Shown in pieces: positions 1-64,000 of a stretch of 64,000 nucleotides of DNA. The position numbers were made by a program, and so were the translations under genes. Each line of letters starts with the position of its first letter. The first letter of the stretch is position 1. The DNA is from Fragilaria crotonensis (Eukaryota; Bacillariophyta; Fragilariophyceae; Fragilariales; Fragilariaceae), in assembly GCA_022925895.1 (NCBI GenBank), contig JAKSYS010000286.1, positions 1-64,000 of the forward strand, written 5' to 3'. The notes under the pieces are model-generated. The model was not told the origin of the DNA. It did no database searches and worked only from the letters and a program-made list of their open reading frames with translations.

Positions 1-2215
1 CCTCCGGGCTTCACCTGGGTCACTATAAGGTGTTGTTTGCAAAACATAGTTTTCAGACCGACCTTTCAGATGATGAACTCACGGACGATTTCAAGCAACA
101 ACGGGAAGAATTGAACTACAAGCAGCAGGAGCTTCAGAATTACATCTCTGTATGCTCAACTATGCGTTGGAGAGAGGCTACTCGTTCACCCGCTGGCAAA
201 CAATCGCGAACACAATTCTGTTTAAGGATGTGGACAATGTCCGTCTCCACCGCACTAGAGTAATCCATATATACGAGGCCGACTTCAACCTTGCTTTGGG
301 AGTGAAATGGCGCGAAGCCATGCACAGAGCCGAAGACTCTAATGCATTGAATGATGGACAATATGGATCACGCTCCGGGAGATGCGCACCCGACCCGGTG
401 TTCATTGAAGAACTCCAGTGCGAAATCTCACGGGCGACCAGAAAACCAGTCATCTTAACCAATTACGACGCCACAGCATGTTATGATCGGATCATACCCA
501 ACTTGGGAATGCTCGCAAGCAGGAAGTATGGTGTCCCACTGGAAGTGACAAAATCTAATGCAACTACGCTGCATAAGGCGGAGTATCGGGTTCGCACAGA
601 GCTCGGATTAGCAGCTACTGGATATAAGCACGAGGATGCGTTTCCAATCTATGGTACTGGCCAAGGCAGCGCTAATTCCCCGGGAATCTGGTGCATGCTG
701 TCAAGTGCGTTATTAGACGGATACGACCAAGTCGCAACCCCAGCAAAGTACACTGGATCCGAGACGGCGGAGGAGGTGTCGGTGGGAATGATCAGTTTCG
801 TGGACGACTGCAATGGACAAACAAACCAATTCGAATCCGACGGCTCAACCGCAACGGTGGCACAACTGTTCCAGCAAACTCAACAAAACGCACAATCATG
901 GAGTGATCTCTTGTCTGCAAGTGGGGGGTTGTTGGAATTGTCAAAATGTTCGAGTCATGTAATGCAATGGAAATTTTCTCTCCAAGGCGCCCCAGTCTTA
1001 GTTCCCTCTCATGAGGAGTTCCAAGATCAATTACGAGTACAGGACCGCCAGACAGGCGACCATCATCACCTCACCCTGCTGTCGGTGTACGACGCCCACA
1101 AAACTCTTGGACATTATAAAGCGCCTATTGGGAATCAAATGGAACAATTCCGTCAATTAAAACGGAAGAGCGACGATGCCGTCGCGTTCTTGTGGACATG
1201 TCCGTTGTCAAAACTGGAGGCGTGGACATACTATTATGCATGTTATCTCCCAAGTGTCGGGTACCCGTTGGCTTGTTCATCACTCAAAAAGATACAATTA
1301 GATCTCATCCAGAGGAAAGCAATGTCGATCATTGTTGCTCGGTGTGGATACAACCGGAATACCAAGAAAGAAATTCTATACGGCCCTTTGGAACTGGGAG
1401 GCGCAAACTTCAGGCACTTATACATACAGCAAGGAGGGGGACAGATTGGAATGTTTATTCGACACTGGCGATTGAAATCGACAGCTGGTAAGCTCTTGCG
1501 AGTTGCTCTGTCTTGGTTTCAGCAGCAGACAGGAGTTTCTTATTCCATCCTGGAAAAAGTTACCAGTTCGCTTCCACACTTGGAGTCCAAATGGATTGGC
1601 TCACTACGCCAATTCCTGGCGGAGACTGATATGTACTTGCAAGTTGATGCCAAGTCTATTCCGAAGCTCCAACGCCATTATGACTATTATTTGATGGATG
1701 CCATACTAGAATCCAAACAGTTCACCGACGCAGAGATCAGACGCCTTAATTATTGTCGCCTTTATCTCAAAGCGGTGACGCTGGCCGACATTACGGTGAT
1801 CAAAGGGGACTATTTGGACGAACCGAAACTATCGGGGCAAGTCTCATTAGTTAGCAGCCGTACACACGGCAATGCCATCTATCAAGAACGACCATCCGCA
1901 AGAGAGTGGGCATTGTGGCGAAAAATGTGTAAAGCACTGTGGTGCGATGACGACGGGAGGTTACGTGAACCCCTCGGTCACTGGCTGATACCGACTCTAC
2001 AGCAACGACAACAACATCAGGCGTATTTTGAGCACATCGAACTGTGTGGATCGGATGCCATCCTTTGGGTGCGAACGAATGACGCTGAGTACACGCGATG
2101 CATTCAAACCGAGAGTCCATGGGTATACCGCGAAACGAAGATCCTCCGGCCATGGCACGAACTACCTTCTCATGCGGCTCCAAGCGAAGTGGAGCACATC
2201 GGACCACAACTTTGA
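1..2215 (+). pseudogene. LINE-A reverse transcriptase (5' truncated by window edge)
   Basis: This is a non-LTR reverse transcriptase that would copy element RNA at a nicked target. The first bases encode SGLHLGHYK, matching SPSGRHLGHYKA of the LINE-C copy at 46600. A frameshift near 140-150 separates this from the long frame beginning at 152. Motif A is YDATACYDRI (~470-500), motif B is GTGQGSANSP (~655-685) and motif C is SFVDD (~795-810), so the catalytic aspartates are present. The thumb/connection region follows (LGHYKAPIG, LGGANFRHL). The unusual GTGQGS form of motif B is shared with the other LINEs in this window. The frameshift suggests a dead copy. Confidence 0.85.
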
Positions 2216-2737
2216 ATTTAAGCATAGCACCAACGACGTTCCGTCTCGGAGCATTCCGGCAGCAACGTTTGCGCAATTTGTGAGCAGCCTCCCACTATGG
2301 GAAGCCGAATTGTTGCATAATGTGGACTTGGCGGAGGACCCCTTTACTGTCAGCGATGCACTTTCGCATGGCATCCGGGCGGTAAGCGATGGTTCTGTGT
2401 GGACTGACAACCAAGGAGCGTATGGATGGATGCTGAGCTCGGACTTGGGAGATAGAGTGGCACGGGGAATGGGACCTGCTCGCGGTGCTAAGGTCGACTC
2501 CTACCGCGCGGAAGCGTATGGCATGCTGACGATTCTTTGCTTTCTTCGGAGATTGGCAGAATTCACGATCCAAGTGGAGCCGTGGACAGGGATCCTGGCA
2601 ACGGATAGCCAAAGCCTTCTGGACACGATTACAGTCAAACCGCCAAAAAGGGGCCATAGCAAGCCCTCAGTATGCACACCGAAAACACGTCGCACATCTC
2701 GATGTTAAGTGTCCGGAGTGGGATCTGTTAAGTAGTA
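2216..2737 (+). pseudogene. LINE-A RNase H, first half
   Basis: The frame running 2028-2708 encodes an RNase H fold start: AVSDGSVWTDNQGAYGW (first catalytic Asp), SYRAEAYGM (Glu) and ILATDSQSLLDT (second Asp). RNase H would remove the RNA strand during reverse transcription. A frameshift near the A5/G4 run at ~2650 moves the coding frame; the new frame reads HLDVKCPEWDLLSS up to the copia insertion point. The rest of the domain, including VRGHQD, resumes at 8541. Confidence 0.8.
2732..2737. repeat. Target site duplication of copia-1, left copy (GTAGTA)
   Basis: GTAGTA directly precedes the TGTGATT LTR start, and the same six bases follow the other LTR at 8535-8540. Confidence 0.85.
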
Positions 2738-3047
2738 TGTGATTTACTTGGTGTCGTGCTGGCAACTAGTGCGAACAAAACTACGAAGTAAAGGGCTTTG
2801 CAAAAGTAGGTTTATCGGTGTTATGATTATTTCGAGCGATTGTAGAATCGGCAGTCGTGTTCACGTGTTTTCATACGTGGAACGACCGTAAACTCTACGC
2901 GCGAATACATCCACGACTGAGTACAAATGTACGTCGAGACATACGAATGTACGTCTCGACGAAGACACGAATGAGAATGAACGACTCGGCGCATCCATTC
3001 TGTTGGTTCTGCGTTTGTGACGGTACGCAGGTACCAGTATCATTACA
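2738..3047 (-). repeat. Copia-1 3' LTR
   Basis: 310-bp direct repeat of 8225-8534 with TG...CA ends. In element orientation (minus) this is the downstream LTR, since RNase H ends just inside it. Confidence 0.93.
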
Positions 3048-3062
3048 CTCCTTCTCGCTTCC
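3048..3062 (-). other. Copia-1 polypurine tract
   Basis: On the minus strand GGAAGCGAGAAGGAG lies directly against the 3' LTR, the expected place and composition for a plus-strand primer. Confidence 0.7.
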
Positions 3063-3080
3063 AACCAGAATGTTGAGCCC

Positions 3081-3713
3081 CTACCATCCCATCACTGTCT
3101 TGCGATGGAGGCAATGTGACTCTTCATTCAACGGCTTCGTAAGGAAGTCCGCTGGTTGATCATTCGTTCGGATGTGATGGATGCTGATTTCCTTTCGCTC
3201 AACGTAGTCCCTGAAATGGTGAAGCTTGACGTTTAGATGCTTCGTCCGAGGTCGATACTTGTGGACACGAGCCATTTCCAAGGCTCCGCTGTTGTCTTCG
3301 AATACACGACAGTGCACCCGAGCCTGCGTCGTCGATACCGGATATCCTCGTTCCTTCATCTCCTTCAACAACTCCATTATAGGGATCGCGTCTCTCAGCG
3401 CGTAACTCAGACCTGTGTATTCGCTCTCCGTCGACGACAGGGCCACTTCCGTTTGCAATTGGGATTTCCACAGCAAGGGGCAGTTGGCATACTTGATGAT
3501 ATACCCATGGCGTGACCTCGCTGTATCACGATCGCTCGCTGCCTCCTTTGGATCCCAATCACCACAGAAGCTTGCGTCAACGAAGACCTCTAAGTCCTTG
3601 TTCGTCATCGGTTGCATAATCGTACCTTTGTCTCTGGTTCCCAACAAATAGCGCCCCAGCCATCGCACTGCGTCCCGTGTTCTTTCTTGGGGTCGGATAC
3701 GAATCTGGCGCAT
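3081..3713 (-). pseudogene. Copia-1 RNase H, C-terminus of Pol
   Basis: This 210-codon frame is a typical Ty1/copia RNase H. It contains EVFVDASFCGDW (first Asp), LSSTESEYTGLS (Glu), VFEDNSGALEMA (Asp) and the terminal block HIRTNDQPADFLTKPL. It degrades template RNA in the virus-like particle. The frame itself is intact to its stop, but it is out of frame with the RT segment upstream (3763-4344), so the polyprotein is broken. Confidence 0.9.
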
Positions 3714-3762
3714 TGGTGGACGGCGTACGCGATGTCACTTCGTGTCGCCTTCTCGAGATAGT

Positions 3763-4822
3763 TCAGCTTCCCAATGATCGATCTATAATTGAACGAGTTG
3801 TCGAATGACCTGAGTCCGAATGTCTTGTCAGTAGTTTCGATGACGCAGCCGGAGTCGAACGCGATTTAACATTCGTGCCGTTCAATCTCAAGTCTTCCAG
3901 AATCTGGTCGATGAGATGTGGTTGTGACAAATGTATCGTGCCATCCGTCCTCCGATCGATGCTGACGCCAAGGAAGTCGGCAAGGTCGCCTTCAACTGTT
4001 ATGGACAACTTGGCCTTCTTTTGAAGCTCGTCAATTATCTTGTCAATCTCTTTCTTGTCAGGGCCAGCCAATAAACTATCATCGGTGTATAGGACGTACA
4101 ACGTTGACCCTCTGTAGAAAACGCATTCGTCCACCGCCGATTGTTGGAAACCCAAGTCTTTCACCAGTTTTCGCACAAGATATTGGTTCCATACGCGTCC
4201 CGCTTGCTTCTGGCCGTAGATGTTCCTGTGGATCTTGAGGACGAAGTCGTTTGGATTCGAATCATCCTCAAGTTCCATCCCTGCTGGGACCTTCATGTAC
4301 AGCGTCTTCCACGGGAGCTTGAGCGAATGCTTGAACAAAGTCAATCTGCTTCGTGTGCCACCCGTGCGCGACTGTCATTGTCAGGAGCATTCTTACCGAG
4401 TTCCAAGAAGCGACCGGCGCGTACGTCTCATCATAGTGCTCACCTCTTCATTCGCGAGCCGTCGATGTTCAATCGCGCTTTGTACTTTTGATCGATCCAT
4501 CCTTCGCGTCGCGTTTTCGTTTCATCTGCCAGACGGCGGGTAGGATGGTTTGTCCTTTGGGAACCTCAGACTTTGGAATGATGGTGAAGTTGCCATTGTT
4601 GAATTGGTCTGTCACCTCCTTTGTCATGCTCTCCTTGAACATCGCCCTGTCCTCCTCCTTCATCGCCTGGTGGTAGTATAACGTGTCCGGGTCCGACACT
4701 GCCTTGTATGCCATCAACGGGTTGCGATAAGCCCATCGGTCGTCGTCTGGGAACATTGCCACGTAGCAAAATATTTCTCCTTCGACATCGTTCCGAGTGG
4801 CGTCGCTGATCTCCGTGCACAT
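3763..4822 (-). pseudogene. Copia-1 reverse transcriptase
   Basis: Two overlapping minus-strand frames (4469-4822 and 3763-4344) make up the RT. The first has the lead-in block ILPAVWQMKRKRDAKDGS; the second has FVLKIHRNIYGQKQAGRVWN and the catalytic YTDDSLLAG (YxDD box), followed by DFLGVSIDRRTDGTIHLSQP. The segment carrying motif A is broken by a frameshift between ~4350 and 4470. Order and motifs are those of Ty1/copia. Confidence 0.85.
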
Positions 4823-6227
4823 CGCCGCGAGATATTTCTGAGGTGGCTTGATCGTGCGCCCGAATCTCGTCTTTGAATTCGGTTCGCATCACCCATCGTG
4901 CGGTCGCCCGTTTCTGTTGCATCGATGGGTATCGGTGGACCGTCGTCCCCGACGTTTGCTGCAGCTGGCTCCTTCTGACTTGAAGGCACCGGTTCGCCTG
5001 CCCTTGCTCTCTCGTTTGGTGTGTGGCGTTTTCGTTTTCTGCTGGACGATGTCATGCTCGTCGTTTGACTCGACGGTGACGTTGCGCCCTTCGTCGTTAG
5101 CTCCTTCTGAGACGTGACAAATCCCGCTCTCAGTTGCCACGACGATTTCGTCTTGACGTTCTTCACGGTATCGAATGTTGCATCGTAAGCGACGTGAAAT
5201 TGGGGGCTCACCAAGGCTGTGTCCCTGTCCATCACGAGTGCGACGTTTCGTCCGTGTTGCGGTGATCTCCCCAGGTAGACTCCGGCTCTCGACCGTTGCG
5301 ACCATTTGTGGAAAGGTCGGTTGCTCTGGAGTTCGTTTGTGAGCACATAGGTCGGGCACCCGCCTTCCACTGTCTCCTCCGCTGACGCTGTCTTTTGGAG
5401 GTAGATAAACCCCAGTCGACTGAATTGATCGACGTAGACAGTCGCGTAGCGGTATCGTTTCGTGGTCAGGAAGCCAGTCATCTGGGCAATCAACCCTGGC
5501 GTGGGTGAGACGAGTTGATCCACCGATACCACTTGTCCTGGTTTCGTCGGCTTGGAATCCTCATCGTCGCCGTCCTTCCTCGGTTTGTTCCGCCAAGGTC
5601 GTTTCGTTGCCTTCGCGTAGAGGCATGCCGAACATGTTGGAACTCTGCACTTCGAAAGACGTCGCGGCAAGATTCCTGCTTGGCCATCTCTTGGAGTTTT
5701 CTCATGGAGATGTGTCCGAATTGATGGTGGATCGCCAACAGCTCTGCCAGGTCATTGGCTGGCTGTCGGTCCTCCTCGTCAAGGATGATGTTCACGTTCG
5801 TCGTTCGCGGCAGTTCCATGTCGGTCGTTGTGGGTTGCTCGCCCGTTTGCGGCGGTTTGTTTGTTGCTGCCTTGCTTGTTTCCCTTTGAAGGGGTACTGG
5901 ATGGTCCGTCGAGGGTGTGAGTCGTCGGCGTTGGATTGGTTTCGTTCGAGTGCTTCCAAGCGTTCGTGAGCATCTCATCGTTTCCTGTCTCGACTTCGTC
6001 GTCCTCCTCGTCGTCTGATACGAGACCCGAAGGCATCGCGATGACGTCCCGAGTCGATTCATCCAGTTCAGCTTCACAACAGAAGGCTCGAAATTTCTCG
6101 AAGCCTGATGCCATCGTGAAGGTTGCAACGTTGTCTTTCTTACCAAGTGGAATTCTGATTTTGTACTTTCCACCTCCCCAAAACAAGACGCACTCCCGTC
6201 CATTGGTGTATTCTCCACACTTGTCAC
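4823..6227 (-). pseudogene. Copia-1 integrase, with deletion of the catalytic core
   Basis: The GAG-pre-integrase zinc region is visible as IHHQFGHISMRKL (~5690-5730), with its cysteines VPTCSACLYAKATKR in the next frame (~5625-5650). The core starts with PGQVVSVDQLVSPTPG (first Asp of DDE) and YATVYVDQFSRLGFIY. After ASAEETVEGG (~5370) it jumps to PTYVLTNELQSNRPFHKW, which belongs downstream of the catalytic domain. The part that should hold the second Asp and the Glu is absent, judging from the copia family layout roughly 100-130 residues. Integrase activity is therefore lost. Confidence 0.8.
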
Positions 6228-6867
6228 GTTCGGGACCTGTCGTCTGGGTCTGGGACCAGTGTTGCGGACTCAATAGTCGAACTCGTCCGTCGGGAACGTA
6301 GTATGAGTTCGGAATTGTGAAGGTGTGTTTCTTCCCAACTCGTCCTCCCAACTCCAACGTAGCGTGCCGACTTGCACGTTCGTCGTTCTCGTTCCTGCGA
6401 ATCCCTTCACGACCCGATCCGTCGGCCTCAGTTTCCCAACAAAGTCCTCCTTCACGTGTGAGATGCACCCCGAACATCGGTTGTCGATTCCGATCGTTTC
6501 CGAATCGGTGTCGAATTGGGTTTTCCTTTCGGTCGCAATCGTAGCATTCGCTTGCATGGCGAGAACCGTCATCGCCATGACGGTCCCCGCCCCCAGCTTG
6601 CTCGTTTGCGATTGATTCGATGGTGTGCAGTTCCGAGCGAATGTGTGGCTTGGTGTTTCTCAGGATCCAGTCTCCCAGGTCGCTCGAGATGGATTCGATC
6701 GTTCGCCAGCAGCATGACCATGCCGACGTTACGAGCGCGTCCGTCCTCTTCGCAAACCTTCGTGCTGTCCTGCTCCACTCCTCGGTGTCGAGTGTCCGTT
6801 TCGTTGATCGGAGAATGGTCGCGATGATGGTGGGTATAGACCAACACAATGTGAGTAAAGTCCGCAC
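6228..6867 (-). pseudogene. Copia-1 aspartic protease region
   Basis: The minus-strand frame at 6270-6578 contains TIGIDNRCSGCISHVKEDF, the form of retropepsin active-site block seen in diatom copia elements (D-N in place of the usual D-S/T-G). GFAGTRTTNVQVGTLRW follows, and in the next frame IPNSYYVPDGRVRLLSPQHW. Protease would cut the Gag-Pol polyprotein. At least one frameshift lies at ~6310-6330. Confidence 0.75.
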
Positions 6868-6894
6868 TACTATCGTGTTAGTCCACCCTCCCCG

Positions 6895-8178
6895 TCACTC
6901 GCTGTCCTCATCCTCCGTCGTGTCCTTCTCGACCGACTGTTCCATCTTGGCGACGTAGGCCTTCGCGACCTTGAGTTTCTTCTCAATCGCCTTCTTCTTG
7001 TCTGATCCTGTCGACTCGCGCTTGCGTTTGTCACCGGCTGCATCAGCGGCTAAGCCCTTGCATTCTTTCGGCTTGTGAGCTCGCCACTTCTCGCACTTCC
7101 CACCGGTGTCTTTTCCGCACCAGTACCACATGTGACCCTGGAAGTCGACTTCTTTCTTGTCGCCTGGTTTCGGTGCCTTCCACTTCTTCGGGTGATCGCC
7201 TTCTTTCTTCTTCGAAGACTGCTTGTCACCTCCCGACTTGGCCGCTTTCTTCTTCGAGCTCTCGGGACACCTTCTTGTTGAGCGACTTCATCGTGGAGTT
7301 GAATTTCGCTTCCAACGCCACAATCTTTCTTCGGCCGTCGGCGCATTCCATGTGCCCTTCTCAACCATCGTATCGTATTTGTTCTTGGCGGCTATCATCA
7401 GGTCGTCAGGCGTGAGTTCTTCCTTCCTCGTGGTCGTCTTGCTTGCGCATGAGCCACGCTCGGAAGACTTCGTCGCTCACAGCTCCATATCCCTTAAACA
7501 GGTTGATGAGGAGATCTGACGTCTTCTGATTCCTCGCCGTCAATGATTGGAGCAGAAGTTTCACATACTGGTTGAACTTGCCGATGTCGCTGTCCACCGT
7601 GAGTATGTAACTGTCCAAGTTTGATAGCTTCGTACGAATTTGGTTGGTGGTTGCGTTCGTGTCAAGGTGGCTCTCTCGGATGATGATCTTCAAGAGAGCC
7701 ACGCCGCTGCACAGATCATTGTCGCCAATCCTGTATTGGTCTGACCACAGGGAGATTCTCTTCTTCGCAGCATTCGTCAAGGACGCCATGAGGCACTTGT
7801 AGAGCATGTATGTGTCCTGCGCCTCTCTCGTCCTTGCTCGTTGATGTACTGCAACTCGGACTCGGTGACTTTCTCCAATGAAATCGTGCCGTAGTTCTCG
7901 ATGAGCCTCTCCTGTACCGGCTCGTTGTCGTCCGTCACCTCCAACGTGATGTTTAGGATGCCATCGGACCACCCCATCTCGTCCGCTCTGTCCTGGACGT
8001 CTTTAAGGAACTGGAAGAGGCCTTCGGCTTCGCAGTCAAAGGGTTCCTTGCAGACTTCTCGGATGGCGGACTTGTAGATCTTGGAGTGTTCGCTCTTCGT
8101 GAAGTCGAGCAATCCTTGGACAGCCAACGCTGGGGAGAACGCGAATACAACTTCGGCTTCGTCCGGTTCGTCAGCCAT
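6895..8178 (-). pseudogene. Copia-1 gag with zinc-binding segment
   Basis: Gag starts at the ATG at 8178-8176, 46 nt inside the 5' LTR, and reads MADEPDEAEVVFAFSPALAV. It shifts frame near 7840 into TYMLYKCLMASLTNAAKKR (7406-7972) and again near 7400. A Cys/His cluster follows at ~7070-7131 (MWYWCGKDTGGKCEKW then AHKPKEC), the usual cysteine-rich block of diatom gag proteins. Gag forms the particle and binds RNA. At least two frameshifts break it. Confidence 0.75.
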
Positions 8179-8224
8179 GGTACTTTACCTTGTTTCTTCT
8201 TTTTCAACTCGCGCAGAGGAAGCG

Positions 8225-8534
8225 TGTGATTTACTTGGTGTCGTGCTGGCAACTAGTGCGAACAAAACTACGAAGTAAAGGGCTTTGCAAAAGTAGGTTT
8301 ATAGGTGTTATGATTATTTCGAGCGATTGTAGAATCGGCAGTCGTGTTCACGTGTTTTCATACGTGGAACGACCGTAAACTCTACGCGCGAATACATCCA
8401 CGACTGAGTACAAATGTACGTCGAGACATACGAATGTACGTCTCGGCGAAGACACGAATGAGAATGAACGACTCGGCGCATCCATTCTGTTGGTTCTGCG
8501 TTTGTGACGGTACGCAGGTACCAGTATCATTACA
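8225..8534 (-). repeat. Copia-1 5' LTR
   Basis: 310-bp direct repeat of 2738-3047. In element orientation it is the upstream LTR: gag begins 46 nt downstream. It should hold the promoter, but I see no motif that fixes the start site. Confidence 0.93.
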
Positions 8535-8540
8535 GTAGTA
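8535..8540. repeat. Target site duplication of copia-1, right copy (GTAGTA)
   Basis: GTAGTA directly after the LTR end ATTACA, matching 2732-2737. Confidence 0.85.
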
Positions 8541-9725
8541 TTCTCAGTGAACTCCAACGTTGGCCTGGGATTACGCTCCAACATGTCCGAGGTCACCAAG
8601 ATCGCAAGACAGCGTACACCCGTCTCCCGCTGTTGGCGCAATTGAATGTGGATGCAGACCTCATGGCGACGACGTATCAATGCGAACATGGGATGTCGCG
8701 TCCTGAGGTTCTTCTCACAGACACGGCAGGAGTGCATCTCGTCACACCTCGAGGCAGCGTGACAAAAGATTACGACTCGGCTATACGATACCAGGCCACG
8801 AAACCCGGCCTCGCAAAACATATCCAAGAGAGGTATGGATGGTCGGACCGAACTATGCGTAACGTAAACTGGACAGCTCATGGATCGAGCTTGCGGAAAA
8901 AGATTCAACGAAAGACCCATTACACAAAACTCGTCCACGGGATCCTCCCAACGGGAAAACATATGCACCGGAAGGACCCATTCCGAAGTTTGTGCCCCCT
9001 ATGTCAAGATACTGCGGAAGATTGGTGCCATATTCTAAAATGCCCACATGAGAACCGAGGCCGATGGAGGGATCAACTCATACCAAAAGTGGAGGAGAAA
9101 TGCTCCTCACTGAGAACACGGCCCGTGCTAAAGCGACTGTTACGTGATGCATTGAACGGCTGGTTTAACCATACTACTACGGATACGTACGCCCTCAATC
9201 CCTTGATGTACCCGCCGGACGTCCACTGCTTAATTGGTCAGCAGAACGAAATAGGATGCAGCAACTGTTCTTGGGACGATTCAGTACCGAATGGAGCTAT
9301 TTACAGGATAATTTTTATGCACAACAGGCTGCGGAAGAGGGACAAACAAAGAAGAAGACAAAGAAACTACAGGCCAACGGTGGCAAGTCGCAATGATTGG
9401 GTTACTATGGGATCAATGGTGGGTAGTATGGGAAAGTCGAAATCAAGATCTCCACGGGGCTGACGAACGCTCTCGAGCACAAGCGGAGACGAGAGAGGTG
9501 CATCGAAAACTGAGAGAACTCTATGATTACAAAGCCCGTCTGAGCAGCGAGGTGCAAACATTACTGCATGAGGATATTACAGAACATTTTGATCGACCGC
9601 TGTGGGTCAACAAAAATTGGATAGCGATTCATGAGCCACTTATCAGGGCCGACCTGAAGCGGGTGATGACGAGGATAAGAGCAGGCACAAGATCTATCCG
9701 CCAGTATTTGAGACCTGGGAGATAG
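8541..9725 (+). pseudogene. LINE-A RNase H second half, zinc knuckle and C-terminus
   Basis: The frame picks up LINE-A RNase H at ILSELQRWPGITLQHVRGHQD and continues to LNVDADLMA (final catalytic Asp). A CCHC zinc-binding segment follows, LCPLCQDTAEDWCHILKC (~8990-9045), as in many LINE ORF2 C-termini. Frameshifts near 9260-9390 move to the frame 9393-9725, which ends RAGTRSIRQYLRPGR and TAG. The equivalent zinc segment in LINE-C copy 2 is LCPTCLLQEENIHHFLHC. Confidence 0.82.
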
Positions 9726-11530
9726 CCATGGGTACAGCAGACGGCGGAGTAGGTTGCGAGGGCTTGTCTGTACAAGGCAAGGTTTCGTCGTGTGGGTCGA
9801 GTGTTCTTGGTATGAACATCGCGGCAATACGTTAAAATAGAGTTCCGGTTTTTTTTTGAGGATACGGGATTCAGCCACAAGGCTTGCTTCCGTTACAACA
9901 CGGTCGAGACGTTCGGCAAATTTGTGACGATTGCCTTGGTATGTCAGTCTCGCTCCACGGACAAAGGCGTTATGTGCCATGAGTAATTCGTACTTTTCGT
10001 TTAGATACGTAGTAACTTGTTGAATGTTTGAGGCATGGAGCAACCGTTGCTGTGGATTAGCCAGTTCCTGAGTCTGATTTCCAAACAGAAGATCCGTTTG
10101 GAAGTCGAGGTAGTAACCGCGGTGGTCTGATGGCAATCTGGCATCAAAGGCTTCATAGCCCGCTTTGCGTAGAGCTATACTTACTTTTGGGCTCGCCAAC
10201 GCGTAATCCAGACAAGCAGAGCCTCGTGTATATGTGGGGGGGGGCCGCGATGGGTGCCGTGTGGACATTAAGTTAACGAGTTGAAGTGAACTTGCTATCC
10301 CGCTCATACCTTCTGAATCGGATCCAAAAACTTCATTGAAATCGCCGACAATTAACAAGTCCGCCCCCGTATCTTGTTGGTAAGCGCGTAAGGTTTGCAA
10401 CAAATCTCGACAAAAAGCTGTGCGGGGGTTTGTGACTTCATCCTTCATTTGGATTAGGAGGCTCCTTTGTTGTGATGCGACTGTCAATGCTCCTTGTGTT
10501 CCTCGTTTCTCCACCGTTTGATACGCGGACACCACTGCAAGTAACCGACCTTGTTTACCGATAAATTTTGAATGACCCAACGTCCTAACGGGTCCTGAGT
10601 TTGTTTTGTCATACGCCCGGAAATACTTCCAGTAGACATGATAAAGGTACCCCAGGTTTGTATGCCGTGTTGAATTGTATTGAGTGGTGCCAAATGTGAC
10701 CGCGCCCGCTGGCATAGTTGTTGCGCCGCGCGGAATAGTGCACTTGACTTGCATCTGTGTTGTGTCCAGATTGTGTTCTTGTCCCATGAAGATGTCGGCT
10801 TGTACTCATTATGAACTCGGCACACATCTTCAAATTGACCCTCGTCTATCGATGGACAAACCGTTGATGTTTTGAGCGTATACCCTTGTAATATTTGCTG
10901 GCTTTTTAGTCAATTCGTCTCCCATGGTTCATTTGTTTTCTGATTGGCTCTCGTCAAAATTGTTTCCATCGGTGTTCCACTTTAAAGGGGGCGTGTTGTT
11001 CCTCGTGGCGCCTATTGAACACGGTCTTCCATTGATGTTGTGCTTCTTTCAACAACTCGTCGTTTCGAGTCGATGTCACTCCTCCTGTATCTGCGACTTC
11101 ATATGAACTCGAAGTTGCTCGTACTAACTTACTCATTCTGGAATCGCTCCAGCTGGATCGTTTGATGACATGTATTGCGATTCCAGGGGAGCGGGGCGGG
11201 AGGGTATGTTTGTCTTACTAGCCCTGGTAGAGAACATTGTGCTTGTTGAGCTGCTGGCCATTGTACTTGAGGGAGAACTCGTGTGAACTGCCTGTGTTTA
11301 CTTCATGGTGCCCAAGTCGTTGTTGTTGCTCTTCCTTTGCCTGGTGGAAAATATGTTCTTCTTGTTGTTGGAGTTCAAATGCAAGTTCCAGGTTTAAACA
11401 AACGTCCGAGGAGTCCGACAAATCTTCTGGGTCTTCTCCATCATGGCCCTTGTTTGCTGATCCTTCAATCCTGTTGTATTGGTAGGCAGGGCCCTCGATG
11501 GGTGCTAGCCTGCCAGTATCGACCATATCC
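9726..11530 (-). pseudogene. LINE-B: inverted 5' fragment with endonuclease domain
   Basis: On the minus strand this is an APE-type LINE endonuclease, which nicks target DNA to prime reverse transcription. Visible blocks are RVYAQNINGLS (~10880), QADIFMGQEHNLDTT (~10790; frame broken), LLIVGDFNEVFG (~10350), ACLDYALASP (~10200) and LPSDHRGYYLDF (~10110), matching the catalytic DFN and SDH motifs of the fold. It reads on into an ORF2 linker until an A9 run at 9845-9860. The frame at 11218-11526 (Gln/Glu-rich, no recognised domain) may be its upstream ORF. It has no RT of its own and abuts the end of LINE-A tail-to-tail. It could be the missing half of a LINE-A-type element moved by rearrangement. 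Confidence 0.75.
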
Positions 11531-11729
11531 TCATCTGTACTTGCGTTGTGTTCATTGTCGTCGATGCTGTGTTGAAAGCTTTTGATGTTTCTTTTTCAGA
11601 GATCGATAAACACCAGTATCTTGTGATGAGTCTTGAACACAATTTTCTAGTTCAGTTTTTCAAGTACGTTCTGTCCGCCGTTCGTAATTGCGTATCCCGA
11701 ATAGGAAGTTGTCGCGTACCACCATCACC

Positions 11730-14150
11730 ATGACCATGACCATGACCGCTCAAGCGGCGCTCCCGGCACCTCCCGATCCAGCGGAGTATCATGATCCCCA
11801 CCATCCGAAGTATGGATTCCATACCGAGAAGTGGCACGATCCTCCCGACCTCCTCCCGACAAGAATGGTTCTCCGCAGAAGAACGTTTTCGTCGTGAAGC
11901 TAATGCCCATGCATACAGCCAACATGGTACTCCATCTAATTGGTTCCGCTATCTGACTCTCGGCTACTTTGTGTACGACGATTGTTGCAAGTTCGACGCA
12001 CTATGGATGAAGTACAGCGATGATCCGATTATCTGTCACCGAATGGTCTTGTACAATTTTTTCTATCATATCGATAGGAACTTCGACACTCCAGCGAATC
12101 TCCAAGTGTGGGCAATGGATGTATCTCAACCATACCTCCAGCGCCATGCCCCACAGTACCTTGCAATCAACACCATCATCCAAACCTGGAATGACTATAT
12201 CCATGGGGACTATGACGTCTTGGATATTGATCGCACCCAATGGACGACAGTTGGAGGATCCAAGAAGAGGCAATCCATGGATAACCCGTCTCAGAAAAGG
12301 ATGCATGACAACAGGACCTTGAACACGTCATCCACCCACCAACTACCAAACAACCAGAACGTCGCACCATCTCCAGGAAGTACATCGCCACCTGACAACC
12401 AGTCTCATGATGAAACCTCTACAGTTGGGAAGCAGTCTGTTCTACAACCAGATCTAAACGTGCCTGTGAATGATGGCACCTATCGTCTCACATTTCGTTG
12501 GCATCCGAAAGGGGACTTCTCGTTGTACAACGAACACTCTACCTTATGGTTGAAGGAGGCTCATGGAATGATGCAAGATATTTTTTCAGATGAAGACTGT
12601 TTCTTTTATCGATGGGAAAGTACCGACCTCCAGATGTCCACGACGATTTCCAAACTCGCCTGGTGAATTGCGAGAGTTTCTGTCTCCCAACATCACTTTT
12701 TACCATCCTCGTCTCAGATTATTTTTGGTGCACGAATTTGCTTCGCAGCCAAATTCCGGGTCAATGGCGCAACAGGAATCTACTGTCGACGGGCTAGGAA
12801 AACACAAAGTTCAGATTAGTCTTTCCAATTCGACAACATCCAGCGGCAAGATCGTAACAGCCGGGTACCTCTTATTCAGAGCAGCTCGCACCACTCATCG
12901 CACCAGATTCCTCCAAAGTCACGTCAACAACTTCCAAAAAGCATACCTTCGCTCCAGCACAATATGCTTTACAGGCTGCGGGCATCTGCGCCTGTATCGT
13001 CTACGAATCAATCCAATCAGTCGTCGGGAAACCGCTTCGGGATAGTTTGCCTGGATTACCTGCGTTATTCAAATCGATACCTCGACTCAACAAAATCTTG
13101 ATTTATTGGAGTCCATGTCCTCCAAGGAAGTGTGGATTCGAGCACCAGCATCCGTACGGGGAATGACGACAGCAGACAAAAACCGATCTGTCAAGTACAA
13201 AGTCAGGAACGACTAAGACCGATACATCTTCTACCTACAACCACAACAGAGGTCGAAGAGGATTCGGTTCTAGCAGACAAAAGCAGCCCCCCGGAAGCAC
13301 TACTACCGCATCAGCCCCAGGTGATGACATCGACGACCAAACGGCATTCACCCAGTCAGCAACCCAGTCAGTTGCGTCTCCATCAATGATGTCATCGGCA
13401 ACATCCCGACGATTGAACGAGCTCGAAGCTTTATTTCGGAGACAACAGCAGGAAACTTCGGAAAACGCTGTGCTCTCAACAAAAAATGCAAATAGCCTCA
13501 TACAAATCGAGACTAAACTTGGACGCCTAGATGACATGGACAATCTTCTTCAAGACAATCGGGAAAAGCTTGCTCTCACTATGGAAAGACAACAGGATTC
13601 TCATGTGCAGATCGTGGAGTTGAATATACGAGTGTCAAAACTGATGGATGTTATTGATAGAATGGCGACAAAAATTGAATCGATGACTTCGGCAATGATC
13701 ACAGGCAATAGGCCAGACTCCGAACGACGCAATCAGGAAAATCTGACCGACTGCAACAGACGACGCACGCTGGAAGAAATGAAAGATACATCGACCAACT
13801 TCACTTCCTCCGCGGATGGTACACAATCGACTACGTCATCCCAAGATCGAACGATAGCACCGAATGCGACGACGCCTCACCCGAAGCCAGCATCCACGGC
13901 GGCACACTCTTCCCCATCTAAGAAGAAGTCTCGGCCACTCCACGACGATATGGAAGAGATGTCGCTTGGCTCCAACGACTCTATGGAAACGCCAGTCGAA
14001 ACGGAAATTCCTCCATACCACGGTATACACGACATGTCACTTCCTGACTCATCTATTCTGGATGAATCGAATGATTTTTCTTACCAAACGCCCGATCCGG
14101 ACACTCAATACAACAACCATAGTGATTCGGAGGGAGGCGCCTCAAAATGA
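11730..14150 (+). pseudogene. LINE-C copy 1 ORF1
   Basis: The start ATGACCATGACCATGACC (11730) is a 6-bp microsatellite. The N-terminal block (HPKYGFHTEKW) corresponds to DPKYAFNTEDW of copy 2. After a frameshift near 11860 the frame reads NWFRYLTLGYFVYDDCCKF and then, in the same frame, DGTYRLTFRWHPKGDF, which in copy 2 is the start of a separate frame; this shows ORF1 was originally one protein. Around 12660-13385 the coding is scrambled by frameshifts. The C-terminal frame 13386-14150 is Ser/Thr/Asp-rich with a coiled-coil-like start (RRLNELEALFRRQQQ) and ends in TGA at 14148-14150. ORF1 proteins of LINEs bind the element RNA; no known RNA-binding fold is evident here. Confidence 0.7.
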
Positions 14151-15290
14151 TACATCACCAAGATGCATCATCCCAGCCAATGACGATGGAGAGCATTGAC
14201 AATGTGAACATGGCAGACCAGCAGCACCCGACCACCAATGAGGCGACCGCAGATCCCGACGCTCACCGCCGACCAACCACAGTTCAAAAAGGAAGATATA
14301 TGTCGCGAGGGGAGGATCGACATCCACCCATCTACACGTCTCAGATTCTTCTTTTTCCATCGACCAGACCGGGGAGGATGATTCGGAGGAAGACCAGACA
14401 CTCAGGCAAATGTTACTTTGGTGATGCGATTATCTACAAAGCAAAGGTTCTACCCGAGTTATGTTTCAGAACGTTAAAGGACTGACCTTCAATCAAACAG
14501 GCGATGACTACAACTACTATATGTCATCCATGGGATCATACTCGATTGACATCTTCGGTATGGCGGAGACCACCGGCTGGCAACACCCACACGTGCAGGC
14601 AAAGTTCAAGTATTGTCTACGCAAACAATTAAAACTCGGAAAAGCAGTGTTTGGATCGCCGACTCAAGAGATAGATCAGCTTGCAGACAACGAAACCTTT
14701 CAAGCTGCGGATCAACACAGGTTGTAAGTGGCAATGTGACAACGACGGTGTTTGGGCCACCCATTACGGATTCAACTGGACTGGGACGATGGTGCGGCTT
14801 TACTCTAATCGGCAAGAAGGAACTTAAATTGAGTATTCTCACAGGTTATAGGACTTGCAGTGGTTCCATTGCGTCATCACCACTAGGAAGCACCTTTCAC
14901 CGAGAGTATACTTATTTTAGGAGCAACAGGAGAAACCCGCAACCGAGACGACGTTTCTCCGCGATCTTGGCAATCAGGTTCGGGATTTACAGCACCAAGG
15001 ACATGCGATTCTCGTTATGATGGATGCCAACTCAGTATTGGAAAATGATCACCACCTCCAAGAATTCCTTCAGACCCATGATCTTAGGGACTTACATAAC
15101 AACAATCCAGCCCTCGACCTACATTGATCTACCGACCGCAGGATTGATTACATGTTTGATGTCCCAGAACCGCAGCAGCAACATGTCGTCAGGGCACACT
15201 CGTATTTTGAAGGACCTCAGTCCGACCACAGGGCTTTGTATGTCGACCTCTTCTTTCCCAACTGATCGGCATTGAAGCAACGGAACCAGT
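14147..15290 (+). pseudogene. LINE-C copy 1 ORF2 start and endonuclease domain
   Basis: ORF2 begins at ATG 14147, overlapping the ORF1 stop in an ATGA tetranucleotide. The endonuclease block FQNVKGLTFNQTGDDYNYY and IDIFGMAETTGWQHPHV (14465-14600) matches copy 2 (FQNVKGLTYSFTGEDYDYY). Later pieces fall in shifting frames: SGNVTTTVFGPPITDSTGLG (14730) and LVMMDANSVLEN-like plus GPQSDHRALYVD near 15010-15245. The catalytic residues can be traced, but the frame is broken at least three times. Confidence 0.7.
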
Positions 15291-15329
15291 AATGTTGACG
15301 CACCCAGGAGATGGCTTCAGAGCGGTAAT

Positions 15330-18300
15330 ATGGAATCAGTTGATCTCTATCGGGAAAAAATGAAAGAGTACTATGTCAGGCACAACATGAAACAGCGGAT
15401 AGATACCCTTTTCAAAACACATCATACACTTTCCCGAAAGCAAGTCAGACGTCTTTTGACAGCATGGGATGAAGACCAAGGGAGAGCGATGAGATCGGCG
15501 GAAGAAGCGCTGGCAATAAAACCAAAGAAGTATGCGTGGTCTCCTCGACTTCGGAACGATGGCGTGATAATGAGGTACTGGAAGCTTCGGATGCGGGAAG
15601 TCACTCACTCAGAAGACTACTCGACTACATTCGATTGATGGGAAAGACAAATCCAGGGTTTTGACGGCACGTTCCAACTCCCGGATCGCAACAATATGTT
15701 GACTGTCACCGAAGTGAGACAGCGCTTGAATCAAGCTACAAAAGCCCTTCGACAGACTCAGAAACGCGCGACGACGAGTAGAGTAAGAAGCTATGAGGAA
15801 CTCCTTGCAACTTTCGAGACCGACGAAAATTCCACTACCAAACACGAATCCCAACGACGCGCCAAGATCATGTATCGAACTATAAAAGCGGAAGCGAGCA
15901 AACGACTTTTTGGCAAACTTCGTCAGACTCTTCATCCGTCGGAACACACAAGCCTGACTCAAATACAAGTACCACGTCCAGTCGATACAAGCCAAAGAAC
16001 GGAACCAGGCCAAGTCCACAACATCCTGCAACACTACGACACAGACCAGCTAGTGTGGACACGATCATTACAAGGGAAGACATTGAAGCTCATATACTGA
16101 GCTTCAATCGAAGCATTTCGCAGCAGCAGAATCACCATGTGGGAGCGGTATCATACACGACGCGCTAACTTTTACAAGTCTGTCAGACGAGGCTGAACAA
16201 GTTCTCCGAGGATCTATCCCAAAGGAGTGGTATGGAGATAGAACGCTCCTTCGAGAGTTCCTAGCATCATTCCAGATTCCCGACTCGGTCTTGGAAGGTA
16301 AACCAATAAACTGGAAATCTCAAACGACGACATCATCAAAGGTTTCACGTCATGGAGACAACAACAACATCCCCATCAGGAGACACCTCGGGCATTACAA
16401 AGCTATGATCAAGGACCCAGCTTGTTAAACTGCTTCCGGAAATTCTTAAACATAGCGATCACACGCGGCATTGCTCCACCGAGATGGTGCAAAGCGGTGA
16501 ACATCATGATTGAAAAGGACAAGGGACGGCCAAAAATAAATCGACTTCGAATAATACATCTGTTTGAAGCGGATTATAATTTTTTCCTCAAGATATGGGG
16601 ATCACGTTTGGTACGACGATCTGTTCAAATGAACTTGCTCAACGAAGGCCAGCATGGATCAGTCCCTGGGCGAACAACCATGGATCCAGTGATGTTAAAT
16701 CAACTAACAACCGATCTCAGTCGGGTCCTCAAAGTCAACTACGTAAGGTTTGATAATGACGCATCGGCTTGTTTCGATCGGATAATAGTTGCCCTCGGCA
16801 TGATGGCGGCTCGGAGATGCGGGATGCCAAAGGAGGCCGTCCGAACGCACGCAACGGCATTACAACTGATGCAATATATGGTGAAAACGATACACGGAGT
16901 TTCATCCGACTCATACAGAGGTACTATGATGGCACCATTATTTGGAACTGGGCAAGGAAGCGGTGCATCACCGGCGGTGTGGTTATCACTGGTGGTCATC
17001 CTATTAAACACTTTGGAACGAGTGGTCCCGAACAGGATACGGTTCAAATCGGCAGACGGGAATATAGTACATGAACGGTTGGTTGATGCTTCGTCGACGA
17101 TACTGCTATAGGCTTAACGGACAACGGGGACTTATCCTTGACGGCGCTTGTTCAAGCATTGGAAAAGTGGCGCAAACATGGAGCAACTACACTTCTCGGG
17201 CGGAGCATTAAATCTTTCCAAATGCTCGTGGTATGTCATGTTCTGGAACTGGCGTCAGGGTAGACCTGTACTTCAAGAGATTGACGCTGCCGATCCAGCA
17301 ATCCAACTCTTTCAAGGTTCCAATCACCGGAGACCAGTGACCATACGTCGTCAATCACTCACAGCAGCCTCACGTATCTTGGGGATCTATCAGACACCAC
17401 TTGGCGATTTTTCCGAGCATATCCGAGTTCTCAAAAAGAAGGCTGATCAATATGCAGGATACATAAGATCACCGACGTTGACATCGACAGACATTCGCGT
17501 TTTCCACCGGTCAATTTATTCTCCTGCGATGCGTTACTCCCTTCCTGCCATTGCAGCCGACGAGGAGGAACTGGAAAGTATCCAATCAAAGATCATTCCC
17601 ACCATCGTACAGCGTTTGGGCTTCTCGTCAAAAATGTCGACAGCTATTCGTCATGGACCAGTATCTATGGGAGGTTTAAATCTTTTTGACATCAGAACGG
17701 AATGTGGGATTGAAATGATCAAATACTTCCGACACGAAAGTTTGGTAATACAAAGGTTGGCCAACTGTTACTCCTCCAATTGCAGGCATCTCAAATAGAA
17801 TCTGGACCGATACAACTCCTCGAGGATCCCTCCATTCAGATTGGATATTTGACACCGACCTGGATATTATCGATGCGACAATTCCTGTCCAATCACAATA
17901 TACGCATCACTTTGACGGACACATTTCAGATTGCATTGCAAGGAAAAGATGATCAATACATTATGGATCTCAAACGACTGCAGGGATATACCACTCGACA
18001 ACAGAAAGATTTGAATTTTGCTCGGTTATATCTCCAAGTGACAACTTTAGCTGAATTAGTTGACACGACTGAGAATGGCAAGATAGCGATATGGGCGTTA
18101 GAAGGGACCCGTCCGACAAGCTTCATGGACAACAAAGCCTGGCCGAGACAAGAAAGGATTACTCACCAGCAACAACGTCTGTGGAAAAGGTATATCTCGG
18201 CGCATTACTTGCGGTACGATAGATTCTGGCGGACACCACCGAGACCAACGCTACGAGATGTGAAAGAAACCATCGCCACGACTACAGCGACGGGACCAAG

Positions 18301-18415
18301 GACGTTAAAGAAAAATAAGGTCACTACCCAGAGGAAGGCGTCGTCTGCTTACACACACACGACAACATTTCCGATGATGTCTTGTGGGAGGAATGCCAAA
18401 CAAAACAAACATTGA
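15330..18415 (+). pseudogene. LINE-C copy 1 reverse transcriptase
   Basis: The linker TLSRKQVRRLLTAWDEDQGR and KKYAWSPRLRNDGVIMRYWK starts at ~15420. The fingers block RLRIIHLFEADYNFFLK is at ~16540, motif A NDASACFDRI at ~16755, motif B GTGQGSGASPAVWL at ~16945, and motif C VDDTAIGLTDNGDLS in another frame at ~17095. The thumb and connection follow at 17148-18415 (GGALNLSKCSWYVMFW, GLNLFDIRTECGIEM). All catalytic motifs survive, but at least four frameshifts separate them. Confidence 0.82.
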
Positions 18416-19194
18416 CCATTGCAACGGACGGCGGTCTCAAAGGAAGGAAAGGGACTTTTGGTTGGCTAGTCAGCACTCCGAATGAAACCATTTTAGCGGA
18501 AGGTGCAGGACCAGTGGATGGGCCATTCGACGCAGCTAACTCAACACGGTGCGAGTTAGGCGGATACGCGGCATCATTGTTATTTATCTCACTTCTTCAC
18601 CATCTATGGGGCAAAAAACATAAATGCGACTTTCGATGGGTAACCGACAGCAAAGCAGCCATATCGAAGGTTGAACACCAGACGACAAAGTCACATAAGA
18701 AAATGCGACAACCGAGCAACGCGGATTATCTGGGCATCATAAAAGCTGAGACGTCGTCGATCCGAAGACGCATTCGTCCAGTTTGGGTTAAAGGTCACCA
18801 ACAGACATCTCGCAACGGTGCTCAAAACAAGGACATCATCAGGAACAATCATGTTGACCAACTGGCGACGTGGTATCGCAATCACAAATTCTACCGGCAA
18901 TCAGAGCACACTGATCATACCCCGGAAGCAAAGGTGACAATCTCCGTCAATGGTATACGCGTCGTTGGACAAGAAGAAGCGACTCTGCGGTATCATATCA
19001 ATGGCTACCACCTCCGACAGTATATACAATCGCGACAGAAGTGGACCAACAGAATATGGAATACAGTCGATATAGAGTTGTTTGGACTGTTCTACCGAAA
19101 GCTTCCATCGAGAGATCAAGTGGCACACACACGGTTCATATTCGACCAGTGGCATACTGGAGAACACCGCCAACCGATCAATACCACACAAAAT
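18382..19194 (+). pseudogene. LINE-C copy 1 RNase H, truncated
   Basis: RNase H motifs are IATDGGLKGRKGTFGW (Asp), STRCELGGYAAS (Glu), WVTDSKAAISK (Asp), VWVKGHQQTS (His) and NNHVDQLATW (Asp). The domain itself is complete and in one frame. The downstream CCHC knuckle is lost where copia-2 starts at 19195; codons beyond that are LTR sequence. Confidence 0.82.
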
Positions 19195-19592
19195 TGTCAG
19201 TGCATATATTCTTTATCTCCGCAGCACCGTGCTACTGCCTACTGCGCACGGTCGACTACCCATGGTCGTAGCTGCGCGCCATGATGTGCGCTACTATGAT
19301 TAGTCTAGTTTAAACGCCGATGTACTTTCGGCTCACAACTTAATATAATCCTTTATTACCTCAATCGCATTCTTGCCGGTCTATCTGATCGTAAGGGTGA
19401 AGGGGCAGAAGGATATACTCAGCCACAACGCTAACGCCATCAACACACACAACGCGCAATCGTATCGGTATCGCCACGCGTTGTGCCTTCTTGTTCCTGC
19501 GTTCGCACCTCTTCATTGCGACGGCCTCGTCCTAACCTGACTCCCAAGCGAGTCACTGTTTGTGGAGCCGCCGTACTAGGGAGGGTCTCACA
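19195..19592 (+). repeat. Copia-2 5' LTR
   Basis: 398-bp direct repeat of 25933-26336 with TG...CA ends, upstream of gag. Confidence 0.92.
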
Positions 19593-19608
19593 GGTTATGA
19601 GCCCAAAT
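19593..19608 (+). other. Copia-2 primer binding site, complementary to the initiator tRNA-Met anticodon arm
   Basis: GGTTATGAGCCCAAAT follows the LTR directly. Its complement contains GGGCTCATAACC, the anticodon stem-loop of eukaryotic initiator tRNA-Met (CAU anticodon). Drosophila copia and yeast Ty5 are primed by an internally cut half-tRNA with this kind of site. The match is by eye against general knowledge of the tRNA. Confidence 0.75.
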
Positions 19609-19771
19609 TCTACGACTGCTTTCTGCGCCTTCTCCGACTGATTTCGAGTTCTCTCGTGTTCTTTGTTGTCGCACGATTCCCAAGATACGGGGAACCACGT
19701 AGCCACTCCGTGTCAGAAATACTCTCCGACCAAACACCCGGGACCGCATATTTCTGAAACACGATAATAAA

Positions 19772-22060
19772 ATGGTGGACGCAGAGGAGGTTCAATATGA
19801 CAATGACTGTCTTGTCATATCCATTGATATTGTGGACTGCCCGATGGCAGAAATCCCACTCACAGAGGTCTTTGATGTGCCTACGATGTCGCTTACGGGA
19901 GACTATCATGATCTCATCCGAACAGCGTTTTGCAACAACTCGAAGACACTACATGGTTGTCGGAAGATTTACTGCCTACGTTGACCGATCCCGGTTTCGG
20001 CATGTATCACGCCCGCAGCCGCAACTCCGTCATCTCGTTGCGCAAGCCGGCGCTTCAGCGTCTCATCATCCAACGTCTCAAGGAACGTTCTCGCCCATCC
20101 GACATCGTGCACGTTCCTATCATGATCCGTTTCCTGCTTCCAGATAACGAAATTCCGAAGCCACCGGGATCCTCTGCCTCCTCCCAGAGTACTCACGGGA
20201 GCCGATCTCATCGCTCGCGCCAAGGCCCTCCTTCGGTTGTTGATACGTCTGCCCCGATGGATGTCCCTGTGAACGTGGTTGCACCCGGAATGAACGAGGA
20301 GATTGCACCAACCGCTGATGATGCTGAAATAACCGACTCTACGGCCGCAATCCCCACCTTCCGCGGGCAACCTGTGGACACTCGCCCAACAGGCGGACAT
20401 GGACCTCCGTTTGCTGCTGGACGGTTCCACACTCCCCGAACCTCGCCCCTCTTCAATTCGACAACTCGACCGCGCACGAGTGGTGGAAATCTGACTCGGA
20501 CGCCTACACGTATGCATCCTTTCTCTGCAGAAGTCACTTTCGGCGCCGAATCCTACGAAGATTACATGAGTCAATTCATGTATGGAGAAGTCAAGTTCAA
20601 AGATTTTCGCAAGGCTAGCTTCCCAAGATTCGACTCGTCCAAAAACGATTCGTTCGTACACTGGTTCAAACTCTTTTGTTCCACATGCTTACAATGGGGA
20701 GTGTGGTGTCCACCGTATGAATCTGCAAAGGAAGACAAAATCCACGGTGCCTGGTGGACCTGGCTCCCTGCTTCCGTCCGAGAGAAAGACTCTTTCATGT
20801 CTGGTCTGATCTACACCGCTTTGAGTCAGGACTCCACATTTCCCAGTGGTTCCCGGGAACATGGTGCCGTTGAGGGATGTCCACCGCAGGCGGGATACCA
20901 TGCTATCTATTCCCTATTTCGCCTCCATCATCCCATGTTACATTCAGTTTTCTCGACCGCAAGCGAGATTCCTCGCCAACGACGAACGGAGCCATTCAGC
21001 CTCTACATTCGTCGGCTTCAAGATTTCATGGTACGCGAACGACAGGCCACGCGCACCTACACAGAGTCCGAAGCCCTCGACTTGTCAGTCCGGAATCTCA
21101 CGTCCGAATGGCGTCCCGAGATCCGTCGCCTCGTTGAACGTGACAAACGGACCGGACTTGATGGCACGCTCCCTTTCAAGCTCTCGCTGGCACAACTCGC
21201 CACCACGTTCGTCGAATACGCCTCCGAGATTGGTCGTGACCCCCCGTCGACTCAGGCGTCACATCCCGGCCGGAACCCAGCATCCATCATTCGCCGAATC
21301 GAAACAGCCTCCCCGGATTTCTCTTCCAGCACCGACGACACCCTCGACGATGAGGAAATGGACATCATGATCCGCGCCATCTCCCAGAATCAAAATGCAT
21401 CTTCTGTCTGCCTCGGATGCCACAACCCCGGCCACAAGCTCGAAGACTGCAACCGTTTCGTTGATTATATTGTGGCAGAAGGTTTGGCTCAGCGCCATCC
21501 ACAGCTTAAGGTGCAGATCGCGAATTCGCACAAGCAATTTCGCAGTCGACTGACGTCTACCGGAAACCAAAACCGCCCACACTCTGGTGCTCCTGTCAAC
21601 CGACCCATGCGTCGCATCCTGGAAGATGCTGTCTCGGATGTCCACGAAGCCTCCACTGAAAACCCCCCTCGGGTTGACGAGGATGACGACGATGGTCCCG
21701 ACGGTTTCCAACAGAACTCCATCCGTGCCACCGACCTTGACGACTCTGACTTCGAAGACTGCTTCGACACACCCACTGTCAGCTCTGTTGTTGTCACTGT
21801 CGCTCGCACTGGCCCTTCGCTCCCGGCGTCAGAAACCATCCGACTCAGCGAGGCATCCGACCCAATCCTCCTCCGTCGTTTGGCAGAGACGTATGACCGC
21901 ACACAGCACCTCTCGTTTGCGCATGCAGATAATGGCTCGATGGCATGTACCGCCAACGATCGCAGGCTCCTATTCGCGTACCGCCCCCTCACTCGCACAA
22001 ATGTCCGCCTGTTTGATGCCGGTCACCATGCACACCATCCCGTTGGTGTCGGTTTCCTTG
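19772..22060 (+). pseudogene. Copia-2 gag and protease
   Basis: Gag starts at ATG 19772 (MVDAEEVQYDNDCLVISIDI) and shifts frame near 19935 into the long frame ending at 22305. It has a Ser/Pro-rich N-terminal part, a conserved middle (FPRFDSSKNDSFVHWFKLF), a CCHC zinc knuckle CLGCHNPGHKLEDC (~21409-21450), and a protease block HADNGSMACTANDRRLLF (~21919) with D-N-G in place of D-S/T-G. The frame is lost near 22060 just after the protease, and downstream codons of that frame are out of register. Gag packages the RNA; protease matures it. Confidence 0.8.
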
Positions 22061-23540
22061 TATCCCCGTTGACAACCGTGGAAGTGCCGGAAGCCCATCG
22101 TCCGTATACATTCGGACGTATTTCACCCCCACGATCCCAGGGATCATCATCTCGCACGCTGCCATTGCAAAACAGCTTGGCACCGACGGGTATCACATGT
22201 CAAGTTTCACCGAAGGTCCCGGACACATTCTGTTCCCGCATCGCCTCCGACGCTCGCAGGATATCTATATCATCTTGCAACCAACGGAAAGGCGAGGCGG
22301 CCTAACCTTCACTGAGGCCCTGATCACTCCAACTGCCGAAGCTCACTTGGCGCCGCTTCCACATGATCAATTCGTTCGGAAGCTCTGCACCGAACATACC
22401 CAAGTATCTGCGGCAAGCATCCTCGACCCAATTGACGGAATGACCTGTGGCGCATGTCCTCCTCCTTCGACTTTTGTGACACAAGTCAACGTCGACGACG
22501 CCGGAACAAATGATTCTCCCGAGTTCATCGCACACAGGCCTTTGTTATTGGATGATGATCGCCAATTCCCTGAGTTCTCATCGGAATCAGTGTGCCAAAA
22601 GTCAAACGACAGGCCCAATCGAAGGTTACCCTGTCCTATCGTTAAGTCGCTCTGCCCTACGGATGTTATGGCATCAACGACTGGGTCACATCAATTTTCG
22701 TCGCCTATCAGAGATGCACCGTTTCGTAAAGGCATGCCCCAGTTCAAAATCCCGAGCGAAATTGAGGGATGTCAATCTGTCTCGCCGCGAAACTTCGGAA
22801 AGCTCCAGCCGGGACGAAGACAACGATGAGAGCAACGGAATGCTATCAAGGTGTCTCGATCGATTTTGGTTTCATGGTACAGAAAAGCCGGGACTCGAAC
22901 GACACAACAACCTCGTCGGTTTAAACGGCGAGACGTGCTACGTTCTCTTGACCGACCATTACAGCGGTCGCCTATTCGGACGTGCCTTCGCCACTAAGGC
23001 ACCGCCCATTGAGTGGATCAATAGCTGGCTTGCCAGCAATGCCCTAAATGCACCGACAAATATGTCCGCATGGACGGAGGCGGCGAACTGGGCAAATGTC
23101 GCGAGATCCACCGAACTTTCTCGAACTTTGGATACTCGGTGGAACTCACAGGACCAGACTCCTCACACCAAAATGGACCTGGTGAGCGACCTCACCAAAC
23201 CATTGGCGATGCCCTCGAACCATGCTCTCCGGTGCGGACCTTCGGCCAAACTTCTGGCCATATGCGTTCTATCACTACATCCGCTTGTACAATTTCGTCC
23301 CTCACGGCGATCGGCCTTCAAGTCCGTACGAGATGTGTGGCGCTCCGCTCCCAAACCTGGCAAAGCTCCGCACCTTTGGCTGCCGCATCACGTTCGTCCA
23401 ACGACTGCTCGATACGGTCGCGTTGTCCCGAATTCCCGACTTGGTGTTTTCCTCGGATACTCCCGCTCCTGAAGATCATGTACTATTTCGACCTCAGGAG
23501 TTCGACCGTGAAGACTGCCACTCATGCACGGTTTGACGAA
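22061..23540 (+). pseudogene. Copia-2 integrase
   Basis: The zinc-binding LWHQRLGHINFRRLSEMHRF (~22665) is the HHCC region. The catalytic core continues with NGETCYVLLTDHYSGRLFGR (~22925, first Asp), RMDGGGELGKCREIH (~23068, second Asp, new frame) and NGPGERPHQTIGDAL (~23175, Glu). The tail is FWPYAFYHYIRLYNF (~23255) and AKLRTFGC. All three catalytic acids are present, but at least three frameshifts break the domain. Confidence 0.8.
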
Positions 23541-25044
23541 GGAATGAATGACTTAGATGAACCTCCTCCGAATGTTAAGCATCTACGAAATCTGGCCAAC
23601 GATGGCGTGATAAATCCAGACCGTTTGGATCTCCTCCCATCAACTTGGAGGTGTCCGACGATCCCTTCGAACGCCTGGATGAGTTGTCCCCTTCGGTCAC
23701 GTGCGAGCATCCACACCTCGGTTTTGAGATCCAGGAGTGCCACATTCGAAAGCGAGGATATGTATCGGGGATCATCCGAATACCTCGGCCTCTCGGATTC
23801 GGAACGTTCGTCGCAAGTATATTGGCGCTTTCATCGTATCCATCAACGACGTCGCGGTTTTCACGGCTGCGAGCATTACTGCCGCCCTCGAAACCGTCGC
23901 CACGTCCGACGAACGTTCTTTCAAGATTGTCTTCGCTCCCGATCGCTATATTCCAGTCGTCGACCGTCATCTCGATCAACCACTCCATTTGTCCATCGAT
24001 CAGCTTCGTGTGATCTCGACCATCAAGCTCTCCCCATCGCCGCCAACCGCCATACATGACGGCTCATTTGAAGAATTTGATGACGATCCCAACGACGACC
24101 AAGTACAAATCCTCCTCCGTTCGCTAAACACGACGACGCACGGAACGTCAGAAGAGCAAGGTCTCGGTGGTTTCACTCGTCGAAAGCTCCGCAAGCTCCC
24201 AACTGGAGCGACTGGAAGCTGCCGAATTCAAGCAACTTGATTCCATGGCGAAGCAGGAAATGTACGGCGACCCAGTTCATGCGCCGAAGGGTTCCATCAT
24301 TCTTCGACAACACTGGAACTACATCATCAAGAGCGACGGGACTCGAAAGGCACGCAACTGTTGCGACAGGTCTCCTCGTGCGGCTCCGCAACTCAAACTG
24401 GCCAACACATACTCCAGTTGCATCGAGCAACCGTGTATGCGAATGTTCTTTGCGTTGTGCACGCACGAAGGGTTTATCAGCGAAAGTCGACGCGACGAAC
24501 GCATACGCGAATTCGCCGCCTCCTGACCAACCCGTTTGTCATCATCGATGACCAATATGCTGATTGGCATCTCGTCCGACATGGTATCGCCGTTTCGCGA
24601 CATGGTCCTTCCAGTGCAACATGCACTTCAGGGACATCGAGTCCGGCGCCCTTTGGGAGAAATTCGTCAACACTGTCATCGCGCGCCACGGTTTCAAGTC
24701 TACAACTCATGAGCGCAGCTTGTATCAGGGCACATACAAAGACCACCGGATGCTCATCTGTCGCCAAGTTGATGACCTCGCCATCGGGAGCACGAACACC
24801 GATGCCATCAAAGATCTCGTCCGAGTCATTTGTGCCGATGACGGAATCGACCTTCGCGATGAAGGCATTTGGAATCGTTCAACAGGTGGACGTTGAACAA
24901 ACCGATCGTTATATCAAGATTTCGTGCGAATCCTACATTGACAAGCTATTGGCACACTACGGATGGGCATCCTCAAGCTCGCGTGAGACAGACGAGAAAC
25001 CGATCGAACCCATCTGCGTCAACAACGCAACAAATGTTCGATGA
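23541..25044 (+). pseudogene. Copia-2 reverse transcriptase
   Basis: The 5' part (23541-24240) covers the integrase-RT spacer. The RT lead-in is KGSIILRQHWNYIIKSDGTR (~24283), motif A region KVDATNAYANSPPPDQP is in the next frame (~24485), and the catalytic box CRQVDDLAIGSTNTDA (VDD) is at ~24760. ESYIDKLLAHYGW (~24930) follows. The motifs are typical for copia elements and are spread over three frames. Confidence 0.8.
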
Positions 25045-25850
25045 TTATGCGACGGCTCCTCATAACGGAACCGATGCGTATTGTGACCTTGAAACGGCTG
25101 CTGGGTTTTCTTATCAGGTGTCCTGGGCGCGTTGATATATGCATATGTTGTTGCTCGTCCGGACATTGGTTACGCGGTTACGACACTTGCGCGTTTCTCC
25201 GATCATCCGGCAAAAATACACTATGGCGCTCTGCGACGTGTTGCGCGCTATCTGCGAATGACAAAGACTTGGGGTCTATTCTACTGGCGTCGTTCCCTCA
25301 TTTCCTCTCTACCGCCCGGTACTTTCCAAACCCTCATTGCTGATCCGTCTCTGCCCGTTTTCCCGCAACCACAATCCCGACCGAACTCGCTGGGTATGTT
25401 GATGCCGCGCACGCTACTGACCTCACTACGCGCCGCTCCATTACTGGTCTCGTCTTCATGTTTGGTGGCGGTCCCTTGGCGTATAAATCAAAGATCCAGT
25501 CGACAGTTTCTACAAGCTCCACTGAGGCGGAGTTCCTCGCGGCTGTCCACGCCGCAAAGATTGCGAAATACTTGCGTTCCATTCTTCTCGAACTCGGCTA
25601 CCCACAGAGCCGACTACCCTGTTCGAAGATAACGCTGCGGCTATTCTCATGGTTAACGCAAGTCGTCCAACGCCTCGTGCACGCCATATTGATATTCAGC
25701 ATTTTGCTCTCCAGAATGGAAAGCCAACGGAGACATTGTTCTTTCCATATACCTGGCGTCGTCAATTCCGCGGACTCTTTGACTAAGTCACTCGGTTCCA
25801 CCCTGCACCATCGTCACGTTCGCCGTCTTATGGGTCATTATGGAGCTCCT
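25045..25850 (+). pseudogene. Copia-2 RNase H
   Basis: Blocks are YAYVVARPDIGYAVTTLARF (~25137), ALRRVARYLRMTKTWGLFYW (~25230) and QSTVSTSSTEAEFLAAVHAA (~25496, the Glu block). ILFSRMESQ and CSFHIPGVVNSADSLTKSLG (~25740) give the C-terminal tail. It is split over several frames. Confidence 0.78.
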
Positions 25851-25921
25851 GGGCACCAACGTCACCTAATCTCTCTTCTCTTCCCGATGCACTTCTATTT
25901 GCTCATTCGACCTATGTTCAC

Positions 25922-25932
25922 AATGGGGAGTG
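25922..25932 (+). other. Copia-2 polypurine tract
   Basis: AATGGGGAGTG lies directly before the 3' LTR start, the expected place for the plus-strand primer. Confidence 0.6.
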
Positions 25933-26336
25933 TGTCAGTGCATATATTCTTTATCTCCGCAGCACCGTGCTACTGCCTACTGCGCACGATCGACTACCCA
26001 TGGTCGTAGCTGCGCGCCATGATGTGCGCTACTATGATTAGTCTAGTTTAAACGCCGATGTACTTTCGGCTCACAACTTCTAATATAATCCTTTATTACC
26101 TCAATCGCATTCTTGCCGGTCTATCTGATCGTAAGGGTGAAGGGGCAGAAGGATATACTCAGCCACAACGCTAACGCCATCACAACACACACACAACGCG
26201 CAATCGTATCGGTATCGCCACGCGTTGTGCCTTCTTGTTCCTGCGTTCGCACCTCTTCATTGCGACGGCCTCGTCCTAACCTGACTCCCAAGCGAGTCAC
26301 TGTTTGTGGAGCCGCCGTACTAGGGAGGGTCTCACA
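25933..26336 (+). repeat. Copia-2 3' LTR
   Basis: 404-bp direct repeat of 19195-19592. It has two extra bases near 26080 and four extra near 26185 (a CA-rich tract). Confidence 0.92.
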
Positions 26337-26767
26337 CTTAGAAGGCGCTGCTCCATGTCTACCTGTCGTTGCGCTTTCTCTGCTGTTATTTCAGTCTTCA
26401 CTTTCGTGTTTGATTTCTCCTTTGCCAACATGCGCTTAACGAACTCGTCACGCTCTTGTAGATCACGTTCGCAATCTAATTTCGCTTGCTCCTCTTTCGT
26501 CAACCCAGATTCTTGTTCTTGTTGCTGACGTCGCCGTCTTCGTTCATCGTCGGGTCTTAGGATTGTGGTTGTACCTTCTTCATCGCTGTCATCGCGTGGA
26601 CTTTTACTCTTCCTTTCCTTAACTTTCTTCTTGCTCTCTCTCGTTCTGGTTGACTGCAAAACCGGGACGTCCTCCTCGTCTGTACTCGTCGTCAAAGTTT
26701 GTACTGCGCAGCTTGTTTCACCCAATCTGAGCACATTTTCATAAAGGCTTTGACAAAACAAACTCAA
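26337..26767 (-). pseudogene. Charged host-gene fragment, possibly N-terminal part of a DEAH-box splicing helicase
   Basis: The minus-strand frame reads into the copia-2 LTR, so its 3' end is cut by that element. The visible protein is Lys/Glu/Arg-rich with no catalytic domain. The stretch ERDLQERDEFVKRMLAKEK resembles the charged segment before the helicase core in Prp2/DHX16-like proteins (a weak resemblance from memory of the family). It could equally be any coiled-coil nuclear protein. 26768-26954 to its right shows nothing I can support. Confidence 0.3.
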
Positions 26768-26954
26768 TCGATCCGATGAAACTGAAATCCCACCATTCTT
26801 GAGCTAAGACAGGATGAAAGAGGGTGAGCTGTTCTTTCGTCGTGCTACGGCGACTAGATAGGAAGCAAGAGCAGAGTGTGCAAACCCCAATAAGTCATGA
26901 AGTGCGTCCAAACACCAAGTCACGATCACATCTGATGACCACGTAATACTTAAA

Positions 26955-27480
26955 CTACAAAGCGACCCTGACTAAATAACAGGTAGTTTTCTCAATAGTA
27001 CCAGAGTAGTCGAGCCTATGCAGTTCTCCTTGGACTATCAACGATTCGAGGAGCGCGCTGATATGGACTTCTTGGCATTCTCGGGGGCCTGCGAACCAGT
27101 GCACCAGTGCTAGAACCATCATCTGCGGAGAGTGTTGATACAACTGTGAACCACTCTTCAAACCGCACGTGCGATGAGTACTCCAACGAAAGTCGGTCTC
27201 GTCCTCGGTGCGTGTAATACTCGGACCAGAACCATAAAAGTGCTCGAAAATTGGGCAAAATATCTGCATGATCACCCAGAATAGAAGATAGCCCTCGATA
27301 TCGTTCGAAAGGTGGGACTTTTTGATCATCAATTTCAAGCTGATTCATAGACGCCGACAGCAATGACTCGCGTTCTCGAACCACCTCGTGACCTGTGGAG
27401 ACTGCATCCTTTTCTCTTGTATCTAATCGCCTAAGCTCGCGGATGACCCCAGAAAGCTGACGGCGACGACTCGCTAACAT
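26955..27480 (-). pseudogene. Host-gene fragment, possibly midasin-like
   Basis: The minus-strand frame at 27016-27480 contains FRALLWFWSEYYTHRGRDRL and SSHVRFEEWFTVVSTLSAD, which reads like real protein and is not transposon sequence. It lies on the same strand as the midasin-like fragment at 29429-30300 and could be a downstream piece of the same broken gene, separated by a plus-strand LRR-protein fragment. Assignment is tentative. The frame has no convincing start or continuation. Confidence 0.3.
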
Positions 27481-27537
27481 TGAAACTACGACCGCGGTGT
27501 TGAGGCAACAAATATTCTCGTGGTCGATGTTTTTCAG

Positions 27538-29432
27538 ATCAACGACGACGTACAGCAGGTCCCGTAGGAGCCGCTGAAGATGACCCCGAACGACGATGGA
27601 ACAATGGAGAAAGCCCTCACATCAGCGAACGTTCCGTTGCATGGGATAAAGACATCGTCACTGACATAAAGCTATTTAGTTATGAAGATGGCGCACCTTA
27701 TACTCCCAGTGAGACGAGAGAACGAATTGCAGCGACATACTTTGAAGGACTGATCAAGAATAGGACGGACGCATCAGGTGAGATGAGAACGGCGGCACTA
27801 CCAGCCGTCGACGCTGGGCTTTACACCAGCCCGACATCGGACGTCCCCAAATCGAATGGTAGTGACGGTGACCGCAGCAACGCAGTCTACTGGCGAAGCA
27901 AGGAGCCAGACGACGAGAGGTTGGCAGTGAGTGATGAACCTACGCTTGCCGACAAAGCCGTTTTCACCCGCAAATCAGAAGACGAGGATGATCGAAGCAA
28001 AGTTGACTCGATCATGCTAATTGACAACGACGACGAGGACGATGATGATGACGACGAGGAAGAAGATGACGAAGAGATTATGGAGGAAATCGCAAGAGAA
28101 TGCTCTCCTGTCAGCGCGTGTCTCACTGAGGTTGGCACAATGGCGGGTGAAATCTACAATAGTGTCGAGGAGAATCGCAAGCGTCAAGATTCCAACGCTG
28201 GGGCTGAAGAAGATAACTTACAAAAGGCGAGGCTATTCTGACTCAGGAAAACGAAATTTCCTTGGTTCCCTCAAACTCGGATGCTGTTCCACAGTCCGAT
28301 GAAACAACAGACCCCGACCCACCGGAGAACTCAATCACGCCTACACAACGCCCTACGACCCTCAGGAAATCCCGGCGTACCCTTCGGAAGAGGATCACTT
28401 CTGCAGTACCCAACTGAGTACGATGTCACCCACAGTCCGCTGCCTGCAGTTCCGTCTCTTCTTGGCGAAGACGTATTCGAGGATGAAGACGTTGGAACCG
28501 TCGACCGTGAATTGGATTTCAGCAACCAGACATGGAGCCAGAGACAGCAGAGGTTGGCGAGAAGGATGAGGTGCTCGTTTTGCCGAATGTCGTTGCCGGC
28601 GACGAATCGGAACCTAATCAGAAGCAGAGGAGGCTGGAGACGAACCGTCCTACGAGGACAAGATGCTGAAAGCTGAGAGGATGCCGAGGCTACCAATTCT
28701 ATTCTGAGCAGCGCTGCGTTGAGCGCAGCTCTATTGGGCTGGGCCCGAAGATATCGAATCGTCTTTCCGACGTACCGCAAGATGAGCGACTGGCTGCTCC
28801 CGAAGGAGTAGATCCCATTGATATTCCTATCCGAAGAGGCGCGTCGGCGGAGAAACCATGTCCAGTGGGGAAGCCTATGTTGTGGGATCCATCGATGATT
28901 CCTCTCGTGATCCCCAGCATCCCGAAGCTATGGTATGGATTCATAAACACCCCACTAACGAGGATATGAATGCGAGCCATGATTACCCGGTCGGGACTGC
29001 TGTGAACGAGAGTCGCGACGACGGGGTCTCAGAAGAAGAACATTTCATTGACGAGGAGCAACCACCTGATAACTCAAAGACCCGCGACGCGTTCGCACAA
29101 TCGAAGGATACTGGAAGTTGGGTCGAAAGTGCTATATCTTGATCTGCATCGGTCTCGCTGTTCTCGCGATAATTATTGCCATCAGTGTCGTCTTCGGGAC
29201 GAAAAGCGCGAGTAGCAATGCGATGGAGGGACCTTCCACAGGCGGCGAGACTCGTGAGACACAATTCAGTCAACTTCTTCTTGTGGGAAATTCTCTGGCG
29301 GATCCTTCGCTACTTTCGGATGAATCATCGTCGGAGTCCAAGGCGATGAATTGGATCATTTACGAAGACCCACTGGCGCTTGATCCTACCAACGCCTCGG
29401 CTGAGAACGAATTGCGTATCTTGCAGATCTAG
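27538..29432 (+). pseudogene. N-terminal part of a diatom-type LRR transmembrane protein
   Basis: A possible 3' splice site (TTTTTCAG, to ~27535) precedes an open frame reading DQRRRTAGPVGAAEDDPERR and onward through 27783-28241. This part is acidic and low-complexity. After frame changes it resumes with a single membrane segment CYILICIGLAVLAIIIAISVV (residues at ~29132-29195) and then MNWIIYEDPLALDPTNASAE. In diatom LRR membrane proteins this order (cytoplasmic disordered part, TM helix, W-x-EDP block) precedes the leucine-rich repeats. Here the frame ends at RILQI and a stop at 29430-29432, just before the repeats would begin. The frame at 29070-29120 is also shifted. It is a truncated, decayed piece. 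Confidence 0.6.
28027..28080 (+). repeat. GAC/GAA/GAT trinucleotide tract (Asp/Glu run)
   Basis: Degenerate trinucleotide repeat encoding a long run of Asp and Glu inside the LRR-protein fragment. Its complement gives a spurious Ser-rich reading frame. Confidence 0.8.
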
Positions 29433-30300
29433 CCGCACTGCATTTCCGAAATAGACACTTCCGCCCGCAGTCGCTGCACCTCAAGCAGAGACCGTTCAAA
29501 ATAGGATTTTGCGTTCGCAAGCTGGGTCATGGCGCCCTCGGATAGAAGGGAGCCACAAGGGGATGGGACAGGCAAAAGAAACATGTGTTTCATGTCACGC
29601 AGTTCACCCGGAACTGACCATTTTGTATTTTTGAACCCGTTCTTCTTGAGGGCCTTGAAAAGATCCGACACAGCTCGCTGCTTCATCTGTTGTGAGGTTT
29701 TATCCTTCCTTAGAGACTGGATGCGGTCGAAGATGGCTACGCATACATCTGCGGAGAGCTGGGATCCCATTTGAGCCCAAGATTGCCGGTATTCAGTTTC
29801 CACCCGTAGTAACATCGTAATGCATCTCTTTGTGATATTGACTCATTCTTCTCACGAACTCGTCAGAATCAAGTCCGACGTTGAGAGCGGATTCCCACTT
29901 CCTTCGAACCGGAGTCGTCGAATAGGCTATCGATTCAGCATCATGAATCTCCACCGAATTCTCAATCAGAGGGAAAATTTCCCTATTGCTCGGAACTTTC
30001 GTCGACGATTCGGTGCCGGCGCTATCTGGAGCTCGAATACCTTCGCTGTAGTATTCCTCCAGAAGCGACAAAGAGACACTTCGAGGACGTCGTCATACCC
30101 GCGAAGGTGTTTCATCAGCTTTCGATGATTCCTTTCGGTCGACTCGACGAGGGCATAGTAAGATTGCTCGTCCCACTTCGCAAGTTTCACTTCGTCTTTC
30201 AGCTTGGATTCAAGTGGACTCCGCATTGCGTTCTGTCGCGAAGCGACAGAGGAGGAATTGCGAGTAATATGAACAAATTGACGAAAGAATGCGGAAGATA
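29429..30300 (-). pseudogene. MDN1: Midasin (Rea1/MDN1) fragment, frameshifted
   Basis: Midasin is the giant AAA+ ATPase that removes assembly factors from pre-60S ribosomes. Three overlapping minus-strand frames give pieces of its linker region: KLKDEVKLAKWDEQSYYALV and STERNHRKLMKHLRGYDDVL (30100-30240), then SLLEEYYSEGIR (~30050), then AVSDLFKALKKNGFKNTKWS (~29640). The KLAKWD...SYYAL...EKxHRKL pattern is characteristic of midasin in my knowledge of the family. At least two frameshifts are needed to join the pieces, and the ATPase ring and MIDAS domain are absent. A functional copy presumably exists elsewhere. Confidence 0.55.
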
Positions 30301-30625
30301 GACTGCCCAGCGAGGTCAACGTTGGCTCCAAACTGACATGCCAGCGACTTAACGAGCCCGATCTGCATACTGGTGTACGCAACTGCTCTGAAACGAGGAT
30401 TAGATCCTGATGGAGGCAACGCCGCATGCACCAGGTCGGACCGCCATACGATCACGTCGCCTTTGGCGAGATGGATTCGTTTAGGTTCCAACAAAAAATC
30501 ATTTTGAAGTCTATCGATTTCCTCATCGGTCAACGGAACCCAGGAGAACTTACCATGATAAATGTCCTTCGTGAGTTCTTGGTCTTCAATCAAGGCGGCA
30601 GCTGAATCAAAGCAGGAATCATGAT
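30301..30625 (-). pseudogene. Phytanoyl-CoA dioxygenase-like (PhyH) fragment
   Basis: The minus-strand frame contains LAKGDVIVWRSDLVHAALPP and NPRFRAVAYTSMQ. This fits the C-terminal half of a PhyH-type Fe(II)/2-oxoglutarate dioxygenase: GD-x-W...H (distal iron-binding His) followed by R (2-oxoglutarate-binding Arg). Upstream it reads DEEIDRLQNDFLLEPKRI. The N-terminal HxD iron-binding motif is not present, so it is only part of a gene. It runs straight into the midasin-like fragment with no clean boundary. Confidence 0.5.
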
Positions 30626-30909
30626 CAGGTGCCAGTCAGCAGAGCGGCGACGTCATGATCAGCAACAAACAAATCCAACTTCGCACAAAACTGACGATTA
30701 CCAGACAGGCTCTCAGATCGGGTAACCACAAGACTGGTGTGTCAAGTGACCCAACCAAGTGACCTATTCAAGTATTGTGAGAATCGTGCGATGTTGGTTG
30801 TGTGTGATGCATGCACAACATCGAAACCACTTTTGCTTTGAGGACTCCTGCTTGAACAACATGATGACAAGTTGTTTGGAGTGTGTGTGTTGGTGTTCTC
30901 CGCAGCTTC
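30626..30909. other. Spacer left of the TIR transposon
   Basis: No coding frame I can support. It contains a short imperfect direct repeat (CAAGTGACC, ~30750-30765) and GTGT-rich sequence near 30880. Confidence 0.4.
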
Positions 30910-31029
30910 AGCCAAGGGTACATATATTTTAGAGGGTGGACAACGTGCGTAGAAGCTCATGTAGAGGCCATGTTTGATGTCTCGTAAAAATCGTCCTTCC
31001 GTCATCGGTTCCATCACGCACAAGAAAAA
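30910..31029 (+). repeat. Left terminal inverted repeat
   Basis: Imperfect inverted copy of 35621-35741; similarity ends inward at CAAGAAAAA (~31029). Confidence 0.8.
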
Positions 31030-31168
31030 TCTTCGATCATTCACCCCACAGTAAAAGCATTAAGCATCATACTAGTTGCAGCATTGTCAGCCATCATTCT
31101 TGATCCTTGGCAGCTGTTGTTGACATCAAGGTGTGTACGGTTGTTGTCCTAGTAGTAGTACTAGCAAC

Positions 31169-34100
31169 ATGGACCATTCTGATAAAAAGAAGAAACATTC
31201 CATTACCCCATATCCTGGCAGTGGTGCCCCTAGTGGAAAACGCCGAAAACACATCTTCCGTCGATGTGACTGTGGATTGCAGTTTTGTCACAAAGGGGAC
31301 ATCCAAGCAACATTGGATGAACTCAACTGCCATGAGTTGACAGACTTCAAGCAAGTTTACGCATGTGACAGTCCATCGACTCATACCCAGAGGAAGCATT
31401 TTGCCTTTCGGAAGAGTGTTGAGGTCCATCTCAGGATTCCGCTCCACCTTGTGAAGGCAGGAAAGCGATACTACATTCACAAATTCCATTGGCCGATTGT
31501 GTTGATTCAGATGCGGCTTGCTACCACATTGCTATTAAATGCCAAATGCATAAAAATTATCCAAGACCAACAACAAATGTTGTATGGAATAACAAGCGAG
31601 TCGCTGGGGAATCTCGCAATACATACAAAACCTTGCCCGTGAGTTCCTTGCTGGCTTGACACTTTCAAGAAGAGACGTCAGACCTTCACCTTCAAGTTCA
31701 AGCACCTGTGGCATCACAAAGGACATCATAGCCTATATCAAGCCATGTCATCAGACCGTTCGCTTCGACACAACATCCGCTCAGAACAAGTTCCTGATGA
31801 TGCCGTCATGCAAGGGGTGGAAACTGCTTCAACGAACCAGTATAAAATTGAAGAAACCCCAGCCTATCATCGTATTCCGTCCACGTCATCTTTGACAGGA
31901 AACGTTGAAGGTGGATCTCCACTATACGCTAGCCCTGTGTCGTCGCCACTAGCTCCACGGGCTCTTTTACCACCTACACCCCAATCAGAAATTGTAACGA
32001 CACCTGAGACTATTGTCAGAAAACTACGGCAGCGTTTTCAGAGTCACCAACAGCGTGGACATGCATGCAAAGACTTTCTAGAAACAAAAGGAGTCACTCG
32101 ATGAATTCAACCAGCTTTTACCAGAAGTTGAAGTTTCAAACCTATTTTTGGCGGCTTCCGGCGCGATGGACGACGAGCAAGATGATGCAGAAGCTGACAA
32201 ACCTGATGCCGAAAACGGAGCTACAATGCCTAAGTCTAACCGCAAAAGACAAGGTGCGATGGACTTGTGTCTTTCTTACAAGCCGGCAATGTATGTAAAC
32301 CTTTGGAGACTAAGAACCACAAAAAATGTCGCACATAACCTCGAGTTTTCTACAACAACGGATCCCTCACGGGCGATGAATTACTCAGACAGTTTTGAGG
32401 TGGCAGGGCACTGTGAGCTGATTGGGGTCGAATTTTGGGTTTGTTGAATGATGCTGCTGGGCAAAATGTGAAGTTTGTTGATTTGCTTAGATCCGCTAAT
32501 ACCAGATTCTCCGTGACAGGTTATCCATCGAAAGAGGCGGTTACGTTTGCAAACCATATAGATCCAACCCAATTGGTGGCTGCCTACCACTGCTCATCGC
32601 ACAATCTGAAGGCAAGCCGCAACCAGCTTCTACGAAGCCATCCGAATGGCTCGCGATTACTAAAAATGCACGAAACCCATTTTGGTTGGACAGAAATCGA
32701 AGAGTGCTACAATCGCGACATCATGAGACAACCCCAAATCACCAAACTTCGCCAGGCTTCCGTTGATGTCGACTCATACTCCACCATGTGTGTGTCCTAT
32801 GCCAAAGCTCCTTCAGCCCGGGAAACCTTGATTGAACAGTGTCTCTTTCTTGCCAACTCCCTGATGTGCAGTAATAAAATGAAGGAGCTCGACCTGGGGA
32901 ACGCTCAAAAAATATATCGGAATGCAATTCCAATATTCCGGAGCATGGTGACTCCTCATACGCCGTACCACATTCGATCAGCTTTGAATACATTGGAATA
33001 CACCAGTGTGGTCGGCGCTATTTTCAATGATTTTTTCTTGAATAGAGAAGTTACTATAACAAAGGACAACATCGATGCCCATGAGGCAATGATAAAAACA
33101 TTTGTGGACGAGTTCTATGACAAGTGGTATGAAAATCTTGATGTCGGCCTAACAAAAAAGGATCGGTCCAAGCACTTTGTATCATCAATAACCTACAAAA
33201 ATCTGCGGATGAGTGTGCGAGGTTTCTTTGAGTACTGTCGACTAGCCTTATTCAAGTCGAGCAACCCACCTGATTTCATTCTGGTCAGTCACTCGAATTC
33301 GAGCTCTATTGAGTCCGTATTTTCATTGGCAAGAAGTCAAAACAGAGATACACCGCAGGGATTTTGCACATCGATTGCAGTTCAAAGCTCCACCGAAGCG
33401 GTTGCTGTGGTAAAGACATTCAACAAGCCAGCATATGCCAGTGAGGACATTCCTGATGTCGACATGTCAGGAATGTTAGATTTGCTGAACAGAAAAGATG
33501 CTGAGCGAGACCGAATTTTCGCAAATTTCCTGTCGCGTCGAAAAGAAATTCAAGCCAGAGCCACAACTATTTATCAAGTGCAAATAATATTTGGAGGAAT
33601 TATCAAATCAAGTCTTTCATCGGGCTACAAACGAATGCTAGAGATACTCGAGGGCAAAGCAAAACAAAGGCTTGAAGCATGCGGCTTTCTAGGCCTGCTC
33701 CTAGCGGACGAAAAGGATTTTGTAGCCACGTTGAAGCTCGCAATTTTTACTTCCAATGAGGGTTGGTACAAATCTCTATGCTGTCTGGAAGAAGACGATG
33801 AAATCAATTTCAACGCAGCTTGTTCGTGCATCCTGTCTCATCTGTTTCGGAACTTATATGAAGCGTCAACTTTCAAGAATCGGAAGAATGTTCTCTCTTC
33901 ATACCACCACCGATTGTACAAACTGATGAAGGAGAGGAATCTCCCTCCGTGGAAATATGTAAATGATGCATTGCCTGCCTGTCTGAGAACAAACGATGCA
34001 CCAGTGTGTCTTTTAATACAACGCTTGTCTGACGTATTGTTGGAGTGGGTGTACGATGCCATGTCTGTAAGGCTGTCAGAAAAACAAACTGAAAGGTAGA

Positions 34101-34838
34101 GACTGCTTTACCGCATCAGTCGAAGGCCAACAACATTGCTTCCCAGGAAGAGCTCATGAATCAAGTGCAGCGTTTCTTTGGTTGGTCTATTTTTCCTTAA
34201 AGCAGAAACTGGAAAGCGAGCAACACGACAATGAGGAACACCTTGCATTACTGGACAAAATGTCCGTGCTTCACCATGAGGTAATCCACGATGATCACTA
34301 CATGAAGAACTGCTATCCCTTTGCCAACCAACTTTTAAATAAAGGTGGCCTCACATTGGTTGCAATTAGGTTCATCGGATTTGGTCGGAGCCTCATGACG
34401 AAGGTGAAAGAGTTGACAGTCCAAACATTGCTTCAAAAAGGCAACAGGGCTATCGAGGACCATGTTGCCGATGTCCATAGTTCTCAGAATCTGAAACGAA
34501 TCTTTTGGTCATGTTGCAATTCCAGTTACAACGAGACGATAAATGAAAACAAAAATGAGAGTATCCTGCAGTCACTTTATGTAGCACTGACGAAGAAAAC
34601 AATCCACGCATGGGCAGGTATGATTTCCCGTCGATTCAAGGAATTGTATACAGGCAGACATGCAAACAACACAACAAAGTTACCATTACGTGTCGAATTG
34701 GAGGCATCATCTAAGATGAGCTGGAAGAATAAATCAGCGTTGAAGAAAGGAGCGGAAACTGAGCAGAAGAACCACACCACCAAACTACCGGTAGTGCCAT
34801 TAGAGGATATCAACATAAAATGTAAGCATGAATTGTGA
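31169..34838 (+). pseudogene. Transposase-like gene of the TIR element, frames interrupted
   Basis: Coding blocks in order: ATG 31169, reading HIFRRCDCGLQFCHKGDIQA (a Cys/His cluster that may bind zinc); 31745-32104; 32148-32447 (acidic, then FEVAGHCELIGVEF); the long open stretch 32435-34099 (~550 codons, no ATG at its start); and 34089-34838 (GRDCF, HCFPGRAHES, Lys-rich end). Joins need small frameshifts (~32095, ~32430, ~34095) or short introns I cannot define. The block SSIESVFSLARSQNRDTP (~33300) recalls the ENFFSxxR...P block of P-element/THAP9-type transposases, but I cannot place three catalytic acids. No known family is assigned. Confidence 0.6.
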
Positions 34839-34899
34839 TCGTCCTGGAAAGAATATTGAGAAAACCGCCATCCGAATGAGCTCCACAGGTGTTGTCACT

Positions 34900-35340
34900 G
34901 ATCTTCATCGGTGTCGGGATATCTCAACAAAATATTGACTTCTAATGGAAGGACTTGGCATTGTATTGGTCAAACGGTCCGCCAAAGGGATGGTAGATGG
35001 ACGGATCGAAGGATTTGTCTAGGGACTTGTGGATGGAATGTCAATACACGGTGCCAGAAGGGTTCAAAAGACTTCGTCGGCAGTCACTCGGCTCCAACAA
35101 TGGCGGCCCAGTCAATTGGAATCGCGACAGGACCGTGCAATTTGTTGCAGATGTTTCTCTGTGTCGGCATATTTCAAAGCGGCGGTCAAGGATGGGGAAT
35201 CACTTCGACAGTCACTCGGCTCAATCAGTCAATCGGAATTGCGATGGGACCGTGGAACTTGTCATTAATGACACTCAGTGCCGAGATATCTTGACAGAAC
35301 CATTTAAGCAACCGGCGGGTGTGCGAAGGAATTGATGGGA
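34900..35340 (+). repeat. Subterminal imperfect tandem repeats (128-bp period)
   Basis: CAGTCACTCGGCTC occurs at 35081 and 35209. Each copy is followed by similar words (AATTGGAATCGCGA / AATCGGAATTGCGA; GGGACCGTG / GGACCGTG; TGTCGGCATAT / TGCCGAGATAT). A related unit starts near 34900. This lies inside the right end of the TIR transposon, where subterminal repeats often bind transposase. Confidence 0.7.
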
Positions 35341-35620
35341 TTGGCGGAAGAATGACTTCTCATTGGTCTGATCGAAGGATCTGTCAAATGGCTGGCGGAT
35401 GGATTTATCAGGCGCGACAAACGGATGAGCTCGCTGTATTCTTGCAAAGGATTGGAGAATGGAGCGCCAGTCGTGCTGGGCAGTGGGTGGAGATGAACTT
35501 GGGCTTGGATGGGAACGCCAGTGGGAACAGTCGCTTGCGGTTGGGTCATTCGATGGTCACATAGTGAGTTGTTGTGTTGTTGTTGCTGTTGTGAGCTTTC
35601 GTTGTTGCAGTGGTGAAAAG

Positions 35621-35741
35621 TTTTTGTGCGTGATGGCACTGATGACGGAAGGACGATTTTAACGAGACATCGAACATCTCTTCTGGTACCAGGTACTAGT
35701 ACTCGTTGTCCACCCTCTAAAATCATATGTACCCTTGGCTT
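35621..35741 (-). repeat. Right terminal inverted repeat
   Basis: Imperfect inverted copy of 30910-31029. Confidence 0.8.
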
Positions 35742-35859
35742 CAGCCCTGTTCTTCAAACTTGAATTTTGCAGTCCTTCTCCGACTACTACAACTAGTAGT
35801 AGTACTCGTACTCAAGTTTACTCTGTCCACGACCGTTGTATGTTTCGAGTTGGGAGTGG

Positions 35860-36109
35860 TACTACCGTAAATTGCGCCCATTAAGAGATGGGGAATGTAC
35901 ATGAATCACTTTCAAAATCTCTTAATCACCACAAACTTTTAATTTTTGTATGTACAAGATTCCCGACAGTAGGAGTAGTCAACGACTACTATAGCATCTC
36001 TTAATCACCACAACATTGCGTATTTTAGGATGTACATAAGATTCCGTCAGAATTCCGTCAAAATCTCTTAATCACCTTCATCTCTTAATGGGCGCAATTT
36101 ACGGTAGTA
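35860..36109. repeat. 250-bp MITE-like element with 31-bp perfect inverted termini
   Basis: Positions 35860-35890 (TACTACCGTAAATTGCGCCC and on to AGAGATG) are an exact inverted copy of 36079-36109. The inside is A+T-rich, non-coding, and repeats the words ATCTCTTAATCACC three times (~35917, 35996, 36063), each related to the terminal word ATCTCTTAAT. There is no direct target duplication; the flanks themselves are GTAC-rich and palindromic. Confidence 0.75.
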
Positions 36110-36595
36110 GTACTCCGTCGTATTATAGCCGAGTACTCTTTTACCCTTGAGCTGTGGTTTTGTATGATATGCTTAGTACAAGTACTCTACACGACCGGTA
36201 GTACAAGTATACAACCCAGTACGTTGATAGGGAACGCATCGCTAAGTACAATGGTAGAGTCTGGGAAATACAACCAATGTTGTATTGCTATTGTACAAAT
36301 CTGTAGACCTAGTATCTATACCCAGCTCTCAAAATGGGGTATGGCCATTGTAGATTATGTATTAACATACAGAATTGTTCTCAAGCGGGGCATGGTATGT
36401 AAATTCAACCCTTATCGCATGTGGAGTCGATTTTTTACTGACACGAATACAACGAAATTCAACTGTTCGAGGCAATATTTCAGGATACACCTTGAAGGAG
36501 ATCAGATTCGATCGCTACAAATTTCTGGCCTTGTTGCCGTGATGCATTTTCTCCACCATCCATTTAATTTGACACACAGTTGAGCAGGTGTCAAC
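36110..36595. other. Non-coding stretch upstream of the Crypton
   Basis: GTAC-rich and A+T-rich. A 139-codon frame at 36164-36583 has no recognisable domain and is probably chance. It may include the Crypton 5' region; Cryptons lack inverted repeats, so the border cannot be seen. Confidence 0.4.
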
Positions 36596-38362
36596 ATGGA
36601 TATTGCTCAAAACGAAGCTCAAAATGAAGCACAACGTGCCCAGCGTTTTCTTGGTGGCACTGGCAAACAGTACAAACCCTCACTAGACAGCCTGATGTCA
36701 TTTATTGCGGGTCAACCATTTGCTCGTGACTACATTTACACTGATGCTGAGCTTTGTGCGATTCAGCCTAAACACGTGCTTCGTTGGATGAATTTCAGGA
36801 CTTTCGGCACAATTATTCCTCCTGTTGATGCTAACCCAATTGGCGCCAGATCCAGTTCGCTGCAGTACTGGAAAAAAGCTATCTCATTCTTTCATCCCGA
36901 CAGACTTATGGTGTGGAGTGCTGGTCGAAGTGAAGGGAACCCAACAAGAAGTATCGAGATCAACAATCTTATAAAACGCGTAAAGAAAAAGGAGGTAAGA
37001 AAACAGGGTGTGATGTCTCAGACTCGTAGGGCTATTACGGAAGTGGAGTTTCGATCGTTGCACACAGTATTACGTGACGTGAGTAACAGTATGTTGTGGC
37101 GATACGGTATGAGTGCCTTGATCAATTTCCAGTTTCATGTAATTGGAAGGATCGATGACACCACGCAGGTTTTGATAGATCACCTTCGCGTTCATGATTC
37201 GTTTTCGAATTGCTTGAAGACGAAGTTGAATTGGTCAAAGAACGTTGGAGACGAGCGCGATGCTCCCTGGCAAATTATCTTGGGATCAATGGACACAATG
37301 TACTGTGTCCTGGTAAGTTTGGCGATTTGGATGGAGATGAATATGCGTGCTAATGCGAGTGCTGGGGCTTCGCCGTATGTGTTCTCGTTTAGCGACGATG
37401 TTGATGTTCCTAGCGGTGGACAGAAGGCAAAAAATATTGCGCAGACTATTTTCGGGCAGAAAGTATTTAAGATGGAGGAGTTTACTCGTAATGCTGATGA
37501 CAGTGGGTGCTTGCTTGGTAGTCACAGCATTCGTAAGTATGCAGCTACGCACGCTCGGAAATGTGGATGCAACAAAGACGAGAAAGATATCCGGGGCAGG
37601 TGGAAATCCAAAGGGCGAGTTTCTGATGTGTATGACGATGTAGAGCTGCCTTACCCGGATGCTAAAGTTGCAGAGAAGCTATGCATCGGAGGGGCTTGTT
37701 TCTATTTGTTTCCGAATGAAGACTCGAGTGTCAATGGCGGTGTTGTCGATGATGCTGCTGGAGCCAACATTGAAATGATGAAGACGTTTGTTCTTACTCA
37801 AGTTGTTCCGAACATCCGTCGACGATTACCGGACTCGTGTGCACTGGTTCTTGGTAAAGCTTTTCTTTGGTTCATTTATTGCAATGATGCCGTGTCTGAT
37901 AACTTCATCCCAGAGGAATTCAAGCATCGAATCAAGACGGAATTACAAGAAATCCTTACGGCTTCAGGAGTTGACGTTGAGGGCGAGAACTACAATCCAA
38001 TTCACCGAGTGCCTGTGATAGTAAGTGGAGATCAAGGAAGTGTTTTCATTGATGCGATTGATAACGTTGAAGATGACGAAGGCGGCGGTGGCGGCGGTGC
38101 AGTTGTTGGTGGCATAGCAGGAGGGAGGCCGGGAGCGGGGATGAATGCACAATTGATGGCTGTTCATTCATTAGCAACGCAGGTGCGTCGCGAGGTCCAC
38201 GAGATCAAGTTGTCTCAGGTGGCAGATCGAACTTGGATGCAGAGGAACTTTGGAATTGTGAATACGAACATGAGGAGGCTGGGAATTACAGCAGCCGTTC
38301 GGGTTGTGCAGGGTGCTGGCGCCATTGCTGGCGCTGGTGTCGGGGGGCGGCGGCAACAATGA
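36596..38362 (+). CDS. Crypton tyrosine recombinase
   Basis: A 588-codon frame from ATG 36596 (MDIAQNEAQNEAQRAQRF). The catalytic residues of tyrosine recombinases can be placed: first Arg in FQFHVIGRIDDT (Arg185), HxxR as GSHSIRKYAATHARKCG (His310, Arg313), a Trp in GRWKSKGR (336) and the likely nucleophile in VSDVYDDVELPYPD (Tyr346). A core-binding-like helical part lies before residue 170. After ~500 the protein is Gly/Asp-rich. The stop at 38362 follows a G6 run at ~38341-38346; in the next frame the protein continues into 38304-38702, so the ancestral product was longer. Confidence 0.82.
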   Translation: MDIAQNEAQNEAQRAQRFLGGTGKQYKPSLDSLMSFIAGQPFARDYIYTDAELCAIQPKHVLRWMNFRTFGTIIPPVDANPIGARSSSLQYWKKAISFFHPDRLMVWSAGRSEGNPTRSIEINNLIKRVKKKEVRKQGVMSQTRRAITEVEFRSLHTVLRDVSNSMLWRYGMSALINFQFHVIGRIDDTTQVLIDHLRVHDSFSNCLKTKLNWSKNVGDERDAPWQIILGSMDTMYCVLVSLAIWMEMNMRANASAGASPYVFSFSDDVDVPSGGQKAKNIAQTIFGQKVFKMEEFTRNADDSGCLLGSHSIRKYAATHARKCGCNKDEKDIRGRWKSKGRVSDVYDDVELPYPDAKVAEKLCIGGACFYLFPNEDSSVNGGVVDDAAGANIEMMKTFVLTQVVPNIRRRLPDSCALVLGKAFLWFIYCNDAVSDNFIPEEFKHRIKTELQEILTASGVDVEGENYNPIHRVPVIVSGDQGSVFIDAIDNVEDDEGGGGGGAVVGGIAGGRPGAGMNAQLMAVHSLATQVRREVHEIKLSQVADRTWMQRNFGIVNTNMRRLGITAAVRVVQGAGAIAGAGVGGRRQQ

Positions 38363-38702
38363 TGACAACATGCTAGCTGCGGCGGGGTTGCAAAACCTCG
38401 CGAGAACAGCAGCAGCCAGTCTGAGCCCATGCCCCCGCAACTTGTATGATCTGTGGGCAGAGTACATGTTTGGTATTGGAGGGAGGAAGCCAGCATCGCA
38501 GTTTACACACTTGGAACGTGGAAAATCCAAGCACAAGTATTTTCGTCGGAATGTGATTTGGAGAATGGTGCTAAGGATGGTGAACAGAGGTTTGACCTCT
38601 GATACCGCCATAGACCATATTTATTCTGTGTATGGTGCCGGAACGTCTGTGACAAAGATAATCAATGCTATCATTGATGATAGGAAGAGGGGGGAGGCTT
38701 AA
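38304..38702 (+). CDS. Crypton C-terminal GCR1_C-like domain (other frame)
   Basis: This frame overlaps the end of the recombinase and reads NLYDLWAEYMFGIGGRKPAS, FTHLERGKSKHKYFRRNVIW and VYGAGTSVTKIINAI. The LWxEY..G..G.KPA pattern followed by basic RGxxKxxYxRR is the GCR1_C-like DNA-binding domain that also ends fungal Crypton proteins. It has no start of its own. It is most simply the C-terminus of the recombinase separated by a one-base slip in the G6 run at ~38341-38346 (mutation, assembly error or recoding). Confidence 0.7.
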   Translation: MCRVLAPLLALVSGGGGNNDDNMLAAAGLQNLARTAAASLSPCPRNLYDLWAEYMFGIGGRKPASQFTHLERGKSKHKYFRRNVIWRMVLRMVNRGLTSDTAIDHIYSVYGAGTSVTKIINAIIDDRKRGEA

Positions 38703-39340
38703 TCCAAACCTAGTTATGTAATTGTTCTTTTGTTGTCTCCACTTTTTCGTTTCGTACTTGTTGAGTACAAGTATGAAGTATGAATACTTCTGCGTTTATG
38801 TACTCAAGTACACATGTACTGAGATACGATACTTGTACGACGCTCCTACATACATTCAAGCAATACGACGTCGTACCTAGTTGTACTCAAAATTGTATTA
38901 AAATCATATACGTTCGTAGTAGTCCCCGCACAACAAAACCTTCTTCATGTCACATCAAAACCTTCTTCGTGTCACAGCAAAACCTGCTTCGTGCGAAGAA
39001 GCATCGAAGAAATCTGCTTCGCGGCTGCAAAGCAACGTGGAATTTGCCTTCTCATAGGATTCTTTTGATGTGCGGATGGCTGGCTCGCAAGGATTCAGTG
39101 CTGAACACGACCCAAAAGACGTTATTAACACCGTTTTCATAACGTACAAGACTCGCTAATGAAAACCCCAAAAATGACGAAGAATAGGGTTAAGATGAAT
39201 TTCCGCATGTCCCAGAACTCGGAACCAATTTCAATCATGGTCCATATTTGTCACATATTCCCACGAAAAAAGGCATTCCTTCATTCTTCATGGTTTTGTG
39301 CATCCCTTGACCTTGTGCCTTTAACTTTAAACTTCAAGCC
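38703..39340. promoter_or_regulatory. Upstream region of the ankyrin gene with shared CTTCTTCG repeats
   Basis: 38755-38905 is rich in GTAC words. At 38938-39001 the unit TGTCACATCAAAACCTTCTTC and its variant TGTCACAGCAAAACCTGCTTC occur in tandem, ending in the palindrome-like CTTCGTGCGAAGAAG. An inverted relative of the same unit (CGAAGAAGGTTTTGGAGTGAC) lies upstream of the ankyrin-kinase gene (56830-56850). No coding frame is supported here. Confidence 0.5.
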
Positions 39341-41248
39341 ATGCCGTTGAGTGCGAATGATAAAAAGTTGGTTTACTATGCCTTTCGTGGTAACCTTCAG
39401 AAGATTCGTGACCTGTTACTAGCGGGAGCCAATGTGAATGCTCAACATGATGGTGTAACTGCCCTCTATTTGGCGAGTCAAGAGGGCCATTTGGAAGTCG
39501 TCCGCGAGTTGCTCCAAAACGACACGGTGGATGTGAATCTCCATTGTACTGATTATGGTTCAACAGCCCTTTATATTGCAAGTCAAAAAGGCCATCTGGA
39601 AGTCGTCCGCGCCGTGCTCGAAAACAAAAAGGTAGATGTGAATCTCCAACGTACTGGTGGTTCAACATCCCTTTACATTGCATGTCAAAATGGCCATTTG
39701 GATGTTGTCCGCGAGTTGCTCCGGAAGAACGATGTGGATGTGAATCTCCGACGCGCTGATGATGGTGGTTCAACAGCCCTTTATGTTGCGAGTCAGAAAG
39801 GCCATCTGGAAGTCGTCCGCGCCGTGCTCGAAAACAAAAAGGTAGATGTGAATCTCCAACGTACTCGTAATGGTAAAACAGCCCTCTACACGGCGAGTCA
39901 AAAGGGCCATTTGGAAGTCGTCCGCGAGTTGCTCCAAAACGACAAGGTGGATGTGAATCTCCAATGTACTGATGATGGGTCAACAGCCCTTTATATTGCG
40001 AGTCAAAAAGGCCATCTGGAAGTCGTCCGCGCCATGCTCGAAAACAAAAAGGTAGATGTGAATCTCCAACGTACTCGTAATGGTGAAACAGCCCTCTACA
40101 CGGCGAGTCAAGAGGGCCATTTGGAAGTCGTCCGCAAGTTGCTCCAAAACGACACGGTGGATGTGAATCTCCAATGTACTGATGATGGTTCAACAGCCCT
40201 TTATATTGCGAGTCAGAAAGGCCATCTGGAAGTCGTCCGCGCCGTGCTCGAAAACAAAAAGGTAGATGTGAATCTCCAACGTACTGGTGGTTCAACATCC
40301 CTTTACATTGCATGTCAAAATGGCCATTTGGATGTTGTCCGCGAGTTGCTCCGGAAGAACGATGTGGATGTGAATCTCCGACGCACTGATGATGGTGGTT
40401 CAACAGCCCTTTATGTTGCGAGTCAGAAAGGCCATCTGGAAGTCGTCCGCGCCGTGCTCGAAAACAAAAAGGTAGATGTGAATCTCCAACATACTGGTGG
40501 TTCAACATCCCTTTACATTGCATGTCAAAATGGCCATTTGGATGTTGTCCGCGAGTTGCTCCGGAAGAACGATGTGGATGTGAATCTCCGACGCACTGAT
40601 GATGGTGGTTCAACAGCCCTTTATGTTGCGAGTCAGAAAGGCCATCTGGAAGTCGTCCGCGCCATGCTCGAAAACAAAAAGGTAGATGTGAATCTCCAAC
40701 GTACTCGTAATGGTAAAACAGCCCTCTACACGGCGAGTCAAAATGGCCAAGTGGAAGTCGTCCGCGAGTTGCTCCAAAATAGCAAGGTGGATGTGAATCT
40801 CCAATGCACAAATGGTACAACAGCTCTTTACGTGGCGAGTTACAATGGTCATGTGGAAGTTGTCCGCGAGTTGCTCGGGAATGACAAGGTGGATGTGAAT
40901 CTCCAACTTTCTGATGATGGTACAACCGCACTTGATGTTGCTCGCACGAAAAAAATTGATGATGTTGTATGTCTCTTGATGGAGCACACGGAGAGTATGA
41001 AGCGTCGTGAGAAGGAATCGCTGAATCGCAATGTGGAGGCAGTATGCACGCAGCCTTCGAACGCGAATTCCAGTCTACAAGAACGCGAAGGCGTTGCGCT
41101 CAACAAGAGGGAATTGTGGGTGGAAACCGGTTGGTCGCATCTGTGCTGCTGTTTTACATGCGTTTGCTGTTCGATGAAAAACAAACGTGTGGGGACAAAT
41201 ATTGAGAAGGAGAACGGTGACACAACGCTCGATAAGGCTCGCGATTAG
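39341..41248 (+). CDS. Ankyrin-repeat protein, 16 repeats with Cys-rich tail
   Basis: Intact 635-codon frame, ATG at 39341. From residue ~10 to ~550 it is made of 16 ankyrin repeats of 34-36 residues, consensus GSTALYxASQKGHLEVVRxxL plus E/QNxKVDVNLQxT. Ankyrin repeats bind other proteins. Several repeats are almost identical at DNA level and recur as two-repeat blocks (for example ~40255-40460 and ~40465-40670), a sign of recent unequal exchange or gene conversion. The C-terminal tail is charged, then HLCCCFTCVCCSMKNKR (residues ~590-610), a cysteine cluster next to basic residues that could be S-acylated. There is no enzyme domain. It is convergent with the NOS gene. Confidence 0.88.
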   Translation: MPLSANDKKLVYYAFRGNLQKIRDLLLAGANVNAQHDGVTALYLASQEGHLEVVRELLQNDTVDVNLHCTDYGSTALYIASQKGHLEVVRAVLENKKVDVNLQRTGGSTSLYIACQNGHLDVVRELLRKNDVDVNLRRADDGGSTALYVASQKGHLEVVRAVLENKKVDVNLQRTRNGKTALYTASQKGHLEVVRELLQNDKVDVNLQCTDDGSTALYIASQKGHLEVVRAMLENKKVDVNLQRTRNGETALYTASQEGHLEVVRKLLQNDTVDVNLQCTDDGSTALYIASQKGHLEVVRAVLENKKVDVNLQRTGGSTSLYIACQNGHLDVVRELLRKNDVDVNLRRTDDGGSTALYVASQKGHLEVVRAVLENKKVDVNLQHTGGSTSLYIACQNGHLDVVRELLRKNDVDVNLRRTDDGGSTALYVASQKGHLEVVRAMLENKKVDVNLQRTRNGKTALYTASQNGQVEVVRELLQNSKVDVNLQCTNGTTALYVASYNGHVEVVRELLGNDKVDVNLQLSDDGTTALDVARTKKIDDVVCLLMEHTESMKRREKESLNRNVEAVCTQPSNANSSLQEREGVALNKRELWVETGWSHLCCCFTCVCCSMKNKRVGTNIEKENGDTTLDKARD

Positions 41249-42474
41249 GTAAATGTTAAGTTGCACATTCTTTATAAGGGTAGACAACAACATGATCCAT
41301 CTGATTTACACAACCTTTTGCTGCTCCCGTGGACATTTTCTTAGGATACATCCAGCGATATCTTGTTCCCAATAATCTTAAATCTGGTGCATTTGCACCT
41401 GTTGAGTAACCTCTTAACTGAACGTTTATCTTCGACCTGAGCTAAAGTCATTAGACAAATGGATGCCTGGAATCGAATCCAAATTCGGATACATGTTAAT
41501 TTTCTTTTGGGCAGGTTTGAAGTCGACATGCCTCGAACAAACGATTACGACGATGGAACCTTGTTTGAAATTGTGCCTCGACACGTTCCCTTCCCGATCT
41601 TGAATATCTTGTTCTTTGAGCAATCCGAAATAGTGACGACTTTTCTTCATTCTGCAGTTGAGGTGGCATCGGCTGCAAAGTTGGAACAGCAAACTACTGC
41701 TCTTTTTGAGAATTACACCATGCCAATTGAAGCATCTTGGAAAATGCACAGGCACTCGACGGAGATGCATTCATGGTAATCTTAGAAGCAGCCGAACGGA
41801 ATGCAAATAGGAAGAAAAGTACGTATGCTTCATGTCCGGCGTCAGAACGGAACTCCCATTCGAGTGAAAGGTACAAATGCGGCTCACTATAAAGTGTGAG
41901 CCTGGAGTCCTTGTGCAGCTGGTTGCGCAGCGATATCATTCCTTGAGTAAGATACGTTGTCATGGATTAAACACATTCGGAATGAACCGTATCCACAGGA
42001 GTAACGACACCGCCGGAATGACACATGGTCCTGCGATTTCAAGAGCAAACGACGACGAATGTCGATTCTTCTCAGCTTGTTGGAACTCCTGCAGGAATGC
42101 TCCTGCTGCCTGTTAGACTGCAACGATTCCAGAGCCAACTCAATTTTAGTGTTTTCAATTGAAAAAAAACAATTTAACAACCATGCAAACCCTACAGGGG
42201 GTTCTACACGCCACATACCACAGGACATTTGGACAAAGCCATCCTGCTCCTACTCTACACGAAAAAAAAAACGTTATAAGTGGCATCTCGTCAATACTAA
42301 AAGTAGCATTTGGTGGCACATTTTGCCGAAATGCCACTTTTTAGGAGGCCTGGTGTACGCAGAGAAATTTGATACAAGTATATACTGGCAGCACCAGTTC
42401 CATTAATAAAAAACATTTATTCTCACAATATGAGCCATGAGTACATGAACTTAGCTCAAGCTTGAAGGGTTAGA
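41249..42474. other. Intergenic region between the ankyrin gene and the NOS 3' end
   Basis: No strong gene. The best frame is ATG 41459-41779 (+, 106 codons), without recognised domain; an overlapping minus-strand frame is no better. A short inverted repeat AAGTGGCAT / ATGCCACTT lies at ~42280-42338. The left part should hold the ankyrin gene 3' UTR and the right part the NOS 3' UTR. Confidence 0.35.
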
Positions 42475-42839
42475 TCATCCTTCCGAGAAGGACAAGAGCC
42501 ACTTCTTGGCTGCAAAGATCTGTTTCGACCTGGGATCCAAGGTCGTTTGTTGGAAACCCGAAAAGACTCCCCATAGGTCATACTGCCAACGATTGTTGGC
42601 CCGCATTTTGCGAAGATGTTGTACTGCTCCAACCCGACTCATCTTGCCGTACTGCCGCAAGATACGGACACATGCCTCATAGCAAGCATCGGCTACTTTG
42701 GCATTCCCGCAAATATAATAGTGGGAGTCGTCTTGCAACAATACTCGACAAATCTCTTCGCCATTCTTCAACAGCAGGTCCTGAACGTAGGTTCGTTCCT
42801 CGCCCGGTTGACGTGACAGTGCAAGGTGATGCTCAAGTA
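42475..42839 (-). pseudogene. NOS: Nitric oxide synthase, detached C-terminal NADPH-binding end
   Basis: Reading on the minus strand from the target duplication: LEHHLALSRQPGEERTYVQD, then DDSHYYICGNAKVADACYEA, then LRKMRANNRWQYDLWGVF and a ~25-residue tail to TGA at 42475-42477. The ALSRQPG...TYVQD, YxCG and ...YxxDxxG blocks are the end of the NADPH-binding domain of NOS and P450-reductase-type diflavin enzymes. It is in the exact frame that continues the 51404-55855 gene: 4390 nt up to the target duplication plus 350 nt here makes 1580 codons. A LINE now separates the two parts, so this piece has no promoter or start. Confidence 0.92.
42825..42839. repeat. Target site duplication of LINE-C copy 2, left copy
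   Basis: GGTGATGCTCAAGTA, identical to 51466-51480; both lie in NOS coding sequence. Confidence 0.95.
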
Positions 42840-43272
42840 AAAAAAATGTAAAACGAATTATATAGGTTTACCTCTAGTAGGAACTTTTGCCAAGGACGCA
42901 CACGGTACCCAACCTAGGCATCTCTCTATCTTTGAGAGGGCGAAGGATTTTGGATGTTGGTATGGTAGTCGGGGGGTCGTCCAGGGAAGAAGGCTGTCAT
43001 GCGTTGCTGGGTAGTGTTTGAGGTACGTGTTCTGTTTGGAATGTTTTCCGGTGGAAGGGTTGCCAGTCTTGTGGAGACGTCGCGTGTCGGCGGGATAGCG
43101 ATCATGTACTGGGTTACTTGTCTTTGTGTTTTTCCATCTTTCAAGTGGGCTGCTCGCGCTGTTTTAACTCGTCGAAGCCATCGTCGTCGAACGGAGGGTC
43201 TGCTGTGTAGAAGTTTGGTTAACGTGATGTTGCGGCAATAGTGTTGATCGGAGGTCTGAATGAGGGTTGGAT

Positions 43273-45025
43273 TCAGTGGTAGTGGCGAAGCTCTGCGGAT
43301 TCCATCGAGTAGATCTCTTGGTCAGTCTCATCTCGATGTTGATGTAAGACTTCATTTCGTCCAAGCCAGATTTCTCGTACCATAAGGGTAATCGCTTTGA
43401 GGGCCGTGTGTGTGCGACTTCGTCCTGCTGATAGATTCAGTTTCCCGGGGGTGGGAGTGTCCATGGCTGCAAGCAGGAGCCACTTCTTGGATAAGTATCC
43501 GAGAAGTAGTTGGTGCCATCCGATGAGGTTCTGTTCTTCGATTGCCGTTTGTAGGATGTCGTCGAGGCGGCTGGAGAGTTTGTCATTGTGAAAGTGGACG
43601 CGTTGCCCTGGGTGTGTTAAATATTGTTCAACGCAAGATGCAAAGGCTGGTCGACTGGGATGATCGTCTTTCAGGATGGTCCGAAGCATGGCTGAGATGC
43701 TTTTGCCTCGAGCTGGGTTTTGGGAACAGTGCAGAAAGTGATGGATGTTTTCCTCCTGAAGTAAGCATGTGGGACATAGTTTCAATTTCTCATCCTTTAC
43801 GTCTGATCGTTGGTACTTTTTGTCTCCCAGTGGCAGTTGATTGTGGATGAATTTGACATGCGACGGTTGATGTTTTAGCGGAATTGCCTTAAAGTTCTTT
43901 CCAAATGCTGTCATGTCGATCATGTCCCAGACGTGATCTGGCCATTTGTGACGAGATTGTGTGTATTCACGAAGATATCCCCCATTTACATGGTACCGTA
44001 TGTGTTCGTCTAAATTGCCGAAAAACCGTGTGTTGAGGATCGATATGCTCATCTGCATTGTCGGGATATGATTCGTCTCTCGCCGTGGTTTCGCTTTTTT
44101 GTTTTGGTGACATTTTGTGGCCAGTTCGTCCACGTCAACGTTCAAGCGGGCGTCGGGTGTCAGTTTGTCGTATGATATTTTTCCATCCTGGTGACTTTTG
44201 ATCCACTTGGTGAGCATGGGGCGACGGAGTTCTCGGAAAAGTTCTGTTATGGTTGTCAGGTAGTCACTATTGTCCGGCTGTTTTGTTGGTGAGTAGTCTT
44301 TCCGGGTGACGAACGTTACTCTGTTAATGGCCACCTCGCTATCCGCCAACCATCGAAACTTGCACCTATGTCGCAATCCCCAGTGTCTCGCCAGTACGGT
44401 TACCAATAGGAGTGGCGCCGTAAAGCCCCCTAGTTCGCTCCGAGTGGAGCTCCCAATTTCGATCGGTCCGTCGACTGGCCCATACCCTTGAAAGAGAACG
44501 TGGTGGTTTCTCGTTGTCAGCTTCCAGCCAAAAGTGCCTGCTTCTTCCCCTGAGACTTCCATCGGAGGCGATGGTTAGTCGTTGCCTTGATCGAAAAGCT
44601 CTCCATACCTCAACATCGTTTGCTATTTGTTTGTATTCGAATAGGAGTCGACGATGCCAGAGTGGTAGGGAGTTAATATGACTTTGTATTGATGAGTGGT
44701 GGGTGCTTGTATCGTCTGGTGGAGGATCTTCTTGTCTGATTTTTCCCAGGGGATCTTTCCATTTATTTGAATATCGCAGAAAGTTTTCTGAGATGTATCG
44801 TGTCCAGAGTCGAATTTGTGGAGCTGTTGGTGGTTCCTGTCGTGGCCATGTTTTGATGCGGATCACTTGTGTCGGTCGCCGTTCTCCATTGAGGTGGTAG
44901 CAACATGCGGAGATTCCGTCTGGTTGCGACATGTCAGAGAGCGTGATAATCTGAAGGTACAAGCGGACCAGGTTGATATCGTGTTTTTGTTGGGTTGAGT
45001 ACCGAGTCAGTGCATCCCTGTTCAT
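43273..45025 (-). pseudogene. LINE-C copy 2 RNase H, zinc knuckle and C-terminus
   Basis: LTIASDGSLRGRS (first Asp) is in the frame 44366-45025. After a frameshift near 44540 come FGWKLTTRNHHV, STRSELGGFTAPL (Glu), FRWLADSEVAINRV (Asp), TKWIKSHQDGKIS (His) and LNVDVDELATK (Asp) in 43273-44562. The CCHC segment is LCPTCLLQEENIHHFLHC (~43740-43795). The C-terminal part reads TLMVREIWLGRNEVLHQHRD and ends at a stop at 43273. 42840-43272 is 3' sequence with only short, shifted frames. Confidence 0.85.
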
Positions 45026-47932
45026 AAGACATTTATCTTTAGGCCCCCCCTGAGAAGTACCGTGAATGTGTCAGTGAGAGAAATTGTAAGGTTGTGTTGG
45101 AATATAAACTGGCGAATGGATGTGATCCATGTTGGGGTCAGGTAGGATATTTGGATCCCTGGATACTCAAGGATGGGCTCCGACATGCCGGACTCGATTT
45201 GGGAGTATTTGACGTTGAGCAACATGAGTTTTCCCGCCTCTGTGTTTGAGTAGATCTCGTTTCTCATGTATTTCAGAGTTGAGATTCCTAACTCAGTTCG
45301 AAGGTCCAGCAGATCGAGTCCTCCGAGTTCCGCGGGGCCGTAACGTATTGCAGTTGGAAGTTTGGACGAGTAGCCGAGTTTTTGCAGCATCGCCGTTATC
45401 ACCTGTGTCTGTACTGGGCCAAGTTCTTCTTCGTCGATGGCGAGGCATGGCAGAACGTAGCGCATCGCGGGGGAGTACATTGTTTTATGGAAGGTTTGGA
45501 TGTCGCGTGGCGTTAACTTTGGGGGAACGTAGTCTGATGGCGAATCCGTCGGCTTTTGTTTTGAGAACTCGGAGTTGATCAGAGAAGTTTCCATCTGGAG
45601 CAAGGTATACTCCGAGTATTCTGCTGGCGTCACTAGTTTCCATCCTCCGGATGGTGGAAGGTTCTGTCGTTTGTCCTTGAGTTGCCATCATCAGAGTGGG
45701 GTCGTCGTGGTGAATCATTCGTAGCTGTGGTCTTCCTTTCTTCCAATCCCAGTACATCGTGTACCAGGAACATTTTGAGAGATTGAGTGCGCCGCCGGAG
45801 TAGAACAGTATCTTCTCCCAGGTCTGTGCGATATGGTTCAATTTGGCTATCATTGTCTCGAGTAATCATTCCTGGGTCAGTAAACCCAAAGGTGTCATCG
45901 ACAAACGCGTCGATGAGCCGATCGTGTCGTTCTGGTGAGTTCGGGGACTGGAAGCTCATACGTTCTGGTATAATTCTATCGAGGGTGTTCATCAGGACAA
46001 CAACGAGTGAGCCACACTGATGGAGATGCGCCGCTTCCTTGTCCTGTGCCAAATAGAGGTTCAAAGGTTGTACCGTGGTAGTTGCTTGCGGAGACGCCGT
46101 GCACAGTTTTGATTGTGTACTTCATGAGTTTCAGACAGTCGGCATGTGTTTGTACTGCTGTTTCTGGCATACCGCACCTGCGGGCGCGAGCATTCAAGGG
46201 CAACGATGATCCTATCGTAGCACGCGCTTGCGTCGTTATCGAATCTGGCTAGGTTGTGTTTGAGAACTCGACAGAGATCGGTGGTTAGTTGCGTCAACAT
46301 GATCGGGTCGGTTGCCTTCCGTTGTGGTATGGATCCGTGTTGCCCGTCATTGAGGAGTTTCATAGATACCGCTCGTTTTACGAGGCGCGATCCCCAAATT
46401 AGCTTTAGGAAGAAGTTGAAATCTGCCTCGAAGAGGTGGATGATGCGTAGGCGTGTGATTTTTGGTTGCCCTGGGTCCTTCTCGATTAGGATGTTGACTG
46501 CGTTGCACCATCGTCTTAGTGTCAGACCACCGTTGACGGTGATGTGCATGAACTGAGTAAAGCACTTGAGCAGGATCGGGTCGCGGATTAGGGCTTTGTA
46601 GTGTCCGAGGTGTCGCCCAGACGGTGAGGTAGATGTCGTCTCTTTCCACTTCTTAAAACCGTAGCTTACGTCATCTTCATTTATGTTTATCGATATCGCC
46701 TTATTTTCCTTCACAACATCCGGTAGTGCGAAGGAGGTCAAAAATTCGCGTAGTATGTCGTCTTGTCCGTGCCAGTGTGGTGGTATTGTTCCATACAGAA
46801 GTGCCGCCGAGTCTTTCGAGAGGCTGTTGAAGGATAACCCGCTGTGAATGATTCCATGTCCGCATGGAGATGCTGCAGCTGCCCGAAAAGAATTCCGATT
46901 ATATCGAAGAAGGTTACTTTCTATGGTATCTTTGTCGAGTATTGTGTCCCATATGATATCCTCTGGATCCGTTGACGAAAGGAAGTGCTGAAAGTTTTGT
47001 GGATATTCTGTGCTGTGTTTGTGTCTTGGAAGCATGAGTTTATCAAGGCCGCTGTTCAGATTTGGTTTGACGACCTGTCGGATGTTGCTGTACATGGTTC
47101 TGCACTGTTCTGACCGGATTGTGTTTCTGACTATTCCCGCCTTGTGTTTCGATTGCTTCATGGTTTCGGAGTTGGTGTCTGTCTCGTATTTGGCGAGGAG
47201 GTCAATGTAGCTGCTAAATCGAATGTCGATCGAGTTCTTCTGGCATTTCCTTAAGTGTGTTGCGGCACTGTTGAGGTTCGTTGTTACTTGGTCCAGAGTG
47301 AGTGCGACTGATCGGAGAGGCAGTACGAACTTCGTGTTGGATTGTTGAGCCAATTGTTCGATACGGTCGAAGGTGGTGGCGTAGTCCTCGTCGTGTTTCT
47401 CTTCTCTATATCTCAGTCTCCAGTATCGGTATAAAAGACCGGCGTCGCGGAGTATCGGAGACCATGCGTATGGTTTCCTGGGCTTTGTTATGATGCGTTC
47501 CGCGTTTGCCATTGCTCGCCCTTGGTCTTGATCCCATTGTTCAAGTTTCTTTTTAAGCTTGGATCTGGATAATGTGGTGTGCGTACTGAAGAGTTGCTGC
47601 ATTCGTTCCACCATCTTATGTTCCTTGTAATACTGTTTCATTGCCGCATGATATGCTTCCACCAGTTCTGGGTTTCCGGACTTAAGTGATCGCGATCGTG
47701 GAGATTCGATATTCTGCTTTGTCAGGGTTGGCCCAGTATCGTGTTGGGATCTATGTCTACAAACAGGCCCCTGTGATCGGATTGTGGACCGTCCAGATAT
47801 GACAAGGAACCGGAGCGCGTCATCGCCTGTAGGAATTGAGAGCATCCGAACATATGGTCTATCCTCCGTGCCTCTGAGCCGATATAGGTTGAAGGGGCTG
47901 GATGTTTCTCGTGAAGGTCGTGGAGGTCGCAA
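45022..47932 (-). pseudogene. LINE-C copy 2 reverse transcriptase
   Basis: The large frame 46061-47932 has the linker TLSRSKLKKKLEQWDQDQGR and KPYAWSPILRDAGLLYRYWR, then SPSGRHLGHYKALIRDPIL, RLRIIHLFEADFNFFLKLIW and motif A NDASACYDRII (~46210-46240). Motif B is split (FGTGQGSGASP in the frame 45976-46203) and motif C is DAFVDDTFGFTDPG (~45885, frame 45633-46064). GGALNLSKCSWYTMYWDW (~45750) and ELGGLDLLDLRTELGI (~45290) follow. All catalytic blocks are present, over at least four frames. Confidence 0.85.
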
Positions 47933-48803
47933 TTTCGTTGCAGGCGTTGAAGATCAAGATCGCCTGTTATCTGGGCGTTTGAGTCGAGCATAAGGATGAT
48001 GGAATGTCCTGATTGTTGGAGATGTGTGATCGCCGAGATAAGGTCCGTGATCATGATCTTTCGTGGTCGGGAGCCGTGAGGTTTTGAGATCGCCTGAGAT
48101 GTTCGTACTCTCGATTGAAAGCGCTCCCCACTGGTGAGGTGCTAATCGAGCCTGTGCAAACTCTGTATGCTGTTATGATGGAGAGGAATGTATTTGCTTT
48201 TCCCCGCAATGTGTGGCCACACCATCTGCCGAGACCGGTAGGGTCTAGTATGTGTTCTCCGTGCGACATGGGCACCAGAGTTCTGGTGGACATTGTGATT
48301 GATCCACCCGATTGGAATGTTTCCTTCTCGGGCACCGCATCGATAGCCTCTGTGGGAAAGCCGAATGAGACTTTTGCCGTTCCAAAGTGTTTGCCTGCTC
48401 TGGAGGAAAACAGCGTTCTGAGATGATGATGTTGCCATGCAGTGTTTGTTTCAGCCATACCAATTATATCGGCACCGATAGCCTGTGTGCTTGTCATATA
48501 GTAGTCGTAGTCCTCTCCTGTGAAGCTGTATGTAAGTCCCTTAACATTTTGAAAGAAGATCCGTATATCTTTGTCGTCTTTTTCGAGGTGTGAATCGCCG
48601 TAGGAGCTGTGTACGTCGATGGTGTCAGTTTTCCGATTGTGGTTGCGACCCGGTCTTAGATTGGGTATGGTGTCAGTATTAGTTGTAGTACGATTGATAT
48701 GAACATTTGTTTGATTGCTGAGATTTTGTGTTATAGTTACTTCTTGTGTTTCCGTCGTCGGCCTCATGTCCGCGAAGGGTGTCTCCGTCATGTTATCGGT
48801 CAT
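47722..48803 (-). pseudogene. LINE-C copy 2 ORF2 start and endonuclease
   Basis: ORF2 begins at ATG 48803-48801, sharing one base with the ORF1 TAA (TAATG). Endonuclease blocks: DIRIFFQNVKGLTYSFTGED (~48535), IGADIIGMAETNTAWQHHHL (~48450), DPTGLGRWCGHTLRGKANTF, then after a frameshift near 48055 ILMLDSNAQITGDLDL, EARRIDHMFGCSQFL and DGPQSDHRGLFVDIDP (SDH). The residues of an APE-like nuclease can be followed. Confidence 0.85.
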
Positions 48804-51375
48804 TATGTCTCCCCTTCGTCAGGTGTGCTATTTTCTTTGTATTGTGCACTTGGATCCTGATCGGGTTTGGGATTGTGGTTCTTTGTGATAGAGTCGAGGT
48901 TTCGGTTTTGTCGCCTCCTTTTCCCTTTCTGTTTTCTTGGCGAGGTGCCATGTTTTGTTGTGTCCAAAGATTGTACCGACATGTTGTCGGATTGATCGCT
49001 TGATGCAGTGGAATCGTCTTCGTCAGCATCTGTTGAGCCGGAGGAGCCTGCCAGAGATGTCATCATCTTAGTTAAATGAGCAAACGTTTGTCGAAATTCG
49101 GCAGCCTGTGCAGATGCTTCCTGTCTCATGCCCAGAATGTTTTCATTTGTTTCTTTCCGGAGTTCCAGAACATTCTGTGATGTATCTTTACAGAAGGTCA
49201 TCGTAGTGATCACTCGTTCTTCTAGATCGTCAAAACGTGTGTTCACGGCGAGGAAAGCCGCCTGATGTGCTCGGATGTCAATGTTCTGTTGTCGAATAAC
49301 GCTTTCCAATTCGTGGAAACGTTGTTGAGTCGCCAGCGACTTAGTCATGAGTGAGTTTGTGGTGCTTGTGTCCGTCATGGATTGTTGAGTGGTGCTTTCT
49401 AACCGTTGCTGTGTATCCTTCTTTGTTTGGAATCGAGGGGTCAAATCTGGAAACTCTCTTTGTGCAGTGTCCGAATATCGTTTGGTCTGGGATTCCATGC
49501 TTGGTGGTCGATATGTTGGTGTCGGTGATGTGTTGTTTGGAGGTTGCCGGATGGATGGAGGTGCGTTTTCCCACGTGGTAGTTGTGCTGAGGCCCTTGAT
49601 TAGATTGAGATTGTGGTTTGCTGCCGCTGTCGGTACGTAAATCTCCGCTGGGTGGGCTTGAGCGATTCTTTCCGCAAAGTGGTTTTCTCGTAGGCTGAAC
49701 GGAGAGATGCTTTCTTTGTAGATTGCGAGAGCTTGTCTTGCGCGATTCAGGTTTTCTACCGGCACCAGGAGGTGAGCCCTTTGATTGTCCCCACCGTTCT
49801 CGGCATCGCACCTTAGACTGTTGCCCTCCTCGTCGAGCAGTGTTTTGGCCCAGAGTCTTGCTGTCCTTAGGATGTTGCCTTCCGTGCGATATTCCGTTCG
49901 TACTCTATCAATATTTTGTACCACTGGTGATAGGGAGAGGCATCTGAGACTGGTCACAAAATCCGAATGGGTTTGAAAAATTGCATCCACCTCGTCAGTC
50001 GACATTTTTGAGATTAGTAGTCTTCCAAGGAACACTGAGGTTTCGGTGCCATTTAGATATGTTGAGAGGATCTCAGTTAGGGCGCCCACATGGTTTTCGC
50101 CGCATTTAACAATAAGATGAGGAACTGTTCGGCCCGTTGGCGTTTTCCTAAAGAGAAAGATGTCAAAGAAGGGAGTCGCTGGGGGTAATTTTCGTCGGAG
50201 TTCTTTGAGATAGAAGAATCGTTGGGTGAAGGTGGGGTGTTTGAAGAAGATGTATCCTGCCGTGGTGATCTCCCCGCTATCGCTGGAGGCGTTGGAGATG
50301 CTGAGTTCAACGTGGTGGTGATCGAGTACGTTTGGTATCCGGATTTTTAACCACTTGCTTGGCCCTGTCGGAAGACAAAGTCTGAAGCTGAAGACAAACG
50401 TTCTGGCGGCGCCAATGGGAAGAGTCCGTTTTCCTAGGTAGTCGGAGAGGTTGTCGGGTGTCAAGTCGATGAATGGGATAGCTGGTGCTGCTCCTGATTC
50501 TGTTTTCCAGGGATAAATGACTGAGTCTTTTGCCGTTCCCAATATATAGTGGATTAGGTCAGTTGCTTCGTAGTTCCATTGAGTGATGTCGTCTGTGAGT
50601 TCTTCGTACTTTGCTGGTTTCCATTTGACTGTGATCCTGATCGTGCCGTCGTTGATCTGTACGAAGGAGTTGTCAGGTTCCGTGGTGGTTTGTTGGGTCA
50701 CGACTGGGGAGTTTCCATGCTGAATTGAGTTTATCTGTGTAGTGGTTTTCGTCGGGAGGATGGTTTCGGTCGTTCTGGGGAGGCAGGAAGCGGTGTCTGT
50801 GTTGCGTCTGTGTTTTGTCGTGGTCTGTTTTTAGCTCCAACTACTTGCCATTCGATTGCTGGGAGTTTGCCGTCCGTGCTTGCGTCGAAATCCATAAAGT
50901 CTGGCTCTTCATAGATCAGTCTCGCATTTCTTGGATCGGTTGTGTCAGGGGTGAGAGCTGATGGTAGATTGTTCAGGAGGTATGGGCGGGCGATGTCGAT
51001 TGCCCACCTCTCGAGTTTCTCTGGCATGTCAAGCGCTCTGTTCAGGTGGTAGGAGTAGACGTTCCAGATGAAGGTAAGCGCGTCCACCTCTATCTCTTTC
51101 ATGCGTTCCCACTGTGTTTCAAACTGGAAGCAGTGATCATATGCATGGTAGCCGAAGGTGATGTAGCGTTCCCATGTCGAAGGGTTTCCTACCTTTTGGT
51201 ATGCAAAGTCATTTTCCTTGCGGAGAGTCATAGTGGTGCCGTTTATGAACGCTTCGGGGAATTGTCTCGGGGTTTCGATCCAGTCTTCGGTGTTAAACGC
51301 GTACTTAGGGTCAGTGATGTCAATGCCATTAGGATGGCTACCAAGGGGCGGTGGAGGTCCCGTTCCAATGGACAT
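48803..51375 (-). pseudogene. LINE-C copy 2 ORF1
   Basis: Start ATG at 51375 (MSIGTGPPPPLGS). The first frame ends at 50731; the second, open without an ATG, runs on to 48803. In copy 1 the two are one frame, so a single indel near 50740-50800 splits ORF1 here. The second part has DGTIRITVKWKPAKYEEL, a folded-looking middle (TTAGYIFFKHPTFTQRFFYL), a Gln/Glu coiled-coil region (RFHELESVIRQQNIDI) and a Ser/Asp then Lys/Arg-rich end (RKQKGKRRRQNRN) that could bind nucleic acid. No known ORF1 fold is recognised. Confidence 0.75.
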
Positions 51376-51403
51376 GGTGGTACGTGACAACTTCTTACAG
51401 TCG

Positions 51404-54400
51404 CTACGAGAAAACGGTTGACGGACGGTTCGTTATTATCGAATTTTTTAGTAAGAAATTGTGTAGGTGATGCTCAAGTACACCGTTCGTCTCCCAGTTG
51501 TCAACTTCTGCACCATAGATTCGATCCTCCAACGTTCGACAGCCACCGAAAAGGTAACACACTCCCATATTTGCAGGATGTCCAGTCGTCGTCTCATTCG
51601 ATATCGATAATTCTCGTTCCCGTAGGAATCCAATCAACGGTGCCAACCCTGTTCCTGGACCAATCATAATTACTGACGACTCGACAGTTTTGGGTCCACG
51701 GAACGTGGATTGTCGAATGGATATCTTGGCCTTGTCCACTGTCGGTCTCAGGCGTGCCAAATAATTGGAGCAGACACCATCAATACTCACGCCTTCAGAT
51801 GTCTTGGTGTGCACCACTCCGACACTGATCGATACAAGCGATGGGTCGTCACACGGAGATGATGATATGGAGTAGTAGCGTTCGCGTAATTTCGGAAGCA
51901 GAACCAACACATCGGCAAGCCGGATCAGCGGACCCTGTCCCTTTACTACACCGCCAACACACAACAGTGCCTTGAAGCTCTCCAGGAAATGAATGATGGA
52001 AGGATAGCGAGCCAAGAACATCGCCATGCCTTCGTCCCTCGTGGACGCATTCGAGGACGTTACGGTATCGCAAAGCTTGGCGAGTGTTTCCCTTTGCACA
52101 GAGAGGTGATGAGAGAGATCTCCCTCAGGTACCTTTTTCAAGGATGCCATGATCAAGGAGGCATAGGAATCAAGTGTAGACTCGTTGATGGAAAAGTCCA
52201 CCGACGTTTGCAAGGCGGATGCCAAGGTTGCAGGGGTTTGAAAAGATAGCACAGCCGGAAACGTTGCTCCGCCTTCCGTTGTTTCAATAATCATTGGCTG
52301 CTGCAGTTGCCGGTAGATCGCCTCAATCCGCTTTCCAGAATCCTCGGCTGCGCCCACGAGCTCCTCTTCAAAGCAGGTCACGAAGCGAATGACATTATCA
52401 AAGGAATTCATTGGACTGACTGCCAAATGGTCGCCTGCCAGATACGTGACGCCATCTGGAAGTTTGAATGTCACCTTCCTCGTCGATCGGAAAGAAATAT
52501 CGCCACCGAACAGCAACTCTTCGTTTGCAACTACGTCGCATCCGTCTCCGTCTAACGACGCTATCCTCTCATTTGATTTCAGCCAAGAAATTCGGTGAAC
52601 GGGTGGCGTCATTGCGGCTGGATTTCTGCTGGCAAGGACTTTGGCCACGTGTTCGGGCAAAATGAGCCGTTCCACGAGGTGGATCCACGCTGCGATCGGG
52701 GCCGTGGAGCCGTGAGCATCGTCGACCTTCTTGAGTGGCATCAGAGAAGTCCCCCCAGCTTTCTCCAGCAGTGCTTGCAGCCGTATTCCAGCCGCGCAGA
52801 AGTCAGGGTAGGCGGACGACCCTACGGCACAAACTGCAAACTTGGAGCCACCCAGAGCATGCGCCTTGATCGGTGTCGTCGCAAATACGTCCGCGTTGGA
52901 TGGAAACTCTCCTCGGTTGAATGTTGAACAAATGGACAACACATGAGTGAAATTTTCTTCCTTTACAATCGCCAATCCAGAGACATCGTTCAAGGACAGC
53001 ACGGTAGGCTTCAAAAGTCGCAACGTCCGGGATAACTTATGTGCAGCAGCCTCGGCGGTTCCAGTTTGGGAGCCGAACACAATGAGTACACGCGGAATTT
53101 CGAAATCCTCACCGGCATCTGAAGTGCAACTATACGTCTCCGATGATTCCAAGTTCAATGGGCTTGACTTGCCGCGAGCCAAGTTGCATACCATCCACGG
53201 TTCACTGCTGTACTCATACTGCGGAGCAACGAAGAAATCTCGCATCTCGTGGTGCCAAGTGGCATTAGTGGGGCCTACAAGACCCCCGATCCAGCTCCAT
53301 TGTGCCGGGCATTCTCGGCCTTGCTCGCGCTCGCGTTTTGTATGGACCAGGAAGGACTTCCCAACCGCGCATGGGTCCACCATTGAAAAGCCTGCCTTGG
53401 CAAATGAATGAAGCACGGCGACTTGCACCTCATGTTGTACTCGCATCTCGAGCATGCGCTCCTGTGGATCCAGCTGCATTGCCTTGGCCCACCGTTCCTC
53501 CACATGATAGCGCTCCATAAGGTTCCTGACAATCTCGATGGACACAAACCAACCGTTGAAAGGGCAGCAGTTGTACATGACTCCACCGAGATTCATGGCA
53601 AAATTTGAAATGGCTGGCACAGCTGTCCAACGCAAGTTGAGCTCCTTGATTGCTGCACACTTCGGGTGCTCAATTTTGACTTCCTGAACCCATTGCTCCG
53701 GCAACTGGTAAACGTATGGCCTGTGGGTTCCTGGGATCTTCAAGACTATCGGCAACACATCAAAAGCAGACTTTGTTTCTGGTGGCGTCCAAAGACCTTG
53801 CTTGACAAGATATTCCGTGAACTCCAAGTTGGCAGGGTCGCCGAGGATGCCATCTCGATTGGCTTCCGCATGAGACTCTCCATCGGGCAGCTTGTACCCT
53901 GCGTATCGGACAAACTGAGAAGACCAGAATCTCAAGCCCCACGTCTCGCGGGGCGCTCTGGGACGAAATACAGTCATTACAGATTGAATGTTCGTGCCAC
54001 ACGTTGCAACGCGAAGGTGCTCCTCCACCTCCTTAAAAATTGCCTCAGGGCGCGAGATGTGGCGACAGTCTCGAACTACCAGAGTATTCCAGGCGATTCG
54101 ACCGATGCACTTTGCAGAGTTCCTCCACGCAAGCCGAGCTCCGATTTCCAGCTCTTCAGACGTGTGAACATACGTTCCGGTGGCAGCAATCTCCATGTTG
54201 ACTTCCCAAAGGCGGTTTTCTAGCCGGCTATCGTTCCATTGCAGCTCAGAGGCCACGGCTTTAAAGAACTCCTCTGCTTCCAGGCAAAGCTTTTCTTCGC
54301 ACTGCATAGGATGCGACACCATCGCCATTATCTCCGTGTAAAGATCAGCGAAGGCACAGCCTAACTCGTCGGCGCTACAATCGAAGTCTTCGCCTAGGCA

Positions 54401-55855
54401 GAGCTGTTCTTCCTGTTCGAATAAGGGCTGCAAGGTCTGAATGAGCAGTCCACCGATGATCGGAAAACTCGCTGTTGGAATCTTCATCCGGCGCTGCATT
54501 TCTCCTAAATGCGTCATTACGTCTCGAAAGGACGACGTCCCAAGACCGATCTCGTTGATGGATGCGACGAGTAGATCGAGCGCCATAATCAAATGAAGGG
54601 CCATTGAATCCATGTCGGTGTCCACAAAGAAGTCCATCAATTCAGGGCGGTTGGTGAGAAGCTCTCTGTAGAAAGACTCGCAGAGCATGGCCTTGCTTGC
54701 AGAGGAGGAACTTATGCGAGTCCAGAAGCGTGGGACGCAGACGGTAAAGAGAGGTTCGTTGAGTTTCTTTCGAAATTCAACGCTTGCTTGAATGGCTGCT
54801 TTCGCAATATGAGCGCTGACAAACATCGAATACGCGCATTCTGGTTTCAGTTTCAGGAGATCCTCTTCGTCAACATCGTTTGAGTACGGTGAATGAGTTT
54901 GCATTGCCCATAGGAAAGCCTCACAGAAGTGGACCCATTGGGAAGGCTGGATTCCGCAGCGAGCAAACGTCCTGAGGTATTCCTCAGCGGTACCATGGAT
55001 CAGTCCAAGTCGACTCATCATTGGGCTGTTGCTCTGCGTATCATGATACTGGAGGTCGTCGTTGATGGGGCGATACGCCTCGCGCTGAACGATTTGCGAG
55101 TGCGGGCACAATGAGCGGACGGAAGCATCCAGCAATCCCATGAGAAGCTTCTGACCATGTGAGACGCGGGTGCCTAGCAGCACAGTCAATGGGTCGGTGC
55201 TAAACTCCAACAGATCGGTTGCTTTTATTAACAGATCATCACTTGCGTTTACTTCGTCGCTTACTCCTTCGAGTGCATCAAGAGCGCATAGAAGACGCCA
55301 TCTGTTGAAAAGCGCTTCACTGAACATGGTGGGGAAAGCCAATACCTTGTTCCATCCTTCCATGATTACCACAGCATCCGCTTTGCTGAGTTGGCTGGAG
55401 GAACCGTACTGCCGTTCGAGAGTCTTGAGGCAGCGATCAGCTTCCTCTTTTAGTTTTTTTTCGGCTGCTTGATGGTCGCCCATACTGCTGGCGAGCACTG
55501 ATGGCTCATGTGTATTACCGTGATTCGTGACATGACAAGGATGAGAAATTTTGGGCAAGAATTGCCGGCTTGCCGCCGTTCGTTCACTTTCATCCTCGGT
55601 TAGTGAGGTTTGCTGACTATTATCAGAATCAAGGCTATCATCATCAAGAGAGTCATTCCTTAGAAGCGCTGATTTACGCGCCGAATCTCTTGTTGGAACG
55701 TCTTGGGATGTGTGTGTTTTTCTTGGAGTACTTGGCAACTTTGAAGGGAGTATTTCTGAGCTTGAGTTTGAAACGTGCTGTAAAGACGACTTCGGATTGT
55801 AACCGTGTCCAGCCTCGGATGGCCCTCCTGATTCGGCTGACTGACAGGAACCCAT
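51404..55855 (-). CDS. NOS: Nitric oxide synthase (globin-like / oxygenase / reductase), truncated by a LINE
   Basis: NOS makes NO and citrulline from arginine, O2 and NADPH. ATG at 55855; no intron. Residues 1-6 MGSCQS fit N-myristoylation (Gly2, Ser6) with Cys4 free for palmitoylation. Residues ~155-360 and ~380-520 resemble two globin folds. The oxygenase (~540-890) has the haem Cys583 in WRNSAKCIGRIAW, GLRFWSSQFVRYAGY, FNGWFVSIEI (arginine-binding Glu774) and WHHEMRDFF. A linker of only ~30 residues, without an obvious calmodulin helix, leads to the FMN domain (RVLIVFGSQTGTAEAA, ~921), then FAD/NADPH regions (RERYYSISSS, IMIGPGTGLAPLIGFLRERE). Codon 1464 enters the LINE target duplication; the last ~20 codons (to PSTVFS) are LINE sequence, so the NADPH end is lost from this frame. 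Confidence 0.95.
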   Translation of the reverse strand: MGSCQSAESGGPSEAGHGYNPKSSLQHVSNSSSEILPSKLPSTPRKTHTSQDVPTRDSARKSALLRNDSLDDDSLDSDNSQQTSLTEDESERTAASRQFLPKISHPCHVTNHGNTHEPSVLASSMGDHQAAEKKLKEEADRCLKTLERQYGSSSQLSKADAVVIMEGWNKVLAFPTMFSEALFNRWRLLCALDALEGVSDEVNASDDLLIKATDLLEFSTDPLTVLLGTRVSHGQKLLMGLLDASVRSLCPHSQIVQREAYRPINDDLQYHDTQSNSPMMSRLGLIHGTAEEYLRTFARCGIQPSQWVHFCEAFLWAMQTHSPYSNDVDEEDLLKLKPECAYSMFVSAHIAKAAIQASVEFRKKLNEPLFTVCVPRFWTRISSSSASKAMLCESFYRELLTNRPELMDFFVDTDMDSMALHLIMALDLLVASINEIGLGTSSFRDVMTHLGEMQRRMKIPTASFPIIGGLLIQTLQPLFEQEEQLCLGEDFDCSADELGCAFADLYTEIMAMVSHPMQCEEKLCLEAEEFFKAVASELQWNDSRLENRLWEVNMEIAATGTYVHTSEELEIGARLAWRNSAKCIGRIAWNTLVVRDCRHISRPEAIFKEVEEHLRVATCGTNIQSVMTVFRPRAPRETWGLRFWSSQFVRYAGYKLPDGESHAEANRDGILGDPANLEFTEYLVKQGLWTPPETKSAFDVLPIVLKIPGTHRPYVYQLPEQWVQEVKIEHPKCAAIKELNLRWTAVPAISNFAMNLGGVMYNCCPFNGWFVSIEIVRNLMERYHVEERWAKAMQLDPQERMLEMRVQHEVQVAVLHSFAKAGFSMVDPCAVGKSFLVHTKREREQGRECPAQWSWIGGLVGPTNATWHHEMRDFFVAPQYEYSSEPWMVCNLARGKSSPLNLESSETYSCTSDAGEDFEIPRVLIVFGSQTGTAEAAAHKLSRTLRLLKPTVLSLNDVSGLAIVKEENFTHVLSICSTFNRGEFPSNADVFATTPIKAHALGGSKFAVCAVGSSAYPDFCAAGIRLQALLEKAGGTSLMPLKKVDDAHGSTAPIAAWIHLVERLILPEHVAKVLASRNPAAMTPPVHRISWLKSNERIASLDGDGCDVVANEELLFGGDISFRSTRKVTFKLPDGVTYLAGDHLAVSPMNSFDNVIRFVTCFEEELVGAAEDSGKRIEAIYRQLQQPMIIETTEGGATFPAVLSFQTPATLASALQTSVDFSINESTLDSYASLIMASLKKVPEGDLSHHLSVQRETLAKLCDTVTSSNASTRDEGMAMFLARYPSIIHFLESFKALLCVGGVVKGQGPLIRLADVLVLLPKLRERYYSISSSPCDDPSLVSISVGVVHTKTSEGVSIDGVCSNYLARLRPTVDKAKISIRQSTFRGPKTVESSVIMIGPGTGLAPLIGFLRERELSISNETTTGHPANMGVCYLFGGCRTLEDRIYGAEVDNWETNGVLEHHLHNFLLKNSIITNRPSTVFS
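51466..51480. repeat. Target site duplication of LINE-C copy 2, right copy
   Basis: GGTGATGCTCAAGTA, identical to 42825-42839. Confidence 0.95.
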
Positions 55856-57092
55856 GAATAAACAAGCAAAGAACGAATCTGCTCTCAGGATGAATCTCGT
55901 TAAATGTGATGATAATCAGGCTTGTTGCTTTGTGAGACCTCATCGAAAAGGACGAAGAATCTGGTCGTGGGTTTGTATCACCCCGAATAACAACATAGAA
56001 CCCGTGTAGTTGCATTGTCTGATCGCGTCAATTTCAGTACTCTGCTGGTCCGCGGGGGATGGAGTATGTACCCGCTTCACCTCGGTGCAATCGGCATAAA
56101 ACGTTCTGACAGCTAACTCCGTGACCATCTTTCAGTACGACTTCTGCGACAAAGAACACACGTCCCCTTCCCAAGTGATCAACCAACGAATCTTTTCTTG
56201 TCACGTTTTGGAAGGACATTCTGACAAGCAGGGGTTTCCAATTCGTATATGCATATGTGTCCTGGGTCCTGGGTGTTCTTCCTTGGTTTGTTAGGGCCTT
56301 GTGTGATCGCGCAAGTCATCCAAACGTCCCACCGTGCACGTGTCCCTTCTTGTTTAAGGGTGAACAAAAATCGTGACAAAAACAAAAACGTCTTCTTCTT
56401 GCTGTTCTTGAAAAATACTCCAGTACTAGGTACGTACGTCCCTTACGGTGACAAGAATGCTGACATAAAACATAAACACATTATTGGGGCTGCGACAAAA
56501 ACATAAACTTAAGTCTTGTTCAGCGAACAAGAATGGTTTGATCAATTCGATTGCTGTGCTCGTCTGACGCCGATCGGTACTACCTGGTAGTACCTGGGAC
56601 ATGCGGCATTCCTTCTTGACCTTAGTCGGGAGTCAATTCGGGAGTTATTAGATACATAGAACGGCTACTACACCGTTATTTCATAACGTCTTGAAGGTAA
56701 TCTTGCCGTACACAGAATCCCATCGAGCTCGCCAGTCACACCCCAACAACGTTTTGAGAGACAAAAATCTTCAACACGCTTGCAGCGAAGAGGACGATTT
56801 GCAAACCTTCTTCGGACGAAGACGACATGCGAAGAAGGTTTTGGAGTGACACACGCAAAAATATTCTAGGTTGGTTCAGTGTGCAACATGTACCAGACCA
56901 GACTTTTATGTGAACACCTTCTTCGATGCCTTAAGTAGAAAACGATATCCAACGAAGAAGGTTTCTTCGCACGAAGAAGATTTGGAAGCAGGCTTCTTCG
57001 GGCGAAGAAGGTCCTTTCAACATTCTTCGTTCATAAGAAGGTTTCGGACACGCGCAAGCCAAGCTCACGAGCGCGAGTCTGACATTTTCGAT
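55856..57092. promoter_or_regulatory. Divergent upstream region between NOS and the ankyrin-kinase gene
   Basis: About 1.2 kb with no supported gene. It should contain both promoters. The right part (56790-57030) holds many CGAAGAAG / CTTCTTCG words, several as inverted pairs: AACCTTCTTCG at ~56804 with CGAAGAAGGTT at ~56830, TTCTTCGCACGAAGAA at ~56963, and CTTCTTCGGGCGAAGAAG at ~56993. GTAC-rich words occur at 56427-56445 and 56575-56600. The open frame from TTG 56871 to 57092 is read through these repeats and is probably 5' UTR. Confidence 0.5.
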
Positions 57093-60000
57093 ATGCTCAA
57101 AAACATTTTGCCGTTATCCTTCGTTGGTTTTAAAAACAGTCAACGGCAAAAGACGGTTATTCTTTCCGTCTTGAGAAGAATTTCCGCATGTCCCTGGGCA
57201 AATGTGAATGGCAAAGATGAATATGGTTACACAGCTCTTATCCGTGCAAGCATGTTTAGCCATGTGGAAGTGGTTCGTTTTTTATTGGATCACGATGGAG
57301 TCGATGTGAATACCAAAGATGACTTTGGCGTAGCTGCTCTCATCGCTGGGAGTAGAAAGGGCCATTTGGAAGTGGTTCGTGCGTTACTGAAGCACGATGG
57401 AGTGGATGTGAATATCAAGAATGACCATGGTGCCACAGCTCTCATCATAGCAATCGAGAAGGGCCACGTGGAAGTGGTTCGTGCTTTATTGAATCACGTA
57501 CGGGTGGATGTGAATACGAAGAATAATAATGGCGATGCAGCTCTCCATTTGGCAAGCTTAAGTGGCCGTGTGGAATTGGTTCATGCGTTAATGAATCACC
57601 GTCGAGTGGAGGTGAATGTCAAGAATAACCATGGAGCCACAGCTCTCACCTTGGCAAGCGAAATGGGCCATGTGGAAGTGGTTCGTGCCTTATTGAATCA
57701 CGTGCGGGTGGATGTGAATATCAAGAATTCTAACCATGGCGACACAGCTCTCATCTTGGCCAGCTGGAAGGGTCATTTGGAAGTGGCTCGTGCTTTATTG
57801 AAGCATCATGGAGTGGATGTGAATATTCAGAATAACAATGGCAACACCGCTCTCACCTTGGCGAGCTACGATGGCCATGTGGAAGTGGTTCGTGCATTAT
57901 TGGAGCACGATGGAGTGGATGTGAATATCAAGAATAACCATGGCGCCACAGCTCTTGATTGCGCTCGCAGGCAGAAAAAAGCAGATGTCGCACTTCTCTT
58001 GGAGTTACACATAAAGCGTGACCGTCGACAAAAGACTGGCTGGACATGGATGGCTCTCGTTTGCGCTAGTGTTTGGGGTTCTTTGAGTGCTGTTTCAAGC
58101 TTCAGGATTGAACAATTCCGAAAGAAGCTCGACCATGTAATGAATACCATCTCTGCTGAACCTGTGGAACTCTCCTTGGCATACATTGAGCGATGCATCA
58201 AGAAGGACCACAAACTTGGATCGGGAGCCTTTGGCGACGTGTTCTTGGCGGAAGATAGTCGTCTGCCTAAGAAATTTGCAGTGAAAATGATTAGTCCTAC
58301 TAAATGTGATGATGCCACCATCAAGGAAATTCGCAAAACCTTTCGGACGGAACTTTCGGTACGTTCTTTATTGAGTGTTGCCTTTACTCACTGTGAGCAT
58401 TGATCCCTTGTCAAGACCAATGACGTCTTCTTACGGATCATTTTGTACAATATATCCAGACGCTTAAGAAATGCCGGCATCCCAACATTATTGTCTTGTA
58501 TGGCTACAGTTTAAATGCCAACCGTGCACAGCAGTGCTTGGTGTATGAATACGCCGCAAATGGCTCCCTCGTTGGCTTCTTTGCTGATGTCGGCAACAGA
58601 GCGCGCCTGTCGTCAGACACTCGATTGTCCATCATGTTCCAGTTGGTGCGAGCGGTACACTTCTTGCACACTGGCGGTTGCAAAAAGGTGACAGGCGATG
58701 GTTGGAAAGTATTTCATCGCGATATCAAGAGTGCCAACATTTGTGTGGCGGACGATCTCACCCCCCGGCTGATTGATTGTGGGCAGGCCGAATATGTACC
58801 TGACGAGAGCTCGAGCGATACTCCGGGATCGTTCTCAGTCTTTGTACGGAACAAAACTGCCGGGCCTGTATTTGGAACCGCCGGGTACATATGCCCAGAG
58901 TTTGCCAGGATGCAGCTAGAAGGGATTTCTTGTCCCTATATTCCTGCCTTTGACGTGTTTTCTATTGGCGTTGTCATGGTTGAGATAATATTGGGATGCT
59001 TGATTAATAGGAATGGCACTCAATTCGACAGTGCTTTTCGTCGATACGTTAACGCTGAGCGTGATCAGCTTGTTGTCGATGGATGGGAAAAGCTCAAAGG
59101 TGATGCCGATCCCGTCGTCAAGTGGAATCCAGAAGCACTTGAACTCGTTTGCAAGACTGCTATTTGGTGCATGGCTCCTTTCCCTGAGGATAGGTTAAGT
59201 ACGGATGACCTCCTAGGCGAGCTTAACCGCGCCAACCAGTTACACTTCGGTATACGGAATTCCGAGCCGCCGAAGGGAGCTGCTAGTCATGGCAACCCCT
59301 GTGTAGTATGCAACAGAAACGGTGCAAGTATGAAATGTAGTGAGGGTCACGCACTGTGCTCAAGCTGTATTGAGGAATCTCTTTTGAGTGCCCCCCTTCC
59401 TGGCATAGGCGGATGCCAACTCACGTGCCTGATCGACATGTGCTCCAGCCATCCTCTGCAAGACAAGGATCTTTATCGACACATAAATGTTGGGATATTC
59501 ATCAAGTACATTATGGGACGAGAGTTGTACGGTTCTGCATCGCCATTGAGTAACATGAATGAATTGCTGCAGAACACCAACCATGTTGTCGACCAAATGC
59601 ATGCGGGACAACAGGACACGAGGCAGGATGTCGAAGAAGTCATTGCCGGGCAACAGGGCATCAGGAAGGGTGTCGACAAAGTCCACGCAGGACAGCAGGG
59701 CATCAAAAAGGGTGTCGACGACGTGAAGGCAGGACAACATGGCATCAAAGAGGGTGTCGACGAGGTCAATGCAGGGCAGAAGGGCATCAAAAAGGTTGTG
59801 GACGACGTCCATGCAGGGCAGAAGAAGTTGGCAACAGGACTGAACTGGGCATTGGGTGCGTTGTCGTTGCTCACTGCGAACGAATTCAAGGAGTGTCCGA
59901 ATCTTGTTGTGATGACTCCAAGCTCGATCAAGGAGAAAAACTGGAGTAATCCCATCAACTGGGTCAAGTGGGTTGGGAAGCAACGGTTCAAGGTTGTGTT

Positions 60001-60406
60001 CTGCTGTGCGCACTCCCATCAACCTGGCCACGAACCCTTTGAGATCTCGGTGACGCGAAAATGGATCGTCAAGGCTGCACCATGGCTCAAAAGGTGTCTC
60101 CAGTTGTTGGCGTTCATCGCCAATGTCCAATGCCTTCCCTTCCCAATCCCAAATCTTTCGTTTTTGGACCAATGCAAAAACATGAAGGAATTTTACGATT
60201 CGTTGAGAGAAGAAAGATCGCTGAGTCCAATGAAGACTTTAGAGGGTGCTGCATTCAATGCGATTGCAGAAAAGGCCAAGGAGAATCGATCGCATTGGGA
60301 CGGTCCGATGGTTTCTGTGACTGATGATAACGGAGCACCAATTTGGGTGAAAGAAGATTTCAAGGAATTCTATCAGGTATCGTCTTCGGGTTTGGTTGAA
60401 ATTTGA
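57093..60406 (+). CDS. Ankyrin / protein kinase / RING-like / coiled-coil protein
   Basis: Two exons (57093-58358, 58460-60406) give 1070 residues from the first in-frame ATG (MLKNILPLSF). Residues ~40-305 are eight ankyrin repeats. TGWTWMALVCASVWGSLSAV (~315-335) is hydrophobic and may be a membrane helix. The kinase domain (~374-680) has GSGAFGDVF, FAVKMI (Lys), FHRDIKSANI, LIDCG (DCG for DFG) and CPEF for APE; it looks active. Residues ~700-760 hold a Cys/His cluster, NPCVVCNRNGASMKCSEGHA and LCSSC, resembling half a RING or U-box. About 800-880 is a 14-residue tandem repeat (AGQxGIKKGVDDVx), likely a coiled coil. The last ~180 residues (WVGKQRFKVVFCCAHSHQPG) match nothing I know. The gene is divergent from NOS. 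A signalling role is inferred. Confidence 0.85.
58359..58459 (+). other. 101-bp intron in the ankyrin-kinase gene
   Basis: GTACGT donor after TCG (58356-58358) and ATATCCAG acceptor. Splicing is phase 0 and joins FRTELS to TLKKCRHPNIIVLYGY, restoring the conserved region before the kinase hinge. Both flanking frames otherwise run into stops inside the intron. Confidence 0.88.
59609..59830 (+). repeat. 42-bp in-frame minisatellite (14-residue coiled-coil unit)
   Basis: Five consecutive 42-bp units beginning GCxGGxCAxxAxG, each encoding AGQxGIxxGVDxVx. The 14-residue period equals two heptads. Confidence 0.85.
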
Positions 60407-61132
60407 CCATCAGAACACTGTTCAGAAACCCACCGACTCCTTTCCGAGTCCCAAAGCCAAAAGACGTAGAAACATCACCACTCCAGTCATTGCTCGACAT
60501 TTGTTTGCTCCGTGCGAAAACCTCGGAAGCGTCTCTCAACAATTCATGTATGCCATACCAGTATCAAGTATCAAGTAGGAATAGTAGTTAGTGTCTTCTC
60601 CCTTCACGAGTTCTGCAATGCAAACAACATATTCTAAGCTGTATTCAATCATATGATCGGGGTGACGGAAGGGAGTGGTTTGTGAGTTGCTAAAATAGCT
60701 GTACGTTGTGCACCTGCAGGGTTGCCGATGCCCGATGCCTTGCTGTTTCGGTAAGAGGGCTTCTATCAACGATATGATCATATCATTCCCTCTGCTTAGT
60801 ACTCAGAGTACAGTACAAGTAGCTGCTAAAAACCGGAAATCTATTTTACGTGCTGCCGCGATGTTACAAGTAGCTGCTCTAGTAGAGAGTAGAGAACACA
60901 TATACGAACAAATACTACTGTGCGACGATGCACTGTCGCATGACGCGAAGCATGTGTGTGACCATACGTTCGTAGTATGGTGTAGTACGCGCTGTATACT
61001 ATGTTATATCTCCAGCGAATACCGGTAAGACAAAGGTATACGCAGCATATAGATAAACCTAACATGTGCTGCGTACATGTTAGATATAGCGATATGGTGC
61101 TTGATCCGACCTACTGGCGGATCTCACTCTTT
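60407..61132. other. Intergenic region right of the ankyrin-kinase gene
   Basis: Kinase-gene 3' UTR followed by A+T-rich sequence with GTAC words and a repeated GTAGCTGCTMWAA-like word (~60818, 60870). No coding frame is supported. Confidence 0.4.
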
Positions 61133-61413
61133 TGTTGAATAACTTGAATTGTAGTAAGTGCGCTGCTCCATGAGGCAGGCAACTTTGTACGGTTTATCAG
61201 ACCCAACATCTAAATGAGATGAATATGAATTAAATACCACCAATGTTCGAATGGCATGATATGCGACTCATTGCCGACATTGGTTCTCGACTTTCGACCT
61301 TATCGAAGCGATGATGCACAAAACAGCGGAAGGACTGATCACCCGACCTTATGAAGAGCGCCGTCGCAGCGACCACGTACAACGAATAAATGTACTCACT
61401 ATCTTCTTTTACA
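61133..61413 (+). repeat. Candidate 5' LTR of copia-3
   Basis: It begins TGTTGAATAACTTG and ends TTCTTTTACA, 23 nt before the gag ATG. The TG...CA ends and the short leader fit copia-1, but the partner LTR is not in the window. No clear primer binding site was found. Confidence 0.3.
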
Positions 61414-61436
61414 GAAACTAACTTAACAGCAATCCT

Positions 61437-62915
61437 ATGGATATCGAAGAACTTGACGAAGTGGTCAATGAACCACAGCCACCCGTGATGGACACCATCC
61501 TCACGTGGATCGGATTCGAGCAAGAGGCAACTCGGCAACTCCTTCTCGAGGAAGGGTTCGAGTCGTTCGCAGACGTACTCGCAATGAAGGAGAAGGATGT
61601 TCGCGATCTTGCCGACTCCTATGGAAGGCGTACGGTCGCTGATGGACGCTCCATATTTGGGTTGCGTAGGACCAGATATCTCATTGGTTTAATCCATTGG
61701 GCACAAGACTACCAGAGGATCGGCGAGGAACCAAGTATCGTTGGTATTCAAGATGCTATCCAGTTTCGTTCAGCTCTTGACGAAGCATACGAACGCGCCG
61801 ATGTTCGCAAGGTGGAAAAGGAACAGTCCGATACCGTTAGCAAGGCTGCTGACCCGGGCAAGTTCAAGGACGAACGCAAATGGCCTGAGTGGGAACCAGC
61901 ATTCGTCAACTACCTCTCCACCATCCTCGGAGTAAACGGCATCCCTCTTTGCTACGTCATCCGCGAAATCGCAGAACCCGACCGTTCCGCCGATTTTGCC
62001 AGCTTTAACGAGAGAGCAATCGCTTGCGCCCCTCTGAATGGCTCGAACTTCCAGGCCGACGCCAGGAAGGTACATCAGCTACTGAAGAGTTTCCTTCAAG
62101 CTGAGTCGGCTGAACAGTGGATAAAGCCCTTGGCCAAGCACCAAGATGGACGGAAGGACATGGAAGCCCTCAGAGGCCACTACAGTGGCGAGGGTAATAC
62201 CAGCCGTCGTATCGCGGTTGCTGAAAGGTACCGCGATACACTCCACTACAAAAACGAGAAGGCTTTATCCTTCTCCGTATTCTTGGATAAAATCCAAACA
62301 ATGTTCAACATCTTCGAGACGGAAGGCGAGCCGGTGCAAGAACAAGCCAAGGTTCGAATGCTTCTTAAGAAGGTGGAACATCCACAGCTGCAGACTGCAG
62401 TGGGAACCCTTCGCGTGCGTGCCCAGATGGACAAGGTCACGTTCACTGAGTGCGCGAATCACCTATCTGCGATTGTATCAGAATTACCTGACTATCAACT
62501 TAATCGCAAAGTATCGGCAACTGACACTACGAAGGTCAAAGCCAAACGCATTCGGGGCGGGGGTGCAAATGGCAGTTCTCTCGCGTCGAAGCGTAAGGGC
62601 ATCTACATGCCTGATGGCTCCATTTGGACGGGTTACTACTCCGATTGGGAGAAAATGTCCGATGCCGACAAACAGACGGTGATGGATACCAGAAAGAAAA
62701 ACAAAGCGAAGGGAGCAACCCCCAACAAGAGGAAGGTTAGTGACGTTAAGTCTCAACTCGCTGAGCTGAAGAAGTCTATCGCGGCGATCAAACTCAGCAA
62801 CTCGTCCAAAGATGACGACACGTCCGCCACTGATGAGTCCAGCGTTCCTGATAACGCTGGCGACTCCTTTGGCGGTCGCAACAAAAAGAAAGCTCGAAAG
62901 ATTGACGTGATGTGA
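61437..62915 (+). CDS. Copia-3 gag
   Basis: Intact 492-codon frame, ATG 61437 (MDIEELDEVVNEPQPPVMDT). The middle has FKDERKWPEWEPAFVNYLST and LKSFLQAESAEQWIKPLAKH, the fold-like part typical of diatom copia gag. Near the C-terminus is GIYMPDGSIWTGYYSDWEKM, another diatom gag hallmark, then Lys-rich RKKNKAKG and KKKARKIDVM and TGA at 62913-62915. No classic CCHC knuckle is visible. Gag forms the virus-like particle. Pol overlaps its end in the -1 frame. Confidence 0.85.
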   Translation: MDIEELDEVVNEPQPPVMDTILTWIGFEQEATRQLLLEEGFESFADVLAMKEKDVRDLADSYGRRTVADGRSIFGLRRTRYLIGLIHWAQDYQRIGEEPSIVGIQDAIQFRSALDEAYERADVRKVEKEQSDTVSKAADPGKFKDERKWPEWEPAFVNYLSTILGVNGIPLCYVIREIAEPDRSADFASFNERAIACAPLNGSNFQADARKVHQLLKSFLQAESAEQWIKPLAKHQDGRKDMEALRGHYSGEGNTSRRIAVAERYRDTLHYKNEKALSFSVFLDKIQTMFNIFETEGEPVQEQAKVRMLLKKVEHPQLQTAVGTLRVRAQMDKVTFTECANHLSAIVSELPDYQLNRKVSATDTTKVKAKRIRGGGANGSSLASKRKGIYMPDGSIWTGYYSDWEKMSDADKQTVMDTRKKNKAKGATPNKRKVSDVKSQLAELKKSIAAIKLSNSSKDDDTSATDESSVPDNAGDSFGGRNKKKARKIDVM

Positions 62916-64000
62916 CCGTCTCCACAGTAACTAAAAAGTTAACAGAAAAATCAGCGAAGGTTATCACTTTCAGCTCTGACACTTTGGTTTTATCTTCTGT
63001 GGTTTCGGTCAATAAGACGTCGCAACGACGTACTTCATCCTTAAACAACGCTGTTCGTCGGCGTCATGACAGCTACCATGCAACCTATGGTCGCATGGAG
63101 TTGGATTCCCACGCCGACACAGTTGTGCTTGGCAGCAATGCCATCATCATGAGTTATACCACTCGTGAGTGTGACGTCTCGCCATACGCAGACAGTTACG
63201 AGCCGATACGTAATGTTCCAATCGTCAGCGGTGCCACCGCTGTCACGAGCCAAAGCACAGGCCAGACGTATATCCTCATCTTCAACGAAGCCATTTGGAT
63301 GGGAGAAACACTGGATCATTCGCTCATCAACCCTAATCAGCTTCGACACCATGGGATCGACGTACAAGACAACCCTTTCGGCAATGTCGCAATGCATATC
63401 GCGTCCGACGGTGATGACTTCATGCATCCCATGCAAGCCGACGGGACAACGATCTTCTTTGATTCGCGGACACCTACCAACCATGAGTTGGATACTTGCC
63501 AACACATTGTGCTCACCTCATCGAACGAGTGGAATCCACGTGACGTACAGTTCCCAACAGCTGCCCGTCACTTGGAGGAGGGACACAACATCAGCCGAAT
63601 TCGGTCGTCACCCGCACAAACGGAGTTTGATATGACTACTCATAACTTTGACGATCGAGGCGGCATAACATGCGTCATTAGCGCACGATTGGCCGCTGAG
63701 GTACGAGTCCACAGTGACGATATGCCTCCAGATATACCGCTCCCAAAGACGTTCGCTACGAGCAAACGTCATAGCGACATAACCGCACAAGAGTTGAGCG
63801 AGCGCTGGCTCATCGGGTTATCCCAAGCCCACGAGACCATAAAGGTTACCACGCAGAACTGCACTCGATCGGCCGTCTTACCATTGAGCAGGCGTTATCG
63901 AGCAGACCGCGTTTTTGAGAAGCCCTTACTTCGTGGGGACTTTTACACAGATACAATGGACGGACGATGCAAGTCCACAAACGGAAATCGCTACGCACAA
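62906..64000 (+). CDS. Copia-3 pol, 5' part (protease and start of integrase)
   Basis: The frame is open from 62906 to the end of the window without a stop. It lies -1 to gag with ~10 nt of overlap, so expression would need a -1 shift or re-initiation. Protease block: MELDSHADTVVLGSNAI (~63095; D-S-H in place of D-S/T-G, usual in diatom copia). FNEAIWMGETLDHSLINPNQ (~63280) and ELSERWLIGLSQAHETIKVT (~63790) follow. The pre-integrase to core join is LPLSRRYRADRVFEKPLLRG with FYTDTMDGRCKST containing the first catalytic Asp. No ATG is placed at its start. Confidence 0.85.

Follow-up and report, generated by a model that had tools for sequence, protein, structure and literature searches.

An apparently recent LINE insertion within the NADPH-binding domain of the sole nitric oxide synthase gene detected in a Fragilaria crotonensis assembly

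The single nitric oxide synthase (NOS) gene that we could detect in the genome assembly of the diatom Fragilaria crotonensis is interrupted, in the part that encodes its NADPH-binding domain, by a full-length LINE that lies between two perfect copies of a short target-site duplication. We propose, with high confidence, that a young LINE of the APE type was inserted into this domain by target-primed reverse transcription, leaving a truncated allele whose product should not be able to use NADPH. Both gene and element are read on the minus strand of the 64,000-nucleotide stretch of DNA that was analyzed (the window), to which all coordinates refer.

Anatomy of the disrupted gene and predicted consequence

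The open reading frame from 55855 to 51404 on the minus strand encodes 1483 residues. Its first 1463 codons (51467-55855) are those of a NOS and comprise an N-terminal extension, globin-like, oxygenase, FMN and FAD parts, and an initial portion of the NADPH domain, while the last 20, together with a premature stop (51404-51466), enter the LINE. The first of these 20 codons specifies Leu and positions 51466-51465 are still bases of the duplication. The severed C-terminus lies at 42475-42823, also on the minus strand, and consists of the last base of codon 1464 followed by 115 codons and a stop (42822-42475); it holds the rest of the NADPH domain and the tail. When the two flanks were joined computationally, a single frame of 1579 residues and a stop (42477-42475) was obtained with no internal stop, the total length removed to restore the frame being 8641 bp. 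Codon 1464 reads Leu both with and without the insertion, so that the native protein loses 115 residues.

That the two parts belong to one protein is supported by domain and structure searches. In Pfam, the long piece matches PF02898 (NO_synthase, 1.8e-108), Flavodoxin_1 (1.9e-21), FAD_binding_1 (5.9e-14) and, slightly below the curated cut-off, NAD_binding_1 (5.3e-4). Of an FMN/FAD/NADPH fusion in one protein, the assembled allele therefore has the flavodoxin and FAD domains and a cut NADPH domain, which is complete in the joined frame only. The 115-residue C-terminal piece matches PDB chains of a full-length NOS (6e-15) and of nNOS (2e-11), and its first residue falls at position 1311 of nNOS chain 8t1j, which has 1429 residues (the alignment spans 1311-1413). 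On the NOS chain 9q05 (1468 residues), the long piece reaches residue 1352 and the short piece picks up at 1365, and since they align to adjoining stretches of this chain we conclude that the two pieces are neighbors in one protein. An earlier note on this DNA had described a NOS frame unbroken for 1463 codons and then reading about 20 codons of LINE sequence, a C-terminus that resumes in the exact frame at the second copy of the duplication, a frame of 1580 codons once the insertion is removed, and an insertion inside the NADPH-binding domain, and each of these descriptions is borne out by the present data.

The chain 9q05, which is the best PDB match and is colinear with the F. crotonensis protein in its globin-like, oxygenase and reductase parts, is most likely SyNOS, the globin-NOS of Synechococcus PCC 7335, as its Phe380 and His422 match residues named in PMC6104048. 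The phmmer alignment to this chain starts at residue 284 and covers the globin part of the chain, and Pfam gave no globin match on NOS residues 1-522. The Phe CD1 of the SyNOS globin aligns with Phe410 of the F. crotonensis protein, whereas Gln454 is found at the position of the proximal His F8 (His422), and the allele described here is also truncated. Among the diatoms, where the distribution of NOS genes is patchy, PmNOS of Pseudo-nitzschia multistriata and other NOS proteins of the cyanobacterial type are, according to PMC4648414, likewise fused oxygenase-reductase proteins closer to cyanobacterial sequences, and some of them are without the globin domain that others are implied to carry. 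Set against PmNOS by its description in that source, the difference is that PmNOS is complete and expressed, whereas here the C-terminus is severed by the LINE.

The product of the allele would be a protein of 1483 residues with globin-like, oxygenase, FMN and FAD parts in which, with the C-terminal 115 residues absent, the NADPH site would be incomplete and the FAD unshielded. The GPGTGLA motif at residue 1399 is kept in the truncated protein. The lost residues include the Cys of YYICGNAK and the Asp and Trp of YDLWGVF, which align to positions 1349, 1393 and 1395 of 8t1j, the numbering of which we take to be that of rat nNOS; the nNOS equivalents are Cys1349, Asp1393 and Phe1395. These three nNOS residues have roles in hydride transfer and FAD shielding, and because such catalytic and shielding residues are lost, NADPH-driven NO synthesis from the disrupted allele should fail, as judged from its sequence. 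Moreover, NOS works as a dimer and the truncated subunit could therefore interfere with an intact one. An alternative is that the truncated NOS still has a function, be it with a reductase acting in trans, with nitrate or superoxide as its product, or through dimer interference with intact subunits. We consider this quite unlikely. The truncated protein retains intact globin-like, oxygenase, FMN and FAD parts, there are reductase-domain matches at other loci (C165, C722, C97, C541, C134 and C826), and diatoms in which oxygenase and reductase are encoded by separate genes are described in PMC4648414, but the last codons of the truncated frame are foreign and an NADPH domain cut in this manner would probably misfold.

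Junctions, target-site duplication and copy number

In the 62.1-Mb assembly, the 15-mer GGTGATGCTCAAGTA is found exactly twice, at 42825-42839 and at 51466-51480. The base first counted as the start of the LINE is T at NOS, G in the copy on C119 and A in the copy on C21, and the alignments of the NOS copy to both of these begin at position 2. Because the putative first base of the LINE varies among sister copies and the alignments start at 2, we assign this base to the duplication, which is hence a perfect repeat of 16 bp, TACTTGAGCATCACCT on the minus strand, with its first copy at 51465-51480 and its second copy at 42824-42839, and the element itself is 8625 bp in length. Of the 8.6-kb LINE with a perfect 15-bp duplication in the earlier note, the LINE and the perfection of the repeat thus stand, while the duplication is 16 rather than 15 bp and the element 8625 rather than 8626 bp. 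A tandem-repeat scan at the locus gave nothing useful, nor did a scan for promoters and terminators of the bacterial type, which says little in a diatom.

These junctions also bear on whether the LINE might be spliced out as a giant intron, from GT at 51481-51480 to AG at 42833-42832, to give an enzyme that lacks only Val-Leu-Glu. This pairing keeps the frame (1576 residues), and the AG lies inside the second copy of the duplication, after the run of T that ends the LINE. However, the frame is kept by eight of the 36 GT-AG pairings examined around the junctions, which makes an in-frame pair unremarkable and of little weight, the acceptor would be GAG, and the intron would be 8.6 kb in an organism of a group, the diatoms, whose introns are short. 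We regard splicing of this kind as very improbable. Of similarly low probability is that NOS was a dying pseudogene before the insertion took place, as might be thought from its TE-rich neighborhood, but there are 1579 codons across both sides of the insertion without a stop or a frameshift, and the heme-Cys, FMN and NADPH motifs that were checked are all present in the long piece. An assembly chimera in which unrelated contigs were joined through a repeat is extremely unlikely and was rejected on duplication and frame continuity. In its favor, the LINE is repeated and its sequence apparently holds uncorrected indels, but such a join would not yield a perfect 16-bp duplication and in-frame resumption of the same NOS domain, and the NOS pieces are found at no other location in the assembly.

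The assembly that was searched consists of 62.1 Mb in 881 contigs; it has 19 silicon-transporter matches, 18 of them above the curated cut-off, and rbcL is on contig 881. The NOS oxygenase domain is found in one gene only, the disrupted one, and the C-terminal 440 bp of NOS are single-copy. The earlier note had proposed that one NOS gene was split by the LINE, and had named an origin of the two parts from different paralogues as a finding that would refute it. The sister copies of the LINE and the single-copy NOS parts agree with the former, and the latter is unsupported here and was rejected, given one oxygenase gene and one C-terminal copy in the assembly. It should be noted that a second NOS gene could be missing from an incomplete assembly, since the published assembly that the present one resembles is 81% complete by BUSCO according to PMC9476933.

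The LINE, its family and its age

The LINE occupies 42840-51464 on the minus strand in the same orientation as NOS. Its ORF1 region (48803-51390) and its ORF2 region (43273-48803), the latter with endonuclease-like, putative reverse transcriptase (RT) and RNase-H-like parts of which the last was named by eye, are both broken in the NOS copy, whereas in the near-identical C119 copy they extend, stop to stop, over 877 and 1179 codons, respectively. The ORFs of the LINE gave no RT match in Pfam, and against the PDB a sequence search returned one ribosomal protein (E 0.73) and a profile search returned none, so that it is by its homologues and its anatomy that we call the element a LINE. Specifically, ORF2 of the C119 copy shares 31% identity over 414 residues with an RT-like ORF at window 152-2215 (RVT_1, 8.2e-6) and 22% over 260 residues with an endonuclease-like ORF at window 9561-10787 (Exo_endo_phos, 9.3e-5), both of these Pfam matches being below the curated cut-off. 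A PDB search with the RT homologue gave nothing useful.

The conserved 3' terminus of the element (42840-42889, minus strand) ends in seven T with no A tail. A T-run 3' end is present, and an A-rich or simple-repeat tail absent, in all ten distinct 3'-intact copies, and the last 50 or so bases are conserved even in relatives with 71-74% identity across the last 500 bases. An A-rich or simple-repeat tail is common in LINEs and not required in all of them, and the T-run is a small oddity of the family. When the terminal 120 bases of eight copies were folded as RNA, the extreme end was unpaired in most of them and had no firm structure in common, and none of the literature matches listed was, by title, a paper on poly-T tails in LINEs. 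The LINE/Ambal elements of Pleurosigma (PMC12803021) are also non-LTR elements in a diatom genome, a likeness that is by label only and against which we set the T-run end of the family described here.

At least 49 matches to the LINE were scored in the assembly. In addition to the NOS copy there are two near-identical full-length copies (C119 and C21), near-identical partial copies on C407 (two pieces), C29, C197, C427 (two pieces) and C647, a fragment on C72 of 91% identity, short fragments of 94-98%, and older relatives mostly of 64-75%. The ends of the LINE at NOS coincide with the ends of independent copies, and the matches that are truncated at the 5' end, which start at 3739 (C29), 6352 (C647) and 8192 (C72) of the element, all reach the 3' end. 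The end repeats of other copies are of 17 bp (C29 and C647) or 15-16 bp (C119, C153 and C55), such that with the NOS copy a repeat of at least 15 bp is found at six of the 15 places tabulated; at the other nine, the full-length C21 copy, C72, C197, C427 and five more, there was no duplication of 14 bp or longer. Those five places have cut or rearranged ends. Truncation at the 5' end and duplications of this type are hallmarks of target-primed reverse transcription. We infer from their presence in the family that a recently active APE-type non-LTR retrotransposon used this mechanism to enter the one NOS gene in the assembly, within its NADPH-binding domain, which would have copied the LINE into NOS and duplicated 16 bp of the target. 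The empty-site frames at six other copies, the longest of 90-139 codons in only 217-334 bp of flank, are uninformative on whether genes were hit.

The NOS copy has only 0-9 mismatches to nine near-identical stretches elsewhere, and an old, decayed insertion was rejected on this basis. Comparison with the copies on C119 and C21, over 8643 columns each, gave 1 and 4 mismatches but 21 and 30 gap openings, respectively, and that with C407 gave no mismatches and 18 gap openings over 6832 columns. An alignment of seven copies has 112 gap columns (86 with one odd copy and 26 with more than one) versus 18 substitution columns. In natural divergence substitutions outnumber indels, and because gaps here exceed substitutions the pattern fits unpolished long-read error. 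The frame breaks in the LINE, which are due to small gaps and not to substitutions, thus look like uncorrected error in a repeat, and true decay was rejected given the large excess of gaps over mismatches and the fact that in 86 of the 112 gap columns just one of the seven copies is odd. The low substitution divergence, the perfect duplication and the otherwise unbroken NOS frame agree with one another in pointing to an insertion that would be very recent, although the divergence among the LINE copies may be understated because polishing can homogenize repeat copies.

Zygosity and significance

The likely source of the present assembly is that of F. crotonensis SAG 28.96, for which, as PMC9476933 describes, Nanopore R9.4.1 reads were assembled with Canu and polished with Pilon, redundant contigs of diploid origin were removed with Redundans, and organelle genomes were removed, resulting in 879 nuclear contigs of 61.85 Mb with 47.4% GC; the loci that we examined have 48% GC. 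Such a source is in keeping with the error pattern of the LINE copies. Since redundant diploid contigs were removed in that pipeline, an intact NOS allele may have been dropped during haplotype reduction. Recent retroelement insertions in a diatom are likewise represented by Blackbeard and other LTR retrotransposons of Phaeodactylum, where, according to PMC2806351, insertions are carried by a single haplotype and every one that was tested proved heterozygous. Those are LTR elements, and the insertions cloned from other accessions lie outside genes, whereas the F. crotonensis insertion is of a LINE within a coding exon. From the removal of redundant contigs and the heterozygosity of the tested Phaeodactylum insertions, we favor a recent and probably heterozygous loss-of-function allele, alongside an intact one that the haplotype-reduced assembly does not contain. 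It is possible, if on the unlikely side, that the insertion is homozygous, and as there is no other NOS gene in the assembly the sequenced strain would then be a natural NOS-null diatom. In that event any NO that it makes must come via NOS-independent routes, and comparison with empty-site strains would directly test the role of a globin-NOS in diatoms.

LINE insertions in coding exons are a familiar type of event, and the probably heterozygous insertion that we favor is a clear case. What is specific here is the target, a single-copy globin-type NOS of a diatom, together with the youth of the insertion and an element family whose 3' end is a T-run. No paper describing the insertion was among the best-ranked matches in the open-licence literature, and none of the literature matches listed was, by title, on a Fragilaria NOS. 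Transcripts of the F. crotonensis mobilome rise at high pH according to PMC9732472, and the insertion would be a concrete example of a LINE within a gene in a species with such a pH-responsive mobilome. Any call of NOS presence or absence made from the present assembly could mislead, since the gene may look truncated to gene-calling software and redundant contigs of diploid origin had been taken out. Where nitric oxide comes from in algae, and what it does there, is under debate, and a clean and recent disruption of a single-copy NOS, for which the empty-site sequence is defined, would provide a natural experiment.

N-terminus and globin-like region of the nitric oxide synthase

The nitric oxide synthase (NOS) frame starts with MGSCQS (55855-55838), which looks like a putative signal for N-myristoylation and palmitoylation that recalls the one in mammalian eNOS. 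Alignment to a globin-NOS chain places the globin-like region at 54416-55006 (residues 284-480). Compared with the globin-NOS of Synechococcus PCC 7335 (SyNOS; PMC6104048), Phe CD1 is retained as Phe410, whereas the proximal His (His422 in SyNOS) aligns with Gln454 (codon 54494-54496), so that the globin may lack the usual mode of heme binding.

Neighboring frames and silicon transporters

Upstream of NOS lies a repeat of ~600 bp (56590-57198), found at 15 other places with identities of 86-96% among the scored matches and overlapping the 5' end of an ankyrin-repeat ORF. Two further ORFs in the window were recognized by eye: one of 588 aa resembling a Crypton-type tyrosine recombinase (36596-38362; HSIRKYAATHA), which gave no Pfam match at 0.1, and one of 635 aa that is ankyrin-repeat-like (39327-41248, plus strand). 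Opposite the latter, the minus strand carries a long mirror ORF (534 aa from GTG, 398 aa from ATG) that is probably caused by the repeats. Elsewhere in the assembly, single open frames of 1456 aa (C97:29749-33762) and 1008 aa (C771:21664-24330) contain three and two silicon-transporter matches, respectively, and apparently encode tandem-fused silicon transporters.

Copies and 3' terminus of the LINE family

On another contig, a near-identical copy of the LINE inserted in NOS (L044 and L050; C407:6805 and C407:18938) is apparently interrupted at position 1613-1615 by a stretch of ~12 kb, as if a DNA transposon were nested inside the copy. The two ends of this stretch are CATCTA and, with one additional base, TAGATG, and the overlap at the split is 3 bp (CTG). 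The final ~50 bases of the family are much more conserved than the remainder, and in all 10 distinct 3'-intact copies (42840-42889 and loci L042, L043, L045, L046, L049, L051, L024, L048, and L053) the sense strand terminates in a run of 5-7 T, preceded by ACA or GCA, with no A tail. At several copies the first base of the repeat is T, as might be expected had the primer end paired with a U-tail.
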